Notes: a model not told the origin generated them from the sequence alone. 64,000 nt of DNA from Candidatus Moanabacter tarae (GCA_003226295.1 CP029803.1:2237001-2301000), one strand, 5' to 3'. Positions 1 to 64,000 are shown, numbered from the stretch's first letter. Numbers and translations are program-made.

Positions 1-514
1 CTAAACGAGCAGCGGAAAGAGCGAGTATACCTGATCCGGTCCCTGCATCTACGACCGAACAATCTGAAATTTCGCCGTTTCGGGAGTCGATAAAGTCGAG
101 CATCCGGTAAGTACACAACCGGGTTGTAGGATGGTCACCCGTCCCGAAAGCCAAGCCTGGTTCAATAAAGATGACTGCTTCTCCGACTGGGACATCAACT
201 GTATCTCTCATCCACAAGGGAATCCAATGCAGACCGCGGCAAGACCAAGGCCTGAAACTCTCTCGATATCGGTTTATCCAACTCTCTTCATCGACCTCCT
301 TTTTCTCAGTGATTTCAGGAAGAACGGTAAATCTGGAACGAAGATACCTCCAATCTTTTTCGGCCTGAGGATGGTTATCAAAGTAACCAACTAGCCTAAA
401 GTATGTCTCCTCTTCCATTCGGATGAGCATCCAAGGCGAATGTTCTAATTCGCAAAAGTACTGCTCAAGCAAATCCGCCAGATCCTCTGAGACCTGACAT
501 GAAAGCAGAATCAT
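1..514 (-). CDS. prmA: Ribosomal protein L11 methyltransferase, 3' part outside window
   Basis: SAM-dependent methyltransferase that methylates ribosomal protein uL11. About 171 codons are visible and the C-terminal end runs off the left edge. The frame contains the PrmA signature FGTGDHPTT at about residues 121-129, then the SAM-binding segment [17 protein letters not shown] at about 153-169. The upstream part is the family's small N-terminal substrate-recognition region, with the conserved-looking [11 protein letters not shown] stretch. The ATG at 512-514 overlaps the dnaJ stop codon (ATGA), so the gene is probably translationally coupled to dnaJ as the last visible member of the chaperone operon. 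Identity is firm; only the end is missing. Confidence 0.93.
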
Positions 515-1650
515 TCGAAAAACCGTTTCGCTTTTCTAAAGAAGCTATCAGACACCGGATGATCAGCATCTCCGCAAGCTATGGCGAAGTCCTCAAGTTT
601 CTTTCGCTCGTCTTTGTTAAGACGCGTCGGCACTTCAATCTGAACGCGTATCAGCTGATCACCAGATCGCCTATCATGGAGTCCCGGTACGCCATGGCCG
701 CGTAAACGAAAGGTAGTGCCACTCTGGGTGCCATTTGGAATCTTGAGCGACGCCTTGCCGTTGAGAGTTGGAACATCAATTGTTCCACCAAGCGACGCCA
801 ACGTAAATTTAATGGGGATTTCACAGAGAAGATCATCGCCGATTCGCTCGAAAATTTCATGTTCTACTACGTGAATGATAATGTATAAATCCCCCGATTC
901 TCCTCCCGCTAATCCTGCCTCCCCATTGCCTCTAGATCGAAGTCGTGTCCCAGTATCCGCCCCCGCCGGAATCCTCACATTAATTTTGCTCGTTTTGGTC
1001 ATTCTGCCTTCACCTCGACATTTGCCGCAAGGATTCTGAATTACGACTCCATTCCCCTCACAAGTAGGACACAATTGGCGAACGCTGAAGAAGCCTCTCT
1101 GAGATGTAACCTGCCCCTGTCCTCCACACATTGTGCAAGTCGTCTTCTGCGAGCCTGGCTCAGCCCCATCCCCATCACATCGCTCACAGGTAGCCGCTCT
1201 GCGAAATGAGATCTGCTTTTCAACACCCTTCGCTGCCTCCGACAATTCGATCTCAAGATCGTATCTCAAATCGGCTCCACTACGACTACCTCCATGGGAC
1301 CCCCCACGACTGCCGCCAAAAAACTCTTCGAAAATTCCTCCCCCACTGCCGCCAAAAACCTCCTTGAAAAGATCAAAGGGATCATGGAATCCCCCAGATC
1401 CAGGGCCTCGTCCAGCACCTGCAGACTGGAATGCAGCATGTCCGTACCGATCGTAGGCTGCCCGCTTTTCTGAATCCTTGAGCACTTCGTATGCTTCGGA
1501 GATTTTTTTGAACATTTCTTCTGCTTCGACGTCACCCGCATTTTTGTCCGGATGGTACTTCATAGCCATCTTCCGATAGGCCTTCTTAATTTCATCCGCA
1601 GACGTGTCCTTAGAAACGCCCAGAAGTTCGTAATAGTCTTCCTTAGCCAC
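511..1650 (-). CDS. dnaJ: Chaperone protein DnaJ (Hsp40)
   Basis: Co-chaperone that delivers unfolded proteins to DnaK and stimulates its ATPase. At 379 aa it has the full type-I architecture: J domain (residues 5-70) with the HPDKN motif, Gly/Phe-rich linker (about 75-125), and a four-repeat zinc-binding domain starting near 155 ([32 protein letters not shown]). The C-terminal beta domains follow. The start codon is GTG at 1648-1650, chosen because [12 protein letters not shown] is the standard DnaJ N-terminus. It lies 50 bp downstream of grpE, and its stop overlaps the prmA start. dnaK is not in the window. Confidence 0.97.
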
Positions 1651-1700
1651 AGTTTATTAGATTCACGTAGTTATAAGATCGATCAAAGGCGATGGAATCT

Positions 1701-2408
1701 CTACGTCGGATCGACGACGTCCTTTCCTTCAGGTTCGACCTTTTCCTTTTCACAGGGCATACCGCTCGACACAACAACCGTAGCGGCGCGCAACAACCGA
1801 TCATGCAACCGATAACCCAACCTTGTCACAGCCAAGATCTTCCCCTCCTCGAACAAGTCGCTCGGTTGTTGCGAGACGGCTTCATGCGAATTAGGGTCAA
1901 AAACTTCGCCATCCGGATCAATCTCGGTAACACCGTGTTGCTCCATTGCTGTCTTGAACTGGGCACGTACCATTTCAAACCCTTCTACAACCGATGCCGC
2001 TTCAGGCCTACTCCGTGCTGCTTCCAATCCGATATTGAAGCTATCTAAAACGCTAAGGAGATCTTCGATAAATCCAGCTGGTCCGTACTTTCTCAATTCT
2101 TCTTTTTCTCTAAGCGTTCGCTTCCGGAAATTTTCCTGTTCCGCTACGGCTCGCAAATAACGGTCGTGGCTCTCTCCAGCCTTTGAAACCGCTTGATCGA
2201 GTTCCTTTAAAAGTTCCCCGTGTGTGTCTACTTTCGACGTTCCTGCATCTCCGACATTTTCATCTTCCGCCTCTGTCTGACCCGAACTGTCGATCGCCCC
2301 ATCTGCCTCCGCCGCAACCTCCGTTTCTTCCATATCACCATCCGAATTGGATTCTGTTAGCGGGTTTTCTCCCTTTCGTTTTGCCTTAGACTTCTTTCCT
2401 CTCGCCAT
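1701..2408 (-). CDS. grpE: Nucleotide exchange factor GrpE
   Basis: ADP/ATP exchange factor for DnaK. The 235 aa include an acidic, low-complexity N-terminal region of about 75 residues rich in Glu, Asp and Ser. A long coiled-coil helix follows (about 80-150, with RYLRAVAEQENFRKRTLREKE), then the C-terminal beta domain with the GrpE-type segment DPNSHEAVSQQPSD. It is longer than the common 180-200 aa because of the acidic head, which begins with a very basic KKSKAKRKGE stretch. Gene order grpE-dnaJ-prmA suggests one heat-shock transcript. I see no CIRCE-like operator upstream. Confidence 0.95.
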   Translation of the reverse strand: MARGKKSKAKRKGENPLTESNSDGDMEETEVAAEADGAIDSSGQTEAEDENVGDAGTSKVDTHGELLKELDQAVSKAGESHDRYLRAVAEQENFRKRTLREKEELRKYGPAGFIEDLLSVLDSFNIGLEAARSRPEAASVVEGFEMVRAQFKTAMEQHGVTEIDPDGEVFDPNSHEAVSQQPSDLFEEGKILAVTRLGYRLHDRLLRAATVVVSSGMPCEKEKVEPEGKDVVDPT

Positions 2409-2598
2409 TTCTTACACCTATCAATTCTTGCAAATGCGAAACTAACTACGTCAATTATCCTATTCTAAATAAGCCAACCTTTGACACTTTAATCAATTTT
2501 GGTTATCCATCCATGCGGCTCCAATCTTCTAACAGATTTCAGTACCGGAGTAGGAACCCTAGTCTATTTCTAGAGGACAACCAACCGACAATAGCGTT

Positions 2599-3414
2599 TT
2601 ACTTATTCTTGATGGAATCAATCACATTTTTAATGGAGCTTCCGGTTTCCTCTACACCCTCTATTAAACTCCTTGCACCCTCTTCAAACGTCTCAACCGG
2701 AACTGCCAATATACTCTCTGCTAGATCGCGGTAAGTCTCCATTTCCATCACGGAATAGGCAATCGGCCCTAGCAAACTGGCCAGGCCAGACCGGGCCAAT
2801 TCACGGGTAAGCGGCACCATGATTTGCTTCACATCCCGCACATCTTTGAGTTCTAAGACTATATCCGTTTCGATCTGACGAACGCGTGGACTACTTCGAA
2901 AAAAATCACCGACTTTCAAGCTCCGGAGTCGCAATGAGAATCTTTCGATGAGAAAATCTCTGGGTTCCTTCTCTGCACCTTCTCCTAGATGCTCGCTCGC
3001 CTCTGCCCCTCGAAGTGAATCGAGAAATCGAACTACGTTGATCTCGTTCTGTGCAGTCTTGATGTAGCCAAACTCACTAATATCTAGAACCAATTCCTTG
3101 ATCAATATTCTATTGCGAAGGAAAGCGGAGTGCGCGATATCGACTCTCATTTCTTTAATGGCAATAAACTCAGGGCTGGGGAAATTCTCCGGATTCTCCA
3201 GCCGGGCCCTTTCCAGCAGGACTTCACCGGAAAACAATTTCAATTCGAACCCGTCAAAGTCGGCTCGGAAGCCGGTCATGTCCTCCACTCTATCTTCTAT
3301 CAAAACAGGCAAAAAATGCAGAATTGCCCAACCAACTCCTAGCCCTAAGAGGAGCAAAATGACGAGGATTGTCGTCAGGCAGCCAAATACTTTACCAACC
3401 AATTTGAATAACAT
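2599..3414 (-). CDS. Membrane-anchored AsmA/DUF748-like protein
   Basis: 271 aa with one N-terminal membrane segment (about residues 10-35), followed by a soluble part with the AsmA-like pattern. This includes FDGFELKLFSGEVLLERARLE and repeated beta-strand-like segments (RILIKELVLDISE, FSLRLRSLKVGDF). Such proteins sit in the inner membrane, face the periplasm and are linked to lipid transport or envelope homeostasis. The C-terminus is amphipathic helical. It starts 10 bp after the manA stop and probably shares its transcript; a 190-bp gap separates it from grpE. Family assignment rests on pattern only. Confidence 0.6.
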   Translation of the reverse strand: MLFKLVGKVFGCLTTILVILLLLGLGVGWAILHFLPVLIEDRVEDMTGFRADFDGFELKLFSGEVLLERARLENPENFPSPEFIAIKEMRVDIAHSAFLRNRILIKELVLDISEFGYIKTAQNEINVVRFLDSLRGAEASEHLGEGAEKEPRDFLIERFSLRLRSLKVGDFFRSSPRVRQIETDIVLELKDVRDVKQIMVPLTRELARSGLASLLGPIAYSVMEMETYRDLAESILAVPVETFEEGARSLIEGVEETGSSIKNVIDSIKNK

Positions 3415-3424
3415 ACGACAAATC

Positions 3425-4375
3425 CTAACAGAACTGATCCGTTATCAGAATCCGAGTGTCTTTCAAAGTTTGGAAGGTGAAGGAACTCGAGTAGGGTAAC
3501 AGTATACTGTCTCCAATCTGCAGGGTTGCACCCGATTCTAAATCCTTGAGCCCTCCCCTCACTATATGCAATAGCCTCGGTTGTTCAAAGGACTGGAAGT
3601 TAAATTGTTCCTCCGCTTCGCAAGCATCATATTTGGTCACTCTGAATTCGAGAGATTCAGCCAATATTTGAAAACCCTCCGACGAGCGTAGAGGTAACGG
3701 TTCATAATCTGAAAAGTTGATACACTTCAAAGATTCCTCCAAGTAAAGAGTTCTTGGCTTCCCGTCCAGACCAATTCTCCCCCAGTCGTGAACCCGATAG
3801 GTAGTATCCGAATTCTGCTGGATCTCGAGAATAAGATTACCCGCATCCACCGCATGCACCCGTCCGCTCGGGACAAACATAGAATCACCCCCATTCACGG
3901 CGATTCTATGAATCACCGTCTCTAACCTTTCGCACCGTAGAGCTTCTTCGAACTTCACTCTGCTGACCCCAGACTTAAGCCCCACATACAGCGCCGCACT
4001 CTCCTCGGCTTCGTGGATGTACCACATTTCTGTCTTGGCTTGGCCTCCCAACAATCGGGCCATTTTTTCCGGCGGATGTACCTGCAAACTCAGTCTTTGA
4101 GCACAATCGAGCCACTTTACTAGTATTGGGAAAGGTTCTCCTACTTTGTATCTCGGGCCCATTATCTCTTCTCCGTGCGCCCGTAATACTTCCTGAAAGG
4201 TCATACCCTCCCACCTCCCAGCCGCGATCCTTGATTGTGCCTCACTCCGATCAACCACCTCCCAACTCTCCCCAATGCTTTTCCCCGGGGGGAGGATTCT
4301 ACCCAACTTAGATCCAATTCCGGTTCCTCCCCAAACCCGCTCTTGATAAATAGGGTTAAAAGCTATAAAATTCAT
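3425..4375 (-). CDS. manA: Mannose-6-phosphate isomerase, class I
   Basis: Zinc enzyme interconverting mannose-6-phosphate and fructose-6-phosphate, feeding GDP-mannose and surface-polysaccharide synthesis. At 316 aa it matches the short Bacillus-type ManA. The N-terminus has the typical NPIYQERVWGG. The metal-site region LQVHPPE, with TEMWYI nearby, supplies Gln, His and Glu ligands, and VPSGRVHAVDAG supplies the later His. It is the first gene of a minus-strand pair with the AsmA-like gene and is divergent from ftsK across about 250 bp. Confidence 0.93.
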   Translation of the reverse strand: MNFIAFNPIYQERVWGGTGIGSKLGRILPPGKSIGESWEVVDRSEAQSRIAAGRWEGMTFQEVLRAHGEEIMGPRYKVGEPFPILVKWLDCAQRLSLQVHPPEKMARLLGGQAKTEMWYIHEAEESAALYVGLKSGVSRVKFEEALRCERLETVIHRIAVNGGDSMFVPSGRVHAVDAGNLILEIQQNSDTTYRVHDWGRIGLDGKPRTLYLEESLKCINFSDYEPLPLRSSEGFQILAESLEFRVTKYDACEAEEQFNFQSFEQPRLLHIVRGGLKDLESGATLQIGDSILLPYSSSFTFQTLKDTRILITDQFC

Positions 4376-4562
4376 CGAAAATTTAATTAAAGTGGAGCTA
4401 TTTCTGAAACTTTGGGAATCGGTTTAGAGGGTCCAATTAAAATGTGTAAAACTGTCCTCTATTGCCCATCATGAGGCAAGTGAAGTCACGCGTCGCTAGC
4501 CGCCTTTCCGATTCGATTGTTATGCGAGTGTTCGAGCCGGTACATATGAATACAGGCCGCTT

Positions 4563-4580
4563 AGCACACTGCATTGTGCT
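4563..4580. repeat. Short inverted repeat upstream of ftsK
   Basis: AGCACA and TGTGCT form 6-bp inverted arms around a 6-nt centre, 45 bp before the ftsK start, in the divergent manA-ftsK intergenic region. It could be an operator or a small leader hairpin. There is no T-tract, so a terminator is unlikely. Chance occurrence is possible. Confidence 0.25.
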
Positions 4581-4625
4581 GCCATAAAAGAAAAATTCAA
4601 TGCCAATTTCGCGATCTCTAATCTA

Positions 4626-7115
4626 ATGGCTGAAAAAACACGGCCGCTACCTACCTTTAAACCGAAGGATGGACGATCCAAGCCCCTTCTCGGGATTATT
4701 TTCCTGGGCCTCACTATCTTGATTCTGGTCTCAGTCTGGGATTACGCCCCAGAGCAAAGCTCCCGTATCACAACCGAACGCAGCAGCGAAAACCTTGTGG
4801 GTCGCTTTGGCGCCGAGTTTGGTTTCTACTCATTCCTGACCTTCGGAATCGGAACCTGGCTTATTCCGTTTTACCTCCTTTGGATTGGTTATATGTACTT
4901 CTTTTCCCTATCTCATAAACTCAAAATTTCCAAAATTCTTATTCTCCTCCTTTGTCTAGTTTCCGCATCTGCCTTCACCACCATGCTTCAGGTCAAGGCG
5001 ATCAGAACGGAAATTGATAGTGATTTTTATCCAGCAGGATATGGTGGTTGTGTAGGCGATTGGATATATAATGATTTGCTCAGAAACTTTTTGGGTGTTT
5101 TTGGCGGCAGCTTTGTACTAGCGGCTGTATTTATTACCGGCTCAGTCGCAATGTTTCACGATAATATCGGCCGTATCGGGCTAAAAGAGAAATGGGAAAA
5201 ATGGAAAATGGGGCGAACAGCCAAAGCAGGTAAGGGAAAGGTAGCCAGGAAACTTAAATTCAGCCTTTTTTTATCTAAACTCATCCCGTCAATAAAGTTA
5301 CCAGAAAACCCTAAGCTAACCCGGTCCTCGCCGAGAACAGCTACAAATATTCCCATGCCAACACAAAGCATGGTCGATGTGGACGATATATCGGACAATG
5401 TTGAGCCATCCATCAGTACCGACCATCCCACACAACCGCCCCGTTCAGATTCTACAACGAGCCCCACCCCTTCCGAACTCCCGTCCCATTCCGAATCCCA
5501 AAAACCTTTCGCCTCCAAATCTCTCAAGATAATAGCTAGCGAGCAGACGAAAAAGTCGCAGAGCTCCTTTCCTGTTAAGAAGGGAGACTATGTGATGCCT
5601 CCACTTGCAATACTCCATACTGTTGAGCCAATCTCGGAAGATTCGAGCCTTGAGGATCATGAAGGTACAGCTGAGGCTCTCTTCCAAACATTGGACGAAT
5701 TTGGTGTCAAGGTGACCATGGGGGAGGTCCACACGGGCCCAGTCATTACTCGCTTCGATGTTCATCCGGCAGCAGGGGTACGGGTTGAGAAAATCGTCAA
5801 TCTAGACAAAAATTTAGCCATGGGCCTCAAGGCAACTTCTGTCCGCATTCTTGCACCAGTTCCGGGAAAGGGATGTGTTGGAATCGAAGTTCCTAACAGA
5901 TACCCAACAACTGTTTCGGTCCGAGAAATTCTAGAATCCGAGGATTGGATTGATGGCGAAGCGGCGATTCCAATCGCATTGGGCCGGGAAGTAAGCGGTC
6001 GACCTCTTATCGCTGACTTAAACAGAATGCCGCATCTTCTCATTGCCGGCGCCACTGGGTCGGGCAAAACTATCTGCATTAATGCTGTAATAACCTCTCT
6101 TATCTACCACTTTAGTCCGGAAGACCTTCGCTTCGTTATGGTCGATCCGAAAATCGTGGAGATGCAGATATTTAATGATATACCCCATATGTTGATTCCG
6201 GTTGTAACCGATCCGAAAAAAGTACCGGGAGCTCTTAGATATCTCCTCACCGAAATGGATAAGCGTTATAAGATCTTTGCCAAATCCGGCGTTCGAAACA
6301 TTGCAGGCTTTAATGCTATCCGGGAAACGCGAAACAAAGGAGAGGGAAACGTTGCGGAAGAAAAGGAATTTGAGGCAGATCTTTCACCGGAAGAACGGGC
6401 TGCGGTTAGCACCATCGAAGTCCCTCGCGACGAAGAAATCGAGATCCCGGATAGGCTTCCATATATCGTCTGCATAATAGATGAACTGGCCGATCTTATG
6501 ATGGTGGCCCCTGCCGAAATAGAGACCTGCGTGGCACGTCTCGCCCAACTCGCCCGCGCCGCCGGCATTCACCTGGTTATTGCGACTCAACGCCCATCAG
6601 TTAATGTCATAACGGGAGTCATCAAAGCTAATCTCCCTAGTAGAATAGCTTTTAAAGTCGCTTCCAAAGTCGACAGTCGCACAATACTGGACGCCATGGG
6701 GGCCGACCATCTAATAGGGAAAGGTGATCTTCTTTTCCTTCCTCCCGAGTCTGCTGTTCTAATCCGAGCCCAAGGTGCTTTTGTCTCCGACGAAGAGATC
6801 AAGAAACTAGTTGAGTATCTCAAAAAAGAGGGCACTCCCAATTACGACGAGCAATTTCAGCATTCCGTAGAAACCGGGGAAGTTCCCGAGGAGGGTGAGG
6901 ATTTTGAAAATGGCGATGACGATGATCTACTGCCGGATGCTATAGAAGTCTTGAAGTCCTCCAAGAGAGCTTCAACCTCTATGCTGCAAAGAAGATTACG
7001 AATCGGGTATAATCGTGCCGCACGCATTATGGAAATGCTCGAAATGAGAGGTGTTGTCGGGCCGGAAAATGGAGCCCAGCCTCGTGAAATACTAAAGGAC
7101 CTTGATAACCTCTAA
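4626..7115 (+). CDS. ftsK: DNA translocase FtsK/SpoIIIE
   Basis: Membrane-anchored ATP-driven DNA pump acting at the septum in chromosome segregation. The 829 aa comprise several N-terminal membrane helices (about 20-190) and a Ser/Pro/Thr-rich linker (about 230-320). The RecA-like motor carries Walker A GATGSGKT at about 475-482, Walker B-like VCIIDELADLMM and IATQRPS. A C-terminal winged-helix gamma domain follows (about 760-825, SSKRASTSMLQRRLRIGYNRAAR), which in the family reads KOPS-type sequences. Length is close to SpoIIIE and lacks the very long linker of E. coli FtsK. rodZ begins 8 bp after the stop, so the two are probably cotranscribed. Confidence 0.96.
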   Translation: MAEKTRPLPTFKPKDGRSKPLLGIIFLGLTILILVSVWDYAPEQSSRITTERSSENLVGRFGAEFGFYSFLTFGIGTWLIPFYLLWIGYMYFFSLSHKLKISKILILLLCLVSASAFTTMLQVKAIRTEIDSDFYPAGYGGCVGDWIYNDLLRNFLGVFGGSFVLAAVFITGSVAMFHDNIGRIGLKEKWEKWKMGRTAKAGKGKVARKLKFSLFLSKLIPSIKLPENPKLTRSSPRTATNIPMPTQSMVDVDDISDNVEPSISTDHPTQPPRSDSTTSPTPSELPSHSESQKPFASKSLKIIASEQTKKSQSSFPVKKGDYVMPPLAILHTVEPISEDSSLEDHEGTAEALFQTLDEFGVKVTMGEVHTGPVITRFDVHPAAGVRVEKIVNLDKNLAMGLKATSVRILAPVPGKGCVGIEVPNRYPTTVSVREILESEDWIDGEAAIPIALGREVSGRPLIADLNRMPHLLIAGATGSGKTICINAVITSLIYHFSPEDLRFVMVDPKIVEMQIFNDIPHMLIPVVTDPKKVPGALRYLLTEMDKRYKIFAKSGVRNIAGFNAIRETRNKGEGNVAEEKEFEADLSPEERAAVSTIEVPRDEEIEIPDRLPYIVCIIDELADLMMVAPAEIETCVARLAQLARAAGIHLVIATQRPSVNVITGVIKANLPSRIAFKVASKVDSRTILDAMGADHLIGKGDLLFLPPESAVLIRAQGAFVSDEEIKKLVEYLKKEGTPNYDEQFQHSVETGEVPEEGEDFENGDDDDLLPDAIEVLKSSKRASTSMLQRRLRIGYNRAARIMEMLEMRGVVGPENGAQPREILKDLDNL

Positions 7116-7123
7116 CTACCGCT

Positions 7124-7909
7124 ATGCAAAATATAGGAGAAAAGCTGGAAGAAGCTCGAAAAAGACAAGGGATCTCGATACGAGAAGCATCCGATGTAAC
7201 AAAGATCAGAAGTGACTACCTCCTCGCTTTTGAAAACAACTCATTGGACCTCTCTCTTCCGGATGTCTATATTCGAGGATTCCTTAGGAATTATTCAACC
7301 TTCCTAAAGTTGGATGCGGGGCAAATAATTACCGATTTTGATGCCCTTGGGCTAAGCCAAGGAAAGGAGTCGCAAAAAAATCTTCATGATCTCCTCGGCC
7401 GTATGGACCTACCCGAAGCTAGCGCAGGGTCTGGATCCTCTGATAATAACGATGCTGAATCAGCCCCTAAGACACAATCCCCTACGAATAGAACTTTGTA
7501 CTACAAAGTCGCTCTGATTTCGGGCTGTGTCCTGATTGTCATTCTTCTCATCACCCTGCTAGTCAACCTCGTTCTATCGCAAAAAGGGCCGGAAATTAAT
7601 CCTGAATTACAGCATTCGGCAATATTGAACGGAAACGATCCTACTAATCCGCCTGAAGCTGATGCCCAAGGCGTGGATCAGGAGGAAATAACTCTTATTG
7701 CATTGGACGATGTTAATGTGGTGGTACGTCAAAAACTCGACAACAAGGAACTCTTTAGCGGTTCAATTCAGAAGGGAGAGCCCATAACTGTAATTAAATA
7801 CGGACCCGTTCGGATCAGTTTCCTCGAAGGAGACAATCTCATCGTAGAAAAAGGCGGGCAGAAATTCAGTATGGGAAAGTCCGGCCCTGGAACGCGAAGC
7901 CTAGATTAG
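7124..7909 (+). CDS. rodZ: RodZ-like cell-shape protein (HTH, one TM, DUF4115)
   Basis: 261 aa. The N-terminal helix-turn-helix domain is of the RodZ type (residues 3-70, with IGEKLEEARKRQGISIREASDVT and the PDVYIRGFLRNY signature). A polar linker, one membrane helix (about 128-150) and a C-terminal beta domain (about 185-255) with the DUF4115 character follow. RodZ links MreB filaments to the elongation machinery at the membrane. It sits 8 bp downstream of ftsK and converges with the minus-strand gene ending at 7979. mreB is not in the window, so the role is inferred from domain order. Confidence 0.85.
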   Translation: MQNIGEKLEEARKRQGISIREASDVTKIRSDYLLAFENNSLDLSLPDVYIRGFLRNYSTFLKLDAGQIITDFDALGLSQGKESQKNLHDLLGRMDLPEASAGSGSSDNNDAESAPKTQSPTNRTLYYKVALISGCVLIVILLITLLVNLVLSQKGPEINPELQHSAILNGNDPTNPPEADAQGVDQEEITLIALDDVNVVVRQKLDNKELFSGSIQKGEPITVIKYGPVRISFLEGDNLIVEKGGQKFSMGKSGPGTRSLD

Positions 7910-7978
7910 CTGTTCGACAAGTTACACCCGAAAAAAGGTCAATCAAAACTCCGAAAGGCGACAGTTCCAGCTACTCGG

Positions 7979-8581
7979 CTATTCCTCGAACATCTGCATG
8001 AATCGGCGGCGACGGACCCCAACTGGAGGGCCAAGGATCTCTCCGTAAAGAAAGGCATCCTTTAAAGCATGAGAATCGCCTCCCATACGACGAATGACCC
8101 TTTTAAAGCCCCTCGATCGACCGGAGCCAACATGAAATCCATCTCCATAGATATCATTCTTAGACCTTCTCTGGTTCGGGTTCGGAAGTTTTCTTATCGG
8201 CTTTTCGAGCTGCTCTTGTAATTTTTTTAACTCCTCCGTCTGCTCTACCATCCTCGCCCGGGCTTCCTCCAGATTCGGTTGCAGTCTCGGTATCGAAACG
8301 AGTTCCCTGGTCGGTGATTGAAAAACCTCGTCTTCACTTTGGACAGGAGTACGCGGTTCCTCATAAGGCACCTCCGAATCTTGTACCTCGTATTGACGTT
8401 GTCGTTCGGCAATTCGCCTCCCAATCTCCTCTTGAACGTCCCTGGTTCGCTTTGCAACATCCGGAAGACGCGGTCCTTGCTCAGCATCGTCATCACCAGA
8501 CCTACGGCTAAAGAGGCGGCTTAGGAAATAGATGAGGAGGAAGATGACCGGAGCGATCCAGTCCAGGTTAAATCTATCCAC
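7979..8581 (-). CDS. Small membrane-anchored protein of unknown function, last gene of the floA operon
   Basis: 200 aa. One membrane helix (about 8-24) is followed by a charged, mostly disordered or coiled middle (Glu, Arg and Gln rich, about 30-125). The basic C-terminus ends in a compact motif, DAFLYGEILGPPVGVRR. The start is GTG at 8579-8581. It lies 47 bp downstream of floA on the same strand, so it probably belongs to the nfeD-floA operon. I do not recognise a named family. The ILGPPVGVR-like ending looks like the short conserved tail of otherwise variable planctomycete and verrucomicrobial proteins (impression, not searched). Confidence 0.7.
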   Translation of the reverse strand: MDRFNLDWIAPVIFLLIYFLSRLFSRRSGDDDAEQGPRLPDVAKRTRDVQEEIGRRIAERQRQYEVQDSEVPYEEPRTPVQSEDEVFQSPTRELVSIPRLQPNLEEARARMVEQTEELKKLQEQLEKPIRKLPNPNQRRSKNDIYGDGFHVGSGRSRGFKRVIRRMGGDSHALKDAFLYGEILGPPVGVRRRRFMQMFEE

Positions 8582-8628
8582 GGCTACGACTAAAATCTAA
8601 CTTAATTAGGCCAAAATGAACACTATCT

Positions 8629-9666
8629 TTATTGCAGCTCTTCATCTTCATCACCGGGCTTTGCGATAGAACTTCTCATCTCAGTATCAGACTGGATATT
8701 CATCATCCGATAATAATCCATCACCCCGAGATTCCCGGACTTTAAAGCACCAGCCATTGCAAGCGGTACCTGAGCTTGTGCTTCAACCAAGTTTGCCTCC
8801 ATTTCTGCAATCTTAGCCTTATTCTCTTGTTCCAAAGCCACGGCCGCTGCTCTTCGGATCTCTGCTTGGGCTTGTGCCATGTTCTTGTTCGCTTCCGCCT
8901 GCGCTTCTTGCAATTTGGCCCCAACATTTTCACCAACGTCCACATCCGCAATATCAATGGATAAAATTTCAAAAGCGGTACCTGTATCAAGGCCGCGATC
9001 CAGGACGTTTTTCGAAATTGAATCCGGATTCTCCAACACCCATTTGTAACTGTCCGCCGAACCGATCGTTGTCACGATACCCTCACCAACCCGAGCGATG
9101 ATGGTCTCCTCTTGGGCGCTCCCAACATAGCGATCAAGATTGCTTCGAACTGTGACACGGGCACGCGCCCTAACCTGAATACCGTCTTTCGCCACCCCAT
9201 CTATAGTCACGCGAGAACCAGAAGTCCCATCGGGGCAATCAATTACTTTGGGATTAATGGAAGTCCGCACTGCCTCGATAACTGACTTCGTGGTTCCTTT
9301 CGTCGCCAGGTCAATAGCACAGGCTCGATCCCATTCGAGTTCAATTCCTGCCTTCAGAGCATTGATCAACGACTGAGTTGTCTGCCCGACGTCACCACCT
9401 GCCATGAAGTGTTGCTCGAACTGATTGATCGGTATCGCGACTCCAGCCTTCACCGCATTGATCCGGGCATCGACAATTAGTGCATAAGGATTCTTTCTCA
9501 ATCTCATCGCCACCAATGTTCCAAATCCAACGTAAGCACCCGACAACCAAGCTCTTAACCAAACGTTAAAAAACGAAATAATGATGAATGCAAGGATCAG
9601 AATAAAGATGCCGATAACGATCGACATAATCTGTGGAATCGTGACTGCTAGAATATGAGTGTTCAT
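8629..9666 (-). CDS. floA: Flotillin-like protein FloA
   Basis: 345 aa, close to the 331 aa of Bacillus FloA (YqfA). The N-terminus is a membrane-associated hydrophobic stretch (about 8-40), then the SPFH-type region with [11 protein letters not shown] and [24 protein letters not shown] long Ala/Glu/Gln-rich coiled coil (about 235-300, [21 protein letters not shown]) drives oligomerisation. FloA scaffolds functional membrane microdomains. It sits downstream of two NfeD-family genes, the classic partnership; a possible weak terminator at 9796-9813 separates them. Confidence 0.95.
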
Positions 9667-9795
9667 GCTCTGATTAGTTCGCTAGATGGTGAAGATCAGC
9701 GGACAGGAGCAGTTCGAATCAACAGCTCCCTATTGCCCAATCCAAGGGAAAGAGTGCCTTGCTCCTTCACCGTTGTCAAGGGTTGCAAATAGGCT

Positions 9796-9813
9796 AAAAG
9801 GGGGAGTCGCCCC
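9796..9813 (-). terminator. Weak rho-independent terminator candidate between short nfeD and floA
   Basis: On the minus strand GGGG, a 5-nt loop and CCCCC are followed by TTTT, 22 nt after the short NfeD stop codon. The stem is only four G-C pairs, so termination would be partial at best and could tune floA expression relative to nfeD. Folding energy was not calculated. Confidence 0.35.
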
Positions 9814-9834
9814 AGGGGCCTCTTCGCCAGATTC

Positions 9835-10299
9835 CTAAATTTTACCTACAATCAATCGAAAATTATCTTGGCTTATGACTTCAATCGTAACTCCTTTTTC
9901 TAGGAGTCCGCTCTGAGAGAAAGCTTCGTAATAAATCCCGTCTACCTCAACCATCCCAGTTGGGTTCAGCCGCGTTTGCGCACGACCTTGTTTACCAATT
10001 ATCTCCTGCCCTGCCTGTACCTTGTTGCTGGTTTCTTTCAGTGAAGACTTTAGAAAGAAGCGCTGCCCGAATGTGCTCTTGGAAAGTATCTTTAGCTCGA
10101 GAAGGAACATTAGGAGCGAAAGAACTACAGAGACCGTAAAAGTCACAACCGCTGCCATCGACCCGATTTCGGTATAGGCAAAACTACAGGCAGCAACGAG
10201 CACGAGTAACGCTGCAATTGCAAGAAAGCCTCCCGGGACAAAAATTTCGAAAAAAAACAGGAGTAGAGCAACTGCGATCAGTGTAACTACGATACTCAT
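9835..10299 (-). CDS. Short NfeD-family protein
   Basis: About 154 aa: three to four N-terminal membrane helices (residues 5-75) followed by the NfeD OB-fold domain (about 90-153, GKQGRAQTRLNPTGMVEVDG and NFRLIV). It lacks a protease domain and corresponds to the short NfeD form that pairs with flotillins. I place the start at the ATG at 10297-10299, which overlaps the TGA of the upstream protease gene by one base (TGATG). A TTG one codon earlier is also open. Tight coupling to the long NfeD gene and position upstream of floA support a membrane-quality-control role. Confidence 0.88.
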   Translation of the reverse strand: MSIVVTLIAVALLLFFFEIFVPGGFLAIAALLVLVAACSFAYTEIGSMAAVVTFTVSVVLSLLMFLLELKILSKSTFGQRFFLKSSLKETSNKVQAGQEIIGKQGRAQTRLNPTGMVEVDGIYYEAFSQSGLLEKGVTIEVISQDNFRLIVGKI

Positions 10300-12029
10300 C
10301 AATCCCCCCTTTCTACAAGTAGGGCAAAATTTCTTTGCCCTACCACTTTAACTGAATTCCCGCGGTTCAAAGTTCCCACTCCAAGCGTCGCTTGATAGCG
10401 GGTGCCTTCAATTTCGACTTCACCCGCCGGATGAAGGTCAGTCGCCGCAATTCCAACTGCCCCAATCTCAGGAAGAGTACCACTACCTCTTAAACTGCTC
10501 CCACCTCCAGCCGTTACCGGGTCGGCCGCAGCCACCTGTCCAGAGAGAACAATAGAATCGTAAATCCAAGTTCTAGGCAAAAATCGCCACAAAACAAAAC
10601 CAGCCGTAACAGTAACTAACAAACTCAGTAGTATCTCATAGATCGGCTGCCACAGAACCTTCAGATCCAACTCAAAACGCCTTCCTCCCCCAGTTGGCCA
10701 AATATCAGCCAAGGACCAAACCAAAGAGCCAAAAACGAGGAGAATTCCCGCAAGAGCAGGGAACACAGTTCCAGGGATAAGGAAAAGTTCTACTCCTATC
10801 AAAACAATTCCAAGAAGGAAAAACAGTACCGCCTCGTGACCCGCAAGACCGGCAACATAATTACTCGCAAACACAATCAGCAAGAAGATGACTCCTGCTC
10901 CACCAAAAATACCGAATCCCGGAGTTTTGAATTCGACCAAGAGACAGAGAAACCCAATTCCCATTAGAAGCGGAGAAACCATGGCCATGTATTGGGCCAG
11001 GGTTTCGGACCAAGTAATTTCAAACTCTTTTATATCGAAGTTTCCTACTCCGAATCGATCTTCCAGGACCTCCTCAAGAGTCTCTTTAATCCCAGCCCCA
11101 AGCAGTGCCCGTGGCGGATCCCCGTATTCCGCTAAAGCCTCGGAAGCTGTTAAGGAGAGAAGTTCTCCCTCCGGTTTGATTACCTCCCCTTCAATCTCTA
11201 GGACATAATCGGCGCTCATCATAGCCCTGATTACCTTTGCGCGATAAGGATCCGTCTCGTTATAGTTCCGCACCTTTGCCATAATCGCGCTCTCGAATTT
11301 CTGGCGCAGCGTATCAGGAACTTCCTGGCCCGTCGCAAAGATCGGTGCAGCAGCGCCGATCTGACTCTTCGGCGCAAAGTAGATATGATCCGTTGAGGCT
11401 GCGATAAAAGCGCCCGCAGAAAATGCGTCGACGTTGACAAAAGTTAGTGTTTCACCCTCAAATCGGTCCAAGATTTCCATGATCTCAAGCATTACATCTG
11501 ATTCGCCCCCAGGCGTATGCATATCGAGGAAAACAACATCGATTTCGTTTTCTATCGCCTCTTTTAGGCCGCGCCTTACAATATAGAGCGTAGGTTTGCC
11601 GATTGCTTCTTTAATCGGGATTACGTAAATGGCCTTGGGACCGCTGGATTCCGGCACCGGTTGAATTGCTTTCACACCAGTACTTGATCTCCAAACTTCA
11701 CTATCTTGAATCACCGCATCGTCACCAAGTTTCCTCTCAGCTTCTTCCTCAGAAACGGGAAAGGATTCTTCAGATGACTCCAACAGGTTGTCTAGGGGCA
11801 AGGCATCCCGTTCCTCAATTACGGGAGAATTAGTATTCAGCTTCTCTTCCTCAATGCCCGCGTCGCTTTTACCTGATTTTTTGATCAACCCTAAGTCGGA
11901 CTTCTGCTTTATATCCTCGCCGGGCAGGTCTTTACCGTTAGCCGCTTCTGCAGGAAAAAAGAGGCATGTGATTAGAAATAAAACACTCCACCTAGAGTAA
12001 ACCTGACTGCTAAAATTAGTCCCCTTCAT
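10299..12029 (-). CDS. nfeD: Long NfeD: membrane-bound ClpP-class serine protease
   Basis: About 576 aa from the ATG at 12027-12029, chosen because it gives a clean signal peptide (WSVLFLITCLFFPAEA, cleavage near residue 24). A longer frame opens at 12086. After a Glu-rich stretch comes the ClpP-like protease domain: ATTACHED-type strand VFLDMHTPGGE and the Ser-containing DAFSAGAFIAAS. The Lys is probably in the following RQKFESAIMAKVR. Five or so membrane helices and a C-terminal NfeD OB fold (PAGEVEIEGTRYQATLG) follow. Known relatives cleave hydrophobic stomatin or flotillin tails. It is the first gene of the nfeD-floA operon and divergent from queG. Confidence 0.9.
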   Translation of the reverse strand: MKGTNFSSQVYSRWSVLFLITCLFFPAEAANGKDLPGEDIKQKSDLGLIKKSGKSDAGIEEEKLNTNSPVIEERDALPLDNLLESSEESFPVSEEEAERKLGDDAVIQDSEVWRSSTGVKAIQPVPESSGPKAIYVIPIKEAIGKPTLYIVRRGLKEAIENEIDVVFLDMHTPGGESDVMLEIMEILDRFEGETLTFVNVDAFSAGAFIAASTDHIYFAPKSQIGAAAPIFATGQEVPDTLRQKFESAIMAKVRNYNETDPYRAKVIRAMMSADYVLEIEGEVIKPEGELLSLTASEALAEYGDPPRALLGAGIKETLEEVLEDRFGVGNFDIKEFEITWSETLAQYMAMVSPLLMGIGFLCLLVEFKTPGFGIFGGAGVIFLLIVFASNYVAGLAGHEAVLFFLLGIVLIGVELFLIPGTVFPALAGILLVFGSLVWSLADIWPTGGGRRFELDLKVLWQPIYEILLSLLVTVTAGFVLWRFLPRTWIYDSIVLSGQVAAADPVTAGGGSSLRGSGTLPEIGAVGIAATDLHPAGEVEIEGTRYQATLGVGTLNRGNSVKVVGQRNFALLVERGD

Positions 12030-12259
12030 TCTCTGACAAACATAGGATGTTGGGTATCGATCAAGAACGCAAGCCTCCGTCATCAACCAAACCCCTCAAC
12101 CTCTCGCAACTCCTATGTATTTAATATTCTCCCTAGCTGTACCCCTGTAACAGCTTCCTCCCCCTAATCAAACATTACTCTTGGCTTAGTTCGAAATGGT
12201 GAAAAGATGGTGAGCCAAACTTTTTCAAACGGTACTATTACCCAATCCCGTGGCCAGGA

Positions 12260-13345
12260 ATGTTGCGAACCCAAAAATCCGACAGATCAACACCCTTGGG
12301 CTCAGAAGAGTTGAAGGAGGATCTGCGAAGTATAGCCACAAGTCTTGGTTTCCAGGTATGCGGCATCGCTTCGGTCGACGCGCCACTCCGTCGTGACTTT
12401 TATCTGAAATGGATCGCGGAGGGGAAACAAGCAGATATGGAGTGGATGCATCGCAACAACAACCGTAGGCTCCATCCGTCCAATGTTTTGCCTGGTGCAA
12501 GGTCTATCATCTGTGTTGGGCTTAACTACTATCAACCTCAACCAAAAAGGAGAGGCAGGATTGCTAAATACGCCCTGGGCGAAGATTATCATGATCTCAT
12601 GAGCCAACGCCTCAGGGCCCTCTGCCGTTGGCTCCAAGAGAAAGGGGGCACCAATAAACCGTACGTCGATACGGGCCCGGTCCTGGAAAAATCAATCGCT
12701 GTACAAGCTGGCCTCGGTTGGCAAGCTAAGAGTACGATGCTCCTCAATTCGACTTTTGGCACTTGGCTCTTACTCGGCGAAATCTTTACCACTCTCGAAA
12801 TTCCCCCAGATCGCCCTCAAAATGATCACTGCGGAAAGTGTACCGCCTGTATTGATGCCTGTCCTACAGGCGCCATCACCGCACCTTACCAACTCGATCC
12901 AAGAAAATGTATATCTTACCTGACCATTGAGCACAAAGGGCCTATCCCATATCCCTATCGTGCTGCCATCGGTGACCGTGTTTTTGGTTGCGACGATTGT
13001 CTAGACGTTTGTCCTTGGAACCGTTGGGCCCGTATAACTCAAGAAGCCAAACTTCAAAGCCGACACTACCCTGACCTTCGAGAAATGCTAGCTTGGGGAG
13101 ATGGTGAATTCAGACGTTTTTTTCGTAAAACTCCTGTGATGAGGCTAGGACGTGTCCGATGGATTCGCAATGTTTGTATCGTACTCGGTAATATCGGTAC
13201 TAATGCCGACCTCGCCGCTCTTCAAATTTGTGCCCAGGACCCGGAGCCTCTCATCGCTGAACACGCCGCCTGGGCAATAAGTAGAATCGAAGACAAAGAC
13301 CGCAAAGCTGAATCACCAAGAGCGGGAAATGGCAGTAACCCGTAA
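12260..13345 (+). CDS. queG: Epoxyqueuosine reductase QueG
   Basis: Cobalamin and iron-sulfur enzyme catalysing the last step of queuosine synthesis in tRNA. The 361 aa contain two 4Fe-4S clusters of Cys ligands, CGKCTACIDACPTGAI (about 193-208) and CDDCLDVCPWN (about 243-253). The N-terminal domain shows the typical PGARSIICVGLNYYQP and CWLQEKGG-like segment. A C-terminal HEAT-like repeat (about 290-345) is common in QueG. ATG at 12260 is preceded by AGGA. It is divergent from nfeD and followed after 78 bp by udp. Confidence 0.95.
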   Translation: MLRTQKSDRSTPLGSEELKEDLRSIATSLGFQVCGIASVDAPLRRDFYLKWIAEGKQADMEWMHRNNNRRLHPSNVLPGARSIICVGLNYYQPQPKRRGRIAKYALGEDYHDLMSQRLRALCRWLQEKGGTNKPYVDTGPVLEKSIAVQAGLGWQAKSTMLLNSTFGTWLLLGEIFTTLEIPPDRPQNDHCGKCTACIDACPTGAITAPYQLDPRKCISYLTIEHKGPIPYPYRAAIGDRVFGCDDCLDVCPWNRWARITQEAKLQSRHYPDLREMLAWGDGEFRRFFRKTPVMRLGRVRWIRNVCIVLGNIGTNADLAALQICAQDPEPLIAEHAAWAISRIEDKDRKAESPRAGNGSNP

Positions 13346-13423
13346 ACCTGACAAAAGGTCTTTTCCATCCAAAGATCATGCTTCAATTCAAGTAGGCTAT
13401 AAACTCTCTAACAGAAAAGCCCA

Positions 13424-14206
13424 ATGACAGCCCAGGGTAAACAGTATCATATCCAGTTGGATCGCACCCTTGTTGAAGGGGCCGAGTACGTCTTGCTTCC
13501 CGGTGATCCCAGTCGCGTGGCTACAACCGCGCTCTATATCGACCCAAACGCCCGTCAACTTAGTTCGCACCGGGAGTACACCACCTATCTTGGAAAACTC
13601 AAGAACCGCAACTTTCTTGTCTGCTCTACTGGTATCGGTGGACCTGGGACCGCCATCGCCCTTGAAGAACTGGCAACTATCGGCCTAAAGTATTTCGTAA
13701 GGATCGGAACCGCCGGAGCTATTCAACCTTATATTAATGTGCCCTCACTGGTCATTTCTCTTGGTGCGGTTCGGTTAGAAGGGACCTCCACACACTATGC
13801 TCCAATTGAGTATCCTGCAGTTGCCGATTTCGAGCTCACTAATGCGATTGTCCAAGCCGCGCGTGATTTACACCTTGAACACCACATCGGCATAACCGCC
13901 TCATCCGACTCTTTTTACCCAGGACAGGAGCGCTACGATTCTTTCTCTCAGTACGTTATTCGGCGCTTTAAAGGTTCCTTGCGGGAGTGGCAGCAGTTGA
14001 ACGTGCTCAACTACGAAATGGAAGCTGCTACACTTTTCACTGTAATTCGTACATTTGGTTTACAGGCCGCCTGTGTCTGTTCCTCCATTGTCAATCGAAG
14101 CTCCGAAGAACATGTCGACCAAGACATCCTGGAAATAGCCGAAAAGAATCTTGCTAAAGCCGCTAAGAAAGCACTCGTAATCCATATGGAAGAACAAAGT
14201 CCATGA
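13424..14206 (+). CDS. udp: Uridine phosphorylase
   Basis: Nucleoside phosphorylase of the NP-I family that splits uridine with phosphate to uracil and ribose-1-phosphate. The 260 aa include the N-terminal LLPGDPSRV, the phosphate-binding-loop neighbour CSTGIGGPGTAIALEEL, VRIGTAGAIQP, and the ribose-site segment NYEMEAATLFTV. SDSFYPGQERYD fits the uracil-binding region of Udp rather than a purine phosphorylase. Substrate preference is inferred from overall resemblance. It is convergent with the spermidine-synthase-like gene; a perfect 9-bp inverted repeat lies at the junction. Confidence 0.9.
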   Translation: MTAQGKQYHIQLDRTLVEGAEYVLLPGDPSRVATTALYIDPNARQLSSHREYTTYLGKLKNRNFLVCSTGIGGPGTAIALEELATIGLKYFVRIGTAGAIQPYINVPSLVISLGAVRLEGTSTHYAPIEYPAVADFELTNAIVQAARDLHLEHHIGITASSDSFYPGQERYDSFSQYVIRRFKGSLREWQQLNVLNYEMEAATLFTVIRTFGLQAACVCSSIVNRSSEEHVDQDILEIAEKNLAKAAKKALVIHMEEQSP

Positions 14207-14219
14207 CAATTTTTCTACA

Positions 14220-14253
14220 CCTGGGAAACTGAACTAATCTTCACTTTCCCAGG
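14220..14253. terminator. Hairpin at the udp / spermidine-synthase convergent junction
   Basis: CCTGGGAAA (14220-14228) and TTTCCCAGG (14245-14253) form a perfect 9-bp stem around a 16-nt loop exactly where the two genes converge; the right arm lies in the last codons of the minus-strand gene. The location suits a bidirectional stop or buffer. No proper T-tract follows on either strand, so it may act only as an mRNA 3'-end stabiliser. Confidence 0.4.
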
Positions 14254-15913
14254 CCCGGAGGTAATAGTCATAAACCCGAGGAGAGGAAATTGTGCTGACA
14301 TCTAGGTGATTAGAAATTAGTTGTCGTTTCCCAAAATGCCGCGAGGCTCGCATCAATTCTGTAGTCATATAACGGGTCTCTACAGAGAGCGACTCGATAC
14401 CCTGGAACCTGTTTCCCAACTGTTCCCGAGTCCAGCGATCAGCGTGGCCCCCGATCCACCATCCCCACTCTCCGAAACTGGGAACATTCTCACGATAGGG
14501 AAGGACAGCGAACCCGGCTCGTTCCATAGTGCGCCCAATACACAGGAATGCTTCCCGTGTGTGCACCGGAGAAGAGGACTGCTGGACGAAGAGTCCATCC
14601 TTGGCAAGTTTGCTCCTAAGCAGCTGATAAAACTGTAAACTGTAGAGCTTGGCCAATTCCGGCGAGTTGGGATCGGGGAAGTCAAGTATCACGACATCGA
14701 ACCGCCCGGGAATCTGTTCGATATATTTTGCAGCATCCGCATTGAGAATATGGATCTCCGCAACAGTCCCAATTCTACCCTCCCGTGGAAAATTCTGATT
14801 GAGAACATCAATTTTTTCTTTGCCGATATCGATAAGAGCCCGATTTTTAATCACTTGGGTTCGTGCATCACTGAGGCTGTGGTGGTTTAATGTCGTGAAA
14901 TAGGAATTATCTGATGCTAGATCAGTTATCATCGGATCGATATCCACCAGGAGGACAGATTCTACATCCCCGTATTTCAGAATCTCGCGGATAGCGAGTC
15001 CGTCTCCCCCGCCTAAGACAAGAACTTTACGACGGCGTTGAACAAGTTCCATTGCAGGATGTACCAACATTTCATGGTAAATATGCTCGTCTGTAGAATT
15101 GAACTGCAAACGCCCGTTAATATAGCATGAAATCTCGCCCTGGGGGCTCTCCGTCAGTACAATGTGCTGGTATTTTGAAGTCCCGGAGAAAACGATGCGA
15201 TCAATAAAGAGATGTTGCTCAGCGTAGGAAGTCCAATCCCCAGCCCGAGTAAAAGCAAACCCCAATGCGACTACGCTTACCAACCCAGCCACTAGAACTC
15301 CAGGGAAGAAAACCAACACCCGGCGGAAATAAAACAACCCGAGAAAAGCGACACCAGTGGTAAAAAACGAGAGGACAAATGCTGCCTCGACCATGGTAAA
15401 AAAGCGCGGAAGGATGAATATCCAAGCGAGCGCCCCGCAGAGAGACCCTATGTAATCCATCTTCAAAATCCGTCCTAGATTGATCCTGAGATCCTTACTG
15501 TAGTTCTCATTTATGCGGGTGATAAGTGGTATCTCGAATCCAATGAGCAACCCTATGGCACATATAAAGAAATACTGCACCAGGACGAAATGGCTCGCAA
15601 AGTGACTGTAAGCAAAAAGGAGAGCAATCGGACCAAAGCCACCCAAAAATCCAATGAGAAGCTCACTGAGGAGAAGTTTATCAATTAGCCCGCGATCCTT
15701 GACATATTTCTGCACATCTGCACCAACTCCCATAAAGAAGAGCATCACTCCGATTATAATAGCCCATTGCCTTGCGCTGTTGCCCAGAAGATCTGATGCG
15801 GTCTTACTGAAAGTATATTCGTATGCGAGCCCACACCCCCCCATGGCAAACATACTGATTCCGAGGATAAGACTTTCTTTCCCTCGCTTTGGCACTGGAA
15901 TTTCGGTTTCCAT
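14234..15913 (-). CDS. Spermidine synthase with N-terminal membrane domain (COG4262 type)
   Basis: 559 aa. The N-terminal half (about 15-220) has around seven membrane helices. The C-terminal half (about 235-540) is a spermidine-synthase fold: SAM-type nucleotide loop VLVLGGGDGLAIREIL near residue 299, acidic VDIDPMITDL, and the aminopropyltransferase segment VVILDFPDPNSPELAKLYS. Such enzymes transfer aminopropyl groups from decarboxylated AdoMet to an amine, here apparently at the membrane. The acceptor is unknown. It is divergent from the multi-pass gene at 16116 across 200 bp. A decarboxylated-AdoMet source, speH, lies 7 kb away in the same island. Confidence 0.9.
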   Translation of the reverse strand: METEIPVPKRGKESLILGISMFAMGGCGLAYEYTFSKTASDLLGNSARQWAIIIGVMLFFMGVGADVQKYVKDRGLIDKLLLSELLIGFLGGFGPIALLFAYSHFASHFVLVQYFFICAIGLLIGFEIPLITRINENYSKDLRINLGRILKMDYIGSLCGALAWIFILPRFFTMVEAAFVLSFFTTGVAFLGLFYFRRVLVFFPGVLVAGLVSVVALGFAFTRAGDWTSYAEQHLFIDRIVFSGTSKYQHIVLTESPQGEISCYINGRLQFNSTDEHIYHEMLVHPAMELVQRRRKVLVLGGGDGLAIREILKYGDVESVLLVDIDPMITDLASDNSYFTTLNHHSLSDARTQVIKNRALIDIGKEKIDVLNQNFPREGRIGTVAEIHILNADAAKYIEQIPGRFDVVILDFPDPNSPELAKLYSLQFYQLLRSKLAKDGLFVQQSSSPVHTREAFLCIGRTMERAGFAVLPYRENVPSFGEWGWWIGGHADRWTREQLGNRFQGIESLSVETRYMTTELMRASRHFGKRQLISNHLDVSTISSPRVYDYYLRAWESED

Positions 15914-16115
15914 AGGAATGGCTACGATTGAATTTTAGGTGTGGATCCGGAGCCTATCGAAACTCCGAGTTCTTCTTGGCCATAATTTGAATAACATTAT
16001 TTTATCAAACCACTAGCAAGGAATCTGTCAGCTGAAGACTAACATAGAGAAAGATCTTCAATTATAAGGTAACCAAGGCGCTTGCGCGCGTGAAATATCA
16101 GTTTATCGTAGCAAG

Positions 16116-17240
16116 ATGCAATCGGGTAAAAATTGGCTTTTTTCAAAAAAGTCCGACTTGCTCCTCCTATTCCTTCCGGTTTGGTTGACCTGGGGATTCT
16201 GTTTTGCTGCACCCCAGAGTTGGCTTTCAGCGAAAATTCCGATCTGGGTATTTGTAGTTTTCGTTCTTGGCATCGACGTTAGTCATGTTTGGAGCACGAT
16301 TTTTCGTACCTACTTAGACCGAGAAGAATTTCGTCGTCATAGGAGTCTTTTGCTCTATTCACCTCTCGTTTGCTTTACAATCTGTTTTTTAATTGCAGCA
16401 ATCTCCCAACTGTGGTTCTGGCGCATTCTTACTTATGCTGCTATTTTTCACTTTGTTCGCCAGCAATTTGGTTTTATGAGGCTTTACGCGATGCGTCGGC
16501 GTAAATCCTCTAATTTCAAGCTCTTGAGCGATTCATGGATGATCTATTTTTCCATGCTCTACCCAATCGTTTACTGGCACTTAATCTCGGATAGATATTT
16601 CTCTTGGTTTGTTGATGGTGGTTTCCTAACTTTCGAGCTGTTTTCAATAGACCTACAATCTGTGCAATGGGTTCTTGACCACCTCGGCAACAGCTTGTAC
16701 TGGTTACTATTCCTGTTTTGGTTCGTTGAGGAAGTCGTCATCCACAAGCGCACAGGAACCGCGATGCCATGGGGCAAGATCGCTTGGATGCTGACAACCG
16801 CCTTCAACTGGTATCTTGGAATCGTCTACTTCAATAGCGATCTTGCCTTTACCGTTACCAATGTTGTAGCCCATGGGATCCCCTATATCGTCCTGGTTTT
16901 ATTCTACGTGGAGCGAAAAAAAATAATTAGACACCCGAGCCGGTTCTCTAGCAATGATCAGTTCACCCGGAATTTCTGGATTCGATCGGCAGGGATGATT
17001 ACCTTAATTCTAGTCTTCGCAACCTTTGAGGAGTTCCTCTGGGATATGCTTCTCTACAGGGAATATTCCAAATTCTTTGAGACCATTTTAAAGTATCCAA
17101 TAACAATATTGGACAATCCAATCTCCCAAGCCCTTGCCCTGGCACTACTTTCTGTCCCCCAGGCCACTCACTATATCGTCGATGGATTTATCTGGAAACG
17201 TAGCCAAAAAAATCCCGATCTTAAGGCTATTCTCTCTTGA
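16116..17240 (+). CDS. His-rich multi-pass membrane protein of unknown function
   Basis: 374 aa with about eight to nine hydrophobic helices. Several histidines lie in or next to membrane segments: IDVSHVWSTIFRTYLD (about 54-69), FHFVRQQFGFMRLY (about 112-125), NVVAHGIPYIVLV (about 248-260), and PQATHYIVDGFIWK (about 348-361). The spaced His and Asp residues recall membrane metalloenzymes such as desaturases, hydroxylases or Brp/Blh carotenoid oxygenases, but I cannot assign a family. The oxidoreductase gene begins 18 bp after the stop, so the two are probably cotranscribed. It belongs to the left arm of the polyamine island. Confidence 0.75.
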   Translation: MQSGKNWLFSKKSDLLLLFLPVWLTWGFCFAAPQSWLSAKIPIWVFVVFVLGIDVSHVWSTIFRTYLDREEFRRHRSLLLYSPLVCFTICFLIAAISQLWFWRILTYAAIFHFVRQQFGFMRLYAMRRRKSSNFKLLSDSWMIYFSMLYPIVYWHLISDRYFSWFVDGGFLTFELFSIDLQSVQWVLDHLGNSLYWLLFLFWFVEEVVIHKRTGTAMPWGKIAWMLTTAFNWYLGIVYFNSDLAFTVTNVVAHGIPYIVLVLFYVERKKIIRHPSRFSSNDQFTRNFWIRSAGMITLILVFATFEEFLWDMLLYREYSKFFETILKYPITILDNPISQALALALLSVPQATHYIVDGFIWKRSQKNPDLKAILS

Positions 17241-17258
17241 ACCAATAAGGACGAAGAG

Positions 17259-18767
17259 ATGAATCGTCGCCGTTTCATTCGGTTATCCAGCGGTGCCTTT
17301 CTTACCGGGCTTACCGGCGGATGCGGCGGCCAGAGTTCGGAAGACAATCAATATGAAATCAAGGTAGTTTCGGACAGGTTGCAGGCACATCAACTTTTCC
17401 AGGGTAATGTTTTGCCACTGGATGATGTTATCAACACCGATGCCATCATTGTAGGAGGTGGAATCGCGGGACTCGCAGCCGCGGCTCACCTTGGAGCCAG
17501 GGATTACCATCTCTTCGAATTGTCAGATCGCTGGGGCGGTTCCTCTTCCAGCCAAAGACATGGTAGAGAGGAATTTTCCCAGGGGGCCCACTACGAACTT
17601 GCCTATCCTGATTATTATGGAGCTGAAGCTCTTGGTCTATTGGAACGGCTTAATGTCATTGTATTCGATGGCATACGGAGGATGTGGGATTTCCGTGAAA
17701 AGCAGTATCTTATCCCGCAGTCAATTAAGAGCATTTGCTTTGATCGAGGTCAGCCACGGGAAGGTGTCATGCCAGAAGGAGAGGAGCGGTTTCTCGACTT
17801 CCTAGGGCCCTATTTGGGCCGTATGCCTCTTCCTACACGTCTAATTGAAAAGGAAAACCGTAGGCTCAACGAAATGACTTTTCACGAATACATCCGAACG
17901 GAATCGGAACTCCCGGAACCCCTCAGGCGCGCAATTGATTATCAAATGCTTGATGACTATGGATCAACCGGAGACCAAATCTCTGCTCTAGCTGGGGTGC
18001 ACTACTACACTTGTCGGCCCTATTACACTCAGAAGGTGGAACTTTTTTCCCCTCCCCAAGGCAACGCTTACTTTGTCCAAAAATTGCTCGATGTACTGCC
18101 GCCGGAACAGATTCATCTCCATCACATGGTAAATAATATTACAGTAGAAAAACAGGGGGTTGAAGTTGAAGTCTCGGACTTTGCGGTTGGGAGGAGACGC
18201 CGGATTCGGTGCCAAAACGTGATCTTCGCCGGCCACAAGCTGGGCTTAAAATATATCCTTCCGAAACTCTATTCTTTCTTTAATCAGGTAAGCTATGCCC
18301 CATGGGTCGTTCTAAATTTCGTCCTCCGTGATCACCATCGGGACAGATCTTTCTGGCAGAACGAGTGGCTTGGGAAGGAAACAGATTTCCTCGGATTCGT
18401 AGATTCAGATTCGCAGTACAACCCAAACCCGAAGAAACGCGTTCTCACCGCCTATTTCTGTCTCCCAGAGGATCAACGTTGGCGACTGACGTCCTTAGAA
18501 GATCCGGTCGAATCTAAGCGATGGGCATCACGCGCCATGATACTGCTCAACAAAATGTTTAGTCACCCCATCGACAACCTCGTGGAGGCTATTTACATTA
18601 AAGCAATGGGGCACGCAATGCCAATTCCCAAACCAGGCTACCTGTTCCGTGATGCAAATGATGCCAGGCTTTACCCCGAAATAGTTTTCGCTGGTGTCGA
18701 CAACGGTCGATTGCCCCTATTCTTCGAGGCCTTAGATTCCGGCATAAGCGCCGCCAAGCTAATTTAG
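17259..18767 (+). CDS. Exported FAD-dependent amine-oxidase-like oxidoreductase
   Basis: 502 aa. The N-terminus NRRRFIRLSSGAFLTG is a twin-arginine-like leader ending in a lipobox-like TGGC with Cys near residue 22, so the protein is probably exported and may be lipidated. The FAD Rossmann motif AIIVGGGIAGLAAAAHL (about 63-79) is followed by an acidic strand end (FELSDRWGG). The C-terminal IVFAGVDNGRLPLFFEALDSG matches the second flavin-contact segment of flavin amine oxidases. It lies between the His-rich membrane protein and the DUF350 gene near a spermidine synthase, so an amine or polyamine substrate is plausible but unproven. SD-like AAGGACGAAGAG precedes the ATG. Confidence 0.8.
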   Translation: MNRRRFIRLSSGAFLTGLTGGCGGQSSEDNQYEIKVVSDRLQAHQLFQGNVLPLDDVINTDAIIVGGGIAGLAAAAHLGARDYHLFELSDRWGGSSSSQRHGREEFSQGAHYELAYPDYYGAEALGLLERLNVIVFDGIRRMWDFREKQYLIPQSIKSICFDRGQPREGVMPEGEERFLDFLGPYLGRMPLPTRLIEKENRRLNEMTFHEYIRTESELPEPLRRAIDYQMLDDYGSTGDQISALAGVHYYTCRPYYTQKVELFSPPQGNAYFVQKLLDVLPPEQIHLHHMVNNITVEKQGVEVEVSDFAVGRRRRIRCQNVIFAGHKLGLKYILPKLYSFFNQVSYAPWVVLNFVLRDHHRDRSFWQNEWLGKETDFLGFVDSDSQYNPNPKKRVLTAYFCLPEDQRWRLTSLEDPVESKRWASRAMILLNKMFSHPIDNLVEAIYIKAMGHAMPIPKPGYLFRDANDARLYPEIVFAGVDNGRLPLFFEALDSGISAAKLI

Positions 18768-18924
18768 CGATCAGTCGGACGACTAAAACAGACTTTAAAA
18801 CTCGAGAAGCTACCCGATGGAACAACAATGATTAACTGGACTTGCTGGTTATCTCTTCTAGGATCCCTGCGGATCTCGATGCTTTTCTCACAACATTAAC
18901 TCAATATCCGAACGCTTCACTATC

Positions 18925-19827
18925 ATGAATGAACTGATAACATCTTGGATTAATGTTGAGGATATCCGGTTGCTTTTGGACCCAACCGCTGTGATTTTCC
19001 TCGGCGTCGTTATAATCGTCCTATTTTTGGGCAAGCTTATCAATGACTGGTGTACGAGCTATGACCTGAACGAAGAGCTCACGAAGAAGGACAACAAGGC
19101 TCTCGCCATGTCCTTCATGGGCTATATATTCGCCATCGGTATTATCATCTGGGGCGTTCTTATCAGTCCAGTCGCAGTCGATAAAGAGGTTCTCCCGGGA
19201 AGCACATTGTGGTCTCAGCTCATGGCAACGGCTATTTGGGCCATAATTGGGATCTTGCTTCTCCAATTAGCAAGGGTCATCAATGACCGTCTCTTGCTCT
19301 ACAAGTTTAGGAATGTTAAAGAGATCATTGAAGACCAGAATGTCGGAACAGGAGTGGTCCAGGGCAGTGCATATATTGGTTCCGGCCTCGTTATTATGGC
19401 CGCCTTACACGGCGAAGGCAGCGGGTCACCGGTTGTCGAAGCAGTCTCAACTCTGGTCTACTTTGCAGCTGGACAATTAGCCTTCATCTTATTCGGACTT
19501 ATCTATTCTAAGGTAAGTCGCTATGATCTCCACGAAGAAATCGAAAAAGACAATGTAGCCGCCGGAGTCGGATTTGGAATGACAATGATCGCCGTTGGCG
19601 TCCTTATGTGTGGCTATATTCTTCAGAACGCATCCCTCACCGGCCTTCTAGTATGGTTCCTAATTTCCTGTTTCCTTCTCCTGGTTTGTCGTTACTTGAT
19701 CGACAAAATAATCCTCCCAGGGACCCTCCTTGACGAGGAAATTAGCAAGGATCGGAACTGGGGGGCAGCCTTAGTTGAGGGAATTTCCGCGATTTCTCTA
19801 GCCCTTATCCTGATTGCAATCTTCTAA
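18925..19827 (+). CDS. Multi-pass protein with two tandem DUF350 domains (YjfL-like)
   Basis: 300 aa, about eight membrane helices. Four internal repeats of an acidic turn followed by a Gly/Ala-rich helix are visible: LNEELTKKDNKALAMSF, VKEIIEDQNVGTGVVQG, LHEEIEKDNVAAGVGFG, LDEEISKDRNWGAALVE. This matches two DUF350 domains; E. coli YjfL has one. DUF350 genes recur beside PspA-like, DUF2170 and polyamine enzyme genes. No molecular function is established that I know of. It lies 157 bp after the oxidoreductase on the same strand and is followed by a 475-bp gap. Confidence 0.85.
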   Translation: MNELITSWINVEDIRLLLDPTAVIFLGVVIIVLFLGKLINDWCTSYDLNEELTKKDNKALAMSFMGYIFAIGIIIWGVLISPVAVDKEVLPGSTLWSQLMATAIWAIIGILLLQLARVINDRLLLYKFRNVKEIIEDQNVGTGVVQGSAYIGSGLVIMAALHGEGSGSPVVEAVSTLVYFAAGQLAFILFGLIYSKVSRYDLHEEIEKDNVAAGVGFGMTMIAVGVLMCGYILQNASLTGLLVWFLISCFLLLVCRYLIDKIILPGTLLDEEISKDRNWGAALVEGISAISLALILIAIF

Positions 19828-20302
19828 AATCCTCGGTTGGAAAATGATTCAAAGTCGAAATGAGCGTTCATTTTAGGCTTCCTCCTGATCGGCTTCGCCA
19901 TCTAAAATAATGAAGTCTTGCTTGGACTGACTCGTAATAGCTACGGCCGAAACAAACGTTGTCTATTTCAAGATCCGCGAAAAGCTATGCAGCAGCCAGC
20001 TCCTTGAAATTACCATGGGGTGGGAAGGCAAGTATTTTTAAGATTCCTTCAGGGGAAGCACCTAAGTGGGAGGCCGATTTCTCCCTTTAGCGTTATTTAT
20101 TCGATGGGAACAGTTTGCTTTCAGGATTACATCTTATCGAAAGATTCGAATGATAAGCCATCGCCCTTCCAGAGGACGGAATACTTGCGTATTCCACTGA
20201 ATGCATAGACGCAGTAGAATCTAAAACCTGTACAGATTTCATGTCATCGACGCATTAATCCGAGGGGATAGCTTTCCCAAGCCATTATTGAAATAGTACT
20301 AG
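19828..20302. other. 475-bp intergenic region with one clean hairpin
   Basis: I see no convincing coding frame here. Between the DUF350 and CPBP genes, GGAATAC and GTATTCC (20178-20195) form a perfect 7-bp stem with a TTGC loop. Just upstream CTTATC and GATAAG form a looser 6-bp pair. The region could hold a small RNA, a long leader of the CPBP gene or a decayed gene. Confidence 0.4.
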
Positions 20303-21055
20303 ATGGGAAACAGGAAGAAACAGAGAATCTGGTACGGGGTAGCACCAGCAATGCTAATGCCGCTAATAGCTTCTCTTTTCTACTTCGTTTGGCTCAGGGA
20401 GCCAACATTTGTTCGTTTCGCCTACGTTGGCATCAAGATCTTTTCTTTAGTCTGGCCCGCAATGGCAGTATTATGGATTTTGCGCGAGACACTTCCAAGA
20501 TGGCAATTGAAGGATTCGCATCACTGGAAATCTCTTCCAGCGGGAATGGGCATGGGCTTCCTAATCGCAATTTTATTGTTTGCTCTCATGCGGACGCCCG
20601 CAGGTGAGATGATTCGCGAAAACGCCGACAGAATTAGCGATAAGGCTATCAACCTTGGAATCACGAATTACTACTGGAGTTTCGCCATCTTTATCTCGGT
20701 CTTTCACTCCTTGACAGAAGAGTACTACTGGCGCTGGTTTGTCTATGGGCAACTTATTCGAGTCCTCCCCGCAGGATGGGCGCATATTCTTGCTGGCCTC
20801 TCCTTCTCTGCTCATCATATCGTTATAGCTACCCAGTACTTCCCCAATTCCTACGGGATAATGTTTGGACTCCTTGTAGGAGTCGGAGGGATGCTCTGGA
20901 GCCTTCTGTACGCGAAGCATAAAACTCTTTGTGGTATTTGGATAAGTCATATGATTGTTGACTTATCAATTATGGTTATTGGTTACGACCTAGTCTATTC
21001 TCGGGCAGTTCTTGCCCTAATTACTGGCGGGCAAAATTTTTTCGCCGCCGGATAA
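20303..21055 (+). CDS. CPBP-family intramembrane protease (CAAX/Rce1-like)
   Basis: 250 aa, about seven membrane helices. The family motifs are present in order: EEYYWRW (about 140-146, the EExxxR motif), then FSAHHIV (about 171-177), and a third His/Asp segment SHMIVDLS near 215. These residues form the intramembrane metal- or glutamate-based active site of Rce1/ABI proteins. Bacterial members are linked to bacteriocin immunity and membrane-protein processing. It ends the left arm of the island and converges with the tRNA gene 76 bp downstream. The substrate is unknown. Confidence 0.88.
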   Translation: MGNRKKQRIWYGVAPAMLMPLIASLFYFVWLREPTFVRFAYVGIKIFSLVWPAMAVLWILRETLPRWQLKDSHHWKSLPAGMGMGFLIAILLFALMRTPAGEMIRENADRISDKAINLGITNYYWSFAIFISVFHSLTEEYYWRWFVYGQLIRVLPAGWAHILAGLSFSAHHIVIATQYFPNSYGIMFGLLVGVGGMLWSLLYAKHKTLCGIWISHMIVDLSIMVIGYDLVYSRAVLALITGGQNFFAAG

Positions 21056-21130
21056 ACTATAGACTTAGGATAGTCTCTAGTACAAACCCCCTTGTAAACA
21101 TAGAGATTGTATTTACAGCGCAGCGAGAGT

Positions 21131-21203
21131 TGGGCCCTGAGGGATTCGAACCCCCGACCAAAGGATTATGAGTCCTCTGCTCTAACCACTGAGCTAAGGG
21201 CCC
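21131..21203 (-). tRNA. tRNA-Ile2 (CAT anticodon, lysidine-dependent type)
   Basis: 73 nt. The acceptor arms GGGCCCT and AGGGCCC pair fully, with discriminator A at 21131. The D-arm has AGCTCAGTGGTTAGAGC, the anticodon loop is CTCATAA, and the T-arm is GGGGGTTCGAATCCCTC. The body (TTAGCTCAGTGGTTAGAGCA start and CTCATAA loop) closely follows E. coli ileX-type tRNA-Ile2, whose C34 is converted to lysidine to read AUA, rather than tRNA-Met. The 3' CCA is not encoded (ACT follows). It lies in the middle of the accessory island. Confidence 0.93.
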
Positions 21204-21512
21204 AGGATAAGACTTCAGAATACGGAAAATTTGATACAGATATTTGGACCGGGTGGCAATCATCACTTTGTAGATTCTAAACGGTCTTCCCAGCAACTGA
21301 AATTGTTGCCGAATGAAAATAGATAGTTAACTCTTTCTGTTATTCGTCGATTCGCTCAAACAGCAAGCATGGCCATGAGGAGAAAGGTTTACGACACTAT
21401 TTCACGATCGTGCGAGAAACTGTCTCTCCAGCAATTCTGCTATCAAGCGTGGAGGCCCGCATCAAAAACCCAATAACTGAAATATCCGTTCTCGTGTTTA
21501 AAATAGGAGACC
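21204..21512. other. Intergenic region upstream of tRNA-Ile2
   Basis: Between the tRNA and the stop of the AAA+ ATPase gene. Apart from the tRNA promoter (21231-21259) I see only a 5-bp GCAAC/GTTGC inverted pair near 21280-21296. There is no coding frame and no T-tract terminator for the ATPase operon. Confidence 0.4.
21231..21259 (-). promoter_or_regulatory. Sigma70-type promoter for tRNA-Ile2
   Basis: On the minus strand TTGCCA (21254-21259), a 17-bp spacer and TATCAA (21231-21236) give well-spaced -35 and -10 boxes. Start of transcription would be around 21224, about 20 nt before the tRNA 5' end. Identified by eye. Confidence 0.55.
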
Positions 21513-22886
21513 TCATATTACCGGGAAATCCTTTGCTTCCAAGGAAACAAGATCTGTTTTCGTGAGGGCTATCTTAGCTTCGCTGAGTCGCATGGCCTGG
21601 GCACGGAGAATCTGCTCGAATAGGTTTCGACAAAAGCGGCCATTCCCAAATCCACGGCCTGATCGTTCGATTTCCTGCAGTAAAATTTCTTCGAGCCTTT
21701 TTTTCGCCATCCGATCCATACTATAATCATTCGCCTCACACATCTGCTCAAATATCCTGCCGAGCTCGTCAACTGAGAAATCATCGAATTCTATGTAGGT
21801 ATTGAATCGTGAACGAAAACCGGGGTTGGAGTTAATAAAGGCCTCCATCTCTTCTGTATAGCCTGCTACAATGACAATGAGGCGATCGCGGTAATCCTCC
21901 ATTCGTTTTACCAGACTGTTGATCGCTTCGAGGCCAAAATCATTTCCAGTTCCCTTGTAGAGACTGTAGGCCTCATCGATAAAGAGAATACCGTCAAGAG
22001 CCCGGTTCACCACCTCAGTTGTTTTCACATCAGTGTGCCCAATATATTGTCCCACCAACCCCGAGCGATCCGACTCTACTAGATGTCCTTTCTCAAGAAA
22101 CCCTAGGGCTCGGTAGATGCGGGCTACAAGGCGAGCAACCGTCGTTTTCCCGGTACCTGGATTTCCAGTAAATACCATATGGAGGGAAAGATTGGTTTGC
22201 GAAAGTTTCATCTCTTTACGCTTTTGCTGTATTGAAAGGTAACTGACCAATCGTTTGATTTCGTTCTTAACCCCGTTTAGCCCTACCAACGAATCCAATT
22301 CGGCCAAACACGTGTCCAGGTCGACAGGATCGTTTTCCTCCCAAATAGCCTCAGGCTCGATTGTCTCAACGGTGCGGTCCTTATCGTTAACGGTCGAGTC
22401 AGGAGTTCTCAATGTTCCCGAATCCAACCGGAAAAGTCTCTCCAGCTCACGATTGACCCGGCATGTCAATTCAGCATCGGCTGACAACAGCAGGTCAGCT
22501 AGATTCGCAATCAAAAATTGCTCATCCTGACTAAAGTTACCATCGATTAACGCCATTCCGCCCCCGAGGCTATAAAGAATCTCGGCCATACTGGAATACC
22601 CAATCCCAATTTTGAGATTCTCCAGACTATAAGTCGGCTGTTTTTCTATTTTAGCTTGGAGCAAATTTCGATACATCGGCGACCAATTCATTCGCCTAGC
22701 CACTGCTTCTGAAAGTCTTGACTCGGCTGAACTCACCTCACCATCGATATGAGCGACAAGGAATAGAATCATCCGGATCTCATAATCAATCTCGAATTCG
22801 GAAACGAGACCCTGCCTCTGCAATTCCCGCTTCGTAGCATCAATATCTCTAAGGCAGAAATGGACGATCTCCGAAATATCGACCAT
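21513..22886 (-). CDS. AAA+ ATPase, CbbX/SpoVK type, with N-terminal TerB-like domain
   Basis: 457 aa. Residues 1-150 are helical with two TerB-like signatures, FLVAHIDGEVSSAES and MALIDGNFSQDEQFLI (Asp-rich, metal-binding in tellurite-resistance TerB). Residues about 195-450 form a CbbX/SpoVK AAA+ module: Walker A GNPGTGKTTVARL near 240, Walker B GILFIDEAYSL, and an arginine-finger region NPGFRSRFNTY. CbbX relatives remodel protein assemblies. The gene begins 23 bp after speH and is probably the last gene of the right-arm operon. Its target may be a membrane-associated complex of the island (inference). Confidence 0.88.
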   Translation of the reverse strand: MVDISEIVHFCLRDIDATKRELQRQGLVSEFEIDYEIRMILFLVAHIDGEVSSAESRLSEAVARRMNWSPMYRNLLQAKIEKQPTYSLENLKIGIGYSSMAEILYSLGGGMALIDGNFSQDEQFLIANLADLLLSADAELTCRVNRELERLFRLDSGTLRTPDSTVNDKDRTVETIEPEAIWEENDPVDLDTCLAELDSLVGLNGVKNEIKRLVSYLSIQQKRKEMKLSQTNLSLHMVFTGNPGTGKTTVARLVARIYRALGFLEKGHLVESDRSGLVGQYIGHTDVKTTEVVNRALDGILFIDEAYSLYKGTGNDFGLEAINSLVKRMEDYRDRLIVIVAGYTEEMEAFINSNPGFRSRFNTYIEFDDFSVDELGRIFEQMCEANDYSMDRMAKKRLEEILLQEIERSGRGFGNGRFCRNLFEQILRAQAMRLSEAKIALTKTDLVSLEAKDFPVI

Positions 22887-22909
22887 CGATCTATTTTCCT
22901 ATTAGATTC

Positions 22910-23311
22910 CTAAATCGAAATCCCACGATCGATTTCCCGACTGTGGTATTCACTTGCCTCAAAAGTGCGAATTAAAGCCTGGCCGATATCCTCTCCAAGA
23001 TTTCCTTCCCCACAGGTGAAGACATCGACAGCAGCATAATTTAGTTCCGGCCAAGTGTGCACGGTCAGGTGGCTCTCTGATATCACCACAACGCCGCTCA
23101 ATCCCTGAGGACTATAACCGTGGAAAACCGAATTGACAACCGTAGCGCCCGCAGTTTCAGCAGCCGAGATCATAGACTTTTTTAGCACCTCGATATCAAC
23201 CAGGAACTTCTCGGCACATCCGTACAGTTCAAACAAATAATGGCGCCCCAGAACTCTGTAGGTGACAGATTGTTGTGAGTCCTCTTGCTTATGCTCGATC
23301 GCTCCCTTCAT
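22910..23311 (-). CDS. speH: S-adenosylmethionine decarboxylase proenzyme
   Basis: Pyruvoyl enzyme that makes decarboxylated AdoMet, the aminopropyl donor for spermidine synthase. The 133 aa match the short bacterial SpeH class. The self-cleavage site is Glu79-Ser80 in VVISESHLTVHTWPE. The catalytic His85 and Cys100 (VDVFTCG) keep the +5 and +20 spacing from the Ser seen in the Thermotoga enzyme (S63, H68, C83). It lies between pspA (99 bp upstream) and the AAA+ gene (23 bp downstream), so polyamine chemistry is built into this operon. Confidence 0.95.
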   Translation of the reverse strand: MKGAIEHKQEDSQQSVTYRVLGRHYLFELYGCAEKFLVDIEVLKKSMISAAETAGATVVNSVFHGYSPQGLSGVVVISESHLTVHTWPELNYAAVDVFTCGEGNLGEDIGQALIRTFEASEYHSREIDRGISI

Positions 23312-23410
23312 CAGAAATCAGCTAACTGCTTAATGGTCAAAATACCTTCGAGGATCGATTTACGGCTAGGCACCTGAAAATTGTAATCACGATGGAACCC
23401 AAGGATTTCC

Positions 23411-24109
23411 TTAGGCACTTGCCCCCCCGCCTAATTTTGCCTTCATAGCCGCGAGCTTTTCCTGAACATCGGATCCTCCAGACGTAGTACCGAGATCCTG
23501 AAATTCTTTTTCCAAACTATCAGCCTCAGAAAATGAATCAGACATTTCCTTGGCTGCTTCAGCCTCGTAGGTATGGCGCTCCGCCTTAGCTTGAAGTCGG
23601 GCCATTAGGTCATCTGCATCATCCTTTTTAGAGATCTTCGCCTTGGCCTCATAGATATTTTTTTTCACTGCAGCTGCTTTGCTCTGTGCCAATATAAAGT
23701 CCTTGTTCCGTTTGAACTCGGCTAGCTCGTCCTCCATTTTTGAGATATCTGTCTTTAGAGAGTCGACTGAGTCCCTTTGTGATTTCCAGTTCTCATCAAG
23801 GGTTTTTGCCTTCTGATCGTGCTCTGTCGCTCGTTGTAGGGCTTTGACTGCCAATTCCTCCTTGCCCGCCTTTAGGGCTGCTTCCGCTTTTTGCTCCCAG
23901 GAAAACCGAGCTGTTTTATCCTTTTCCAAAAGCGCCTTGGTCTTGCGTTCGGTAGCAATGCATTCCTGAATTGCCTTCTTGGCATCACGAATTTGATCGG
24001 CTTTGTCTCTGATCGCTTGCTCGAGCATGAGCTCAGGCTTTTCCAGCTCCTCCACAACTTTATGAACGGAGGCCTGGCCAATCTTGAAAATGCGAGAAAA
24101 AATACTCAT
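23411..24109 (-). CDS. PspA/IM30-family protein (YjfJ-like)
   Basis: 232 aa, almost entirely helical and coiled coil. The N-terminus FSRIFKIGQASVHKVVEELEKPELMLEQAIRDK is a typical amphipathic PspA/IM30 helix. The long hairpin includes KAAAVKKNIYEAKAKI, and the C-terminal part (about 195-230) is Gly-rich. PspA proteins bind stressed inner membrane through ESCRT-III-like polymers. The close coupling to a DUF2170 gene (27 bp) mirrors E. coli yjfI-yjfJ, so this is probably the YjfJ-type paralogue rather than the sigma54-regulated pspA. I see no -24/-12 promoter. Confidence 0.92.
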   Translation of the reverse strand: MSIFSRIFKIGQASVHKVVEELEKPELMLEQAIRDKADQIRDAKKAIQECIATERKTKALLEKDKTARFSWEQKAEAALKAGKEELAVKALQRATEHDQKAKTLDENWKSQRDSVDSLKTDISKMEDELAEFKRNKDFILAQSKAAAVKKNIYEAKAKISKKDDADDLMARLQAKAERHTYEAEAAKEMSDSFSEADSLEKEFQDLGTTSGGSDVQEKLAAMKAKLGGGASA

Positions 24110-24136
24110 GGAATCCCCTTCCCTCTTCTTAGTGAA

Positions 24137-24550
24137 TTAGTCCTTCATTTTTGCGGTGAGTAACTCTTCCGCCCTGTCCACCGCTAATTCCAGGGCATCG
24201 AAAACACTGAGGAGTTCATCGTCATTGAGATCCCCTCCCTCGCGACTCTCCACCAGGACCAAACGGGGATCGTTCGTGTTTGTATTGTTAATCCCAAAAC
24301 TCACAGGCTGGATTTCAGTGTTCAGATCAAGGATCTTGAAGTAGAACTCTGCATCCGCAAATGAGGCGACATTCCCAAGATCGACTTCGAAGTAGAGGTT
24401 GCTTTCGTTGATACTGACATAAACCGGCAATTCATCCTCGCGTGCAACACGGTAAACCCCATTACCCAATTCCCCGACCTCGAAATTATGGAGACTTAGG
24501 AATCTATCGAAGTCTTCCTCTTTTCTTAACTTAATTTTTACATTTACCAT
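24137..24550 (-). CDS. DUF2170 protein (YjfI-like)
   Basis: About 137 aa. The ATG at 24548-24550 is preferred over a GTG two codons upstream because AAGGAG lies 5 nt before it. Short alternating strands and a C-terminal helix fit the CesT/YbjN-like chaperone fold attributed to DUF2170: GVYRVAREDELPVYVSI, YFEVDLGNVASF, DPRLVLVESREGGDLNDDELLSVFDALELAV. In E. coli, yjfI directly precedes the PspA homologue, as here (27 bp). It may act as a regulator or chaperone of the PspA-like protein; the function is unproven. Confidence 0.85.
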   Translation of the reverse strand: MVNVKIKLRKEEDFDRFLSLHNFEVGELGNGVYRVAREDELPVYVSINESNLYFEVDLGNVASFADAEFYFKILDLNTEIQPVSFGINNTNTNDPRLVLVESREGGDLNDDELLSVFDALELAVDRAEELLTAKMKD

Positions 24551-24610
24551 TCTCACTCCTTGTCTTGCATATCTCTATTCGTTGACCGCTATCACATCCA
24601 ATTGAATCCC

Positions 24611-25708
24611 TTAACTAATTTTTTTGCTAACCAGTTCTTCTTCGAATGAGAGAAAATCTCCACGATTTTCCGCCAACATGATCAGACGGTCGTCTTCACC
24701 TACTGTAAAATGTCTGGGAGGATTGAGGACTGGTTGATCGTCTCTGTAAATACCAATCATTTGAAGGTTGGCTGGATACTTCAGCATAGCCATGTGGATT
24801 TCAGAAATCATAAATCCAGTCAAGCGAGTGTCAAATATGTAGAACTGACTTCCTTCGAAATTCGTCAAAACCTGTTCGAAAACCACATGCAACCCCGGAT
24901 GAAGATACTCTTGTACCATAAGGCAATCGGTTAACCCGTCAGTCGAAACTATACCATCAGTCCGTGCCCGTTTCATCATCTTTCGATTATGTCGACTGAC
25001 CAATTCCGTAACTACCTTAATTTCTCGTTTCCGCTCGGTTGAAATCATCTCCACTATGGCTCCAACTGCGAAGGTCTGGGCGTCCGAATCCGCCGATTCT
25101 GGATCCTGCGCTAAGACGATAACTCCATCGCACTCTGTCACATTGGCTTTCAAAAGGATGTCCTCCCTCGTCGGGTTTCCTTTCAGGAAAAGCAAATCCT
25201 GATCTTTGAATTCCTCTGGTAACTCATCGAGAACGTCCGTCACCAGAACAAACCCTTTGGAAGAGTATCGGACGTTAGCACGCAATTCCATAACTAAATG
25301 CAGAACTCGTTCTGTACTAGGACAGTTACAAATTATTACATGATCTGTCTCTTTAATCTTCATTAATCCCCTCCTTTTCCTGGAGACTCGTTCAAACATT
25401 ACTTCGGCTACAGTGCCAACGAGGTAACCAAGTAGTCCAATACCCACGATGAAACAAGAATAAGAAATCACATAGCGGCCGATAAACGTCTCAGGATAAA
25501 AATCCCCGTACCCCACTGTCGTCATTGTAACCATAGCCCACCAGATGGAATCGGCCAAGGTAAGCTCAGTCTGTACGCTGCGCTCTGTAAGGAAGAATCC
25601 GACACCGAAAACCAGATTTAAGAGCAAAGCGAGAAAAAGCCCTTTGCTAACTCGCAGCTGCACAGAACCCCGTTTCAGGATCCAAGCTATAATGCGTTGT
25701 ATAATCAT
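24611..25708 (-). CDS. Potassium channel with TrkA-N (RCK) domain
   Basis: 365 aa. Two membrane helices (about 20-40 and 80-105) flank a pore loop with selectivity filter TTVGYGD near residues 60-66, so this is a two-TM ion_trans_2 channel. A cytoplasmic TrkA-N-like Rossmann domain begins near 118 (DHVIICNCPS) and a second domain extends to the C-terminus. Such channels gate in response to nucleotides, Ca2+ or voltage. It precedes the DUF2170 gene by 54 bp. Polyamines block or modulate many K+ channels, so its place in a polyamine/PspA cluster is suggestive. Confidence 0.92.
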   Translation of the reverse strand: MIIQRIIAWILKRGSVQLRVSKGLFLALLLNLVFGVGFFLTERSVQTELTLADSIWWAMVTMTTVGYGDFYPETFIGRYVISYSCFIVGIGLLGYLVGTVAEVMFERVSRKRRGLMKIKETDHVIICNCPSTERVLHLVMELRANVRYSSKGFVLVTDVLDELPEEFKDQDLLFLKGNPTREDILLKANVTECDGVIVLAQDPESADSDAQTFAVGAIVEMISTERKREIKVVTELVSRHNRKMMKRARTDGIVSTDGLTDCLMVQEYLHPGLHVVFEQVLTNFEGSQFYIFDTRLTGFMISEIHMAMLKYPANLQMIGIYRDDQPVLNPPRHFTVGEDDRLIMLAENRGDFLSFEEELVSKKIS

Positions 25709-25994
25709 AGGATTTCCATGTGGCGCGAGGCTTAGGTTTTTAGCGTGATGGATTATGGTATCAGAGTTCCTGGAGATATGCTTGCCGCTTGAGATTCGTG
25801 CCCTTGGTCGGCATTTGATTTTTCGTTCCCCTCGAGGAGTTAGATGTTAAAAACTACTCATGCGTACTCTAAAAGAGTTGCTCGGAGAGCTGATCTCTAA
25901 ACAAACACTTCTCAAGCTTGACCTCTCCATCCGATTGCGACCAAAGGGAATTACCGTTACACTGAATACCTAAGCATCTTGCCACATGGAAATC

Positions 25995-26819
25995 CTAAAA
26001 GAGCCAGACTGCGAGAAGTAAAGGGGAAACATAAAAAGGATCAAAGTAGGGATAATAGTAATCAATGGGTTGATCATTTGTAACGACTCTCTCGACAACA
26101 TAGTCCTCTTCACCATCTCTTTTATCGGGATCTTCGTGATGTTCAATAGGCGGGACCATTTCCGCTTCTTGCTTATGAAGATCAATCATCAATTTAGCCC
26201 CCTCTGTAATAACTTGCTCAATCACCTGTTCCCCAGTGACCTCTCCCTCGTCATCTTCATATCCTAAATCTTTCCACTCCAAAGCCGAATTGCAAATATC
26301 CAGAATTTCGTCCCAAACCGACCCAAGGAGCAGATCAAACTGCCAGCCAGTTCCATCCCTGCCAAAACGTTTTTCCGCTATAAAACTCATGAAAACAATC
26401 TCAACCGGAGACAATTTCTTATATTCAGAAACCGCAATCCGGAGATCTTCCCAGCGCTCATCATCCAGAAAATCGTTGAAGGCGGCTGATGTTTCATAAT
26501 CGAAATAGGAGGTAAAGGCGAACTCCCCAGCCTCTAAATCAACCGCACAGAAGACATCAAAAACAGTTAGGTATTCGCTGTACCGAGCAAGGAAATTTTT
26601 CAAAATCTCTCGGCCATTCTCTGTTGGAACATATTTCTCGTTATCTCGAATTTCGACGTATCCCTTGATCAGAAGCCATTCCAGGATTGTCTCAAGAAAA
26701 GCATCACCGTCGCCCAAGAGAAGCGGAAAGGTCGCCGGGCTATTCACCATGTATTCAAGAAGATAGATTCCAGCATACTCTCTCTTTCTTGCTTCCGAGA
26801 TCGTGTAGGGACGGTTCAC
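25995..26819 (-). CDS. Winged-helix-like protein with hydrophobic C-terminus, unknown
   Basis: 274 aa, GTG start. The N-terminal 80 residues look like a winged helix (FLETILEWLLIKGYVEIRDNEKYVPTENGREILKNFL), with the wing-like beta turn DNEKYVPT. The middle is acidic and helical (about 85-225), then a charged linker with HHEDPDKRDGEEDY, and an aromatic/Tyr-rich end finishing in the short hydrophobic SPLLLAVWLF. I recognise no family. It lies upstream of the K+-channel gene in the right arm of the island, with a 286-bp gap after it. DNA binding is possible but not shown. Confidence 0.7.
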   Translation of the reverse strand: MNRPYTISEARKREYAGIYLLEYMVNSPATFPLLLGDGDAFLETILEWLLIKGYVEIRDNEKYVPTENGREILKNFLARYSEYLTVFDVFCAVDLEAGEFAFTSYFDYETSAAFNDFLDDERWEDLRIAVSEYKKLSPVEIVFMSFIAEKRFGRDGTGWQFDLLLGSVWDEILDICNSALEWKDLGYEDDEGEVTGEQVIEQVITEGAKLMIDLHKQEAEMVPPIEHHEDPDKRDGEEDYVVERVVTNDQPIDYYYPYFDPFYVSPLLLAVWLF

Positions 26820-26932
26820 TGTTTTCCTATGAGTCGGTCCGTCTAGTTTTAATCGGCATTCCTAATATTAACCCGGGATCCCGTACCGAAGCTATATATC
26901 AAATGGCAAGTGGCGCCGGTTCCCAAAAAAAT

Positions 26933-27781
26933 TCACTTCCCTCTAAACCCGTAGGAACTTCGCATCATATTACTGCCACGAGCTGACGGGCGGGAAGGCC
27001 GGTTTCTCCCAAAACCGCCTGCGCGAACTGATTTTGAGGGATTACGCGATTGAAAACTCTTTTGCGAAGCCGTCGGATTGTTGAGGGGCGCCCGTATATT
27101 CGATGCCGTCTTTCCTGCGTTGGGAGAACGCGGGCGCGAGCCTAAGCTGCTGGTATTAGTCCGTGTCATCCCTGCCGAACGCCTCGCCGAAGCAGTTCGG
27201 TTACGATAGGCTGTCCTGGAGACGGTTCCGTAGGACCGGTAATAAGGCGGATAGGCACCATAATGCCAGGGCGAGAAGTAAAACGGATGCGGTCGAAAGA
27301 TGTAACCAAGGAGGAGATAATCGGCCAAACCAAACCTATGGCGATAGTAGTGATTATGTCCGTAGATCTGGCTGTTCCCGTGAATTTGCACATTTGCATC
27401 ACTACCAGATTTTTCGATCTCAATGGTAGCGATTTCCTGTTCCTCTCCAGGAGACGTCTCAACGGTAAAGGAGAATCCTCTACTATCACCACTCCCGTAC
27501 TCATCCACCTGAATATAGTCGACCTTTCCATTCTCATCGAGATCGAGATTGTTTATCCCCTCCCCAGAATTGTTTAGCAGCTGTTCTAACTGCTCTGCAT
27601 CTTTGGCTCTTTTAAGTAGATCGCCAACCGCCTGTAGATCCAATCCGTCAGCCGCTTTGACCACCGTCTGAACATCGACATTATATCGTTCCTCTCGCTT
27701 GGAACACCCGCCCGAAAAAATAGCGCCTGCCACCATTATCAAGAAGCACCAAGCAAGAAACTTAAAGAATGATTCGTCCAC
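26933..27781 (-). CDS. Lipoprotein with Tyr/Arg/Ser-rich tail
   Basis: 282 aa, GTG start. A hydrophobic leader ends in FSGGC with the putative lipidated Cys26. Residues 30-110 contain an EF-hand-like loop, DLDENGKVDYIQ (80-91; position 12 is Gln instead of Glu). Then comes a segment rich in His and Tyr (GHNHYYRHRF), a short hydrophobic stretch near 155-170, and a 130-residue tail rich in Arg, Ser, Asn, Pro and Gly. It is reminiscent in style and position of the lipoprotein YjfM in the enterobacterial yjf locus; homology is not claimed. Probably periplasmic or surface-facing. Confidence 0.75.
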   Translation of the reverse strand: MDESFFKFLAWCFLIMVAGAIFSGGCSKREERYNVDVQTVVKAADGLDLQAVGDLLKRAKDAEQLEQLLNNSGEGINNLDLDENGKVDYIQVDEYGSGDSRGFSFTVETSPGEEQEIATIEIEKSGSDANVQIHGNSQIYGHNHYYRHRFGLADYLLLGYIFRPHPFYFSPWHYGAYPPYYRSYGTVSRTAYRNRTASARRSAGMTRTNTSSLGSRPRSPNAGKTASNIRAPLNNPTASQKSFQSRNPSKSVRAGGFGRNRPSRPSARGSNMMRSSYGFRGK

Positions 27782-27967
27782 CTATCTGAGTCGTGGTTTC
27801 CAGGATTCTAACAAAATTCGTCGTGTGCTAACTCTACCAACGAAATTACCCATTGAAAAACTTCCATCAAGCGTTGCACCAGCGTTCTGATTCTGCAACC
27901 GAAAAGTCGAGAGCGTGACCAAGTCCAATCACCTATTATCACTTTAAATTTCAACCCATCAAAAGGG

Positions 27968-28519
27968 CTACTTCCTTCCTTTGATTTTCTTCATCCCGAA
28001 CATGAAAACAGCAAAGATGATAATAAAAAGGAAAAAAAGGGTCATGAGGGAAGCAAAAAACCCGACAAGAAAATGGAGCTTGGCAACGAATAGAGTGAGA
28101 GCGAAGGAGAAACCAGCCAATACCATAAGACCTGACAGGCGATCAAAACCCGGAATGTCATCAAATCGGGACACTCGGGAGATTGCGTAAAGAGTAGCTA
28201 TCATACAAAGAATAGGCCCTCCATAGAGGATGAGATCGATCTCTTCGAGGATGTTGACCCGCACAATGAAGATAAGATAACCCAGAGCCACTGCAGTACA
28301 AATACCTGGCAGTACCGCGAGGTAGACCGGAAAGGCCAGGAAACAGTTGGCAACGCGCGGAGAGATTCTATGGAGGATGGATCCTACACCCCACGCAAAG
28401 AAAGGCAGTGCCAGCATATACCAGTAGAGTTCCGTCCTATAAGCATGCAAACGACCAAAAAGGTTATAAAAGGACATTTCTTCCATTAGGAATCTTTCGG
28501 TTCCACCCTTCCGCAACAT
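27968..28519 (-). CDS. Small multi-pass membrane protein, unknown
   Basis: 183 aa with about five membrane helices (near 32-52, 60-85, 95-115, 128-148, 152-176) and a basic C-terminus KKIKGRK facing the cytoplasm by the positive-inside rule. ATG at 28519; internal Met at residues 12 and 15 are alternative starts. I recognise no family. It is the outermost gene of the right arm, 186 bp upstream of the lipoprotein gene and next to the atp operon end. Confidence 0.7.
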   Translation of the reverse strand: MLRKGGTERFLMEEMSFYNLFGRLHAYRTELYWYMLALPFFAWGVGSILHRISPRVANCFLAFPVYLAVLPGICTAVALGYLIFIVRVNILEEIDLILYGGPILCMIATLYAISRVSRFDDIPGFDRLSGLMVLAGFSFALTLFVAKLHFLVGFFASLMTLFFLFIIIFAVFMFGMKKIKGRK

Positions 28520-28598
28520 CGTTCGAAGTTAACATTCGAATCAGTGGTTATAATTTTCACATGTCACAGATAAGACAAATTCCTAACAAAGACTCCTT

Positions 28599-29012
28599 CT
28601 AGAGTCGTTTTTGCTTGGCAAGCTTCTGGGCCAGAGAAAAGCGGACGATGGTTTCGAGTTTTTCTACTTCAGCCGGGTCGATGCCGCTTTTATCTGCCTC
28701 TTTAAGGGCCGCTTCGGCTCGGGCTCGGGCCTCTTCCACAGCCGAAAGATCAATCTCCTCAATATTAATGGCACTCTCGGTAAGGACGGATACTTTATCT
28801 CCGTAAACTTGAGCGAATCCCTTATCAACCGCGAGGTACTCTATCTTTCCCCCAACTGAAACCTCCAGCTCTCCAGGATCAAGCATGGTTAGAATCGGGA
28901 TGTGTCCGGGAAGCACACCGATTTCACCCTCCACAGACGGTAAAACCACAGAATCGGCGTCCCCACTATAGGCTTTTCTTTCGGGAGTAACGATTTCGAT
29001 GAGTAATGACAT
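28599..29012 (-). CDS. atpC: ATP synthase epsilon subunit
   Basis: F1 central-stalk subunit that inhibits ATP hydrolysis. The 137 aa have the N-terminal beta sandwich (SLLIEIVTPERKAYSGDADSV, EGEIGVLPGHIPILTML) and the C-terminal helical hairpin (VEEARARAEAALKEA). It is the last gene of the operon, 12 bp after atpD. No strong terminator is visible between it and the next gene. Confidence 0.96.
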   Translation of the reverse strand: MSLLIEIVTPERKAYSGDADSVVLPSVEGEIGVLPGHIPILTMLDPGELEVSVGGKIEYLAVDKGFAQVYGDKVSVLTESAINIEEIDLSAVEEARARAEAALKEADKSGIDPAEVEKLETIVRFSLAQKLAKQKRL

Positions 29013-29024
29013 TTCCTGCTCTAA

Positions 29025-31360
<2,336 letters not shown>

Positions 31361-31425
31361 ATTAGACTGAACTTACCAACTAAACACTCGAATCCTGAGT
31401 CGTACTCTTACAAAAACACCACTCC

Positions 31426-32958
31426 TTAGCTGAATGTCTTTTTCCAATCCTCTAATGCGGACTTAAGCTCCTCTAAGATTTCTTCTGTGAGCTCTTTTTC
31501 ACTTCCGATTTTTTCCAAGAGAGCACTCTTCCGGTTATCCAGATACTCCTGAATCGAAACGCTGGCTTCAACGACTTTACTTGTTTCGACCTCGTCGAAA
31601 TAGCCATTCTGGGCTGCCCAAAGTAAACCAATCTGAATTTCTACCGGCTTCGGGGAGAATGCAGCCTGCTTAAAAAGCTCAACGAGCCGGGAGCCACGAT
31701 CGAGTTGAGCTTTAGTTCTCGCATCAAGATCTGACCCGAATTGAGCAAAAGCAGCCAACTCCCGGTACTGAGCAAGTTCCAACTTCACCTGACCGGCGAC
31801 TGATTTACAGGCTTTAATTTGGGCAGCTGAACCTACACGAGAAACCGACAATCCCACAGATATGGCGGGCCGAATACCTTGGTTAAAGAGATCCGTTTCA
31901 AGAAAGATCTGACCATCGGTTATCGAAATTACATTTGTAGGAATGTAAGCCGATACATCCCCTGCCTGAGTCTCGATAATCGGTAATGCCGTAAGAGATC
32001 CGTTTCCATTCTCGGAATTCAAACGCGCCGCCCTTTCAAGAAGTCGGCTGTGAAGGTAGAATACATCCCCTGGAAACGCTTCCCTTCCCGAGGGCCGCTT
32101 GAGGACAAGGGAGATCTGCCGGTATGCCACAGCGTGTTTGGAAAGGTCGTCGTAAACAATTAAAGCATCCATCCCGTTTTCCATGAACCATTCTCCCATC
32201 GCCGCACCGGAATAAGGAGCTATGTACTGGTTAGCGGGATTGTCTGCGGCAGGAGCAGCCACAATAATAGCATATTCTAGCGCACCGTTTTCTTCAAGGA
32301 CATTAATAGTGCGGGCGATGTTGGCGTTCTTCTGTCCCACCGCAACATAGATGGAATAGAGTGGCCGGAAATCAGGGTCACCACTTGCTTCTCCCTTACG
32401 ATTGATAACCGCTTGATTGATGATAGTGTCAATCGCTATGGTCGTCTTACCAGTCGAACGGTCACCAATAATTAGCTCCCTCTGGCCCCGCCCAATTGGA
32501 ATCATGGAGTCGATCGCCATAATTCCAGTTTGTACCGGCTGGCTAACCGACTGCCTTGGTATAATACCGGGAGCCGTCTTCTCCACCGGAAAATACTCCT
32601 CCGAGGCAATCGGTCCTTTCCCGTCAACTGGGCGACCCAGCGCGTCAACTACCCTACCCAAAAGGCCCTTCCCCACCGGAACAGAAAGTAAACGGCCGGT
32701 CGTCTTGACTTCGTCCCCTTCTTTTAGGTGGCTGGTTTCACCCATGATAACACATCCCACCTCATCTTCTTCGAGATTGAGAGCGATTCCGAAGACATCT
32801 TTCGGAAATTCGATCATCTCGTTGTACATGACTTCGGAGAGGCCTTCGATTTTTGCTACCCCATCAGCCACATGGGTAATAGATCCCGTGTTTTTCCTTA
32901 TAACCTTAGTCTCAAGACCCGCGATCTCTTGCTGAATCTGTTCGACAATTGTGCTCAT
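31426..32958 (-). CDS. atpA: ATP synthase alpha subunit
   Basis: Non-catalytic nucleotide-binding F1 subunit, 510 aa. Walker [14 protein letters not shown] lies near 170. [17 protein letters not shown] and the arginine-finger region are present, and the N-terminal beta barrel includes [11 protein letters not shown]. It is 21 bp downstream of atpH. A long frame on the opposite strand within the gene is a codon-bias shadow. Confidence 0.98.
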
Positions 32959-32979
32959 ACGAATCTCCCGTATTCCTGT

Positions 32980-33402
32980 TTATTCGGCCTTGCCGGAGAG
33001 GCCTGTTAGGTTACCGGCTATTGAGGATTCAAAAACATCATCTGCAATACTGACCCGAACTCCTGCTATTAAGTTAGGATTTTCATGGCGCTGGCTCGTG
33101 ATCACCCGTCCATAGCGTGTCGAGAGCATGTGCTCTATCGATTCGAAAATCTCAGAACTTATGCAGCCTGCGTGCTCCACGACTGCTTCGCTATTTCGAA
33201 TCTCCTGTTTCACGTAATAGAGATAAAGCTTGAGAACCTTTATATGCAAAAAATGAAATGTTGGTTTCAGGTTGCTCGGAGGTCGCTCCCGCAATACCTG
33301 CAAAACCCCCTGCACTCGCTCATCAGAGAGCCGGCCGTCGTTCCCCAAGCTTAGTTCAACCAACTTTCGGGCAAAATCTTTCAGTGCTTGATCTGCTATC
33401 AT
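32980..33402 (-). CDS. atpH: ATP synthase delta subunit
   Basis: Peripheral-stalk cap joining F1 and subunit b. At 140 aa it is a little shorter than the usual 175-180, with a reduced N-terminal helical bundle but a recognisable C-terminal OSCP segment ([41 protein letters not shown]). Its ATG overlaps the atpF stop by 4 bp (ATGA). Identity rests on this C-terminal motif and on position between atpF and atpA. Confidence 0.9.
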
Positions 33403-33968
33403 TCCACACTAGCCAGCTCTTTAGATGCTGCTTCGTTGTATCGCGTTCGCTCTTCCTCTGGGAGTTCCCGTCTCAGAACCTTGGCCGCAACCTGCACGAC
33501 CAACGAGGCGATCTCTTGTCGAACATCGGAAAGCATTCTTGTCCGTTCCATTTCGATTGTTTGCTCTGCTCGTTTCAATATGTCTTCCGCTTTTTCAGCA
33601 GCATCCTTTGACTGCTTTTCCAGCATAACCTTTGCGCTTTCTCTTGTCTCTTGAACAATAACTTGCGCTTCCTGATGCGCTTTTTTGAGAGTCTCTGCCT
33701 CTTTTTTCTCAGCTTCTTCCAGCTTCGACTTCATCTCTTCCGCATACTGAAGTCCATCAGCTATCTTCTTTTGTCTGTCCTCTATCGTATTAAGGACAGG
33801 CTTAAAGGCGAACCGATAGAGAATGAAAGCGACCAGACAGAAATTGACGATCTGAGCAATTAGAAAACGCCAATCAACCCCAAACTGGCGGGCCAAGCTG
33901 GCAACGGCTCCCAGCTCCTCCCCGGCGCCCTCTGCGGCAGCAACAAACAAAAACAACGAATCAATCAT
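33399..33968 (-). CDS. atpF: ATP synthase subunit b
   Basis: Peripheral stalk, 189 aa. One N-terminal membrane helix (about 30-52, [19 protein letters not shown]) is followed by a long charged coiled coil (about 60-175). About 25 residues precede the helix, more than in E. coli b. A single b gene is present, so the stalk is probably a homodimer. It follows atpE by 61 bp. Confidence 0.95.
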
Positions 33969-34029
33969 CTTATAAAAAGAAAACTCCGTAGCTCGCTCTT
34001 ATAGCCCCGGCCACGCGATTTAATTAAGT

Positions 34030-34251
34030 TTATTTTCCGAGGAAAAGTGCGTAGAAGGCGACAGCCTCTGCTAACGCCATCCCAAGAATGGACTGCACCA
34101 AAATTTTTCCTGATGCTCCCGGGTTTCGGCCCACTGCTTCGGCTGCCTTCATGCCGACCAGCGCTACCCCAAAGGCAGCGCCGAGACAACCCAAACCCCC
34201 TTGAAGCCCATAGTGAATGTTTCCGCTCATTTCTGCGAGTAACTCTATCAT
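34030..34251 (-). CDS. atpE: ATP synthase subunit c
   Basis: Ring-forming proteolipid, 73 aa: two membrane helices joined by the conserved polar loop GRNPGA. The ion-binding Glu is in helix 2 (GMALAEAVAFY, near residue 62). The residue after it is Ala, and helix 1 lacks the Gln of sodium-type rings, so a proton ring is more likely. A second ATG at 34230 (MSGNIHYGLQ) is a possible start. It lies 119 bp downstream of atpB. Confidence 0.93.
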   Translation of the reverse strand: MIELLAEMSGNIHYGLQGGLGCLGAAFGVALVGMKAAEAVGRNPGASGKILVQSILGMALAEAVAFYALFLGK

Positions 34252-34370
34252 CTAATCTACTTTGTTTAAGGTTAACCTTCTAATGACAACCACAGTTCCT
34301 ACGCTCGGCACGGATTAGTTTCCGCTGGCATAGTACCCTATGGAAATTGTTAAAAATCTTCTTCCTCGTG

Positions 34371-35243
34371 CTAATGCCCATGTTCCTCCCCTTCATGATT
34401 ACAAATCAAGCCGATGTATACGGCGATCAACAAAGTGAAAACGAGAGCTTGCACAAGTCCAATTAGTGTTTCCAGAAAATAAAACGGTACTGGGACTACC
34501 CAAGGGGCCATTCCGGTTATACTCGTAAGCAGGTTTTCCCCTCCAAACATATTCCCATAAAGTCGAAACGAAAGAGAAACAGGCCGAAGGAGAATCGAAA
34601 TAATTTCGATAAACCCCACGGCAAGAAAAATAAAGAAAAGAAAAATATAAAGTGCACCAGGAACTTCAGACCTGTCCGCCTTGTTACCGAAAAGATCATA
34701 AAGCACCGTTTTAGGCCCGGCGTACTTCATTATGTAAAACCCCCATGCGACAAAGGATACTATCGCCAGAGCAAGCGTCATGTTCAAATCAGTGTTAGCT
34801 GGGCGATAAAAGTAGGTCAGAAGACCACCTTCCTTGATCCCAAAGCTTCCAACTCCCGGCAATAAACCACTCCAGTTGTGGATCAGGATGAATGTGAAAA
34901 ATCCAAGTAAGAGCGGAAAAGTAGGCTTCACCATCCGCTTCCCAACAATCGGTGCAACAATATCGCGAATCCCTTCCATCAAGCTCTCTATAACAGCCTG
35001 TCCTCGGGTGGGTATTAGTTGCGACCTTCCAGCTGCGAGACGAAAAACCAGAATGATCAGCAGGGAGAATACCCAACTAGTTACCATAGAATTGGTAACC
35101 GGAAGACCGGAGAAATTGGTGAGCTTGTAAGCATACGGCGATACTCCACCGGTATCGCCTGCCGCACAAAGGGAACTTGTAGCAGAGAATATAGTAAGGG
35201 GGTATAACGTTTGCCTGAAGATTCTAATAAAATGTCCTGCCAT
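34371..35243 (-). CDS. atpB: ATP synthase subunit a
   Basis: Membrane stator and proton channel, about 290 aa from the ATG at 35241-35243. The frame extends upstream to a TTG at 35273, but no better start is seen there. The essential Arg sits in [30 protein letters not shown] and a C-terminal helix with [13 protein letters not shown] are typical. A hydrophobic leader ([17 protein letters not shown]) may be a cleaved signal. It is the first gene of the atp operon; atpI is not seen upstream. Confidence 0.95.
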
Positions 35244-35331
35244 AATTGTCCGAAACCTGGAAGAATTTTGCAAAACCCGATGACTTATGAGCCGGTCATC
35301 AGGATTGCGTCAATCTTTCATTTTCATTTAA

Positions 35332-35360
35332 ATATTAGTCCAGCCCTGATCAGAGGTCAA
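35332..35360 (-). promoter_or_regulatory. Sigma70-type promoter of the atp operon
   Basis: On the minus strand TTGACC (35355-35360), exactly 17 bp, then TAATAT (35332-35337): a near-consensus promoter. Transcription would begin around 35325, leaving a leader of about 80 nt before the atpB ATG. Found by eye, but box quality and spacing are good. Confidence 0.65.
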
Positions 35361-35393
35361 TTTATCCCCGGTCCAGGACAATCTACCTCTGAT
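35349..35393. repeat. 9-bp inverted repeat overlapping the atp -35 box
   Basis: ATCAGAGGT (35349-35357) and ACCTCTGAT (35385-35393) are perfect inverted arms 27 bp apart. The left arm overlaps the -35 hexamer of the atp promoter. It may be an operator bound by a looping or multimeric regulator, or a trmB 3' hairpin; no T-tract follows. Confidence 0.45.
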
Positions 35394-35542
35394 TACAACA
35401 CAAATAAGAATTATCCAAAAGCGTCCCCAAAGCACTAGATGAAAGGGCCCACCATATAAAGGACAAATCCATCCAAAATCTCGCAAAATTCTTCTCCGAG
35501 AGTATCATTGTATCAATCTCCATTGAGATTTTATCTTCGATT

Positions 35543-36127
35543 CTATTTATTTTCCCTAGAACCCACACAATTTCCTCTTACAGCGACCAAAGATTGATAT
35601 TTGCCCAATAACCTTTCAAAAACAGTCTCTTTTTCAAAGGGCCAGGCACGTTTCGAATCAATAAACCAATCAGAACTAAAATCTATGAGTTCTCGGGTCC
35701 AATCAAAATACGGCTCGTAATCAGTCCGAAAGCAGAGTTCGCCGCCTTCCTCCATCCGCTTTCCCAACCGCCTTAAAAACGGGACTTGAATCAGCCTGTT
35801 CTTATGATGTTTTTTTTTAGGCCAAGGATCTGAGAAAATTATAAATACTTTTGCCAGAGAGACCCGCGGAGGAAGAGCTTGAATAATTTCGCTACCTTCT
35901 GCTTGGAGGAAGTCTAAATTTCCAAGGGTTTTATTATTTTTCTTTCGCAGTGCCTTTACCAATCTCCTTCTAATTATATCGACTCCTAAGCATCGTTCGC
36001 GTGGAAAAGTTTCAGCATATGCAGCCAGGAAATGCCCATGCCCGCAACCAATCTCGAGAGTCAAGCGGGTAGGTGCTTCGTATAAATCAATACACCTGCG
36101 CTTAAGCGCTGCGTTTCTTATCCGCAT
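35543..36127 (-). CDS. trmB: tRNA (guanine-N7-)-methyltransferase
   Basis: Makes m7G46 in tRNA. The 194 aa have SAM motif LEIGCGHGHFLAAYA (about 25-39), GVDIIRRRL, then the TrmB signature IIFSDPWPKKKHHKNRL near 100-116. FRTDYEPYFDW follows near 142. It is slightly short at the N-terminus. It lies between mnmG (upstream) and atpB (downstream), 300 bp from atpB; base composition is AT-rich like its mnmG neighbour. Confidence 0.95.
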   Translation of the reverse strand: MRIRNAALKRRCIDLYEAPTRLTLEIGCGHGHFLAAYAETFPRERCLGVDIIRRRLVKALRKKNNKTLGNLDFLQAEGSEIIQALPPRVSLAKVFIIFSDPWPKKKHHKNRLIQVPFLRRLGKRMEEGGELCFRTDYEPYFDWTRELIDFSSDWFIDSKRAWPFEKETVFERLLGKYQSLVAVRGNCVGSRENK

Positions 36128-36294
36128 GCGATTAAGGAACTCGTCGTAATTACCTATCTTCCAATTCTCCGATCTGAATATTCTATTCTTAACCCAATGG
36201 TTAGCCCAATCTTAATGAAATTTTAACTTTAAAATGAGCCTCAACAAAAATTTAATCAAAGACAGAAACCAAAGTTTTAAATAATTTGATTGGG

Positions 36295-38166
36295 CTAAAC
36301 CTGTTTTTCTCCAGATTTTGCCAATACTACCATTAAAATGTTTATATCAGTTGGATTTACCCCACTAATTCGCCCAGCCTGCCCCAAATTGTACGGTTTA
36401 ATCGACTCGAGTTTTTCGATAGATTCTTCTTTCAATCCTGTAATGCCCTTATATTCAAAGCCTTGCGGAATTTTAATCGAATCTAATGATTTGAACTTTT
36501 CTGCTTGTCTAGATTCCCTTTCCAAATAACCCCTGAAGCCGATTTTATATAATACCTCATCTTTGATAGCCTGGTTTAATCCTAGAAATTCTTCTGGTAA
36601 TATAGTTGGGTTTCGGCCCCTCCGAATAAAGTCGCCGTAAGAACCATTTGGACTTTTCATTTCTTCTAGCAATTTTATCCATTTTTTTATTGTTTCAATT
36701 TTGGTGTGGATCTTCCCTAACCGATGCTCGTTTAATAATTTATACTTTTTTGCATGTTGTCCCAGCCGGATCTCTGCGCTCCCATGATTCAGCATCAATC
36801 TGTATTCTGCTCGGCTCGTGAACATCCTATATGGCTCTTTAGTTCCTTTTGTAACGAGATCATCTATCAAGACACCGATATAAGCTTCATCTCGGCCCAA
36901 AATTAAAGGTTCCTGTCCCCTAACCTTCATTACAGCATTAACTCCAGCAATTAAACCTTGAGCAGCAGCTTCCTCATAACCTGACGTTCCGTTAATCTGC
37001 CCTGCAAAAAAAAGCCCCTCTATTTTTTTTGATTCAAGGGAAGCTAAAAGCTGGGTTGGCGGAGCGAAATCATATTCAACAGCGTACGCCGGACGTAAAA
37101 CCTTCACTGCTTCTAAACCTTTAACAGACCTCAACATATCTATTTGTACATCAAAGGGAAGGCTTGTGGACATACCGTTAACATACCATTCATCAGTATT
37201 TCTACCCTCAGGCTCCAAAAATACCAAGTGGCGTTCTCTTTGCGCGAACCGAACAACCTTATCTTCGATGCTCGGGCAATAACGTGGCCCTACCCCTTCA
37301 ATTATTCCTTCGTACAAAGGAGAACGCGTTAAATTCCTTCGAACTAATTGGTTTGTTTTTGATGATGTATGTGTCGTCCAACAAGAAACCTGTTGAGTTC
37401 CGGGTTTCCACCCTAGTTTTCTTTGCCCTATTTGTTCCACGTGGAACAAATTCTCTGGCCCCCTAGTGTCAAAAAAACTGAAAAAGGTTGGCTTTTCATC
37501 TCCTTTTTGTTCCTGGAGTTCTTTAAAATCAATGCTGCTGCCCAATATCCGAGGTGGGGTGCCGGTTTTTAACCGTTTTAATTTTATTCCCGATTTAATC
37601 AAACTACTTGACAAAGTATTCGAGGCAAAATCACCGAGCCGGCCACCTTCGTTCTGATTTTTCCCAATATGCATCATTCCCCGCAAAAAAGTACCTGTTG
37701 TAACAATAACGCTTTCCGCAAAAAATTTGATCCCTAAATTAGTGTTTACACCACAAATCCGACCTTTTTTTATAATAAGTTCACTTACTATCCCTTGAAA
37801 CAAACTAAGATTTTCCTGCAATTCTAATATATGTTTCATGCGAAACTGATACGCTTTTTTATCGCATTGAGCTCTCGGGGCTTGAACGGCCGGACCTTTT
37901 GATGCATTTAATAGCCGAAACTGGATCCCGGTAGTATCAGAATTCAAAGCCATTTCCCCCCCTAAGGCATCGATTTCACGAACAATTTGACCCTTAGCCT
38001 GTCCACCTATAGCCGGATTACAGCTCATTTGGGCAATTGAATCAATGTTGCCTGTAAGAATAAGTGCTCGAGCCCCTATCCGTGTAGCGGCCAAAGCCGC
38101 TTCACATCCAGCATGCCCGGCACCGCAGATTATTACATCAAAACTTTTTTCAGGATAAGATTCCAT
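36295..38166 (-). CDS. mnmG: tRNA uridine 5-carboxymethylaminomethyl modification enzyme MnmG
   Basis: FAD protein that, with MnmE, builds the cmnm5 group on wobble U34. About 623 aa. FAD motif VIICGAGHAGCEAALAATR at the N-terminus, SCNPAIGGQAKGQIVREIDALGGEM, and C-terminal EYRLMLNHGSAEIRL and helical SGVNPTDI are typical. I use the ATG at 38164-38166 (MESYPEKSFDV) because it removes a 35-bp overlap with mnmE and is preceded by GGGAAATAGG; a longer frame starts at 38202. The composition is clearly AT-richer than the rest of the window. Confidence 0.96.
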   Translation of the reverse strand: MESYPEKSFDVIICGAGHAGCEAALAATRIGARALILTGNIDSIAQMSCNPAIGGQAKGQIVREIDALGGEMALNSDTTGIQFRLLNASKGPAVQAPRAQCDKKAYQFRMKHILELQENLSLFQGIVSELIIKKGRICGVNTNLGIKFFAESVIVTTGTFLRGMMHIGKNQNEGGRLGDFASNTLSSSLIKSGIKLKRLKTGTPPRILGSSIDFKELQEQKGDEKPTFFSFFDTRGPENLFHVEQIGQRKLGWKPGTQQVSCWTTHTSSKTNQLVRRNLTRSPLYEGIIEGVGPRYCPSIEDKVVRFAQRERHLVFLEPEGRNTDEWYVNGMSTSLPFDVQIDMLRSVKGLEAVKVLRPAYAVEYDFAPPTQLLASLESKKIEGLFFAGQINGTSGYEEAAAQGLIAGVNAVMKVRGQEPLILGRDEAYIGVLIDDLVTKGTKEPYRMFTSRAEYRLMLNHGSAEIRLGQHAKKYKLLNEHRLGKIHTKIETIKKWIKLLEEMKSPNGSYGDFIRRGRNPTILPEEFLGLNQAIKDEVLYKIGFRGYLERESRQAEKFKSLDSIKIPQGFEYKGITGLKEESIEKLESIKPYNLGQAGRISGVNPTDINILMVVLAKSGEKQV

Positions 38167-38167
38167 C

Positions 38168-39529
38168 CTATTTCCCGATACAGAACTTACTAAAAAGTTC
38201 ATCTAACATCGTTTCATTATCGATCGGACCAGTTATCTCCGCTAAGAAAATTAAGGCATGACGTAAATCGCTGACAACTAATTCGGGTGAAACACATCGC
38301 TTAATTTTTTTAAATGCCATTTGAATAGATTCTTCGGATTTCTTTAATGCTGAGGCCTGACGGGCGTTCACCATAATAACTGATTTTGGCATTGTTGCCT
38401 CAACCCCATCTAATGTTTTTTGAAATTCAATTTTGAAATCTTTTATTCCTTCACCAGTTAATGCGGAAACCCGATAATGCTTCGAATCTCTTAAAATTTC
38501 TGGGTGCCGGCCGCTATTATTTTTGTCGATCTTGTTCTCAATTACAATGATACGATCATTGTCTTTATTAACCAAATCCAAATTATGGAATAAACTATCT
38601 CCTTCCGGCTCAGTGCTATCAAGGACATAAAATATAAATTCTGCCGATCCTATTTGTTCTCTTGTTTTTTCTATGCCTAAAATTTCAACGGGACCTCCTG
38701 CCTCTCTAATACCGGCTGTGTCTACTAGATTGATTAAATGAGAACCTAAAGAAATCCGGCTTTCTACAAAATCTCTGGTAGTTCCAGGCTCTTCGCTGAC
38801 CAGAACTCGATCTTCTCCCAAAAAGGAGTTCATAAAACTGCTTTTACCAGCATTAACTGCACCCACGATTACAACCCGAAACCCATCAGAAGTTTTATCA
38901 AAAAGATCTGCATTAGATATTAATTCTTTGATTGCTTCTATTACCTCATCCAACGTCGATTCAGATTTTTGAAGGTCTTCATTAGGTAACCCTTCTTCTG
39001 GAAAATCTATGTATGCCTCAAGACTCGCGACAACCCTTAAGACCTTTTCTACCAACAGATTAACATTATTTTTTATGACCCCACTCAATTTTGCATTTGC
39101 ACTTGCTAATGCACGATCGCTTCTAGCTTGGATAATTTCTAATACAGACTCAACTTGGGTCAGATCCATTTTCCCATTGAGAAATGCTAATCGAGTAAAC
39201 TCTCCTGGATCAGCGGCACGGCAACCCCTTGATAAAAGGTCATCAAGGATCTTCCTTGTAATAAAGGGATTGCCATGGGATGAAATTTCAAGGGTTGGCT
39301 CACCCGTGTAAGAAGCGTCTTTTTTAAAAAATGTAAAAACAACCTGATCGAGAATTATCCCATTCGAAGCCCGGTAATTTCCAAGGAGAGCTTTCCGCGG
39401 TTCCAATGATGTTCCAGGGAAAATATTCCTGGCTAACGATTCGCAGGATGGTCCTCCAACTCTTATTACAGAAATAGCTGACTCTCCGTCCGGGGTAACT
39501 GGTGCAACGATTGTTTCCTTCGAAGCCAT
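38168..39529 (-). CDS. mnmE: tRNA modification GTPase MnmE
   Basis: GTPase partner of MnmG. About 453 aa: N-terminal tetrahydrofolate-binding domain (1-118), helical domain, and an inserted G domain with G1 GAVNAGKSSFMNS near 223. The GTTRDF switch, DTAGIRE (G3) and NKID (G4) are present. The C-terminus ends in FCIGK, the family's catalytic CxGK. The ATG at 39527-39529 is used; a TTG one codon earlier is open. mnmG follows immediately. AT-rich like mnmG. Confidence 0.97.
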   Translation of the reverse strand: MASKETIVAPVTPDGESAISVIRVGGPSCESLARNIFPGTSLEPRKALLGNYRASNGIILDQVVFTFFKKDASYTGEPTLEISSHGNPFITRKILDDLLSRGCRAADPGEFTRLAFLNGKMDLTQVESVLEIIQARSDRALASANAKLSGVIKNNVNLLVEKVLRVVASLEAYIDFPEEGLPNEDLQKSESTLDEVIEAIKELISNADLFDKTSDGFRVVIVGAVNAGKSSFMNSFLGEDRVLVSEEPGTTRDFVESRISLGSHLINLVDTAGIREAGGPVEILGIEKTREQIGSAEFIFYVLDSTEPEGDSLFHNLDLVNKDNDRIIVIENKIDKNNSGRHPEILRDSKHYRVSALTGEGIKDFKIEFQKTLDGVEATMPKSVIMVNARQASALKKSEESIQMAFKKIKRCVSPELVVSDLRHALIFLAEITGPIDNETMLDELFSKFCIGK

Positions 39530-39641
39530 CAATATCCGGCTTAACCAGCCCTTATATCTTAAAATTTTAGAAGAAGCAGACTGCTCTCATGGATGGCTAG
39601 GCTAACAGGTTCTAATTGGCCTAGGTTAGTCTAAAGATATA

Positions 39642-40706
39642 TCAGCCCTGGTTAGCACCTGGTAAAGGTTTATCGCCTCCATTAGCTAGAAAAACTTTTT
39701 CCAGTATTGCCTTCGTGATAGATTCCATAACATCTTGGTTTTCAGCAAAATATAATTTCGCTGCTTCTCTACCTTGGCCTACAAGGTTTCCATTATGGGC
39801 ATACCAAGAACCTTTTTTTTCTATAATTCTATGTTCCATTCCTAAATCCAAAACAGAACCAGTTTTTGAAATTCCTTCGCTGTACATGATATCAAATTCA
39901 CATTCCGCAAAGGGTGGGGCGACTTTATTCTTCACTACTTTCACGCGAGTTCTGTTTCCGACAACCTTTCCAGTTGTATCTTTTATTGCTCCGATCCGAC
40001 GAATATCCATTCGCACAGATGAGAAAAACTTTAGAGCTCGACCGCCGGGTTGTGTTTCAGGATTTCCGAACATTACCCCAATTTTCTCTCGAATCTGGTT
40101 CGTAAAAAGGCAAATACACTGGGTCCGGCTGATTGCAGCAGTCAGTCTACGCATTGCTTGGCTCATTAAACGAGCCTGGGAACCAACAGTCGCATCTCCC
40201 ATTTGTCCATCAAGTTCTTGTTTGGATACCAAAGCCGCTACAGAATCGACCACTACAATATCGACTGCTCCTGATTTTATTAGAGTTTCTGCAATATTAA
40301 GTGCATCTTCACCACTTTCGGGCTGGGAAACTATCAAATTCTCCACGTCAACACCAACTATTTGAGCATAGCGTGGCTCCAAAGCGTGTTCCACGTCAAT
40401 AAACACCGCGGTTCCGCCCTTTTTTTGCGCTTCTGCGATCAATGCGAGGCAAAGTGTTGTTTTTCCTGAAGACTCAGGGCCAAATATCTCACAAATACGA
40501 CCTCGGGGTAAACCCCCTACACCCAGAGCTAAATCTATCGCAACTGATCCCGTTGATATCACCTCCACGTTCATTTGCGCGGCATCTCCCATTCGCATGA
40601 TGGATCCAACCCCAAATTGCTTATTGATAGCTGATATTGCAAAATCTAGAGTTTTCTTGCCTTCCTCTTTCGTAGATTGTCCAGTTGCGGTTGCCTGTTT
40701 TGCCAT
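39642..40706 (-). CDS. recA: Recombinase RecA
   Basis: Strand-exchange protein and SOS co-protease, 354 aa. Walker A GPESSGKT at 76-83, [42 protein letters not shown], and [14 protein letters not shown] (L2) are all standard. The N-terminus has a slightly long polar head. It is first in the recA-mnmE-mnmG-trmB minus-strand run, with 109 bp before mnmE. SD-like AAGGGAAG precedes the ATG, and a near-palindromic 18-mer lies about 80 bp upstream. Confidence 0.98.
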
Positions 40707-40787
40707 TTTGCTTCCCTTTTTACCTGCATTTAGCCCTTACATCAATCTGGGCAAACTTTATCTAGCTTCAAACCAAATCGTGAAAAA

Positions 40788-40805
40788 ATGTTCACATGTC
40801 AACAT
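40788..40805. promoter_or_regulatory. Near-palindromic 18-mer upstream of recA, possible SOS operator
   Basis: ATGTTCACATGTCAACAT reads as its own reverse complement at 16 of 18 positions. It lies between divergent recA and the ThuA-like gene. On the recA strand it contains TTGACA, a consensus -35 box, so a bound repressor would occlude the promoter. Assignment to LexA is inference. Confidence 0.45.
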
Positions 40806-40854
40806 CTATGATTCTCTTGTAAAGTCCAAGGTAATCGGTTAGCTACGGATAGCT

Positions 40855-41499
40855 ATGAAGAAAGCTTTAATCATCTATGGTGGGTTCGTGGGTCATGAAC
40901 CTAAGGAAAGTACAGAATTTTGGGCTGACATACTAGAAGGAGATGGCATGGAGGTTGTCCGGTCTGAATCATTGGATGACTTAACGGACCCCGATATTTC
41001 TAAACAATACTCCCTTATCATCCCGAATTGGACGATGGGTTCGATGTCTGACGAGCAAGTAACGGGTCTTGATGCAGCGGTAACCGCCGGCACTGGGCTA
41101 GGGGGATGGCACGGTGGAATGGGAGACGCCTTTAGGGCTAATCCAAAATACAATTTTATTACCGGAGGCCAATTTGTTGCCCACCCAGGGGGAATCAAGG
41201 AATACACGGTAAATATAATTGATGGGGATCACCCTATCACAGCAGGACTAGATGATTTTCAAATTTTCTCCGAACAGTATTATTTACACGTAGATCCGGG
41301 GAATCAGGTCATTGCAAATACAACATTCGACGGAATTGGAGCACCTTGGACATGTGGCGTTGTAATGCCAGTTGTTTGGACCAAGTCCTGGGGTAGGGGA
41401 AGAGTTTTCTATTGCTCCCTCGGACATTCAGTCACCGATTTTAAGATTCCCGGGTGCCAGGAAATCATCCGCCGCGGGCTTTTATGGGCCAAGAATTAA
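40855..41499 (+). CDS. ThuA-like domain protein
   Basis: 214 aa with a class-I glutamine-amidotransferase-like Rossmann fold: KKALIIYGGFVGHEP at the N-terminus, GLGGWHGGMGDAFR near 82-95, and the C-terminal MPVVWTKSWGRGRVFYCSLGH. ThuA-like proteins are linked to trehalose or other sugar catabolism, but their chemistry is poorly defined. It is cytoplasmic, with no signal peptide. Divergent from recA; 218 bp of apparently empty sequence follows before the next gene. Confidence 0.85.
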   Translation: MKKALIIYGGFVGHEPKESTEFWADILEGDGMEVVRSESLDDLTDPDISKQYSLIIPNWTMGSMSDEQVTGLDAAVTAGTGLGGWHGGMGDAFRANPKYNFITGGQFVAHPGGIKEYTVNIIDGDHPITAGLDDFQIFSEQYYLHVDPGNQVIANTTFDGIGAPWTCGVVMPVVWTKSWGRGRVFYCSLGHSVTDFKIPGCQEIIRRGLLWAKN

Positions 41500-41717
41500 G
41501 ATTTTAAGGTTTCCGTGAATTAGCGAAGGCAGTTCTAGTAACATCTGGTTAGCATTCCAGGCTTACCCTGCCGGCGTCCCTTGAAAATCGGCCACCGCCA
41601 AAAGAGTTTTATTCCCAAAATTGACTACCACAGCGATTATTGAAGTAGGAATATCCTCGTCGACGATCTTAACTCCCTATTCATACTATTGTTGCAAACT
41701 CGGGATACTCTAGAAGA

Positions 41718-42563
41718 ATGGGGTTTTCGACGAGGATGCAATTCATTGTAACAGCGCTCCGTGCTGAAGCGGCGCCCCTAATCCGCAAATTCGGACTTAA
41801 GCAGAATACATCGTCGCGTATCTTTCAACGCTTTGAGAGTAAAGAGATAACTCTGGTCGTTAGCGGGGTAGGAAAGGTTCTATCCGCAATTGCAACCACT
41901 TGGATTCTCAATCAGGGCGAACAAAGTGAAAATTCGTCAGCATTAAATTTCGGCCTCTGTGGATGTTCTGACAGAAAAATTCCGCTAGGTAGTCTAGCGG
42001 TGATAAATAAAATTACGGACCATGGATCCGGTCGGAATTTTTATCCCGAGGTTCTGCTCCGGCATACATCCGTCGAATCTTCGCTAACGACTCATGATGC
42101 ACCAGTGTTTTGCGATGACCCCGATAACACACCGACGGGGATGGCCGATATGGAAGCAAGCGGTTTCTTTCAGGCAGCCGCAAGGAACCTGCCGCTTGAA
42201 CGTATTCTCTGTCTAAAGTTGGTGTCGGATTATTTGGAGCCGAGAGATTTTGAGGCAAAAGCTGTAGAGGATCTAGTGGAAGATAGAGTAGGGGAGATCG
42301 AACAGATTTTGGCAAACGGTCGGCTCCCTATAAGAAATCAAAACCATTTTAACTCTCTAGATGAACAGCTTCTCAATACAATTGAGAAAAACCTCCGCTT
42401 AACATTCACTCAGAAGCGCCAGATGCACTCATGGGCGCTTGCATTCGTTATCAGGAACGAGACCAATCTTAAAAGTCTGGAACCATTTTCTATTAGGCCG
42501 CCGGTGGATAGGCGGGATAGAAATAAACAGCTGACAGAAATAAAGGCGATCCTTTCGCAATGA
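41718..42563 (+). CDS. MTA/SAH-nucleosidase-like protein in the splB operon
   Basis: 281 aa. The first 200 residues resemble NP-I family nucleosidases: FIVTALRAEAAPL with the catalytic-type Glu, VVSGVGKVLSAIAT, the ribose-binding ADMEASGFF, and LKLVSDYL with the SD acid of MTAN. These residues favour a hydrolase over a phosphorylase. A helical C-terminal extension (about 200-281) is unassigned. The stop overlaps the splB start (ATGA), indicating coupling. MTAN enzymes cleave 5'-deoxyadenosine, the by-product of radical SAM reactions, which suggests a link to the next gene (hypothesis). Confidence 0.75.
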   Translation: MGFSTRMQFIVTALRAEAAPLIRKFGLKQNTSSRIFQRFESKEITLVVSGVGKVLSAIATTWILNQGEQSENSSALNFGLCGCSDRKIPLGSLAVINKITDHGSGRNFYPEVLLRHTSVESSLTTHDAPVFCDDPDNTPTGMADMEASGFFQAAARNLPLERILCLKLVSDYLEPRDFEAKAVEDLVEDRVGEIEQILANGRLPIRNQNHFNSLDEQLLNTIEKNLRLTFTQKRQMHSWALAFVIRNETNLKSLEPFSIRPPVDRRDRNKQLTEIKAILSQ

Positions 42564-43579
42564 AATTAAATCCCAATTTTTCGCATATCTACATAGAGGA
42601 AAATGCTATTCCTTACAAATGGGCCCAACGCATCCTTGCCCGATTTCCCAAGGCAACTGTTATTCATATAAGCGATTATAAGGAGGTGTTCGGCCGTTCG
42701 GGACAGAACTTCCGACTACAGAAGGCGAGTATGAAATTAATCCTAGCTGTGAAAAAAGACGGCTTTCTTTACCCAGGAAGTCCTAATGCACAGAACTTTG
42801 GCCTGACAAATTTCTACTACAACGCACTCATTTTAAACTGCCTCTACGACTGCACCTACTGCTACCTTCAAGGTATGTACACTTCTGGCAATCCGCTCTT
42901 ATTTGTTAATCTTGAAGACTACTTCACAGCCACAAACAAAGCTCTTCACAGACGGGAAGATCCTTATTCTCCCCTCTATCTCGCTATTTCCTATGACACC
43001 GATTTACTTGCTTTTGAATCCATCATTCCCTACTGCCGCGAATGGATCCAATTTGCCAGAAATACGCCTGAACTTCTCATCGAGATCAGAACCAAAAGCG
43101 TCAACTATGGATCAATCAAGGATTTAGAACCAACCGACCAAGTGATTTTGGCCTGGACACTGTCTCCTGCCAGCGTTGCTGGTACCTATGAGCAAGGAGC
43201 CCCACCCCTAATCCATCGACTTCAGGCTGCACAGAGAGCCATCGATAACGGCTGGCAAGTACGGCTTTGTTTTGATCCCGTACTCCGCACAGATGATTGG
43301 TTGGAACATTACTCAGACTGCATTGAGGAAACATTCAAGGTAATTAAAGCCGACAGTGTTCACGATGTTACAATAGGAGGTTTTCGGTTAAGTTCCGATC
43401 ATTTTAAGGAAATGCGCTCGGTTAGACACGATTCGGCACTTCTCCACTATCCATACAAGAGAAAAGGAAACGTTGTCTCCTATTCGGAAACCGAGAATGC
43501 TGAGATAAACGAGTTTATGATCGAGAAATTAAAAATGTATATTCCTAAAGACAGGATAGCAGCATGGACGTCGCTATAG
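42560..43579 (+). CDS. splB: Spore-photoproduct-lyase-family radical SAM protein
   Basis: 339 aa with the SplB order. The radical SAM cluster Cys94, Cys98 and Cys101 sit in NCLYDCTYCYLQGMY, with Tyr100 and Tyr102 matching tyrosines of the radical-transfer path in spore photoproduct lyase. The hydrogen-donor Cys of Bacillus SplB (C141) would fall near residue 144, where I see ISYD; no Cys occurs between 102 and 158. The protein may therefore act differently or on another lesion. There is no sporulation gene around. It is coupled to the nucleosidase-like gene upstream and overlaps the SDR gene by 16 bp. Confidence 0.85.
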   Translation: MKLNPNFSHIYIEENAIPYKWAQRILARFPKATVIHISDYKEVFGRSGQNFRLQKASMKLILAVKKDGFLYPGSPNAQNFGLTNFYYNALILNCLYDCTYCYLQGMYTSGNPLLFVNLEDYFTATNKALHRREDPYSPLYLAISYDTDLLAFESIIPYCREWIQFARNTPELLIEIRTKSVNYGSIKDLEPTDQVILAWTLSPASVAGTYEQGAPPLIHRLQAAQRAIDNGWQVRLCFDPVLRTDDWLEHYSDCIEETFKVIKADSVHDVTIGGFRLSSDHFKEMRSVRHDSALLHYPYKRKGNVVSYSETENAEINEFMIEKLKMYIPKDRIAAWTSL

Positions 43580-44721
43580 TCACTGGCGCTGCATCTGGAA
43601 TAGGGCTCGCCATTTCCAGAAAGCTCGTCGAGATCGGTTGTCGAGTCTACGGCTTAGGTGGAAATTTCGTCAATACACCGTACAGCCATGAATACTTTAT
43701 TCCGACTCCTTGCGAACTAACCGACATTGAGGCTATTAAAGAAAAGGTTGAACAGATTCTAGCCAAAGAAGGAGGTGTGTTCATACTTGTCAATAACGCG
43801 AAATATTTTGGATCAAAGCCTTTTCTCGATGAAGTAAATCTAGCTGAATTCGAAACCGTAATTAGAATAAACCTCCTTTGCCCTTTAATTCTTACCCGGT
43901 TGGCACTGCCGAGCTTGGAAAAATTACAAGGCTTTATAATTAATATCGCGTCAGGATCTCCAGAATCCGCTCGTGGCGGTCCTGCCGGTGCAAGTGCTGC
44001 GGGTGGCTTACGGTGGATGGGGGAGGCGCTTTTTGAGGAATGTCGTGGGTCTGGCGTCAAAGTTACTACAATTTTCCCGCAGGCGAATCGACAAGTGCCG
44101 GTTAAGCCCGAAACTCATTCGGAAGGTTCCCAGACCACCATTGCTCCTGATGCTGTCGCTAGAGCGGTCGAGAGGATCATACGTGAGTCCGATGAAAATG
44201 TGATCACGGAAATTGTCATCCGCCCACAACGGCTTACCGAAAAACCGATCCCCGCACCACTTCTCATACCCTCTCCTAAGATCCCCAAAGCGATTACTCC
44301 AGACCGACCAACCTCCACTCTGCGTGCTCTCGCTGAAGCTGAGGAAGCCATAACCAGCGCAGCGAAGAAGGCTAGAAAGACGTCAAAAAAAGATATGCCC
44401 AAGCGGGTAAAATCAGAGGAGAGGAAATCTCAAGAATCCTCTAGCACGGCAAGGGAACCGGTTTTGCAAAAGACCCCTAGTTCTCGCCGCAGAATTAAGC
44501 AAGCACCCAAGAAACCCGGAGGAGGGGAGATCGCGCAGAAAAAGACAAAAGCCAAAGATTCCTCTCAAACAACTAAGCCTCGGGCAAAATCAAAACGATC
44601 ATCGCAAGAGAATGCCTCATCCTCAGTAGTTCCACCACAAAAACTGCAATCGAGAAAAACTAAGGGTCCTCGCCCTGACCCAAAAAGAAACCGTAAAATC
44701 ACCCCTAAACCTACTTCCTAG
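43564..44721 (+). CDS. SDR-family protein lacking the catalytic Tyr/Lys, with long basic tail
   Basis: 385 aa. The N-terminal 235 residues are a short-chain dehydrogenase fold: cofactor loop TGAASGIG (7-14), NNA near 77, IRIN near 100, and the Ser-bearing IINIAS ending at Ser130. The YxxxK element is missing: residues 133-160 (helix with AGASAAGGLRWMGEAL) contain neither Tyr nor Lys. Residues about 255-385 form a disordered tail dense in Lys, Arg, Ser and Pro, like a histone-H1-type or other nucleic-acid-binding tail. It is coupled to splB. Probably a non-enzymatic nucleotide-binding partner. Confidence 0.8.
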   Translation: MDVAIVTGAASGIGLAISRKLVEIGCRVYGLGGNFVNTPYSHEYFIPTPCELTDIEAIKEKVEQILAKEGGVFILVNNAKYFGSKPFLDEVNLAEFETVIRINLLCPLILTRLALPSLEKLQGFIINIASGSPESARGGPAGASAAGGLRWMGEALFEECRGSGVKVTTIFPQANRQVPVKPETHSEGSQTTIAPDAVARAVERIIRESDENVITEIVIRPQRLTEKPIPAPLLIPSPKIPKAITPDRPTSTLRALAEAEEAITSAAKKARKTSKKDMPKRVKSEERKSQESSSTAREPVLQKTPSSRRRIKQAPKKPGGGEIAQKKTKAKDSSQTTKPRAKSKRSSQENASSSVVPPQKLQSRKTKGPRPDPKRNRKITPKPTS

Positions 44722-44883
44722 TTCGACCCACCCCTCTAAGGAAAAGATGCAACAGCAGTCTCCCAGAATCGAAGTTGCTTCCTCGGATTTTCAATCCTCT
44801 CGCGTTGTCAATGGAAGGATTTCCCCATTGACCCAAAGGAAACAAGTGGCAATCTCACGCTTCATTTCGGCCTAAAAACAGAG

Positions 44884-46230
44884 ATGAACCGAGTATACCT
44901 GAAGACCTACGGCTGCCAGATGAACATTCGTGACTCTGAGGCAGTAGCAGCCATGCTGCGCGAACGTGGCTACAGTGTAGTCGAAAGTGAGCACGAGGCC
45001 GATGTTGTCCTGCTCAATACCTGTGCCGTTCGTGATCAATCGGAACAAAAGGCGATTGGGAAGACCGGTTATCTCGCCAAACGTAAACACCGGGATCCGG
45101 AATTCGTCATAGGAATTCTCGGGTGCATGGCCCAGAATCGGGGAACTGCTCTTCTCGAGCGGCTTCCAGACCTCGATCTCCTCGTCGGCACTCAAAAATT
45201 CCATCGGGTCCCGGACCATCTTGATAACTTGAAGGCGGCTCTTCAGGGACAAGGTCCGAAACCCGATTCTATTATCGATCTAGACGAAGAAGCGGGTTCT
45301 CAAAATACAATTCGCGCACACGAAATTGGTAAGCGAAAAGTGAGCGCATTCGTTTCCATAATGCAGGGATGTAATATGAAGTGTTCTTTTTGCATCGTGC
45401 CAAAAACGCGCGGCTCTGAACGTAGTCGATCGATTGACGACATCGTCAAGGAGATTGAAGAACTAGCAGCTTCTGGAACCCGAGAAGTTACCCTTCTCGG
45501 ACAGATTGTTACCAGCTATGGTCGAGGCGAAATTCCCAAAAGGGACGGGAAAGGACCATTTGTCCAGCTTCTTGAGGCGGTAAGTAGGATAATCGGTATC
45601 GAGAGGATCCGTTTCACCTCGCCCCATCCTCTCGGTTTCAAAAGAGATCTAGTGGAAGCTTACGGTCAGCTGCCTAAACTCTGCGAGTACGTTCATCTCC
45701 CTCTCCAAAGTGGCTCCAATAAAATCCTCAGATCGATGAAGAGACCTTACTCTCGAGAGCGCTATAGGCAAATCGTAAATGCCCTCCGAACAGTCGTTCC
45801 AGATATCTATCTATCAACCGACGTGATTGTTGGGTTCCCAGGAGAAACAAACAGGGACTTTGAGGAAACCCAGCAGTTCTTCGAAGAGATCGGCTTCGAT
45901 ATGGCCTATATCTTCAAATACAGCAAACGCAGTGGCACTCCTTCTGCGGCAATGGAAAACCAAGTGCCCAAAGAATTAAAAGAGGCACGGAATCAGATTC
46001 TCCTTAGAATACTTGAAAAAGGATCGCAGGATCGCAACCAATCCCTGGTCGGTACCACTCAGGAAGTCTTGGTAGAAGGTCCCGCTCGCAGGGGGGAAAA
46101 TACCTTTACTGGGAGAACACGCGGCAATCGTAAGGTGGTTTTCTCCGGACAAGAACATCTCGTGGGAGAATTAGTGCCCTTAAGAATCGAAGGCGCAACC
46201 GTTAGTACTTTACAAGGGGCTCTGCTTTGA
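44884..46230 (+). CDS. miaB: tRNA-2-methylthio-N6-dimethylallyladenosine synthase
   Basis: Radical SAM methylthiotransferase acting on i6A37 of tRNA. The 448 aa include an N-terminal UPF0004 domain with cluster Cys in TYGCQMN, LNTCAVRD and LGCMAQ. The radical SAM motif GCNMKCSFC lies near 161-169, and a C-terminal TRAM domain (about 380-445) with ENTFTGRTRGNRKVVF is present. It matches MiaB better than RimO or MtaB by QGCNMKCSFCIVP and length. It stands 162 bp after the SDR gene. Confidence 0.95.
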   Translation: MNRVYLKTYGCQMNIRDSEAVAAMLRERGYSVVESEHEADVVLLNTCAVRDQSEQKAIGKTGYLAKRKHRDPEFVIGILGCMAQNRGTALLERLPDLDLLVGTQKFHRVPDHLDNLKAALQGQGPKPDSIIDLDEEAGSQNTIRAHEIGKRKVSAFVSIMQGCNMKCSFCIVPKTRGSERSRSIDDIVKEIEELAASGTREVTLLGQIVTSYGRGEIPKRDGKGPFVQLLEAVSRIIGIERIRFTSPHPLGFKRDLVEAYGQLPKLCEYVHLPLQSGSNKILRSMKRPYSRERYRQIVNALRTVVPDIYLSTDVIVGFPGETNRDFEETQQFFEEIGFDMAYIFKYSKRSGTPSAAMENQVPKELKEARNQILLRILEKGSQDRNQSLVGTTQEVLVEGPARRGENTFTGRTRGNRKVVFSGQEHLVGELVPLRIEGATVSTLQGALL

Positions 46231-46323
46231 GCAAGCACCTAACCGAACCGAGATATAACCAAGATCAAATGCATGCCATTCTAAAGGTTCTTACTTATTG
46301 ATCGAAGCAAAGTCCTCAATCTA

Positions 46324-46860
46324 ATGTCCCTTTTCTCTGCCACCTTGTTCACCGGCGTATCCCTTGTTCTGACAGGGGGGTTCTTGATTTGGAATGGGGT
46401 ATCCGTAGGTCAGTTAGCTAAGAAATCCCTCCGATCCTTTCCCCTCACGCTGATCATAATGAGTGTGGCAGGAAGTTGGTTTTTATATAATATAACTCGT
46501 CTGGGAGTAGCCGATTTTGGGAATTATAAAGGATTCCTTTTCATCTTTTTTTTGGGTATTTGCTTCTTCGCCTTTTTTTATGCTCGCGACTTTCTCGCAG
46601 TGCGGGGCGGAGCGGTTCTGGTGATGTTACTGGCAAAGGTCCTTCTCGAAGCTGCTTACATGCAAGAACCGCAGAGCCGGCTTTTTATGGTTGGCTTCGT
46701 CTATCTCTGCGTTATCACCGCCCTTTACTTGGGAACTGTACCCTACCGATTGCGCGACTTTTTTGATTGGCTTTTTGCCAAAGCCATCCGTGCTAAATTT
46801 CTTGGTTATCTTTCTGGCCTCTATGGTGTTTTCCTTTGTGGGATTGCTTTTACATACTAG
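46324..46860 (+). CDS. Small multi-pass membrane protein, unknown
   Basis: 178 aa, about five hydrophobic helices (near 5-25, 38-58, 68-85, 95-115, 120-140, 155-175). Little polar sequence; LAVRGGAVLVMLLAKVLLEAAYMQE is the only distinctive charged stretch. It lies 93 bp after miaB and upstream of gmk. I recognise no family; similar small proteins in Opitutia are annotated only as membrane proteins, as far as I recall. Confidence 0.65.
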   Translation: MSLFSATLFTGVSLVLTGGFLIWNGVSVGQLAKKSLRSFPLTLIIMSVAGSWFLYNITRLGVADFGNYKGFLFIFFLGICFFAFFYARDFLAVRGGAVLVMLLAKVLLEAAYMQEPQSRLFMVGFVYLCVITALYLGTVPYRLRDFFDWLFAKAIRAKFLGYLSGLYGVFLCGIAFTY

Positions 46861-46960
46861 CGTTCTAAACCATAGAAAAATGTGCTTTCCCCTTGTAAAC
46901 AATCATCTCCAATTCACCCTCGACGAAAAGAATAGCCGTGCGTTGCATTGCGGGCTAGCA

Positions 46961-46991
46961 ACATAAAAATCTTGGGCTGGATTTTTTATGT
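46961..46991. repeat. AT-rich stem-loop upstream of gmk
   Basis: ACATAAAAATC (46961-46971) and GATTTTTTATGT (46980-46991) pair over 11 bp with one bulged T and an 8-nt loop (TTGGGCTG). It stands between the membrane-protein stop (46860) and gmk (47125). It could be an attenuator, protein-binding site or weak terminator; the stem is almost all A-T. Confidence 0.4.
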
Positions 46992-47124
46992 CATGTTGTA
47001 GTATGAACATACAAAAAGTTTTTCATCAAAATCGTGGCCTCTCAGGCAGCAACAGCCCTCAAGTTACAGCCCCAAGTTGGTTGCTCCTTGCCCGTCCTGC
47101 CGCAGCCACATGACGTAATCCGAC

Positions 47125-47721
47125 GTGAAGCAATCTCTGCTTATTTTAGTTTCAGGTCCGGCAGGGAGCGGGAAAACTACTCTCTGCGAACATCTTACAA
47201 AAGAATTCACTCCTCGGGTGAAACAGGTGGTAACGGCTACTACGCGTCGACCTCGAAACGGTGAACGTGACGGAATTGAGTATATCTTTCTCAATCGAGA
47301 AGAATTTGAAGCAAAAATAGAAGCCGGGGAATTCTACGAACACGCCAAGGTCCACGCTCATAGTTACGGTACCTTGAAGACTGAGATTGAAGAAAGCCTT
47401 TCTTCTGGAAACGACCTCCTCCTCAATATCGATGTCCAAGGTGCTGCCGCCTATCGTAGCGCTGCCAAGAATGATCCCGTTCTCGCAGACCGATTGGTCT
47501 CAGTTTTTGTCCGCCTTAGAAACCTATCGCAGGCCAAAGAACGCCTAATGGAAAGAGGAAATGACAGCTCCTCTGAAATCGCCTTCCGCCTCCAAACCGC
47601 AGAAATCGAACTCCAAGAGTGGCCCCATTTCGACCACTCTTTCATCAGCGGGAGCAAGGAAGAAGATTATAAGAGGTTTAGAAATATCTACCTAAACGAA
47701 AAAGCGAGAATCCTCGGTTAA
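47125..47721 (+). CDS. gmk: Guanylate kinase
   Basis: Phosphorylates GMP to GDP. The 198 aa start at a GTG; an in-frame TAA three codons upstream rules out a longer form. P-loop SGPAGSGKTTLCEHL (about 10-24), the GMP-binding TATTRRPRNGERDGIEY (about 37-53), and LNIDVQGAAAYR (about 95-106) are intact. VFVRLRNLSQAKERLMERG is the lid region. It converges with gnd after a 114-bp spacer without a clear terminator. Confidence 0.94.
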   Translation: MKQSLLILVSGPAGSGKTTLCEHLTKEFTPRVKQVVTATTRRPRNGERDGIEYIFLNREEFEAKIEAGEFYEHAKVHAHSYGTLKTEIEESLSSGNDLLLNIDVQGAAAYRSAAKNDPVLADRLVSVFVRLRNLSQAKERLMERGNDSSSEIAFRLQTAEIELQEWPHFDHSFISGSKEEDYKRFRNIYLNEKARILG

Positions 47722-47835
47722 AACCCATTCTATCGAATTTGGACCGCAAGCATCGCGTACTCTTGGGTATCTTCTCAAGGCCCGGATTATTTGATTATCA
47801 TTCACATTAAAAATCGGAAGAATCAGTCTTTGCAG

Positions 47836-49311
47836 CTAAGCTTCGTGCTGGGGTCGCTTGGGATCAAACCAGTCAATATGGTAGAATTTATCTCGCGGCT
47901 GGTCAGTGCGTTCGTAGGTATGAGCTCCAAAATAGTCCCTCTGAGCCTGAAGTAGATTCTGAGGTAGGCGATGAGCTCGATACCCGTCGTAGTAGGCCAA
48001 GGCGGACGACAGCGTTGGTGTGGCAACCCCATATTGAACCGCTGTGGCAATAACTTTCCGCCAATTTTTTTGTGCATCTTCCACAGCGGCCTTAAAATAA
48101 GGGTCGAGAAGGAGATTAGCTAATTCTGGATTACGATCGAAGGCTTCGGTGATCTTGTGTAAAAAAGCTGCTCGAATAATGCATCCTCCCCTCCAGATCT
48201 GGGCTATTTCACCAAATTTCAGCTTCCAGTCGTATTCTTTCTGTGCCTCTCGCATCAGTTGAAACCCCTGAGCATAGGAGCAGATCTTCGAGCAATAAAG
48301 AGCATCCTGGATGGACGATATGAAGTTTTTAGAGTCACCCCCAAAGTCTAAGACCGGCCCCTTAAGGACTTTACTGGCAGTAACCCGTTCGGATTTAATC
48401 GCGCTCATGTGGCGGGCAAAAACCGCCTCAGCAATTGTTGGAGCGCAGATTCCCATATCGAGAGCGTTAACACTTGTCCATTTCCCGGTCCCCTTTTGGC
48501 CAGCAGTGTCGAGGACTATGTCCACAAAGGATACGCCCGTATCCGGATCCCTTTGTTTTAGGATATCCGCGGTTATCTGGATAAGGAAAGAATCGAGGAC
48601 GCCATTATTCCAATGTGAGAAAACGCCTCCAATCTCTATAGGATCCATACGGAGTAGTGTGCGCATTAAGTCGTAGGCTTCACAAATCATCTGCATATCG
48701 CTGTACTCGATCCCGTTGTGAATCATCTTCACATAATGCCCAGCCCCGTTCTCGCCGATGTAAGCTGTGCAGGGGAACCCTTCTTCTGCCGGTTTTCCCG
48801 AATCCGGATCCACCTTGGCCGCGATAAGCTTCCATACCGGCTCCAATTCCCGACAAGTCTCAAGCGTTCCTCCCGGCATAAGAGAAGGCCCGTTGCGTGC
48901 GCCTTCTTCTCCTCCGGATACCCCTAACCCGATATAGCGGAATCCATTCTGGGCCAAATCTTTTTCCCGGCGGATCGTATCAATCCAATTCGAATTTCCA
49001 CCATCGATGATTATATCATCCTGATTCAAGAGAGGAATCAAGGTATTAATCACAGCATCAATCCCTGGACCTGCCTGTACCAAAACAATGATTTTCCGGG
49101 GCATCGAAAGTGAATCTACAAATCTCTCCACCGTTGACTCACCAACCAGACCTCCAGGTGTATTGGGATTGGCCGCGAGGAACTTTTTTGTTTTGGAAAG
49201 GGTGCGATTATAAACTGATATTTGAAACCCGTGATCCGCTATGTTGAGGGCGAGATTCTGCCCCATCAAAGCCAAACCTATGAGGCCTATATCTGACTTC
49301 TCTTTAGCCAT
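47836..49311 (-). CDS. gnd: 6-phosphogluconate dehydrogenase, decarboxylating
   Basis: Pentose-phosphate pathway enzyme making ribulose-5-phosphate and NADPH. The 491 aa include the N-terminal dinucleotide motif [20 protein letters not shown] with the NADP-type VYNRT after it. [21 protein letters not shown] near 130 and the catalytic [10 protein letters not shown] near 190 follow. The C-terminal tail [16 protein letters not shown] is somewhat extended. Monocistronic as far as seen. Confidence 0.97.
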
Positions 49312-49551
49312 TTTTCCCTTTTATCGATGAAGTATTGCCACAATTACATTTCCCGAAGGGAATTCCCCCGCTAAGTTCCGATGAAAAAGCCAAGCGGTTC
49401 ATTTAGCAATGATAGATCTGCTTGGAACTACTTCCGAATAGAATCCTCCTTTCTAATCCAACCCTATTTTTTCAGAATCTCTTATATGCGGATTTGGCGG
49501 AAGGCTTTCGGAGAGGGTTTGCGCTGTGAGGATCCAGCCCCCGAATCGGGA

Positions 49552-50010
49552 CTACTGAGAAGGCTGCGAGTCGGGGTCGCCTGTGCTGGCGGGAGAACTA
49601 CCTACCCAACCACTATCACCACTTTGGTAATGTTCTTTTTTCCAAATTGGGACTCGTTTTTTGACCTCATCGATTATGTAACGGCAAGCTAAAAAAGCGT
49701 TGTCCCTGTGAACCGCAGTAACCCCTACCCACACAGCCATTTCGCCAAGATTCAGGTGCCCCACACGGTGAAAGCACCTTGCTCCTCGGACACCGAATTT
49801 CCCGGTAACCTCTGATAGAATACGACTTCCCTCTTTCTCGGCGAGCTCGGCGTAAACTTCATATTCTAGAGAGATAACCTCATGCCCTTCATTGCAGTCT
49901 CGCACCCATCCTTCAAATGATACATACCCACCTGCTTTTTCATCGGCAAGAGACCCTCGCAAATCGAGAGCTTCAAGCGGTGAAGTTGAAATCTTGAAAA
50001 GAGGATTCAT
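49552..50010 (-). CDS. moaE: Molybdopterin synthase catalytic subunit MoaE
   Basis: Large subunit of molybdopterin synthase. The 152 aa show FEGWVRDCNEGHEVISLEYEVY, RVGHLNLGEMAVWVGVTAVHRDNAF and the catalytic-Lys region KKRVPIWKKEHY. The C-terminus has a non-conserved Ser/Pro tail. It is the last gene of the moeA-moaC-mobA-moaD-moaE run, 74 bp after moaD. Confidence 0.94.
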   Translation of the reverse strand: MNPLFKISTSPLEALDLRGSLADEKAGGYVSFEGWVRDCNEGHEVISLEYEVYAELAEKEGSRILSEVTGKFGVRGARCFHRVGHLNLGEMAVWVGVTAVHRDNAFLACRYIIDEVKKRVPIWKKEHYQSGDSGWVGSSPASTGDPDSQPSQ

Positions 50011-50084
50011 TAGCTAAAAATCTTTTGCGCCTTTCCCTTCGCATATTTTATTAAGTTTATTTTCTTACTTGAAGCTAACTAGAT

Positions 50085-50423
50085 TTAACCAGATTTCTGT
50101 TTTGATCCTTCCAATCTCAATAGCGTGCCGCTTATATTGCTACACTCCAAGCCATCCCGGGGCCCGATCGCTCCACCTGCCACCGGTGGAATAAAAACGA
50201 TCTCATCACCGTCTTTCAAAGATGCACTTAGTTCTGTAAACTCTCCGTTCACTGCAACTTTCAAGTCTTCTGCTTCGAGACCTAACTCATACTCTTTTTT
50301 CAGTTCCGCGAAAAGATCCTTGAGGGTGACTGCACTCGTTATTCTTGATTCATAGCTTAATCCCCTCTGTTCTCTTAACAGAGCAAAATATTGCAGCCTA
50401 ACATTCTTTTCCCGGTCGTCCAT
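50085..50423 (-). CDS. moaD: MoaD-like molybdopterin synthase small subunit with C-terminal extension
   Basis: 112 aa. Residues 1-84 are the ubiquitin-like MoaD fold (VRLQYFALLREQRGL, DLFAELKKEYEL, LKDGDEIVFIPPVAGG). In the family the final Gly-Gly must be the C-terminus, where it is adenylated and thiocarboxylated. Here the frame continues for 28 residues after PPVAGG (AIGPRDGLECSNISG and on). Either a protease trims it, another MoaD serves, or the tail marks a different role. It lies 3 bp after mobA and upstream of moaE. Confidence 0.85.
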   Translation of the reverse strand: MDDREKNVRLQYFALLREQRGLSYESRITSAVTLKDLFAELKKEYELGLEAEDLKVAVNGEFTELSASLKDGDEIVFIPPVAGGAIGPRDGLECSNISGTLLRLEGSKQKSG

Positions 50424-50426
50424 GCG

Positions 50427-51056
50427 TCAGCACCTATAAGAATACCTCTCCATCTTTTCGAGAATTTTCCTGTAGTCTTGCGGTGTGTTAACATTCTCGA
50501 GAACATGGCATTGAGGAAGATCCAAAAGATGGACATCTGATTCAATAAGAATTCGTCGGGGACTCAAGATGCCCTTCTCCTTCCAGAATTTGTCCAAAAT
50601 TACTTCAGAATGGACCTCGAAGATTGTACATAGCGGCTCAGGCAAACCGTCTCGCGGGTTTCGAAATGCCGTGAAGGGCTTTTGTAAATCCCTATTTGCG
50701 ACAAGATACTCCAGGGTCGAAGAATCGAGAAAGGGAAGATCTACTGCTACCACTAACCAACTCTTTCCCTGGACAGACTTCATTGCTGAAAGAAGGCCAC
50801 CTAGTGGACCAATATCGCCAAATTGATCTCGAATTACTCTAACACGGTCTCTATTCGCTTCTGAAGGGACGGCTTGATCTTCACGGAGAGCGACAAACCC
50901 CATCGAGCAGGAACCTTCAACCAAATCGAGCGTCCTTTTCATTTGCGTCTGACCCGTATAGACCATTGCTGCTTTGTCTCGTCCCATTCTTTGACTACGC
51001 CCACCGGCCAAAACGAGTCCAGCTAGGTTGTTATCAGACTTAGTGATTCCGGTCAT
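50427..51056 (-). CDS. mobA: Molybdenum cofactor guanylyltransferase MobA
   Basis: Adds GMP to molybdenum cofactor, giving the bis-MGD form. The 209 aa carry the nucleotidyltransferase loop LVLAGGRSQRMGRDKA (about 13-28), GDIGPLGGLLSAM near 80 and WLVVAVDLPFLDSSTLEYL with the metal Asp. Its partner enzymes in the window are of the sulfite-oxidase type, which do not need the dinucleotide, so bis-MGD enzymes probably exist elsewhere. It lies 8 bp after moaC. Confidence 0.9.
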   Translation of the reverse strand: MTGITKSDNNLAGLVLAGGRSQRMGRDKAAMVYTGQTQMKRTLDLVEGSCSMGFVALREDQAVPSEANRDRVRVIRDQFGDIGPLGGLLSAMKSVQGKSWLVVAVDLPFLDSSTLEYLVANRDLQKPFTAFRNPRDGLPEPLCTIFEVHSEVILDKFWKEKGILSPRRILIESDVHLLDLPQCHVLENVNTPQDYRKILEKMERYSYRC

Positions 51057-51064
51057 TAATATGT

Positions 51065-51556
51065 CTAGCTCTTCGCAACATCTTCTACATTGAAGTCCCT
51101 CTTACCGCCGGTTTTCTCCATCAGACGGACGGATTCAATGACGATTTCATGAGAGAGAGATTTGCACATGTCGTAAACAGTAAGAGCTGCAACCGAGGCA
51201 CCCGTTAACGCTTCCATCTCGACCCCGGTTTTATGAGTCGCCTGAACCCTACATTCGATAACTACTCTATTTTCTTTATTCACATTGATCTCGATTTTAC
51301 AATCTTCGAGTGGAACAGGATGGCAGAGAGGGACGAGCTCATGAGTCTTCTTCGCAGCCATTACTCCTGCCAGGACAGCGGTTTGAAAAACCGGACCCTT
51401 TTTACTCCTCATTTCACTGCCTTCGATTTGTGCCATTATCTCGTCTGTCACCCTAAGCTGGGCTCGAGCCCGGGCTCGTCTTAAAGTTATGCTTTTCTCG
51501 CTCACTCCCACCATTTCAGGTAGGTTTTCTCGGTTGATATGGGATAGGTTGGCCAT
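51065..51556 (-). CDS. moaC: Cyclic pyranopterin monophosphate synthase MoaC
   Basis: Second step of molybdenum cofactor synthesis, after MoaA. The 163 aa have the complete MoaC signature: KKTHELVPLCHPVPLEDCKIEI, HKTGVEMEALTGASVAALTVYDMCKSL and GGKRDF near the end. It lies 14 bp after moeA. Confidence 0.97.
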   Translation of the reverse strand: MANLSHINRENLPEMVGVSEKSITLRRARARAQLRVTDEIMAQIEGSEMRSKKGPVFQTAVLAGVMAAKKTHELVPLCHPVPLEDCKIEINVNKENRVVIECRVQATHKTGVEMEALTGASVAALTVYDMCKSLSHEIVIESVRLMEKTGGKRDFNVEDVAKS

Positions 51557-51570
51557 GCGTTTTTAAATAA

Positions 51571-52776
51571 TCAACTCCACGAGAAAAATTGCGTGCTGGA
51601 ACCTTCAGAAAACTGGGTTCCCTGTTCTTCGGGGAGCTCAACAAACCCATCGGTGGGAATGATGGAAGCAAAGTCGCCTGAATTCTTCGCCGGATGTGGT
51701 TGTGCTCTCAAAATACCATTCTCTTCCGATTCAATCCTCACAGGTAGAAAAAATGTCAGTGGAGCTCGAACGAGAAAACTTTTCGCCAAAACCGCCCAAA
51801 TTTCCTTGGGTTGATCCATTCCAAGCATCCTCTGCAACGCTGGCACAACGTACCGATGGAAGCAGATGAGGGTTGAAAGCGGGTTTCCTGGAAGAGCAAA
51901 AATTCTCTGTCCGCTTTCCCCCTGACCGTACCAAAACGGTTTTCCCGGACGTTGCCGTACGCCATGGAAGTGCTTTCGCACGCCCAGTTTTTCGAGGACC
52001 GTGGGGATGTAGTCGAATTTCCCTTTCGAAATCCCACCGCTTAGCAATATAATATCAGCCCGGCGAAGGATAGCTGCCAGTGTTTTTTCAATTAACTCAG
52101 GATCATCTCTTATATGCAGGTTTTCTATATGGTGGAAGCCCAATCCCTGCAGCGCTGCCTCAAGGGCGTAATTGTTGGAACGGCGAATTTGAAACGGTTG
52201 GACCTCTTCGTCCACTTCCACCAATTCATCTCCAGTAGAAACGATGATCAAACGAGGCTCGCGAGTAACCAAAAGCGACGCCTTACCGCAGGAAGCTGAA
52301 ACAGCAATCTCCCGTGAGGTCAACCGTACGCCAGAGTCTATTAGACAATCGCCTTTGATAAAGTCTGACCCTTGCTGATGAATATTAAGGTTGGGACGCG
52401 GGGTGAAATGCTCTTTGACAGATGCTCTCCCGTTCTCAATTTCTACATCCTCATACGGAACCACGCAATCACAGTCCTCCGCCATAACCGCCCCGGTCAT
52501 AATCTCAATGCAGTCATTTTTATTTTTGAGCCTGAGCGGATCCATTCCGGCTCCCTGAACTCCATTTATTCCGAATTCCCGAATTCCTGCGATCCACGCC
52601 TGACAAGAGATAGCAATACCGTCCATCATAACCCGATTGAATGGAGGTAGGTCTCTATCGGCTTCTACAGGGCACCGTAGTACTCGACCCACTGCGTCCT
52701 GCAATGAAACTTCCTCTATTGGCAAGAGAGCCGAATTCTCCTCGATAATGTGAACTGCTTCCCGACTTGATAACAT
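51571..52776 (-). CDS. moeA: Molybdopterin molybdenumtransferase MoeA
   Basis: Inserts molybdate into adenylated molybdopterin. About 401 aa from the ATG at 52774-52776; a TTG two codons earlier is also open. PPFNRVMMDGIA, MTGAVMAEDCDCVVPYEDV, VSTGDELVE, LLSGGISKGKFDYIP and ALPGNPLSTLICFHRYVVPAL are all present, covering the four MoeA domains. It is first in the minus-strand Moco operon and divergent from moaA. A mogA/moaB gene is not seen here. Confidence 0.95.
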   Translation of the reverse strand: MLSSREAVHIIEENSALLPIEEVSLQDAVGRVLRCPVEADRDLPPFNRVMMDGIAISCQAWIAGIREFGINGVQGAGMDPLRLKNKNDCIEIMTGAVMAEDCDCVVPYEDVEIENGRASVKEHFTPRPNLNIHQQGSDFIKGDCLIDSGVRLTSREIAVSASCGKASLLVTREPRLIIVSTGDELVEVDEEVQPFQIRRSNNYALEAALQGLGFHHIENLHIRDDPELIEKTLAAILRRADIILLSGGISKGKFDYIPTVLEKLGVRKHFHGVRQRPGKPFWYGQGESGQRIFALPGNPLSTLICFHRYVVPALQRMLGMDQPKEIWAVLAKSFLVRAPLTFFLPVRIESEENGILRAQPHPAKNSGDFASIIPTDGFVELPEEQGTQFSEGSSTQFFSWS

Positions 52777-52947
52777 AGACAAGGATAAACCAAAAGATCG
52801 GTTGAATCAACCCCAAAGCTAGGACGATTAGGCTGGTCGATTCTAGAGGAACAGATATCAGTGTCCTTATAGGGCGAAATTAGCGATCCGTATCCTGCAT
52901 CAAAATAAGGAAATTAGGCTATTAACGCGCTTACCAATAGAAACCTG

Positions 52948-53964
52948 ATGAAAAGACCAGTAGACACTATGGGAAGATCTTTGAGCGATCTTCGAATTTC
53001 TGTGATAGACCAATGTAATTTTAGGTGTGGATACTGTATGCCTTCAGAGGTTTTTGGCCCAGACTATGCCTTTCTAAAAGGCGAGCAATTGTTGACTTTT
53101 GAAGAAATTTATCGCCTGGCTCGCCTTTTTTCTACGACCGGTGTCCACAAACTTCGCTTAACCGGTGGCGAACCGCTTCTTCGGCGGGATCTTGCTAGAC
53201 TCGTTGAAATGCTATCAGAGATTGAGGGCATCGATGACATCGCCCTGACCACAAACGGAATTCTCCTTCTTCGCTACGCCGAACTTCTTCAAAGTGCAGG
53301 TCTCGATCGCGTGACCGTTAGTCTGGATGCTTTAGATGACTCGCTATTTCAGAAAATGAATGGGCGTAACGTGCCGATTCGTGGAGTGCTCGACGGGATC
53401 GAAGCAGCGGCCGATGCCGGAATACCTGTGAAGATTAACATGGTCGTTCAAAAAGGTGTGAACGACAGTGAGATTCTACCGATGGCTCGTTTCTTCAGAG
53501 AGAAGGGACACATTCTTCGCTTCATCGAGTACATGGATGTTGGTAATCACATTGGCTGGCGCATGGATCAGGTCTATCCTTCGAAGAAGATCGTGGAAGA
53601 AATCAACAAAGAGAGTCCGCTCGAACCCTTAGGCGCAAACTACCCGGGGGAAGTAGCCAAGCGATATCGTTACCTCGAAGGTAGCGGTGAGATTGGCCTT
53701 ATTTCCTCGGTAACCCAACCCTTTTGCAAAGCTTGTTCTCGGGCTCGGCTGTCGGCCGACGGCATGCTTTATACCTGCTTATTTGCCAACTCAGGGTGGG
53801 ATCTAAAAGAGATGCTTAGAGAAGGGGCAACAGACGAATTGATACTTAAAACTCTTCGTGAGATTTGGTTGGGTCGCCGCGATCGATATTCAGAACAACG
53901 TACCCAGATTCTTAAGCAGCACCTTCATCGCCTAAAGGTAGAGATGTCCTACATTGGAGGTTAA
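52948..53964 (+). CDS. moaA: GTP 3',8-cyclase MoaA
   Basis: Radical SAM enzyme starting molybdenum cofactor synthesis. The 338 aa carry the N-terminal 4Fe-4S Cys23, Cys27 and Cys30 in [25 protein letters not shown], and the second cluster in [23 protein letters not shown]. The protein ends in Gly-Gly, as required for MoaA activity. It is divergent from moeA across 170 bp that probably holds both promoters. Confidence 0.97.
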
Positions 53965-54225
53965 TCCTAACCGGCCGGATACAGTGCTATGATGAGTGTT
54001 TTATATCGGATTTGGAAGTAAGCAGTCAGATCTTCCATTTTTCCCCTTCCTCGAATTATCCACTTTAATACCTGCATACGCTGCGCGGATTCAATGATAG
54101 TGGGTTTACACTCTCCCTATTTAGCACAGAGCAAAAGGCGAAATTGCTTCATTAGATAACCCGTAAAGACAAATTGATCTACAGCGGCTACGCTATTCTT
54201 AAAGCAGTACGTTGCCTAGTCTGGT

Positions 54226-55122
54226 TTACCCCGGCAAGGTCAACCCGAAGTAATTCAAGAACCAGAGCTCTTTCCAGAATCGATATCTCCCTTCCCATGT
54301 AATTCGTCCATACTCCTCATGTTGATGTCGGGGAACGAGAATACCAAGCTGCGTGTTTGTACTTTCAATAATCTGCTGTTGCTTATTCAGGTCGTCGAGC
54401 GGATCATCTTCCCAGAACACACGCTCGACGCCAGATGTTTCAAGTCGATTAAGATGTTTTTTCAGAAGAGAACGCAGAGACCGTGTCCATGGTTTTCTTT
54501 CCAGTTCCCAGTTTTCGGGAAAAAATCCTCCAAAGGGTAGATAGAGATTGTCGGTTATAAGGCGAATTCCACTCTCTAATTTTGAACTGATGCTGTAACA
54601 AACGGATACCTTTCCGGTTCGGTGAGGCAGAAAATAAATCTGTATTCTGACTGTACCTTCTTCGTTTTGGTAAATGGAGCTTCTCATAACATACTCCTCA
54701 CTGTATGCCGCTCTCGCGGCCTCGATTCGGACAAATCCTTTCTCGCGGATCCATTCTCGCAGCCCTATATACTTTCTTGAAGCAGGCCACTCATCTCCAG
54801 AGTCATTGCTTTCGTATCTTGGGAAAAGGGGGATATCACCTCGGCTCATAGCCGCAATCGCAACCCAATTATAAAGTGTTTCAAGAAGAAACCAGAGTAG
54901 AAAACAAAAAATTGATAGCACCCCAAATGGCCGCAAGCTCCACTCTAGGGAAACCATCAAGTGAGGGACTCCCAGTGAGATTGCAATCCACCGAAACCAT
55001 CGACTGAAGATTGCAATAATAGGGGAGGCAGACAATCGATCGAGGTAGATTGTTAAAAAGACAATTAGACCTAAGAGCACAAAGTTTTGCACGAATAATA
55101 AAGAAGCCGCATCCACCACCAT
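54226..55122 (-). CDS. Membrane protein of unknown function downstream of dnaN
   Basis: 298 aa: three or four N-terminal membrane helices (about 8-28, 40-58, 65-92) and a soluble C-terminal domain of about 190 residues with mixed strands (GTVRIQIYFLPHRTGKVSVCYSI). The tail is Trp/Tyr-rich (ITWEGRYRFWKELWFLNYFGL). It starts 22 bp after the dnaN stop and is probably cotranscribed. I recognise no family; the soluble part looks like a signal-free cytoplasmic or periplasmic sensor-type domain, without further support. Confidence 0.7.
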   Translation of the reverse strand: MVVDAASLLFVQNFVLLGLIVFLTIYLDRLSASPIIAIFSRWFRWIAISLGVPHLMVSLEWSLRPFGVLSIFCFLLWFLLETLYNWVAIAAMSRGDIPLFPRYESNDSGDEWPASRKYIGLREWIREKGFVRIEAARAAYSEEYVMRSSIYQNEEGTVRIQIYFLPHRTGKVSVCYSISSKLESGIRLITDNLYLPFGGFFPENWELERKPWTRSLRSLLKKHLNRLETSGVERVFWEDDPLDDLNKQQQIIESTNTQLGILVPRHQHEEYGRITWEGRYRFWKELWFLNYFGLTLPG

Positions 55123-55144
55123 TGGCTTCCGCTGTATTCAATAC

Positions 55145-56275
55145 CTAGTTCAATCGAACTGGCATGATTACGCACAGGAAACTGTCCGCGGTACGAAACA
55201 CCCCTGGACTCAACTCATCCTTGAATTCAAAAATTAGCTCATCCCTCGTCTGTGCACGAAGAGGATGCATAAGAAACTCTGGATTGAAGGCAACTGCTAC
55301 TTCCGGTCCCTCATATTGGACAGCGATTGATTCATGTGAGTCCCCGTACTCGCTGCTGGATGCGGTAATTTCCATCAAGCTGTCACTCACCTTAATTTTG
55401 ATGGAATTACTTTTGTCGCTCGTAACTAAGGCTGCTCGTTTTACACAGTCTAGCATCAATTCTCTCTCCACTTTGATGCGTCTTTCGGTCTCTCGAGGAA
55501 TCACTTGATGGTAATTGGGATAACTACCTTCGACAACCTTGGAAACAAGATAAATGCTTCCAATGATACCATTTGTTTCATCCTTGCTCTGAGTCCCTAG
55601 TTCAAAGGCAACCTGTCGGTCGTTAAAGGATATCTTAACGACCTTACCTTGGCCCACCAGCCGCTCTACCTCGGCCACGGTCCTAGCTGGAAGAATTAAA
55701 TGTCCTGCATTATCTTCATTTACTTCAATTTTACTATGGACAAGAGCCAACCGACGCCCATCAGTTGCAGCTAAGGTCAGTTTTTCATCCGCGAAGTCGA
55801 AATAAACTCCATTCATAATAAAGCGCGACTCATCTGTGCTCTGTGCGTAAGATACGCTCCTAAGCATGTACGCCAGAGTTTCCTGGCTAAGCTCGAACAC
55901 ATGGTCGTCACTAAAAGTCGGTAAAGCGGGAAATTCATCTGCCCCAATACCTGTCATAATAAATTGTGAACCCCCTGAAGTGATCTTTATGTGATGTCCA
56001 GGGGACGACTCGATCTCGACATCTAGGTTGGGTAGTTCTCGAATGATGGTTGCTAATTTTCTAACCGGCAGAGTGATTCCACCACTTTCTGTAATCTCAG
56101 CTGCAATCCGACAGCGGATTCCCAAGTCGAGATTTGTCGTCGTAAGGCCTATAGAGTCTTCGTCCGCTTCGATAAGCACATTGTTTAGAATCGGCATGCT
56201 GATCTTCGTGCCCACCACATTGATCACCTGTTGTAGTCCGCTTGTAAAATGGTCTCGGTTGATTTTGAATTTCAT
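55145..56275 (-). CDS. dnaN: DNA polymerase III sliding clamp (beta subunit)
   Basis: Ring-shaped processivity clamp, 376 aa, with the three-domain DnaN pattern: [44 protein letters not shown] with [10 protein letters not shown], and the C-terminal [19 protein letters not shown] ending [11 protein letters not shown]. dnaA is not adjacent, unlike the common dnaA-dnaN pair. The 278-bp AT-rich region upstream carries several DnaA-box-like sites. Confidence 0.97.
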
Positions 56276-56368
56276 TTCTCAAGTCTAGTAAGAGGGATTG
56301 GACTATTACTGACAATCATTATATACTAACAGATATTGTGTACTTACACAGTTCATCTTATTATCCTA

Positions 56369-56508
56369 TGTGAACAAATAAAGTATCTGGATTTATTTGT
56401 TGGACTACAATGTCTTACATATAAATTCCACCGTGTACGACTTATGGATAAACTTGAATGATTTACACAATTTTATCCTGAATGTGAGAAATTCTGCCCT
56501 TATTCACG
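56369..56508. promoter_or_regulatory. Cluster of DnaA-box-like 9-mers upstream of dnaN
   Basis: Five 9-mers match TTWTNCACA or TTATCCACA at 8 of 9 positions: TTGTTCACA (56369-56377, minus), TTATCCATA (56443-56451, minus), ATTTACACA (56461-56469, plus), TTTCTCACA (56483-56491, minus), TTATTCACG (56500-56508, plus). A weaker TTATCCTGA sits at 56473. The region is AT-rich and lies between pssA and dnaN. It could be a DnaA-controlled dnaN promoter or part of a replication origin. Confidence 0.45.
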
Positions 56509-56553
56509 AAATATTCGAACAGAGAATTGGTCGACGGAACCGCCTCTGAAAAA

Positions 56554-57486
56554 TCAATCCCTGAAGTCCGCATAGGGAACCGTTTTGTCTTGTCCTGAAT
56601 CTTCCTGAGAGCCGAAGTCACCGTCTGTTAACTGACTCGGAATTGATTTACGGTTTTCCCATGTTCTCATAAACTGTCGGATAAGACCATAAAAGATGTA
56701 GGTCAGAAATAGAATTGAAATGGCAACCGATCGGAATAAGTACACAAGGGTGAATCCGACTGCCAAATAGACGAATGTGCGCAGCCGAGTTTGAGTCTGC
56801 CAGTCAATTTTTTTGAAACTGGGATAGGAGATATTGCTGACCATTAGGAAAGCAATAAGCAGGAGAAGCACTGGGAGAAAAATCGACCATGATCGCAGAT
56901 CGTAACTATTCAACACCAGGACGAGGGAAGCGATCATTCCGGCGGCAGCGGGAACCGGAAGTCCTTTAAACTCCGTTGTCAGAGGCTCTCCAGTTTCAGT
57001 GAGAAGAGGATTGGAAATGACATTGAAGCGGGCTAGGCGAACGGCAGAACAGAATAGATACAGGAATCCAATAAGCCATCCCACTTGAAGGAAGAACGGG
57101 TAGGCTTCAGTAGGAGAGAGAATGAGAAAAAAGACCATCAAGGCTGGTGCCATTCCGAAAGAAACAATATCTGCTATGGAATCGAACTCTTTTCCGAAGA
57201 GAGATTCTTTGCCACCAAGGCGAGCCAATCTGCCATCTAAGGCATCAAAAATAACAGCTGCGAGAATGAACCAAACCGCTTCTGTGTATCGTTCACGCGC
57301 GAGCGTCTCATTAGTAACGGTGGAAGAGGACGCGTATTTGGCCTGAATACAGCGGATAACAGCAAGATAACCGCAGAAAAGGTTCCCGCCTGTCATAAGA
57401 TTTGGGAGAAAGTAAATTCGACTCGCCTCGTTCGTCGGATGCGGACGCGGAGGGGAGCTCTCCTGATTGGAAATCGAATCAGGCAT
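56554..57486 (-). CDS. pssA: CDP-diacylglycerol-serine O-phosphatidyltransferase
   Basis: Makes phosphatidylserine, precursor of phosphatidylethanolamine. The 310 aa include a polar head of 25 residues, then about eight membrane helices. The CDP-alcohol phosphotransferase motif is complete (DALDGRLARLGG, then GKEFDSIAD, fitting DxxDGxxAR...GxxxDxxxD) near 85-115. A polar C-terminal tail follows. Its start overlaps the RelE-like gene stop by 8 bp. Confidence 0.94.
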   Translation of the reverse strand: MPDSISNQESSPPRPHPTNEASRIYFLPNLMTGGNLFCGYLAVIRCIQAKYASSSTVTNETLARERYTEAVWFILAAVIFDALDGRLARLGGKESLFGKEFDSIADIVSFGMAPALMVFFLILSPTEAYPFFLQVGWLIGFLYLFCSAVRLARFNVISNPLLTETGEPLTTEFKGLPVPAAAGMIASLVLVLNSYDLRSWSIFLPVLLLLIAFLMVSNISYPSFKKIDWQTQTRLRTFVYLAVGFTLVYLFRSVAISILFLTYIFYGLIRQFMRTWENRKSIPSQLTDGDFGSQEDSGQDKTVPYADFRD

Positions 57487-57844
57487 CCTTTTTTAGACTT
57501 TCGAGATATCTCCAGAATGACTGATGTTGTTCGATCATCTGTTCTTCGCTGATGGGTAGTTTGGCGCGGAAAATAAAGTCAGTTAGCGTGTTCCGGTGAA
57601 GTAAATAGTGGCTGTGGAGAATATTGCCGTTTACCTCGAAGTAAATTCGAAAGTCTCCTGCACGGAGCCTGTAAAAGATAATCCCGCGGCGTCGAAATTT
57701 GCCCAAAGGTTCCTGAGGTCGGGAAAGCTGCTCAGGAGTTACTCCGCTGATCTGTTCTACAAGTTCAAGCTGTTCCTGCAGTTGGAGTTTTTCCAACTCG
57801 CCCATTGATTGATTACTGAAGGTTATTTGGAAAGGCTGCTGCAT
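57479..57844 (-). CDS. RelE/ParE-like protein coupled to pssA
   Basis: 121 aa. The C-terminal two thirds follow the RelE/ParE toxin pattern: LGKFRRRGIIFYRLRAGDFRIYFEV (basic strands) and HSHYLLHRNTLTDFIFR. A helical N-terminal part precedes it. No antitoxin gene is next to it; instead the downstream partner is pssA, overlapping by 8 bp. So it may be a domesticated RNA-binding protein rather than a toxin. Charged residues typical of RelE are present, but catalytic competence cannot be judged by eye. Confidence 0.75.
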   Translation of the reverse strand: MQQPFQITFSNQSMGELEKLQLQEQLELVEQISGVTPEQLSRPQEPLGKFRRRGIIFYRLRAGDFRIYFEVNGNILHSHYLLHRNTLTDFIFRAKLPISEEQMIEQHQSFWRYLESLKKDA

Positions 57845-57983
57845 GGTGAAGTTTAACGAGAAAGAACATTCGGGATCTCGAATACGATTAACTTGCCATC
57901 AACAAAGCTCGACCAAAAGATACCTAGCAATAAGAAAATAAACGGTGAAGTTCCAAAAGCGAAGGATCTAAACAAGGCCTTGC

Positions 57984-57999
57984 AGACCTGAACAGGTCT
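57984..57999. promoter_or_regulatory. 16-bp palindrome in the relE-like / MOSC divergent region
   Basis: AGACCTG, AA, CAGGTCT: perfect 7-bp arms with a 2-bp centre, too tight to fold as an RNA hairpin, so a dimeric repressor site is the more natural reading. It stands 140 bp upstream of the RelE-like gene and 150 bp upstream of the MOSC gene. Confidence 0.45.
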
Positions 58000-58133
58000 T
58001 GGTTACATGAGCATTTTAACAGTGACAATGATATTGTTCTTTCGAGATAGGAACATATACAAGAGCGGAAGACTTTCAGGCAACGCAGACTTTAGGGTTT
58101 AATTTAGTATTGAAATTAATTATCTATTAGCAG

Positions 58134-58625
58134 GTGAGGAATCCAATTGAAGTTATGGGCCTCTTTGTTTCCCCCGGACACGATTTCATCGGTCGCCACG
58201 GGAAGGAGAGGTTGTTGAATCAGGTAATCTCAAAAAAAAATGTGCATTGTCTGGCGGGCCAAGGAATCGAGGGAGATCGGTTTTGCGGGTTTCGCGAAAA
58301 TTTTAAGGGGCAAATAACCTTCTTTGAATGGGAGATTTTGGAGGAACTGAGAACGACTTTCGGGAAACCGGATATTTCCCCTTCGGCTTCACGGCGAAAC
58401 GTTATCCTAAAAGGAATCGATCTTAATGTTCTGATCGGAAAACGATTTCAGATTCAAGAAGTTGTTTTCGAAGGCGCTGAACACTGTGCTCCCTGCAATT
58501 GGATGGACGTTGCTATTTTGCCAGGTACAAAAAAAGCCCTGGAGAACAAAGGCGGTCTTAGATCACGTATCCTTCAGTCAGGTTATCTGCGTTTGGGGAA
58601 GACGGATCTTCTTTTCCTGCCCTAA
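58134..58625 (+). CDS. MOSC-domain protein
   Basis: 163 aa from a GTG at 58134, or 156 aa from the ATG at 58155; the latter has GGTGAGGA about 14 nt upstream. MOSC fold features are visible: GIEGDRFCGF (about 45-54), a central FFEWEILEELR, SRRNVILKGIDLNVLIGKRF, and the conserved Cys in GAEHCAPCNWMD near 121. MOSC proteins bind molybdenum cofactor sulfur through this Cys. It neighbours a sulfite-oxidase-like protein and a Moco gene cluster. The substrate is unknown. Confidence 0.85.
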   Translation: MRNPIEVMGLFVSPGHDFIGRHGKERLLNQVISKKNVHCLAGQGIEGDRFCGFRENFKGQITFFEWEILEELRTTFGKPDISPSASRRNVILKGIDLNVLIGKRFQIQEVVFEGAEHCAPCNWMDVAILPGTKKALENKGGLRSRILQSGYLRLGKTDLLFLP

Positions 58626-58690
58626 GATTCACAAACCTGTGAGCTGATTGCCTATCCCATTCAGGATTGCATAAATAAGAAAAAGTCAGC

Positions 58691-58897
58691 CTAGAATTCG
58701 CCAATATAGCGCACCTCCTGTATACGGATTTGATCATTTCCAAAGCATCCTTGTAATACCCATTCAAGCTTTACGGGATTAGGATGATCGATGGACAGAA
58801 AACTTTCGGGAATTCTCGAACTGTTATATTTTGTACAGTCTAGACTCCTAAAAGTTAGATTTGCCCCATGGCAGCTAATTCGATCTCTGAGGAACAC
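58691..58897 (-). CDS. Possible small protein downstream of the sulfite-oxidase-like gene
   Basis: An open frame of 68 codons starts at a GTG (58895-58897) and could extend further upstream into the preceding gene in another frame. The sequence alternates like beta strands (VKLEWVLQGCFGNDQIRIQEVRYIGEF) and has two Cys. It would be 22 bp downstream of the sulfite-oxidase-like stop. No family recognised and no clear ribosome-binding site; it may be chance. Confidence 0.25.
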   Translation of the reverse strand: MFLRDRISCHGANLTFRSLDCTKYNSSRIPESFLSIDHPNPVKLEWVLQGCFGNDQIRIQEVRYIGEF

Positions 58898-58919
58898 AGT
58901 ATAAACAGGAACCTCGAGG

Positions 58920-59561
58920 TCAGGAGTACCGATCTTCTGTGAAAGGGTCAGCCGTGTTTGAGAATCCGCGCGATTCCCAGTAACCAAGTCGATCTTTTTC
59001 CAAAAAGTGGATTTGTTTAACAAACTTGGCGCCTTTCCAGGCATAAAGCTTGGGCACTATTATGCGAGCGGGCCCTCCGTGTTTCCGAGAAAGCGGACGA
59101 CCCTCAAATTCCGTAGCAATCAGTACATCATCATCGAGCAGAACGCTGAGCGGAACATTTACAGTGTAATCGTCGTAACTAGTAAAAAAAACAAACGCGG
59201 CCTCAGGCAGCGGATTTACGAGATCGCAAATCATGGTAAACGGAACCCCATTCCATCGACAGTCAAATTTGCTCCAGGTAGTAACACAATGGAAATCGCT
59301 TACCACGGAAACCATAGGAAGTTCCTGTAATTCATTCCAGTTCAGTGCAATAGGGTTTTCTACCTTGCCTCCAATCTTAAGCTTCCATTCAGAAAGAGGG
59401 ATAACAGGTTGAATCCCTAGGTCGAGAACTGGAAACCCTTCGGTCAGGTGTTGCCCCGCCGGGAGACGACTGTCTAGCGGTTTTGCCAGGGCTTTTGCTC
59501 CTTTTTCTACCTGTTTCGCCGCCCATCTTTCCTTGGCACTGCTTGATCGGCTTTCACTCAT
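58920..59561 (-). CDS. Sulfite-oxidase-like molybdopterin protein, cytoplasmic
   Basis: 213 aa with an oxidoreductase molybdopterin domain (PF00174 type): IPLSEWKLKIGGKVENPI (about 55-72), the cofactor-binding Cys in VVSDFHCVTTWSKFDCRWNGV near 93, and HGGPARIIVPKLYAWKGAKFVKQI near 168-191. It lacks a Tat leader, unlike MsrP/YedY, so it would fold and work in the cytoplasm. The N-terminus is basic and Ala-rich. The substrate is unknown. It fits with the Moco genes and the MOSC protein close by, and is divergent from the IclR-type gene. Confidence 0.88.
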   Translation of the reverse strand: MSESRSSSAKERWAAKQVEKGAKALAKPLDSRLPAGQHLTEGFPVLDLGIQPVIPLSEWKLKIGGKVENPIALNWNELQELPMVSVVSDFHCVTTWSKFDCRWNGVPFTMICDLVNPLPEAAFVFFTSYDDYTVNVPLSVLLDDDVLIATEFEGRPLSRKHGGPARIIVPKLYAWKGAKFVKQIHFLEKDRLGYWESRGFSNTADPFTEDRYS

Positions 59562-59585
59562 TCTTCCACTTTAATAATTCTTTAT

Positions 59586-59607
59586 GCACTTGCCGTAGGG
59601 CAAGTGC
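59586..59607. promoter_or_regulatory. 9-bp-arm palindrome between the sulfite-oxidase-like and IclR-type genes
   Basis: GCACTTGCC and GGCAAGTGC are perfect arms around GTAG. On the plus strand TTTT follows, as in a terminator, but no plus-strand gene ends near enough. It sits 25 nt upstream of the minus-strand start codon in a divergent region, so an operator or a leader hairpin is at least as likely. Confidence 0.5.
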
Positions 59608-59711
59608 TTTTCTGTTATTGAGTTGTTATTAGGATTACAGAATTTTCTCGGAGATAGTTGACGAATCACAAAGTATCATTTTTTCTAATAAAGATGCTAA
59701 TATAGCAATTT

Positions 59712-60458
59712 ATGCTTCCAGCACAACCAAATCGGGGATTAATCGATGGATTGCAATGTCTGCGAGCTCTCGCGATATCGAAAACACCCGTAGGCGTGAG
59801 AGAAATGGCCAACCGTATGTTGATGGAGCCAACAAAGGTTCATAGGCTTTTGAAAACCTTGACCTATATGGGGATGGTCCAACAGGACAAAGAGCGACGG
59901 TATCTTATTGGAGGCGGCATCCAGGTATTAGCGAATCTGGGTTTTAACGGATCAGAACTGGAGTGGCGGAGAGACAAAGCGATTCAATTGCTTTCGCGCG
60001 ATATAAAACATAATATTGCCTTCGGAGTGATGTGGGAGGGAATGGTTACATATCTCGAGGGAATACAGCAAAGCTCCAAAATAGTGGCTGGAGATGGAAT
60101 AGATCAGATTTCTTGGGACAGCCTAGAAGAGGCAAGTACCTGCTGCACGGGGTTGGTTTTGTTAGCGGGAAAAAACGATGAGGAAGTTGAAAGAATCTAT
60201 CGGGGAAGGCCAATACCCGGATTTATAGGTGGCCTTGGAGATTTGCGGCGAAAGCTAAGCGAAATTCAGGTTCGTAACTATGCCTACCTGACGGAAGTAA
60301 CTAGACAAAGATTAGGTGCTTTAGCGGTGCCGTTTACCGATGGACTTTCCGCTCTCGAAGTGCGAGGACCGATAGTTCAAGGGGATTTCCAAAGGATAAG
60401 TGAAATTGTGAGACAGGTAATTTTGACGGTCGAACGCTCATGGCGATGGAACGAGTAG
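59712..60458 (+). CDS. IclR-type transcriptional regulator
   Basis: 248 aa. The N-terminal winged helix (about 10-75, LIDGLQCLRALAISKTPVGVREMANRM then PTKVHRLLKTLTYMGMVQ) is followed by an effector domain (about 90-245) with the pattern of IclR proteins. IclR members sense small carbon metabolites. The frame overlaps addB by 19 bp, so it is cotranscribed with DNA-repair genes, an unusual pairing. The upstream divergent region holds a palindrome at 59586-59607. Confidence 0.8.
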   Translation: MLPAQPNRGLIDGLQCLRALAISKTPVGVREMANRMLMEPTKVHRLLKTLTYMGMVQQDKERRYLIGGGIQVLANLGFNGSELEWRRDKAIQLLSRDIKHNIAFGVMWEGMVTYLEGIQQSSKIVAGDGIDQISWDSLEEASTCCTGLVLLAGKNDEEVERIYRGRPIPGFIGGLGDLRRKLSEIQVRNYAYLTEVTRQRLGALAVPFTDGLSALEVRGPIVQGDFQRISEIVRQVILTVERSWRWNE

Positions 60459-63409
60459 GTCTCTACCGGAGTCAGAACTTTGAGGACTCTTGGGAGGTTA
60501 TATTACATCCCTGGTTTCGCGAACAGAATCTGGGTAGAGAGGTTAGTGCTGGAACTGCCGCGGTAATTGTCCCTCATGTTTCATGCATTGCTTTTCTCAA
60601 AGCCCGCCTGCTGGAACAAGAATCCGGTGCTTTTGGAATATTCTTCTTCACGTCTCGAACCTTGCGAGAATTTCTTTTACGGAATTTAGCAACACTTCCA
60701 CCCCTAGTGTCGCGGGAAGATGCTCGTCTATTTGTCTCGCTGGCAGCTGAGAAAATTTCCGAAACCCGAGTGGCACAGGCAGTGTCTCACTCACCTGACT
60801 CATTCCTATATATTTTGAAACAGATAACAGGGGGGGGATGGGAACTGAGAGATTGGGAGAATAAAGAAGCGGAAAATATAGCACGCCAATTCTTAAGATA
60901 TCTGGAACGTGCCGGGATGCAGACGGTTCAACAAGCGGATAGACGCCTTCTCAGAGAATCGGAAACGATGGAACCTTTCTTTCAACGAATTTTGGTATAT
61001 GGATTTTCGGAGAGAGAATGGCCCCAATTGCTTCTCCTTCGGGCGGCTATCAATTTTGCTAGACGGGCAACGGTGGTCCTTTTGGAAGAGGGCTTGGATG
61101 ATTCCGGAAGAAGTTGGTTGGGGACTTGGGAAGAATTTTTTGGGAATGCCGAAACTGTGGCCTCGAAAAGGGATAGAGAAGAATCAGGATTCGACGCGGT
61201 CACGGACAATCTCGAAGGCTTAATTGAATCGGGAGTAGGAGAATCTTTGCCAAAGCAGGTCATTTATCGCGTAACCGAGAATAGGGACAACGAAGCCAAA
61301 ACTATTGTTGCCCAAGCTCTAACCTTTTTATCCGAATCAGATTCGGTACGAGTAGGAATCGTTTTCTCAAGGCCGTCTGTGCTCTCACGATTAGTTACTG
61401 ACTATCTGGTCACGCTCCGCATTCCGCACTATGACTCGTTAGGCAATGTTCCGGGCCGGGGCCCCATAGAGCTGATCCTTGATATGTGGATTCAGTTACA
61501 GGAGGAACAGCGACTTGATTCTCTTTTGGATTTTAGTTGCGCGCTTGCTACAGGAGGGTTTCTCGACCCAAAAATTTCAGCGAGCTTGAAAACCATCTGC
61601 GAAAATGCGGCGCAGGAAGTGTTGACCGACGAGCTTGCTGTGCTGAAGGCGTTTGTTTTGCAAGAGAGAATGGAATCTCCTGCAGCAAGTTTTTTTTCCT
61701 GGTGGGTGCTTTTCCCCAAGGTAGCGTCAATAGGTAGTCTAATAGATTGGACCGAAAAATTTCTTTCTTTGTTGGATTCGCCCAAGGTGACTTCAAATTT
61801 ACAAAGAAAGGCAAAAGACTTAGAAATGCTACGGGAGATAGAGGTTTCCCGAGAGAATTTTTGCCAATGGCTTCGCGATGTTTTCAAGGATTCGCAGCGG
61901 ATCAGGAACGAGCTTGGGCAAAACCCATTCTCCCGAATTCATATCCTTTCATTCGACGAGTTCAGTGGCGAGAGCTGGAGTCATCTTATCGTCGGAGGAT
62001 TGAATTCTGACGAATGGCCCCGCAGCAGGGTAGAATCCGGGCTTTTCAGTGGGGACCAGATAGGAAAATTGAATCAGATGGTGTTGAAGCAGGGACGTCA
62101 AGGAGAAGGGCACGTTGTGCTAGAGGCAGACAACAGCTGGATTCATTCATCCTCTGACCTACGGCTATCAAGCCTTGTTCATTTTAGTCGTCTCTTACGT
62201 GTTCCGCGTCGAGGGCTTGCGTTGACATTTTCGGCCGAGAAGAGAACTGCTACCCTCGAGATGGGTAGGCCGAGCGAATTTTTACTTAAGGTTTATTGGG
62301 TTGATAAAGGAAGTCTTCTCGAAGGAGACGAATTGAAAACGCTCATCAAGAAAACAAACGGGTGGCTTGATGGGATGTTTAGCAAAACGTTAGATAGCAG
62401 GGATCAAACCGATCAAATGTTATCTGCATTCAAAGCCCGAAGGGATCCTGAAAAACCTTTTAGCGAATATGAATTCAGCTACCGAGAGCCTCCATCGGGA
62501 GGCCTTTCGCTGTCTGCAAGCGCGTGGGATATTCTTATGGAACGACCTGCAGAAGTCTGGCTCAATCATGTCCTGAAACTGCGGAAGAGGCAAAATTGGT
62601 CGGAAAAAATGGGATCTAATTTGGCGCATGGGTCGTGGGTACATTCGTGGTTGCGGATTGGGAATGAGAGAGGTGAATTCATCCCTTTCCCTAAGGCCGA
62701 TGATTGGCGTGAGTCGGCGCGACATTCGGCGCATTTAACGCTCGACAAGGTCTCATTAGCTTATCGTAAAGCAGGACGCGAGGTTCCGGACTGGTGGCTT
62801 TCTCAATGGAACGAAGCAACTGAAGTCGCTGAACAGTTCCTTGAGCGCCTAACCGGCATCGCTAAATGGACCCATCTGGCAAGCGAACGGCCTCTCCCGA
62901 CAAATGGCGCTGCTCTATTGCCGGATGGCACGCGATTGCCTATAAAGGGGCGGATGGACCTCATCCTTGCTAACGGGTCCATCGAAGGTTGTAAATGTGA
63001 CGATGCTTGGCCTGCTGATGCCTCGGCCTGGATTATCGACTTCAAGACTAGTGCCGGCGCGAGACCTCTCACATCCCGTAATTTTTTAAAAGGATATGGC
63101 CTGCAAATAGGCCTTTACGCACAGTCTCTGGCCACCATGGGATGCCAATCCATTTCTATGAGTATAGCACTCTCACACTCTCCACTAAGACCTCAGATTA
63201 ACCAAGAAGACCTGACAACCGCAAATACGCTTTGGCAAGAAATCGCTAGGGTTCACAATACTGGAGTGGTGGGCCAGTCGAGTGAGCTGCGGTCCAACTT
63301 TTCCTTCAAAGGGGACTATCCTATCGCTACCCTACAGGTCGATCCAGCGATAATTGAGCGCAAACGGGCGATGAAGCGGGAGGGTAAGAAATCCCAGACT
63401 GAGGAATGA
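60440..63409 (+). CDS. addB: AddB-like helicase/nuclease subunit
   Basis: 989 aa. The C-terminal PD-(D/E)XK nuclease is recognisable: GRMDLIL, then WIIDFKTSAG (Asp and Lys), then LQIGLYAQSL (Gln and Tyr) near 835-900. The N-terminal region lacks a Walker A motif, and the end lacks the Cys set of the Bacillus AddB iron-sulfur cluster, as in alphaproteobacterial-type AddB. It pairs with AddA to resect double-strand breaks. ATG at 60440 overlaps the IclR gene, with a second ATG at 60446; the stop overlaps the addA start (ATGA). Confidence 0.85.
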   Translation: MAMERVGLYRSQNFEDSWEVILHPWFREQNLGREVSAGTAAVIVPHVSCIAFLKARLLEQESGAFGIFFFTSRTLREFLLRNLATLPPLVSREDARLFVSLAAEKISETRVAQAVSHSPDSFLYILKQITGGGWELRDWENKEAENIARQFLRYLERAGMQTVQQADRRLLRESETMEPFFQRILVYGFSEREWPQLLLLRAAINFARRATVVLLEEGLDDSGRSWLGTWEEFFGNAETVASKRDREESGFDAVTDNLEGLIESGVGESLPKQVIYRVTENRDNEAKTIVAQALTFLSESDSVRVGIVFSRPSVLSRLVTDYLVTLRIPHYDSLGNVPGRGPIELILDMWIQLQEEQRLDSLLDFSCALATGGFLDPKISASLKTICENAAQEVLTDELAVLKAFVLQERMESPAASFFSWWVLFPKVASIGSLIDWTEKFLSLLDSPKVTSNLQRKAKDLEMLREIEVSRENFCQWLRDVFKDSQRIRNELGQNPFSRIHILSFDEFSGESWSHLIVGGLNSDEWPRSRVESGLFSGDQIGKLNQMVLKQGRQGEGHVVLEADNSWIHSSSDLRLSSLVHFSRLLRVPRRGLALTFSAEKRTATLEMGRPSEFLLKVYWVDKGSLLEGDELKTLIKKTNGWLDGMFSKTLDSRDQTDQMLSAFKARRDPEKPFSEYEFSYREPPSGGLSLSASAWDILMERPAEVWLNHVLKLRKRQNWSEKMGSNLAHGSWVHSWLRIGNERGEFIPFPKADDWRESARHSAHLTLDKVSLAYRKAGREVPDWWLSQWNEATEVAEQFLERLTGIAKWTHLASERPLPTNGAALLPDGTRLPIKGRMDLILANGSIEGCKCDDAWPADASAWIIDFKTSAGARPLTSRNFLKGYGLQIGLYAQSLATMGCQSISMSIALSHSPLRPQINQEDLTTANTLWQEIARVHNTGVVGQSSELRSNFSFKGDYPIATLQVDPAIIERKRAMKREGKKSQTEE

Positions 63410-64000
63410 AGTCACCGAATGTTGGGAGAGAGGTTAAAACCCCGTTAAAAGATGAAGTAGCGCGGAGACGCTTCAGTCAGGAGCTCGAGTGTAATTTTTC
63501 CGTTATCGCACCCGCGGGGGTAGGCAAGACTTCAGCAATCGTTGATCGCGTAGTAAATATTGTCCAGATTGATGATAAGAGACAAGGGACGGGTTTAAAA
63601 CCACTAGCAATCGTCACTTATACTCGGAAAGCGGCGCGTGATATGGAAGTCCGATCTCGTAACGCCCTGCTTCAGCAGGGCGCCCGGCCGGAATCTCTAG
63701 TTCGTTTGAGCCAGGCTTTTTTCGGGACTATTCACAGCTTTTGCCTCGATCTTATTCGAGCGGAGGGGCATTTCTTGGGACTATCTTCTGCGATCGAAAT
63801 CGCGAATAACCATTCCTCCCTTTGGTTGCAATTCATTCGCGATAATGACCAAGTCATAGATATAATGGAGGGCAATAACCTCGACGGATTCCGACGTCAT
63901 TCTGAGGTTGGAAAGGTTATCGAATTAGCCCGGGAGTGGCGAGGTTCGGGGCCAACCAACAAGACGTTGGAACCCTTACCGAAGCCGGACCTGACGCCGC
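63406..64000 (+). CDS. addA: AddA-like UvrD-family helicase/nuclease, 3' part outside window
   Basis: About 198 codons are visible and the frame is open at the window edge. UvrD-type motif I is APAGVGKTSAIVDRVV (about 38-53), motif Ia TYTRKAARDM (about 75-84), then FFGTIHSFCLDLIRAEG near 112-128, typical of AddA and RecB superfamily-1 helicases. ATG at 63406-63408 overlaps the addB stop. The nuclease domain expected at the C-terminus is not in view. Confidence 0.88.
   Translation, partial: MKSPNVGREVKTPLKDEVARRRFSQELECNFSVIAPAGVGKTSAIVDRVVNIVQIDDKRQGTGLKPLAIVTYTRKAARDMEVRSRNALLQQGARPESLVRLSQAFFGTIHSFCLDLIRAEGHFLGLSSAIEIANNHSSLWLQFIRDNDQVIDIMEGNNLDGFRRHSEVGKVIELAREWRGSGPTNKTLEPLPKPDLTP

Follow-up and report, generated by a model that had tools for sequence, protein, structure and literature searches.

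PspA-linked operons and the window locus

Ravi et al. 2024 (PMC11237479) described as group 2 a CesT/Tir-PspA operon with SpeE fused to a 7TM domain, YjfL/DUF350, the lipoprotein Ctha_1186 and DUF4178. The locus analyzed here lies in a stretch of 64,000 nucleotides from Candidatus Moanabacter tarae (hereafter the window), whose genome consists of one 2.63-Mb contig; relatives with matching loci are, where named, Opitutales/Opitutae MAGs, which makes membership in Verrucomicrobiota probable. The window shares with group 2 PspA, an adjoining CesT-like gene, SpeE-7TM, an 8TM DUF350 protein and an exported anchored protein, and additionally contains SpeD, a TerB-AAA+ ATPase, a K+ channel and a winged helix-turn-helix (wHTH) protein designated 25995 after its first coordinate, as are other unassigned proteins (Table 1). 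DUF4178 has no match in the window proteins scanned, whereas it is present in locus L007. A pair of CesT-like protein and PspA, DUF350 and an exported partner are also common to the window, group 3 of Ravi et al. and the E. coli yjfIJKLMC operon. The group 3 partner has a glycine-rich tail, and a K+ channel is found in some group 3 members; however, group 3 combines the ligase YjfC with a Gly-Gly-ended partner, whereas the window combines SpeD and SpeE with a Lys-ended one. Two proteins of the yjfIJKLMC type, YjfI (DUF2170) and YjfK (DUF2491), gave neither a Pfam match nor usable profile similarity in the window. AdoMet decarboxylase (AdoMetDC), a fused spermidine synthase-like membrane protein and DUF350 reportedly occur together in a further system. 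These three components are common to that system (Li 2019) and the window, and a C-terminal Lys acceptor is what we propose here.

All 13 ORFs of the first-pass annotation are present at the coordinates that it gave, and Pfam bears out its names for SpeE, FAD amine oxidase, double DUF350, CPBP/Rce1, AAA+ (with AAA_lid_6), AdoMet_dc, PspA_IM30 and the ion channel with RCK/TrkA-N, the TerB match being weak. Its observation that an ATP-grasp glutathionylspermidine-synthase-like gene is missing also holds, as Pfam revealed no ATP-grasp match among the scanned window proteins (10299-28519). On the other hand, its assignment of 24137-24556 to DUF2170 was abandoned: Pfam gives CesT families alone, at or below cut-off, and profile comparison with E. 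coli YjfI yielded no usable match. A relation between the two may exist at the fold level, because CesT-like and YjfI-type proteins are both placed in the CesT/Tir superfamily (Ravi et al. 2024, PMC11237479).

Table 1. Features of the locus (positions counted from the first nucleotide of the window)
Feature	Position	Strand	Basis
SpeE-7TM: N-terminal membrane domain and aminopropyltransferase domain; now outside the operon	14234..15913	-	PF01564 7e-37; PRK03612
FAD amine-oxidase-like protein with Tat-lipoprotein signal; accessory	17259..18767	+	PF01593 9e-12; RRRFIRLSS...GGC
Double DUF350 membrane protein; now outside the operon	18925..19827	+	PF03994 1e-59, two stretches
tRNA-Met, between the two arms	21129-21204	-	
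TerB-like domain and CbbX/SpoVK-type AAA+ ATPase	21513..22886	-	PF00004, PF17866, weak PF05099
SpeD, predicted class 1b AdoMet decarboxylase	22910..23311	-	TIGR03330 130 bits, over cut-off; motif intact
PspA/IM30 (YjfJ-like)	23411..24109	-	PF04012 1.5e-38, residues 2-225 (whole length)
CesT-like partner of PspA	24137..24556	-	CesT 1.9e-4; adjoins PspA in nearly all loci
Two-TM K+ channel (Kch), RCK/TrkA-N	24611..25708	-	PF07885, PF22614, PF02254; position conserved
25995 protein: N-terminal winged helix and C-terminal domain	25995..26819	-	Predicted model; cluster carriers only
26933 membrane-anchored protein: EF-hand-like loop, disordered cationic tail with Gly-Lys end	26933..27781	-	Alignment A6; predicted model

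None of the proteins 25995, 16116, 27968 and 26933 has a Pfam match over cut-off, and fold searches of the 25995 and 26933 models gave no PDB match below 0.001. The predicted model of 25995 (pLDDT 82.8) has weak PDB matches, mostly to wHTH proteins, and its C-terminal domain has no clear match. Profile comparison revealed no significant similarity that would make 25995 a distant YjfK; likewise, 26933 shows no significant similarity to YjfM, with one of 17 members matching DUF1190 at 0.025.

Gene order and co-inheritance

In the window, a conserved envelope operon of nine genes, a known kind of system, is present in rearranged form. Using the CesT-like protein as query, we collected 39 loci in genome contigs, in which family HMMs revealed the conserved order SpeE-7TM > 26933 > DUF350 > 25995 > Kch > CesT > PspA > SpeD > TerB-AAA+. 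All nine genes occur in that order in many Verrucomicrobiota, the last gene (TerB-AAA+, whose position is conserved across loci) is missing from the operon in Calditrichota, and the last two (SpeD and TerB-AAA+) are missing in deltaproteobacteria/Thermodesulfobacteriota. The minus-strand arm of the window follows this order exactly, except that SpeE, which normally precedes 26933 in other genomes, and DUF350, which normally stands between 26933 and 25995, are now 7-12 kb away.

The two arms are not independent, since the nine core genes travel together in fixed order in other genomes. Co-inheritance, including that of PspA and SpeE, is further indicated by pairwise distances that correlate among all nine families (r 0.81-0.96, permutation p 0.001 each), a measure that does not control for the species tree. 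The system is patchy: the CesT-like protein occurs in five of the 52 relatives and, phylum-wide, in five of 388 genomes; 25995 was found in three of the 388, all of them cluster carriers.

The idea of the first-pass annotation that PspA, membrane proteins and aminopropyl chemistry form one functional unit therefore stands for the nine core genes, including the previously unassigned 25995 and 26933, which recur in the operon, but not for the CPBP protein, mem16116 and mem27968. No homologue of mem16116 was detected among the 388 genomes, and CPBP and 27968 are in none of the other loci; all three were thus rejected as system parts, and CPBP, suggested earlier to be a quality-control component, is not a conserved partner. 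Counterparts of the FAD gene lie next to SpeE-7TM in a different subtype from the nine-gene operon: in Novosphingobium, Gemmatirosa, Burkholderia and three other loci of Verrucomicrobiota, the gene immediately downstream of SpeE-7TM encodes a Tat-signal FAD protein that is 23-27% identical to the one in the window. In viral contigs, SpeE-7TM had one full-length match, on a contig ending directly 3′ of SpeE.

C-terminal residues of the exported partners

Alignment and a predicted model indicate that 26933 consists of an N-terminal anchor, a beta domain, an EF-hand-like loop (NNLDLDENGKVDY) and a disordered cationic tail. It had been annotated as a lipoprotein and does have a lipobox-like FSGGC in the window, but many homologues lack the Cys there, so that "membrane-anchored" is the safer term. 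Tails of this family are of low complexity and rich in S, R and G. In alignment A6 the C-terminal G281 and K282 are invariant while the surrounding tail varies; the window protein ends ...SSYGFRGK, and a GK end is found in all 20 family members located beside SpeE-7TM, window included.

An exported, operon-encoded protein with a terminal Lys, mostly Gly-Lys, was found in all 36 SpeE-7TM+DUF350 loci read (20 with the 26933 family and 16 with other Lys-ended proteins), although such ORFs were sought once the pattern had been noticed, and partly by eye. The other proteins include a 98-aa protein ending ...PSRGK (L007), an 85-aa protein ending ...GAGK (L041), a 510-aa lipoprotein of Alteromonas ending ...SSGK (L109), a 78-aa protein of Ensifer ending ...ESGK (L110), and the Gemmatirosa protein ending ...RHGK (L117). 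Not all ends are GK: VK is found in Tritonibacter (...NRVK, L115), and HK in Novosphingobium (...PSHK/PTHK, L118-L120), Burkholderia (...GSHK; L111, L116, L147) and others, such as Verrucomicrobiota L122 (...VRHK), L124 (...FSHK) and L125 (...LLHK), L126 of the same phylum having ...HGGK. The small ORFs of L124, L125 and L126 escaped the initial filter and came to light only when the intervals next to DUF350 were inspected. Many of the 36 loci are homologous, and the small proteins may share ancestry; the number of Lys-ended families that seem independent is small, approximately three (26933, small one-TM proteins and the Alteromonas lipoprotein). Among 750 other ORFs used as background, 7.2% end in K, 0.4% in [GH]K and 1.6% in GG, and among those with an N-terminal TM the values for K and [GH]K are 7.4% and 1.2%.

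Locus L052 serves as a control. Its operon cleanly lacks SpeE, DUF350 and SpeD, although these genes could sit elsewhere in that MAG; its 26933 homologue ends RRR, with no downstream frame giving back a GK end. Other loci depart from the pattern. Locus L121 (G013) has SpeE-7TM without DUF350, SpeD or a nearby Lys-ended protein, a Haloarcula fusion also has no Lys-ended protein nearby, and L048 keeps GK, yet has no SpeE on its contig. SpeD is not linked in deltaproteobacterial loci. In YjfC/YgiC operons, a second control, the partner has a terminal Gly in nine of nine cases, eight of them GG, and these partners include two proteins not annotated as DUF1190.

The association of Lys with SpeE-7TM and of Gly with YjfC/YgiC, together with the loss in L052, suggests that the terminal residue follows the enzyme. 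YgiC and YjfC are reported to be peptide-spermidine ligases (Pederick 2023). A Gly end would accordingly suit the carboxylate donor of an ATP-grasp ligase and a Lys end the amine acceptor of an aminopropyltransferase, and the two enzymes look like alternatives. The open literature searched, with Li 2019 and Pederick 2023 outside that search, contains no earlier mention of these C-termini.

Candidate substrates of SpeE-7TM

Judging by its motif, SpeD is a class 1b AdoMet decarboxylase: ESH..HTWPE..FTCG is intact (SESH...HTWPE...FTCG, read against PMC10407285), and the processing Ser as well as His and Cys equivalents of T. maritima S63, H68 and C83 are kept, with the diagnostic Pro position inferred. 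This AdoMetDC-like motif ruled out an ornithine or arginine decarboxylase. SpeD is the sole AdoMetDC in the window genome, and 4 of 52 order-level relatives, namely four of the five CesT-like carriers, have one; SpeD among these relatives is thus confined to cluster carriers, in line with the earlier suggestion that the system supplies its own aminopropyl donor. It was rejected as a phylum-wide marker, as SpeD is present in 77 of 388 genomes, for the most part as a longer two-domain form in one family. SpeE-7TM ("7TM" being a family label and not a helix count) has 559 aa, with the SpeE domain starting at about residue 237, and scores 562 bits against NCBIfam PRK03612 (cut-off 472). Its Q249, Y279, H280, D304, D411 and D414 are invariant in alignment A4 and correspond to known catalytic or dcAdoMet-site positions.

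The first-pass annotation favored an enzyme set that may make or modify a polyamine. In the window genome, however, neither a second SpeE, an NspC over cut-off nor a PF01276 or PF01862 decarboxylase over cut-off was detected, no ODC or ADC was recognized, and the single PF02784 member was assigned by inspection as LysA-like; other cluster carriers of the order do have NspC. The SpeD/SpeE pair is thus no obvious spermidine route, and the lack of a known putrescine-forming decarboxylase argues against ordinary spermidine synthesis, although putrescine may be imported or come from a source of another kind. Moreover, a polyamine-independent role has been reported for the fused SpeE family (Li 2019, as cited in PMC11237479), and the terminal-Lys pattern points to a protein acceptor. 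We consider it rather unlikely, therefore, that SpeE-7TM passes the aminopropyl group to a small amine in free form (imported putrescine, cadaverine, agmatine or spermidine) and that the membrane domain exports or places the product. Such a reaction would agree with the match of the SpeE domain to spermidine/thermospermine synthases, with the NCBIfam name polyamine aminopropyltransferase and with a membrane domain that could be a transporter, but carriers having the NspC route show no evident need for it and the terminal lysines would be left unexplained.

It is improbable, too, that terminal Lys and Gly-Gly are mere traits of cationic or glycine-rich tails, serving as binding or degradation signals while the enzymes act elsewhere. 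Tails of low complexity rich in S, R and G would fit this, whereas the background rates of such ends are low, unrelated proteins have Lys with SpeE-7TM and Gly with YjfC/YgiC, and L052 has lost the enzymes and the Lys together. PspA binds lipids, and its linkage to a SpeE fused to a membrane domain might indicate that a membrane lipid, e.g., phosphatidylethanolamine, is aminopropylated, altering surface charge for PspA; we give this slightly less credence still, since the co-conserved Lys-ended protein would have no explanation. Finally, that the 14-kb stretch merely holds unrelated neighbors is hardly credible. The genes do lie on both strands, a tRNA separates the arms and three genes (CPBP, 16116, 27968) do not recur, but for the nine core genes the conserved order and correlated distances refute this reading.

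The best explanation of the whole, which we rate a little above an even chance, is that SpeD and SpeE-7TM aminopropylate the terminal Lys of 26933 in a PspA-linked envelope system. That this amounts to a new protein modification, in which a membrane-fused spermidine-synthase homologue aminopropylates the C-terminal Lys of an exported membrane-anchored protein, we regard as evenly poised; the proposed substrate is new as far as checked and moderately supported. We infer the following steps. SpeD would generate decarboxylated AdoMet, whose aminopropyl group the cytosolic domain of SpeE-7TM would pass to the terminal Lys at its epsilon-amine, giving a C-terminal aminopropyl-lysine, i.e., a protein-bound polyamine. 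By the positive-inside rule the tails are predicted to end outside, and dcAdoMet is inside, so the modification would have to precede or accompany export. At the membrane surface, the cationic tail may then work together with PspA and its CesT-like partner as well as with DUF350 and the K+ channel, presumably under envelope stress, while the TerB-AAA+ ATPase may remodel the PspA assembly. A Tat-exported FAD protein might afterwards oxidize the modified tail outside.

Deoxyhypusine synthesis offers a precedent for a polyamine piece on lysine, and microcin C7 for the aminopropylation of a peptide conjugate, although both involve different enzymes and a target other than the C-terminal Lys of an exported protein. 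The proposed reaction would be an AdoMet-based counterpart of the joining of spermidine to Gly-ended partners by YjfC/YgiC: a polyamine would be placed on the C-terminus of an exported partner in both, but through an ATP-grasp amide bond to the Gly carboxylate there and through aminopropyl transfer to the Lys amine here. This would account for the occurrence of either a spermidine ligase or an aminopropyltransferase in the same slot beside DUF350 and PspA.

AdoMet decarboxylase is widely found linked to a spermidine-synthase homologue with a fused membrane domain, and the C-terminal pattern provides this pair with a concrete candidate substrate and a predicted mass shift of +57.058 Da. If the proposal is true, a role would be found for the "polyamine-independent" AdoMetDC/SpeE fusions, the bacterial envelope would have a protein-bound polyamine of a new class, and PspA-linked envelope proteins would receive a polyamine at their C-terminus through two parallel chemistries, the other being that of YjfC/YgiC on Gly-Gly.

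Rearrangement of the operon in the window and its closest relative

In the closest relative, L027, four unrelated open reading frames split SpeE, the aminopropyltransferase gene, from the remaining operon genes, an arrangement that perhaps represents an intermediate step in operon scrambling. In the window itself, a tRNA-Met gene separates the two arms and may mark a point of breakage or insertion in the rearrangement.

Features at or near rearranged and variant loci
Feature	Location	Strand	Position
NfeD1b-type membrane protease, NfeD C-terminal domain	window 10299-12086	-	~2 kb from SpeE
tRNA-Met gene	window 21129-21204	-	between the two arms
Split of SpeE from operon	L027:1081-6000
TelA-like toxic-anion-resistance protein	L109:10575-11681		within Alteromonas SpeE-7TM operon

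Neighbors of SpeE-7TM

SPFH proteins, which are common partners of NfeD, are present in the SpeE-7TM (membrane-fused SpeE) loci of Burkholderia and Novosphingobium. An IMG/VR contig (L148) also carries a full-length SpeE-7TM gene at its end and stops just past it.

Gene content around PspA

In Thermodesulfobacteriota/deltaproteobacteria (L038, L039, L045, and similar loci), PspA is followed by MoxR AAA+ and DUF58 genes (identities from a scan made in L038), which replace SpeD and TerB-AAA+. In Calditrichota (L019, L021, and L023), a gene of 255-267 aa sits between the CesT-like gene and PspA; the L023 copy, the only one scanned, encodes a pseudouridine synthase of the RluA type. The Alteromonas SpeE-7TM operon (L109) is devoid of PspA, and its TelA-like protein echoes the TerB domain in the window.
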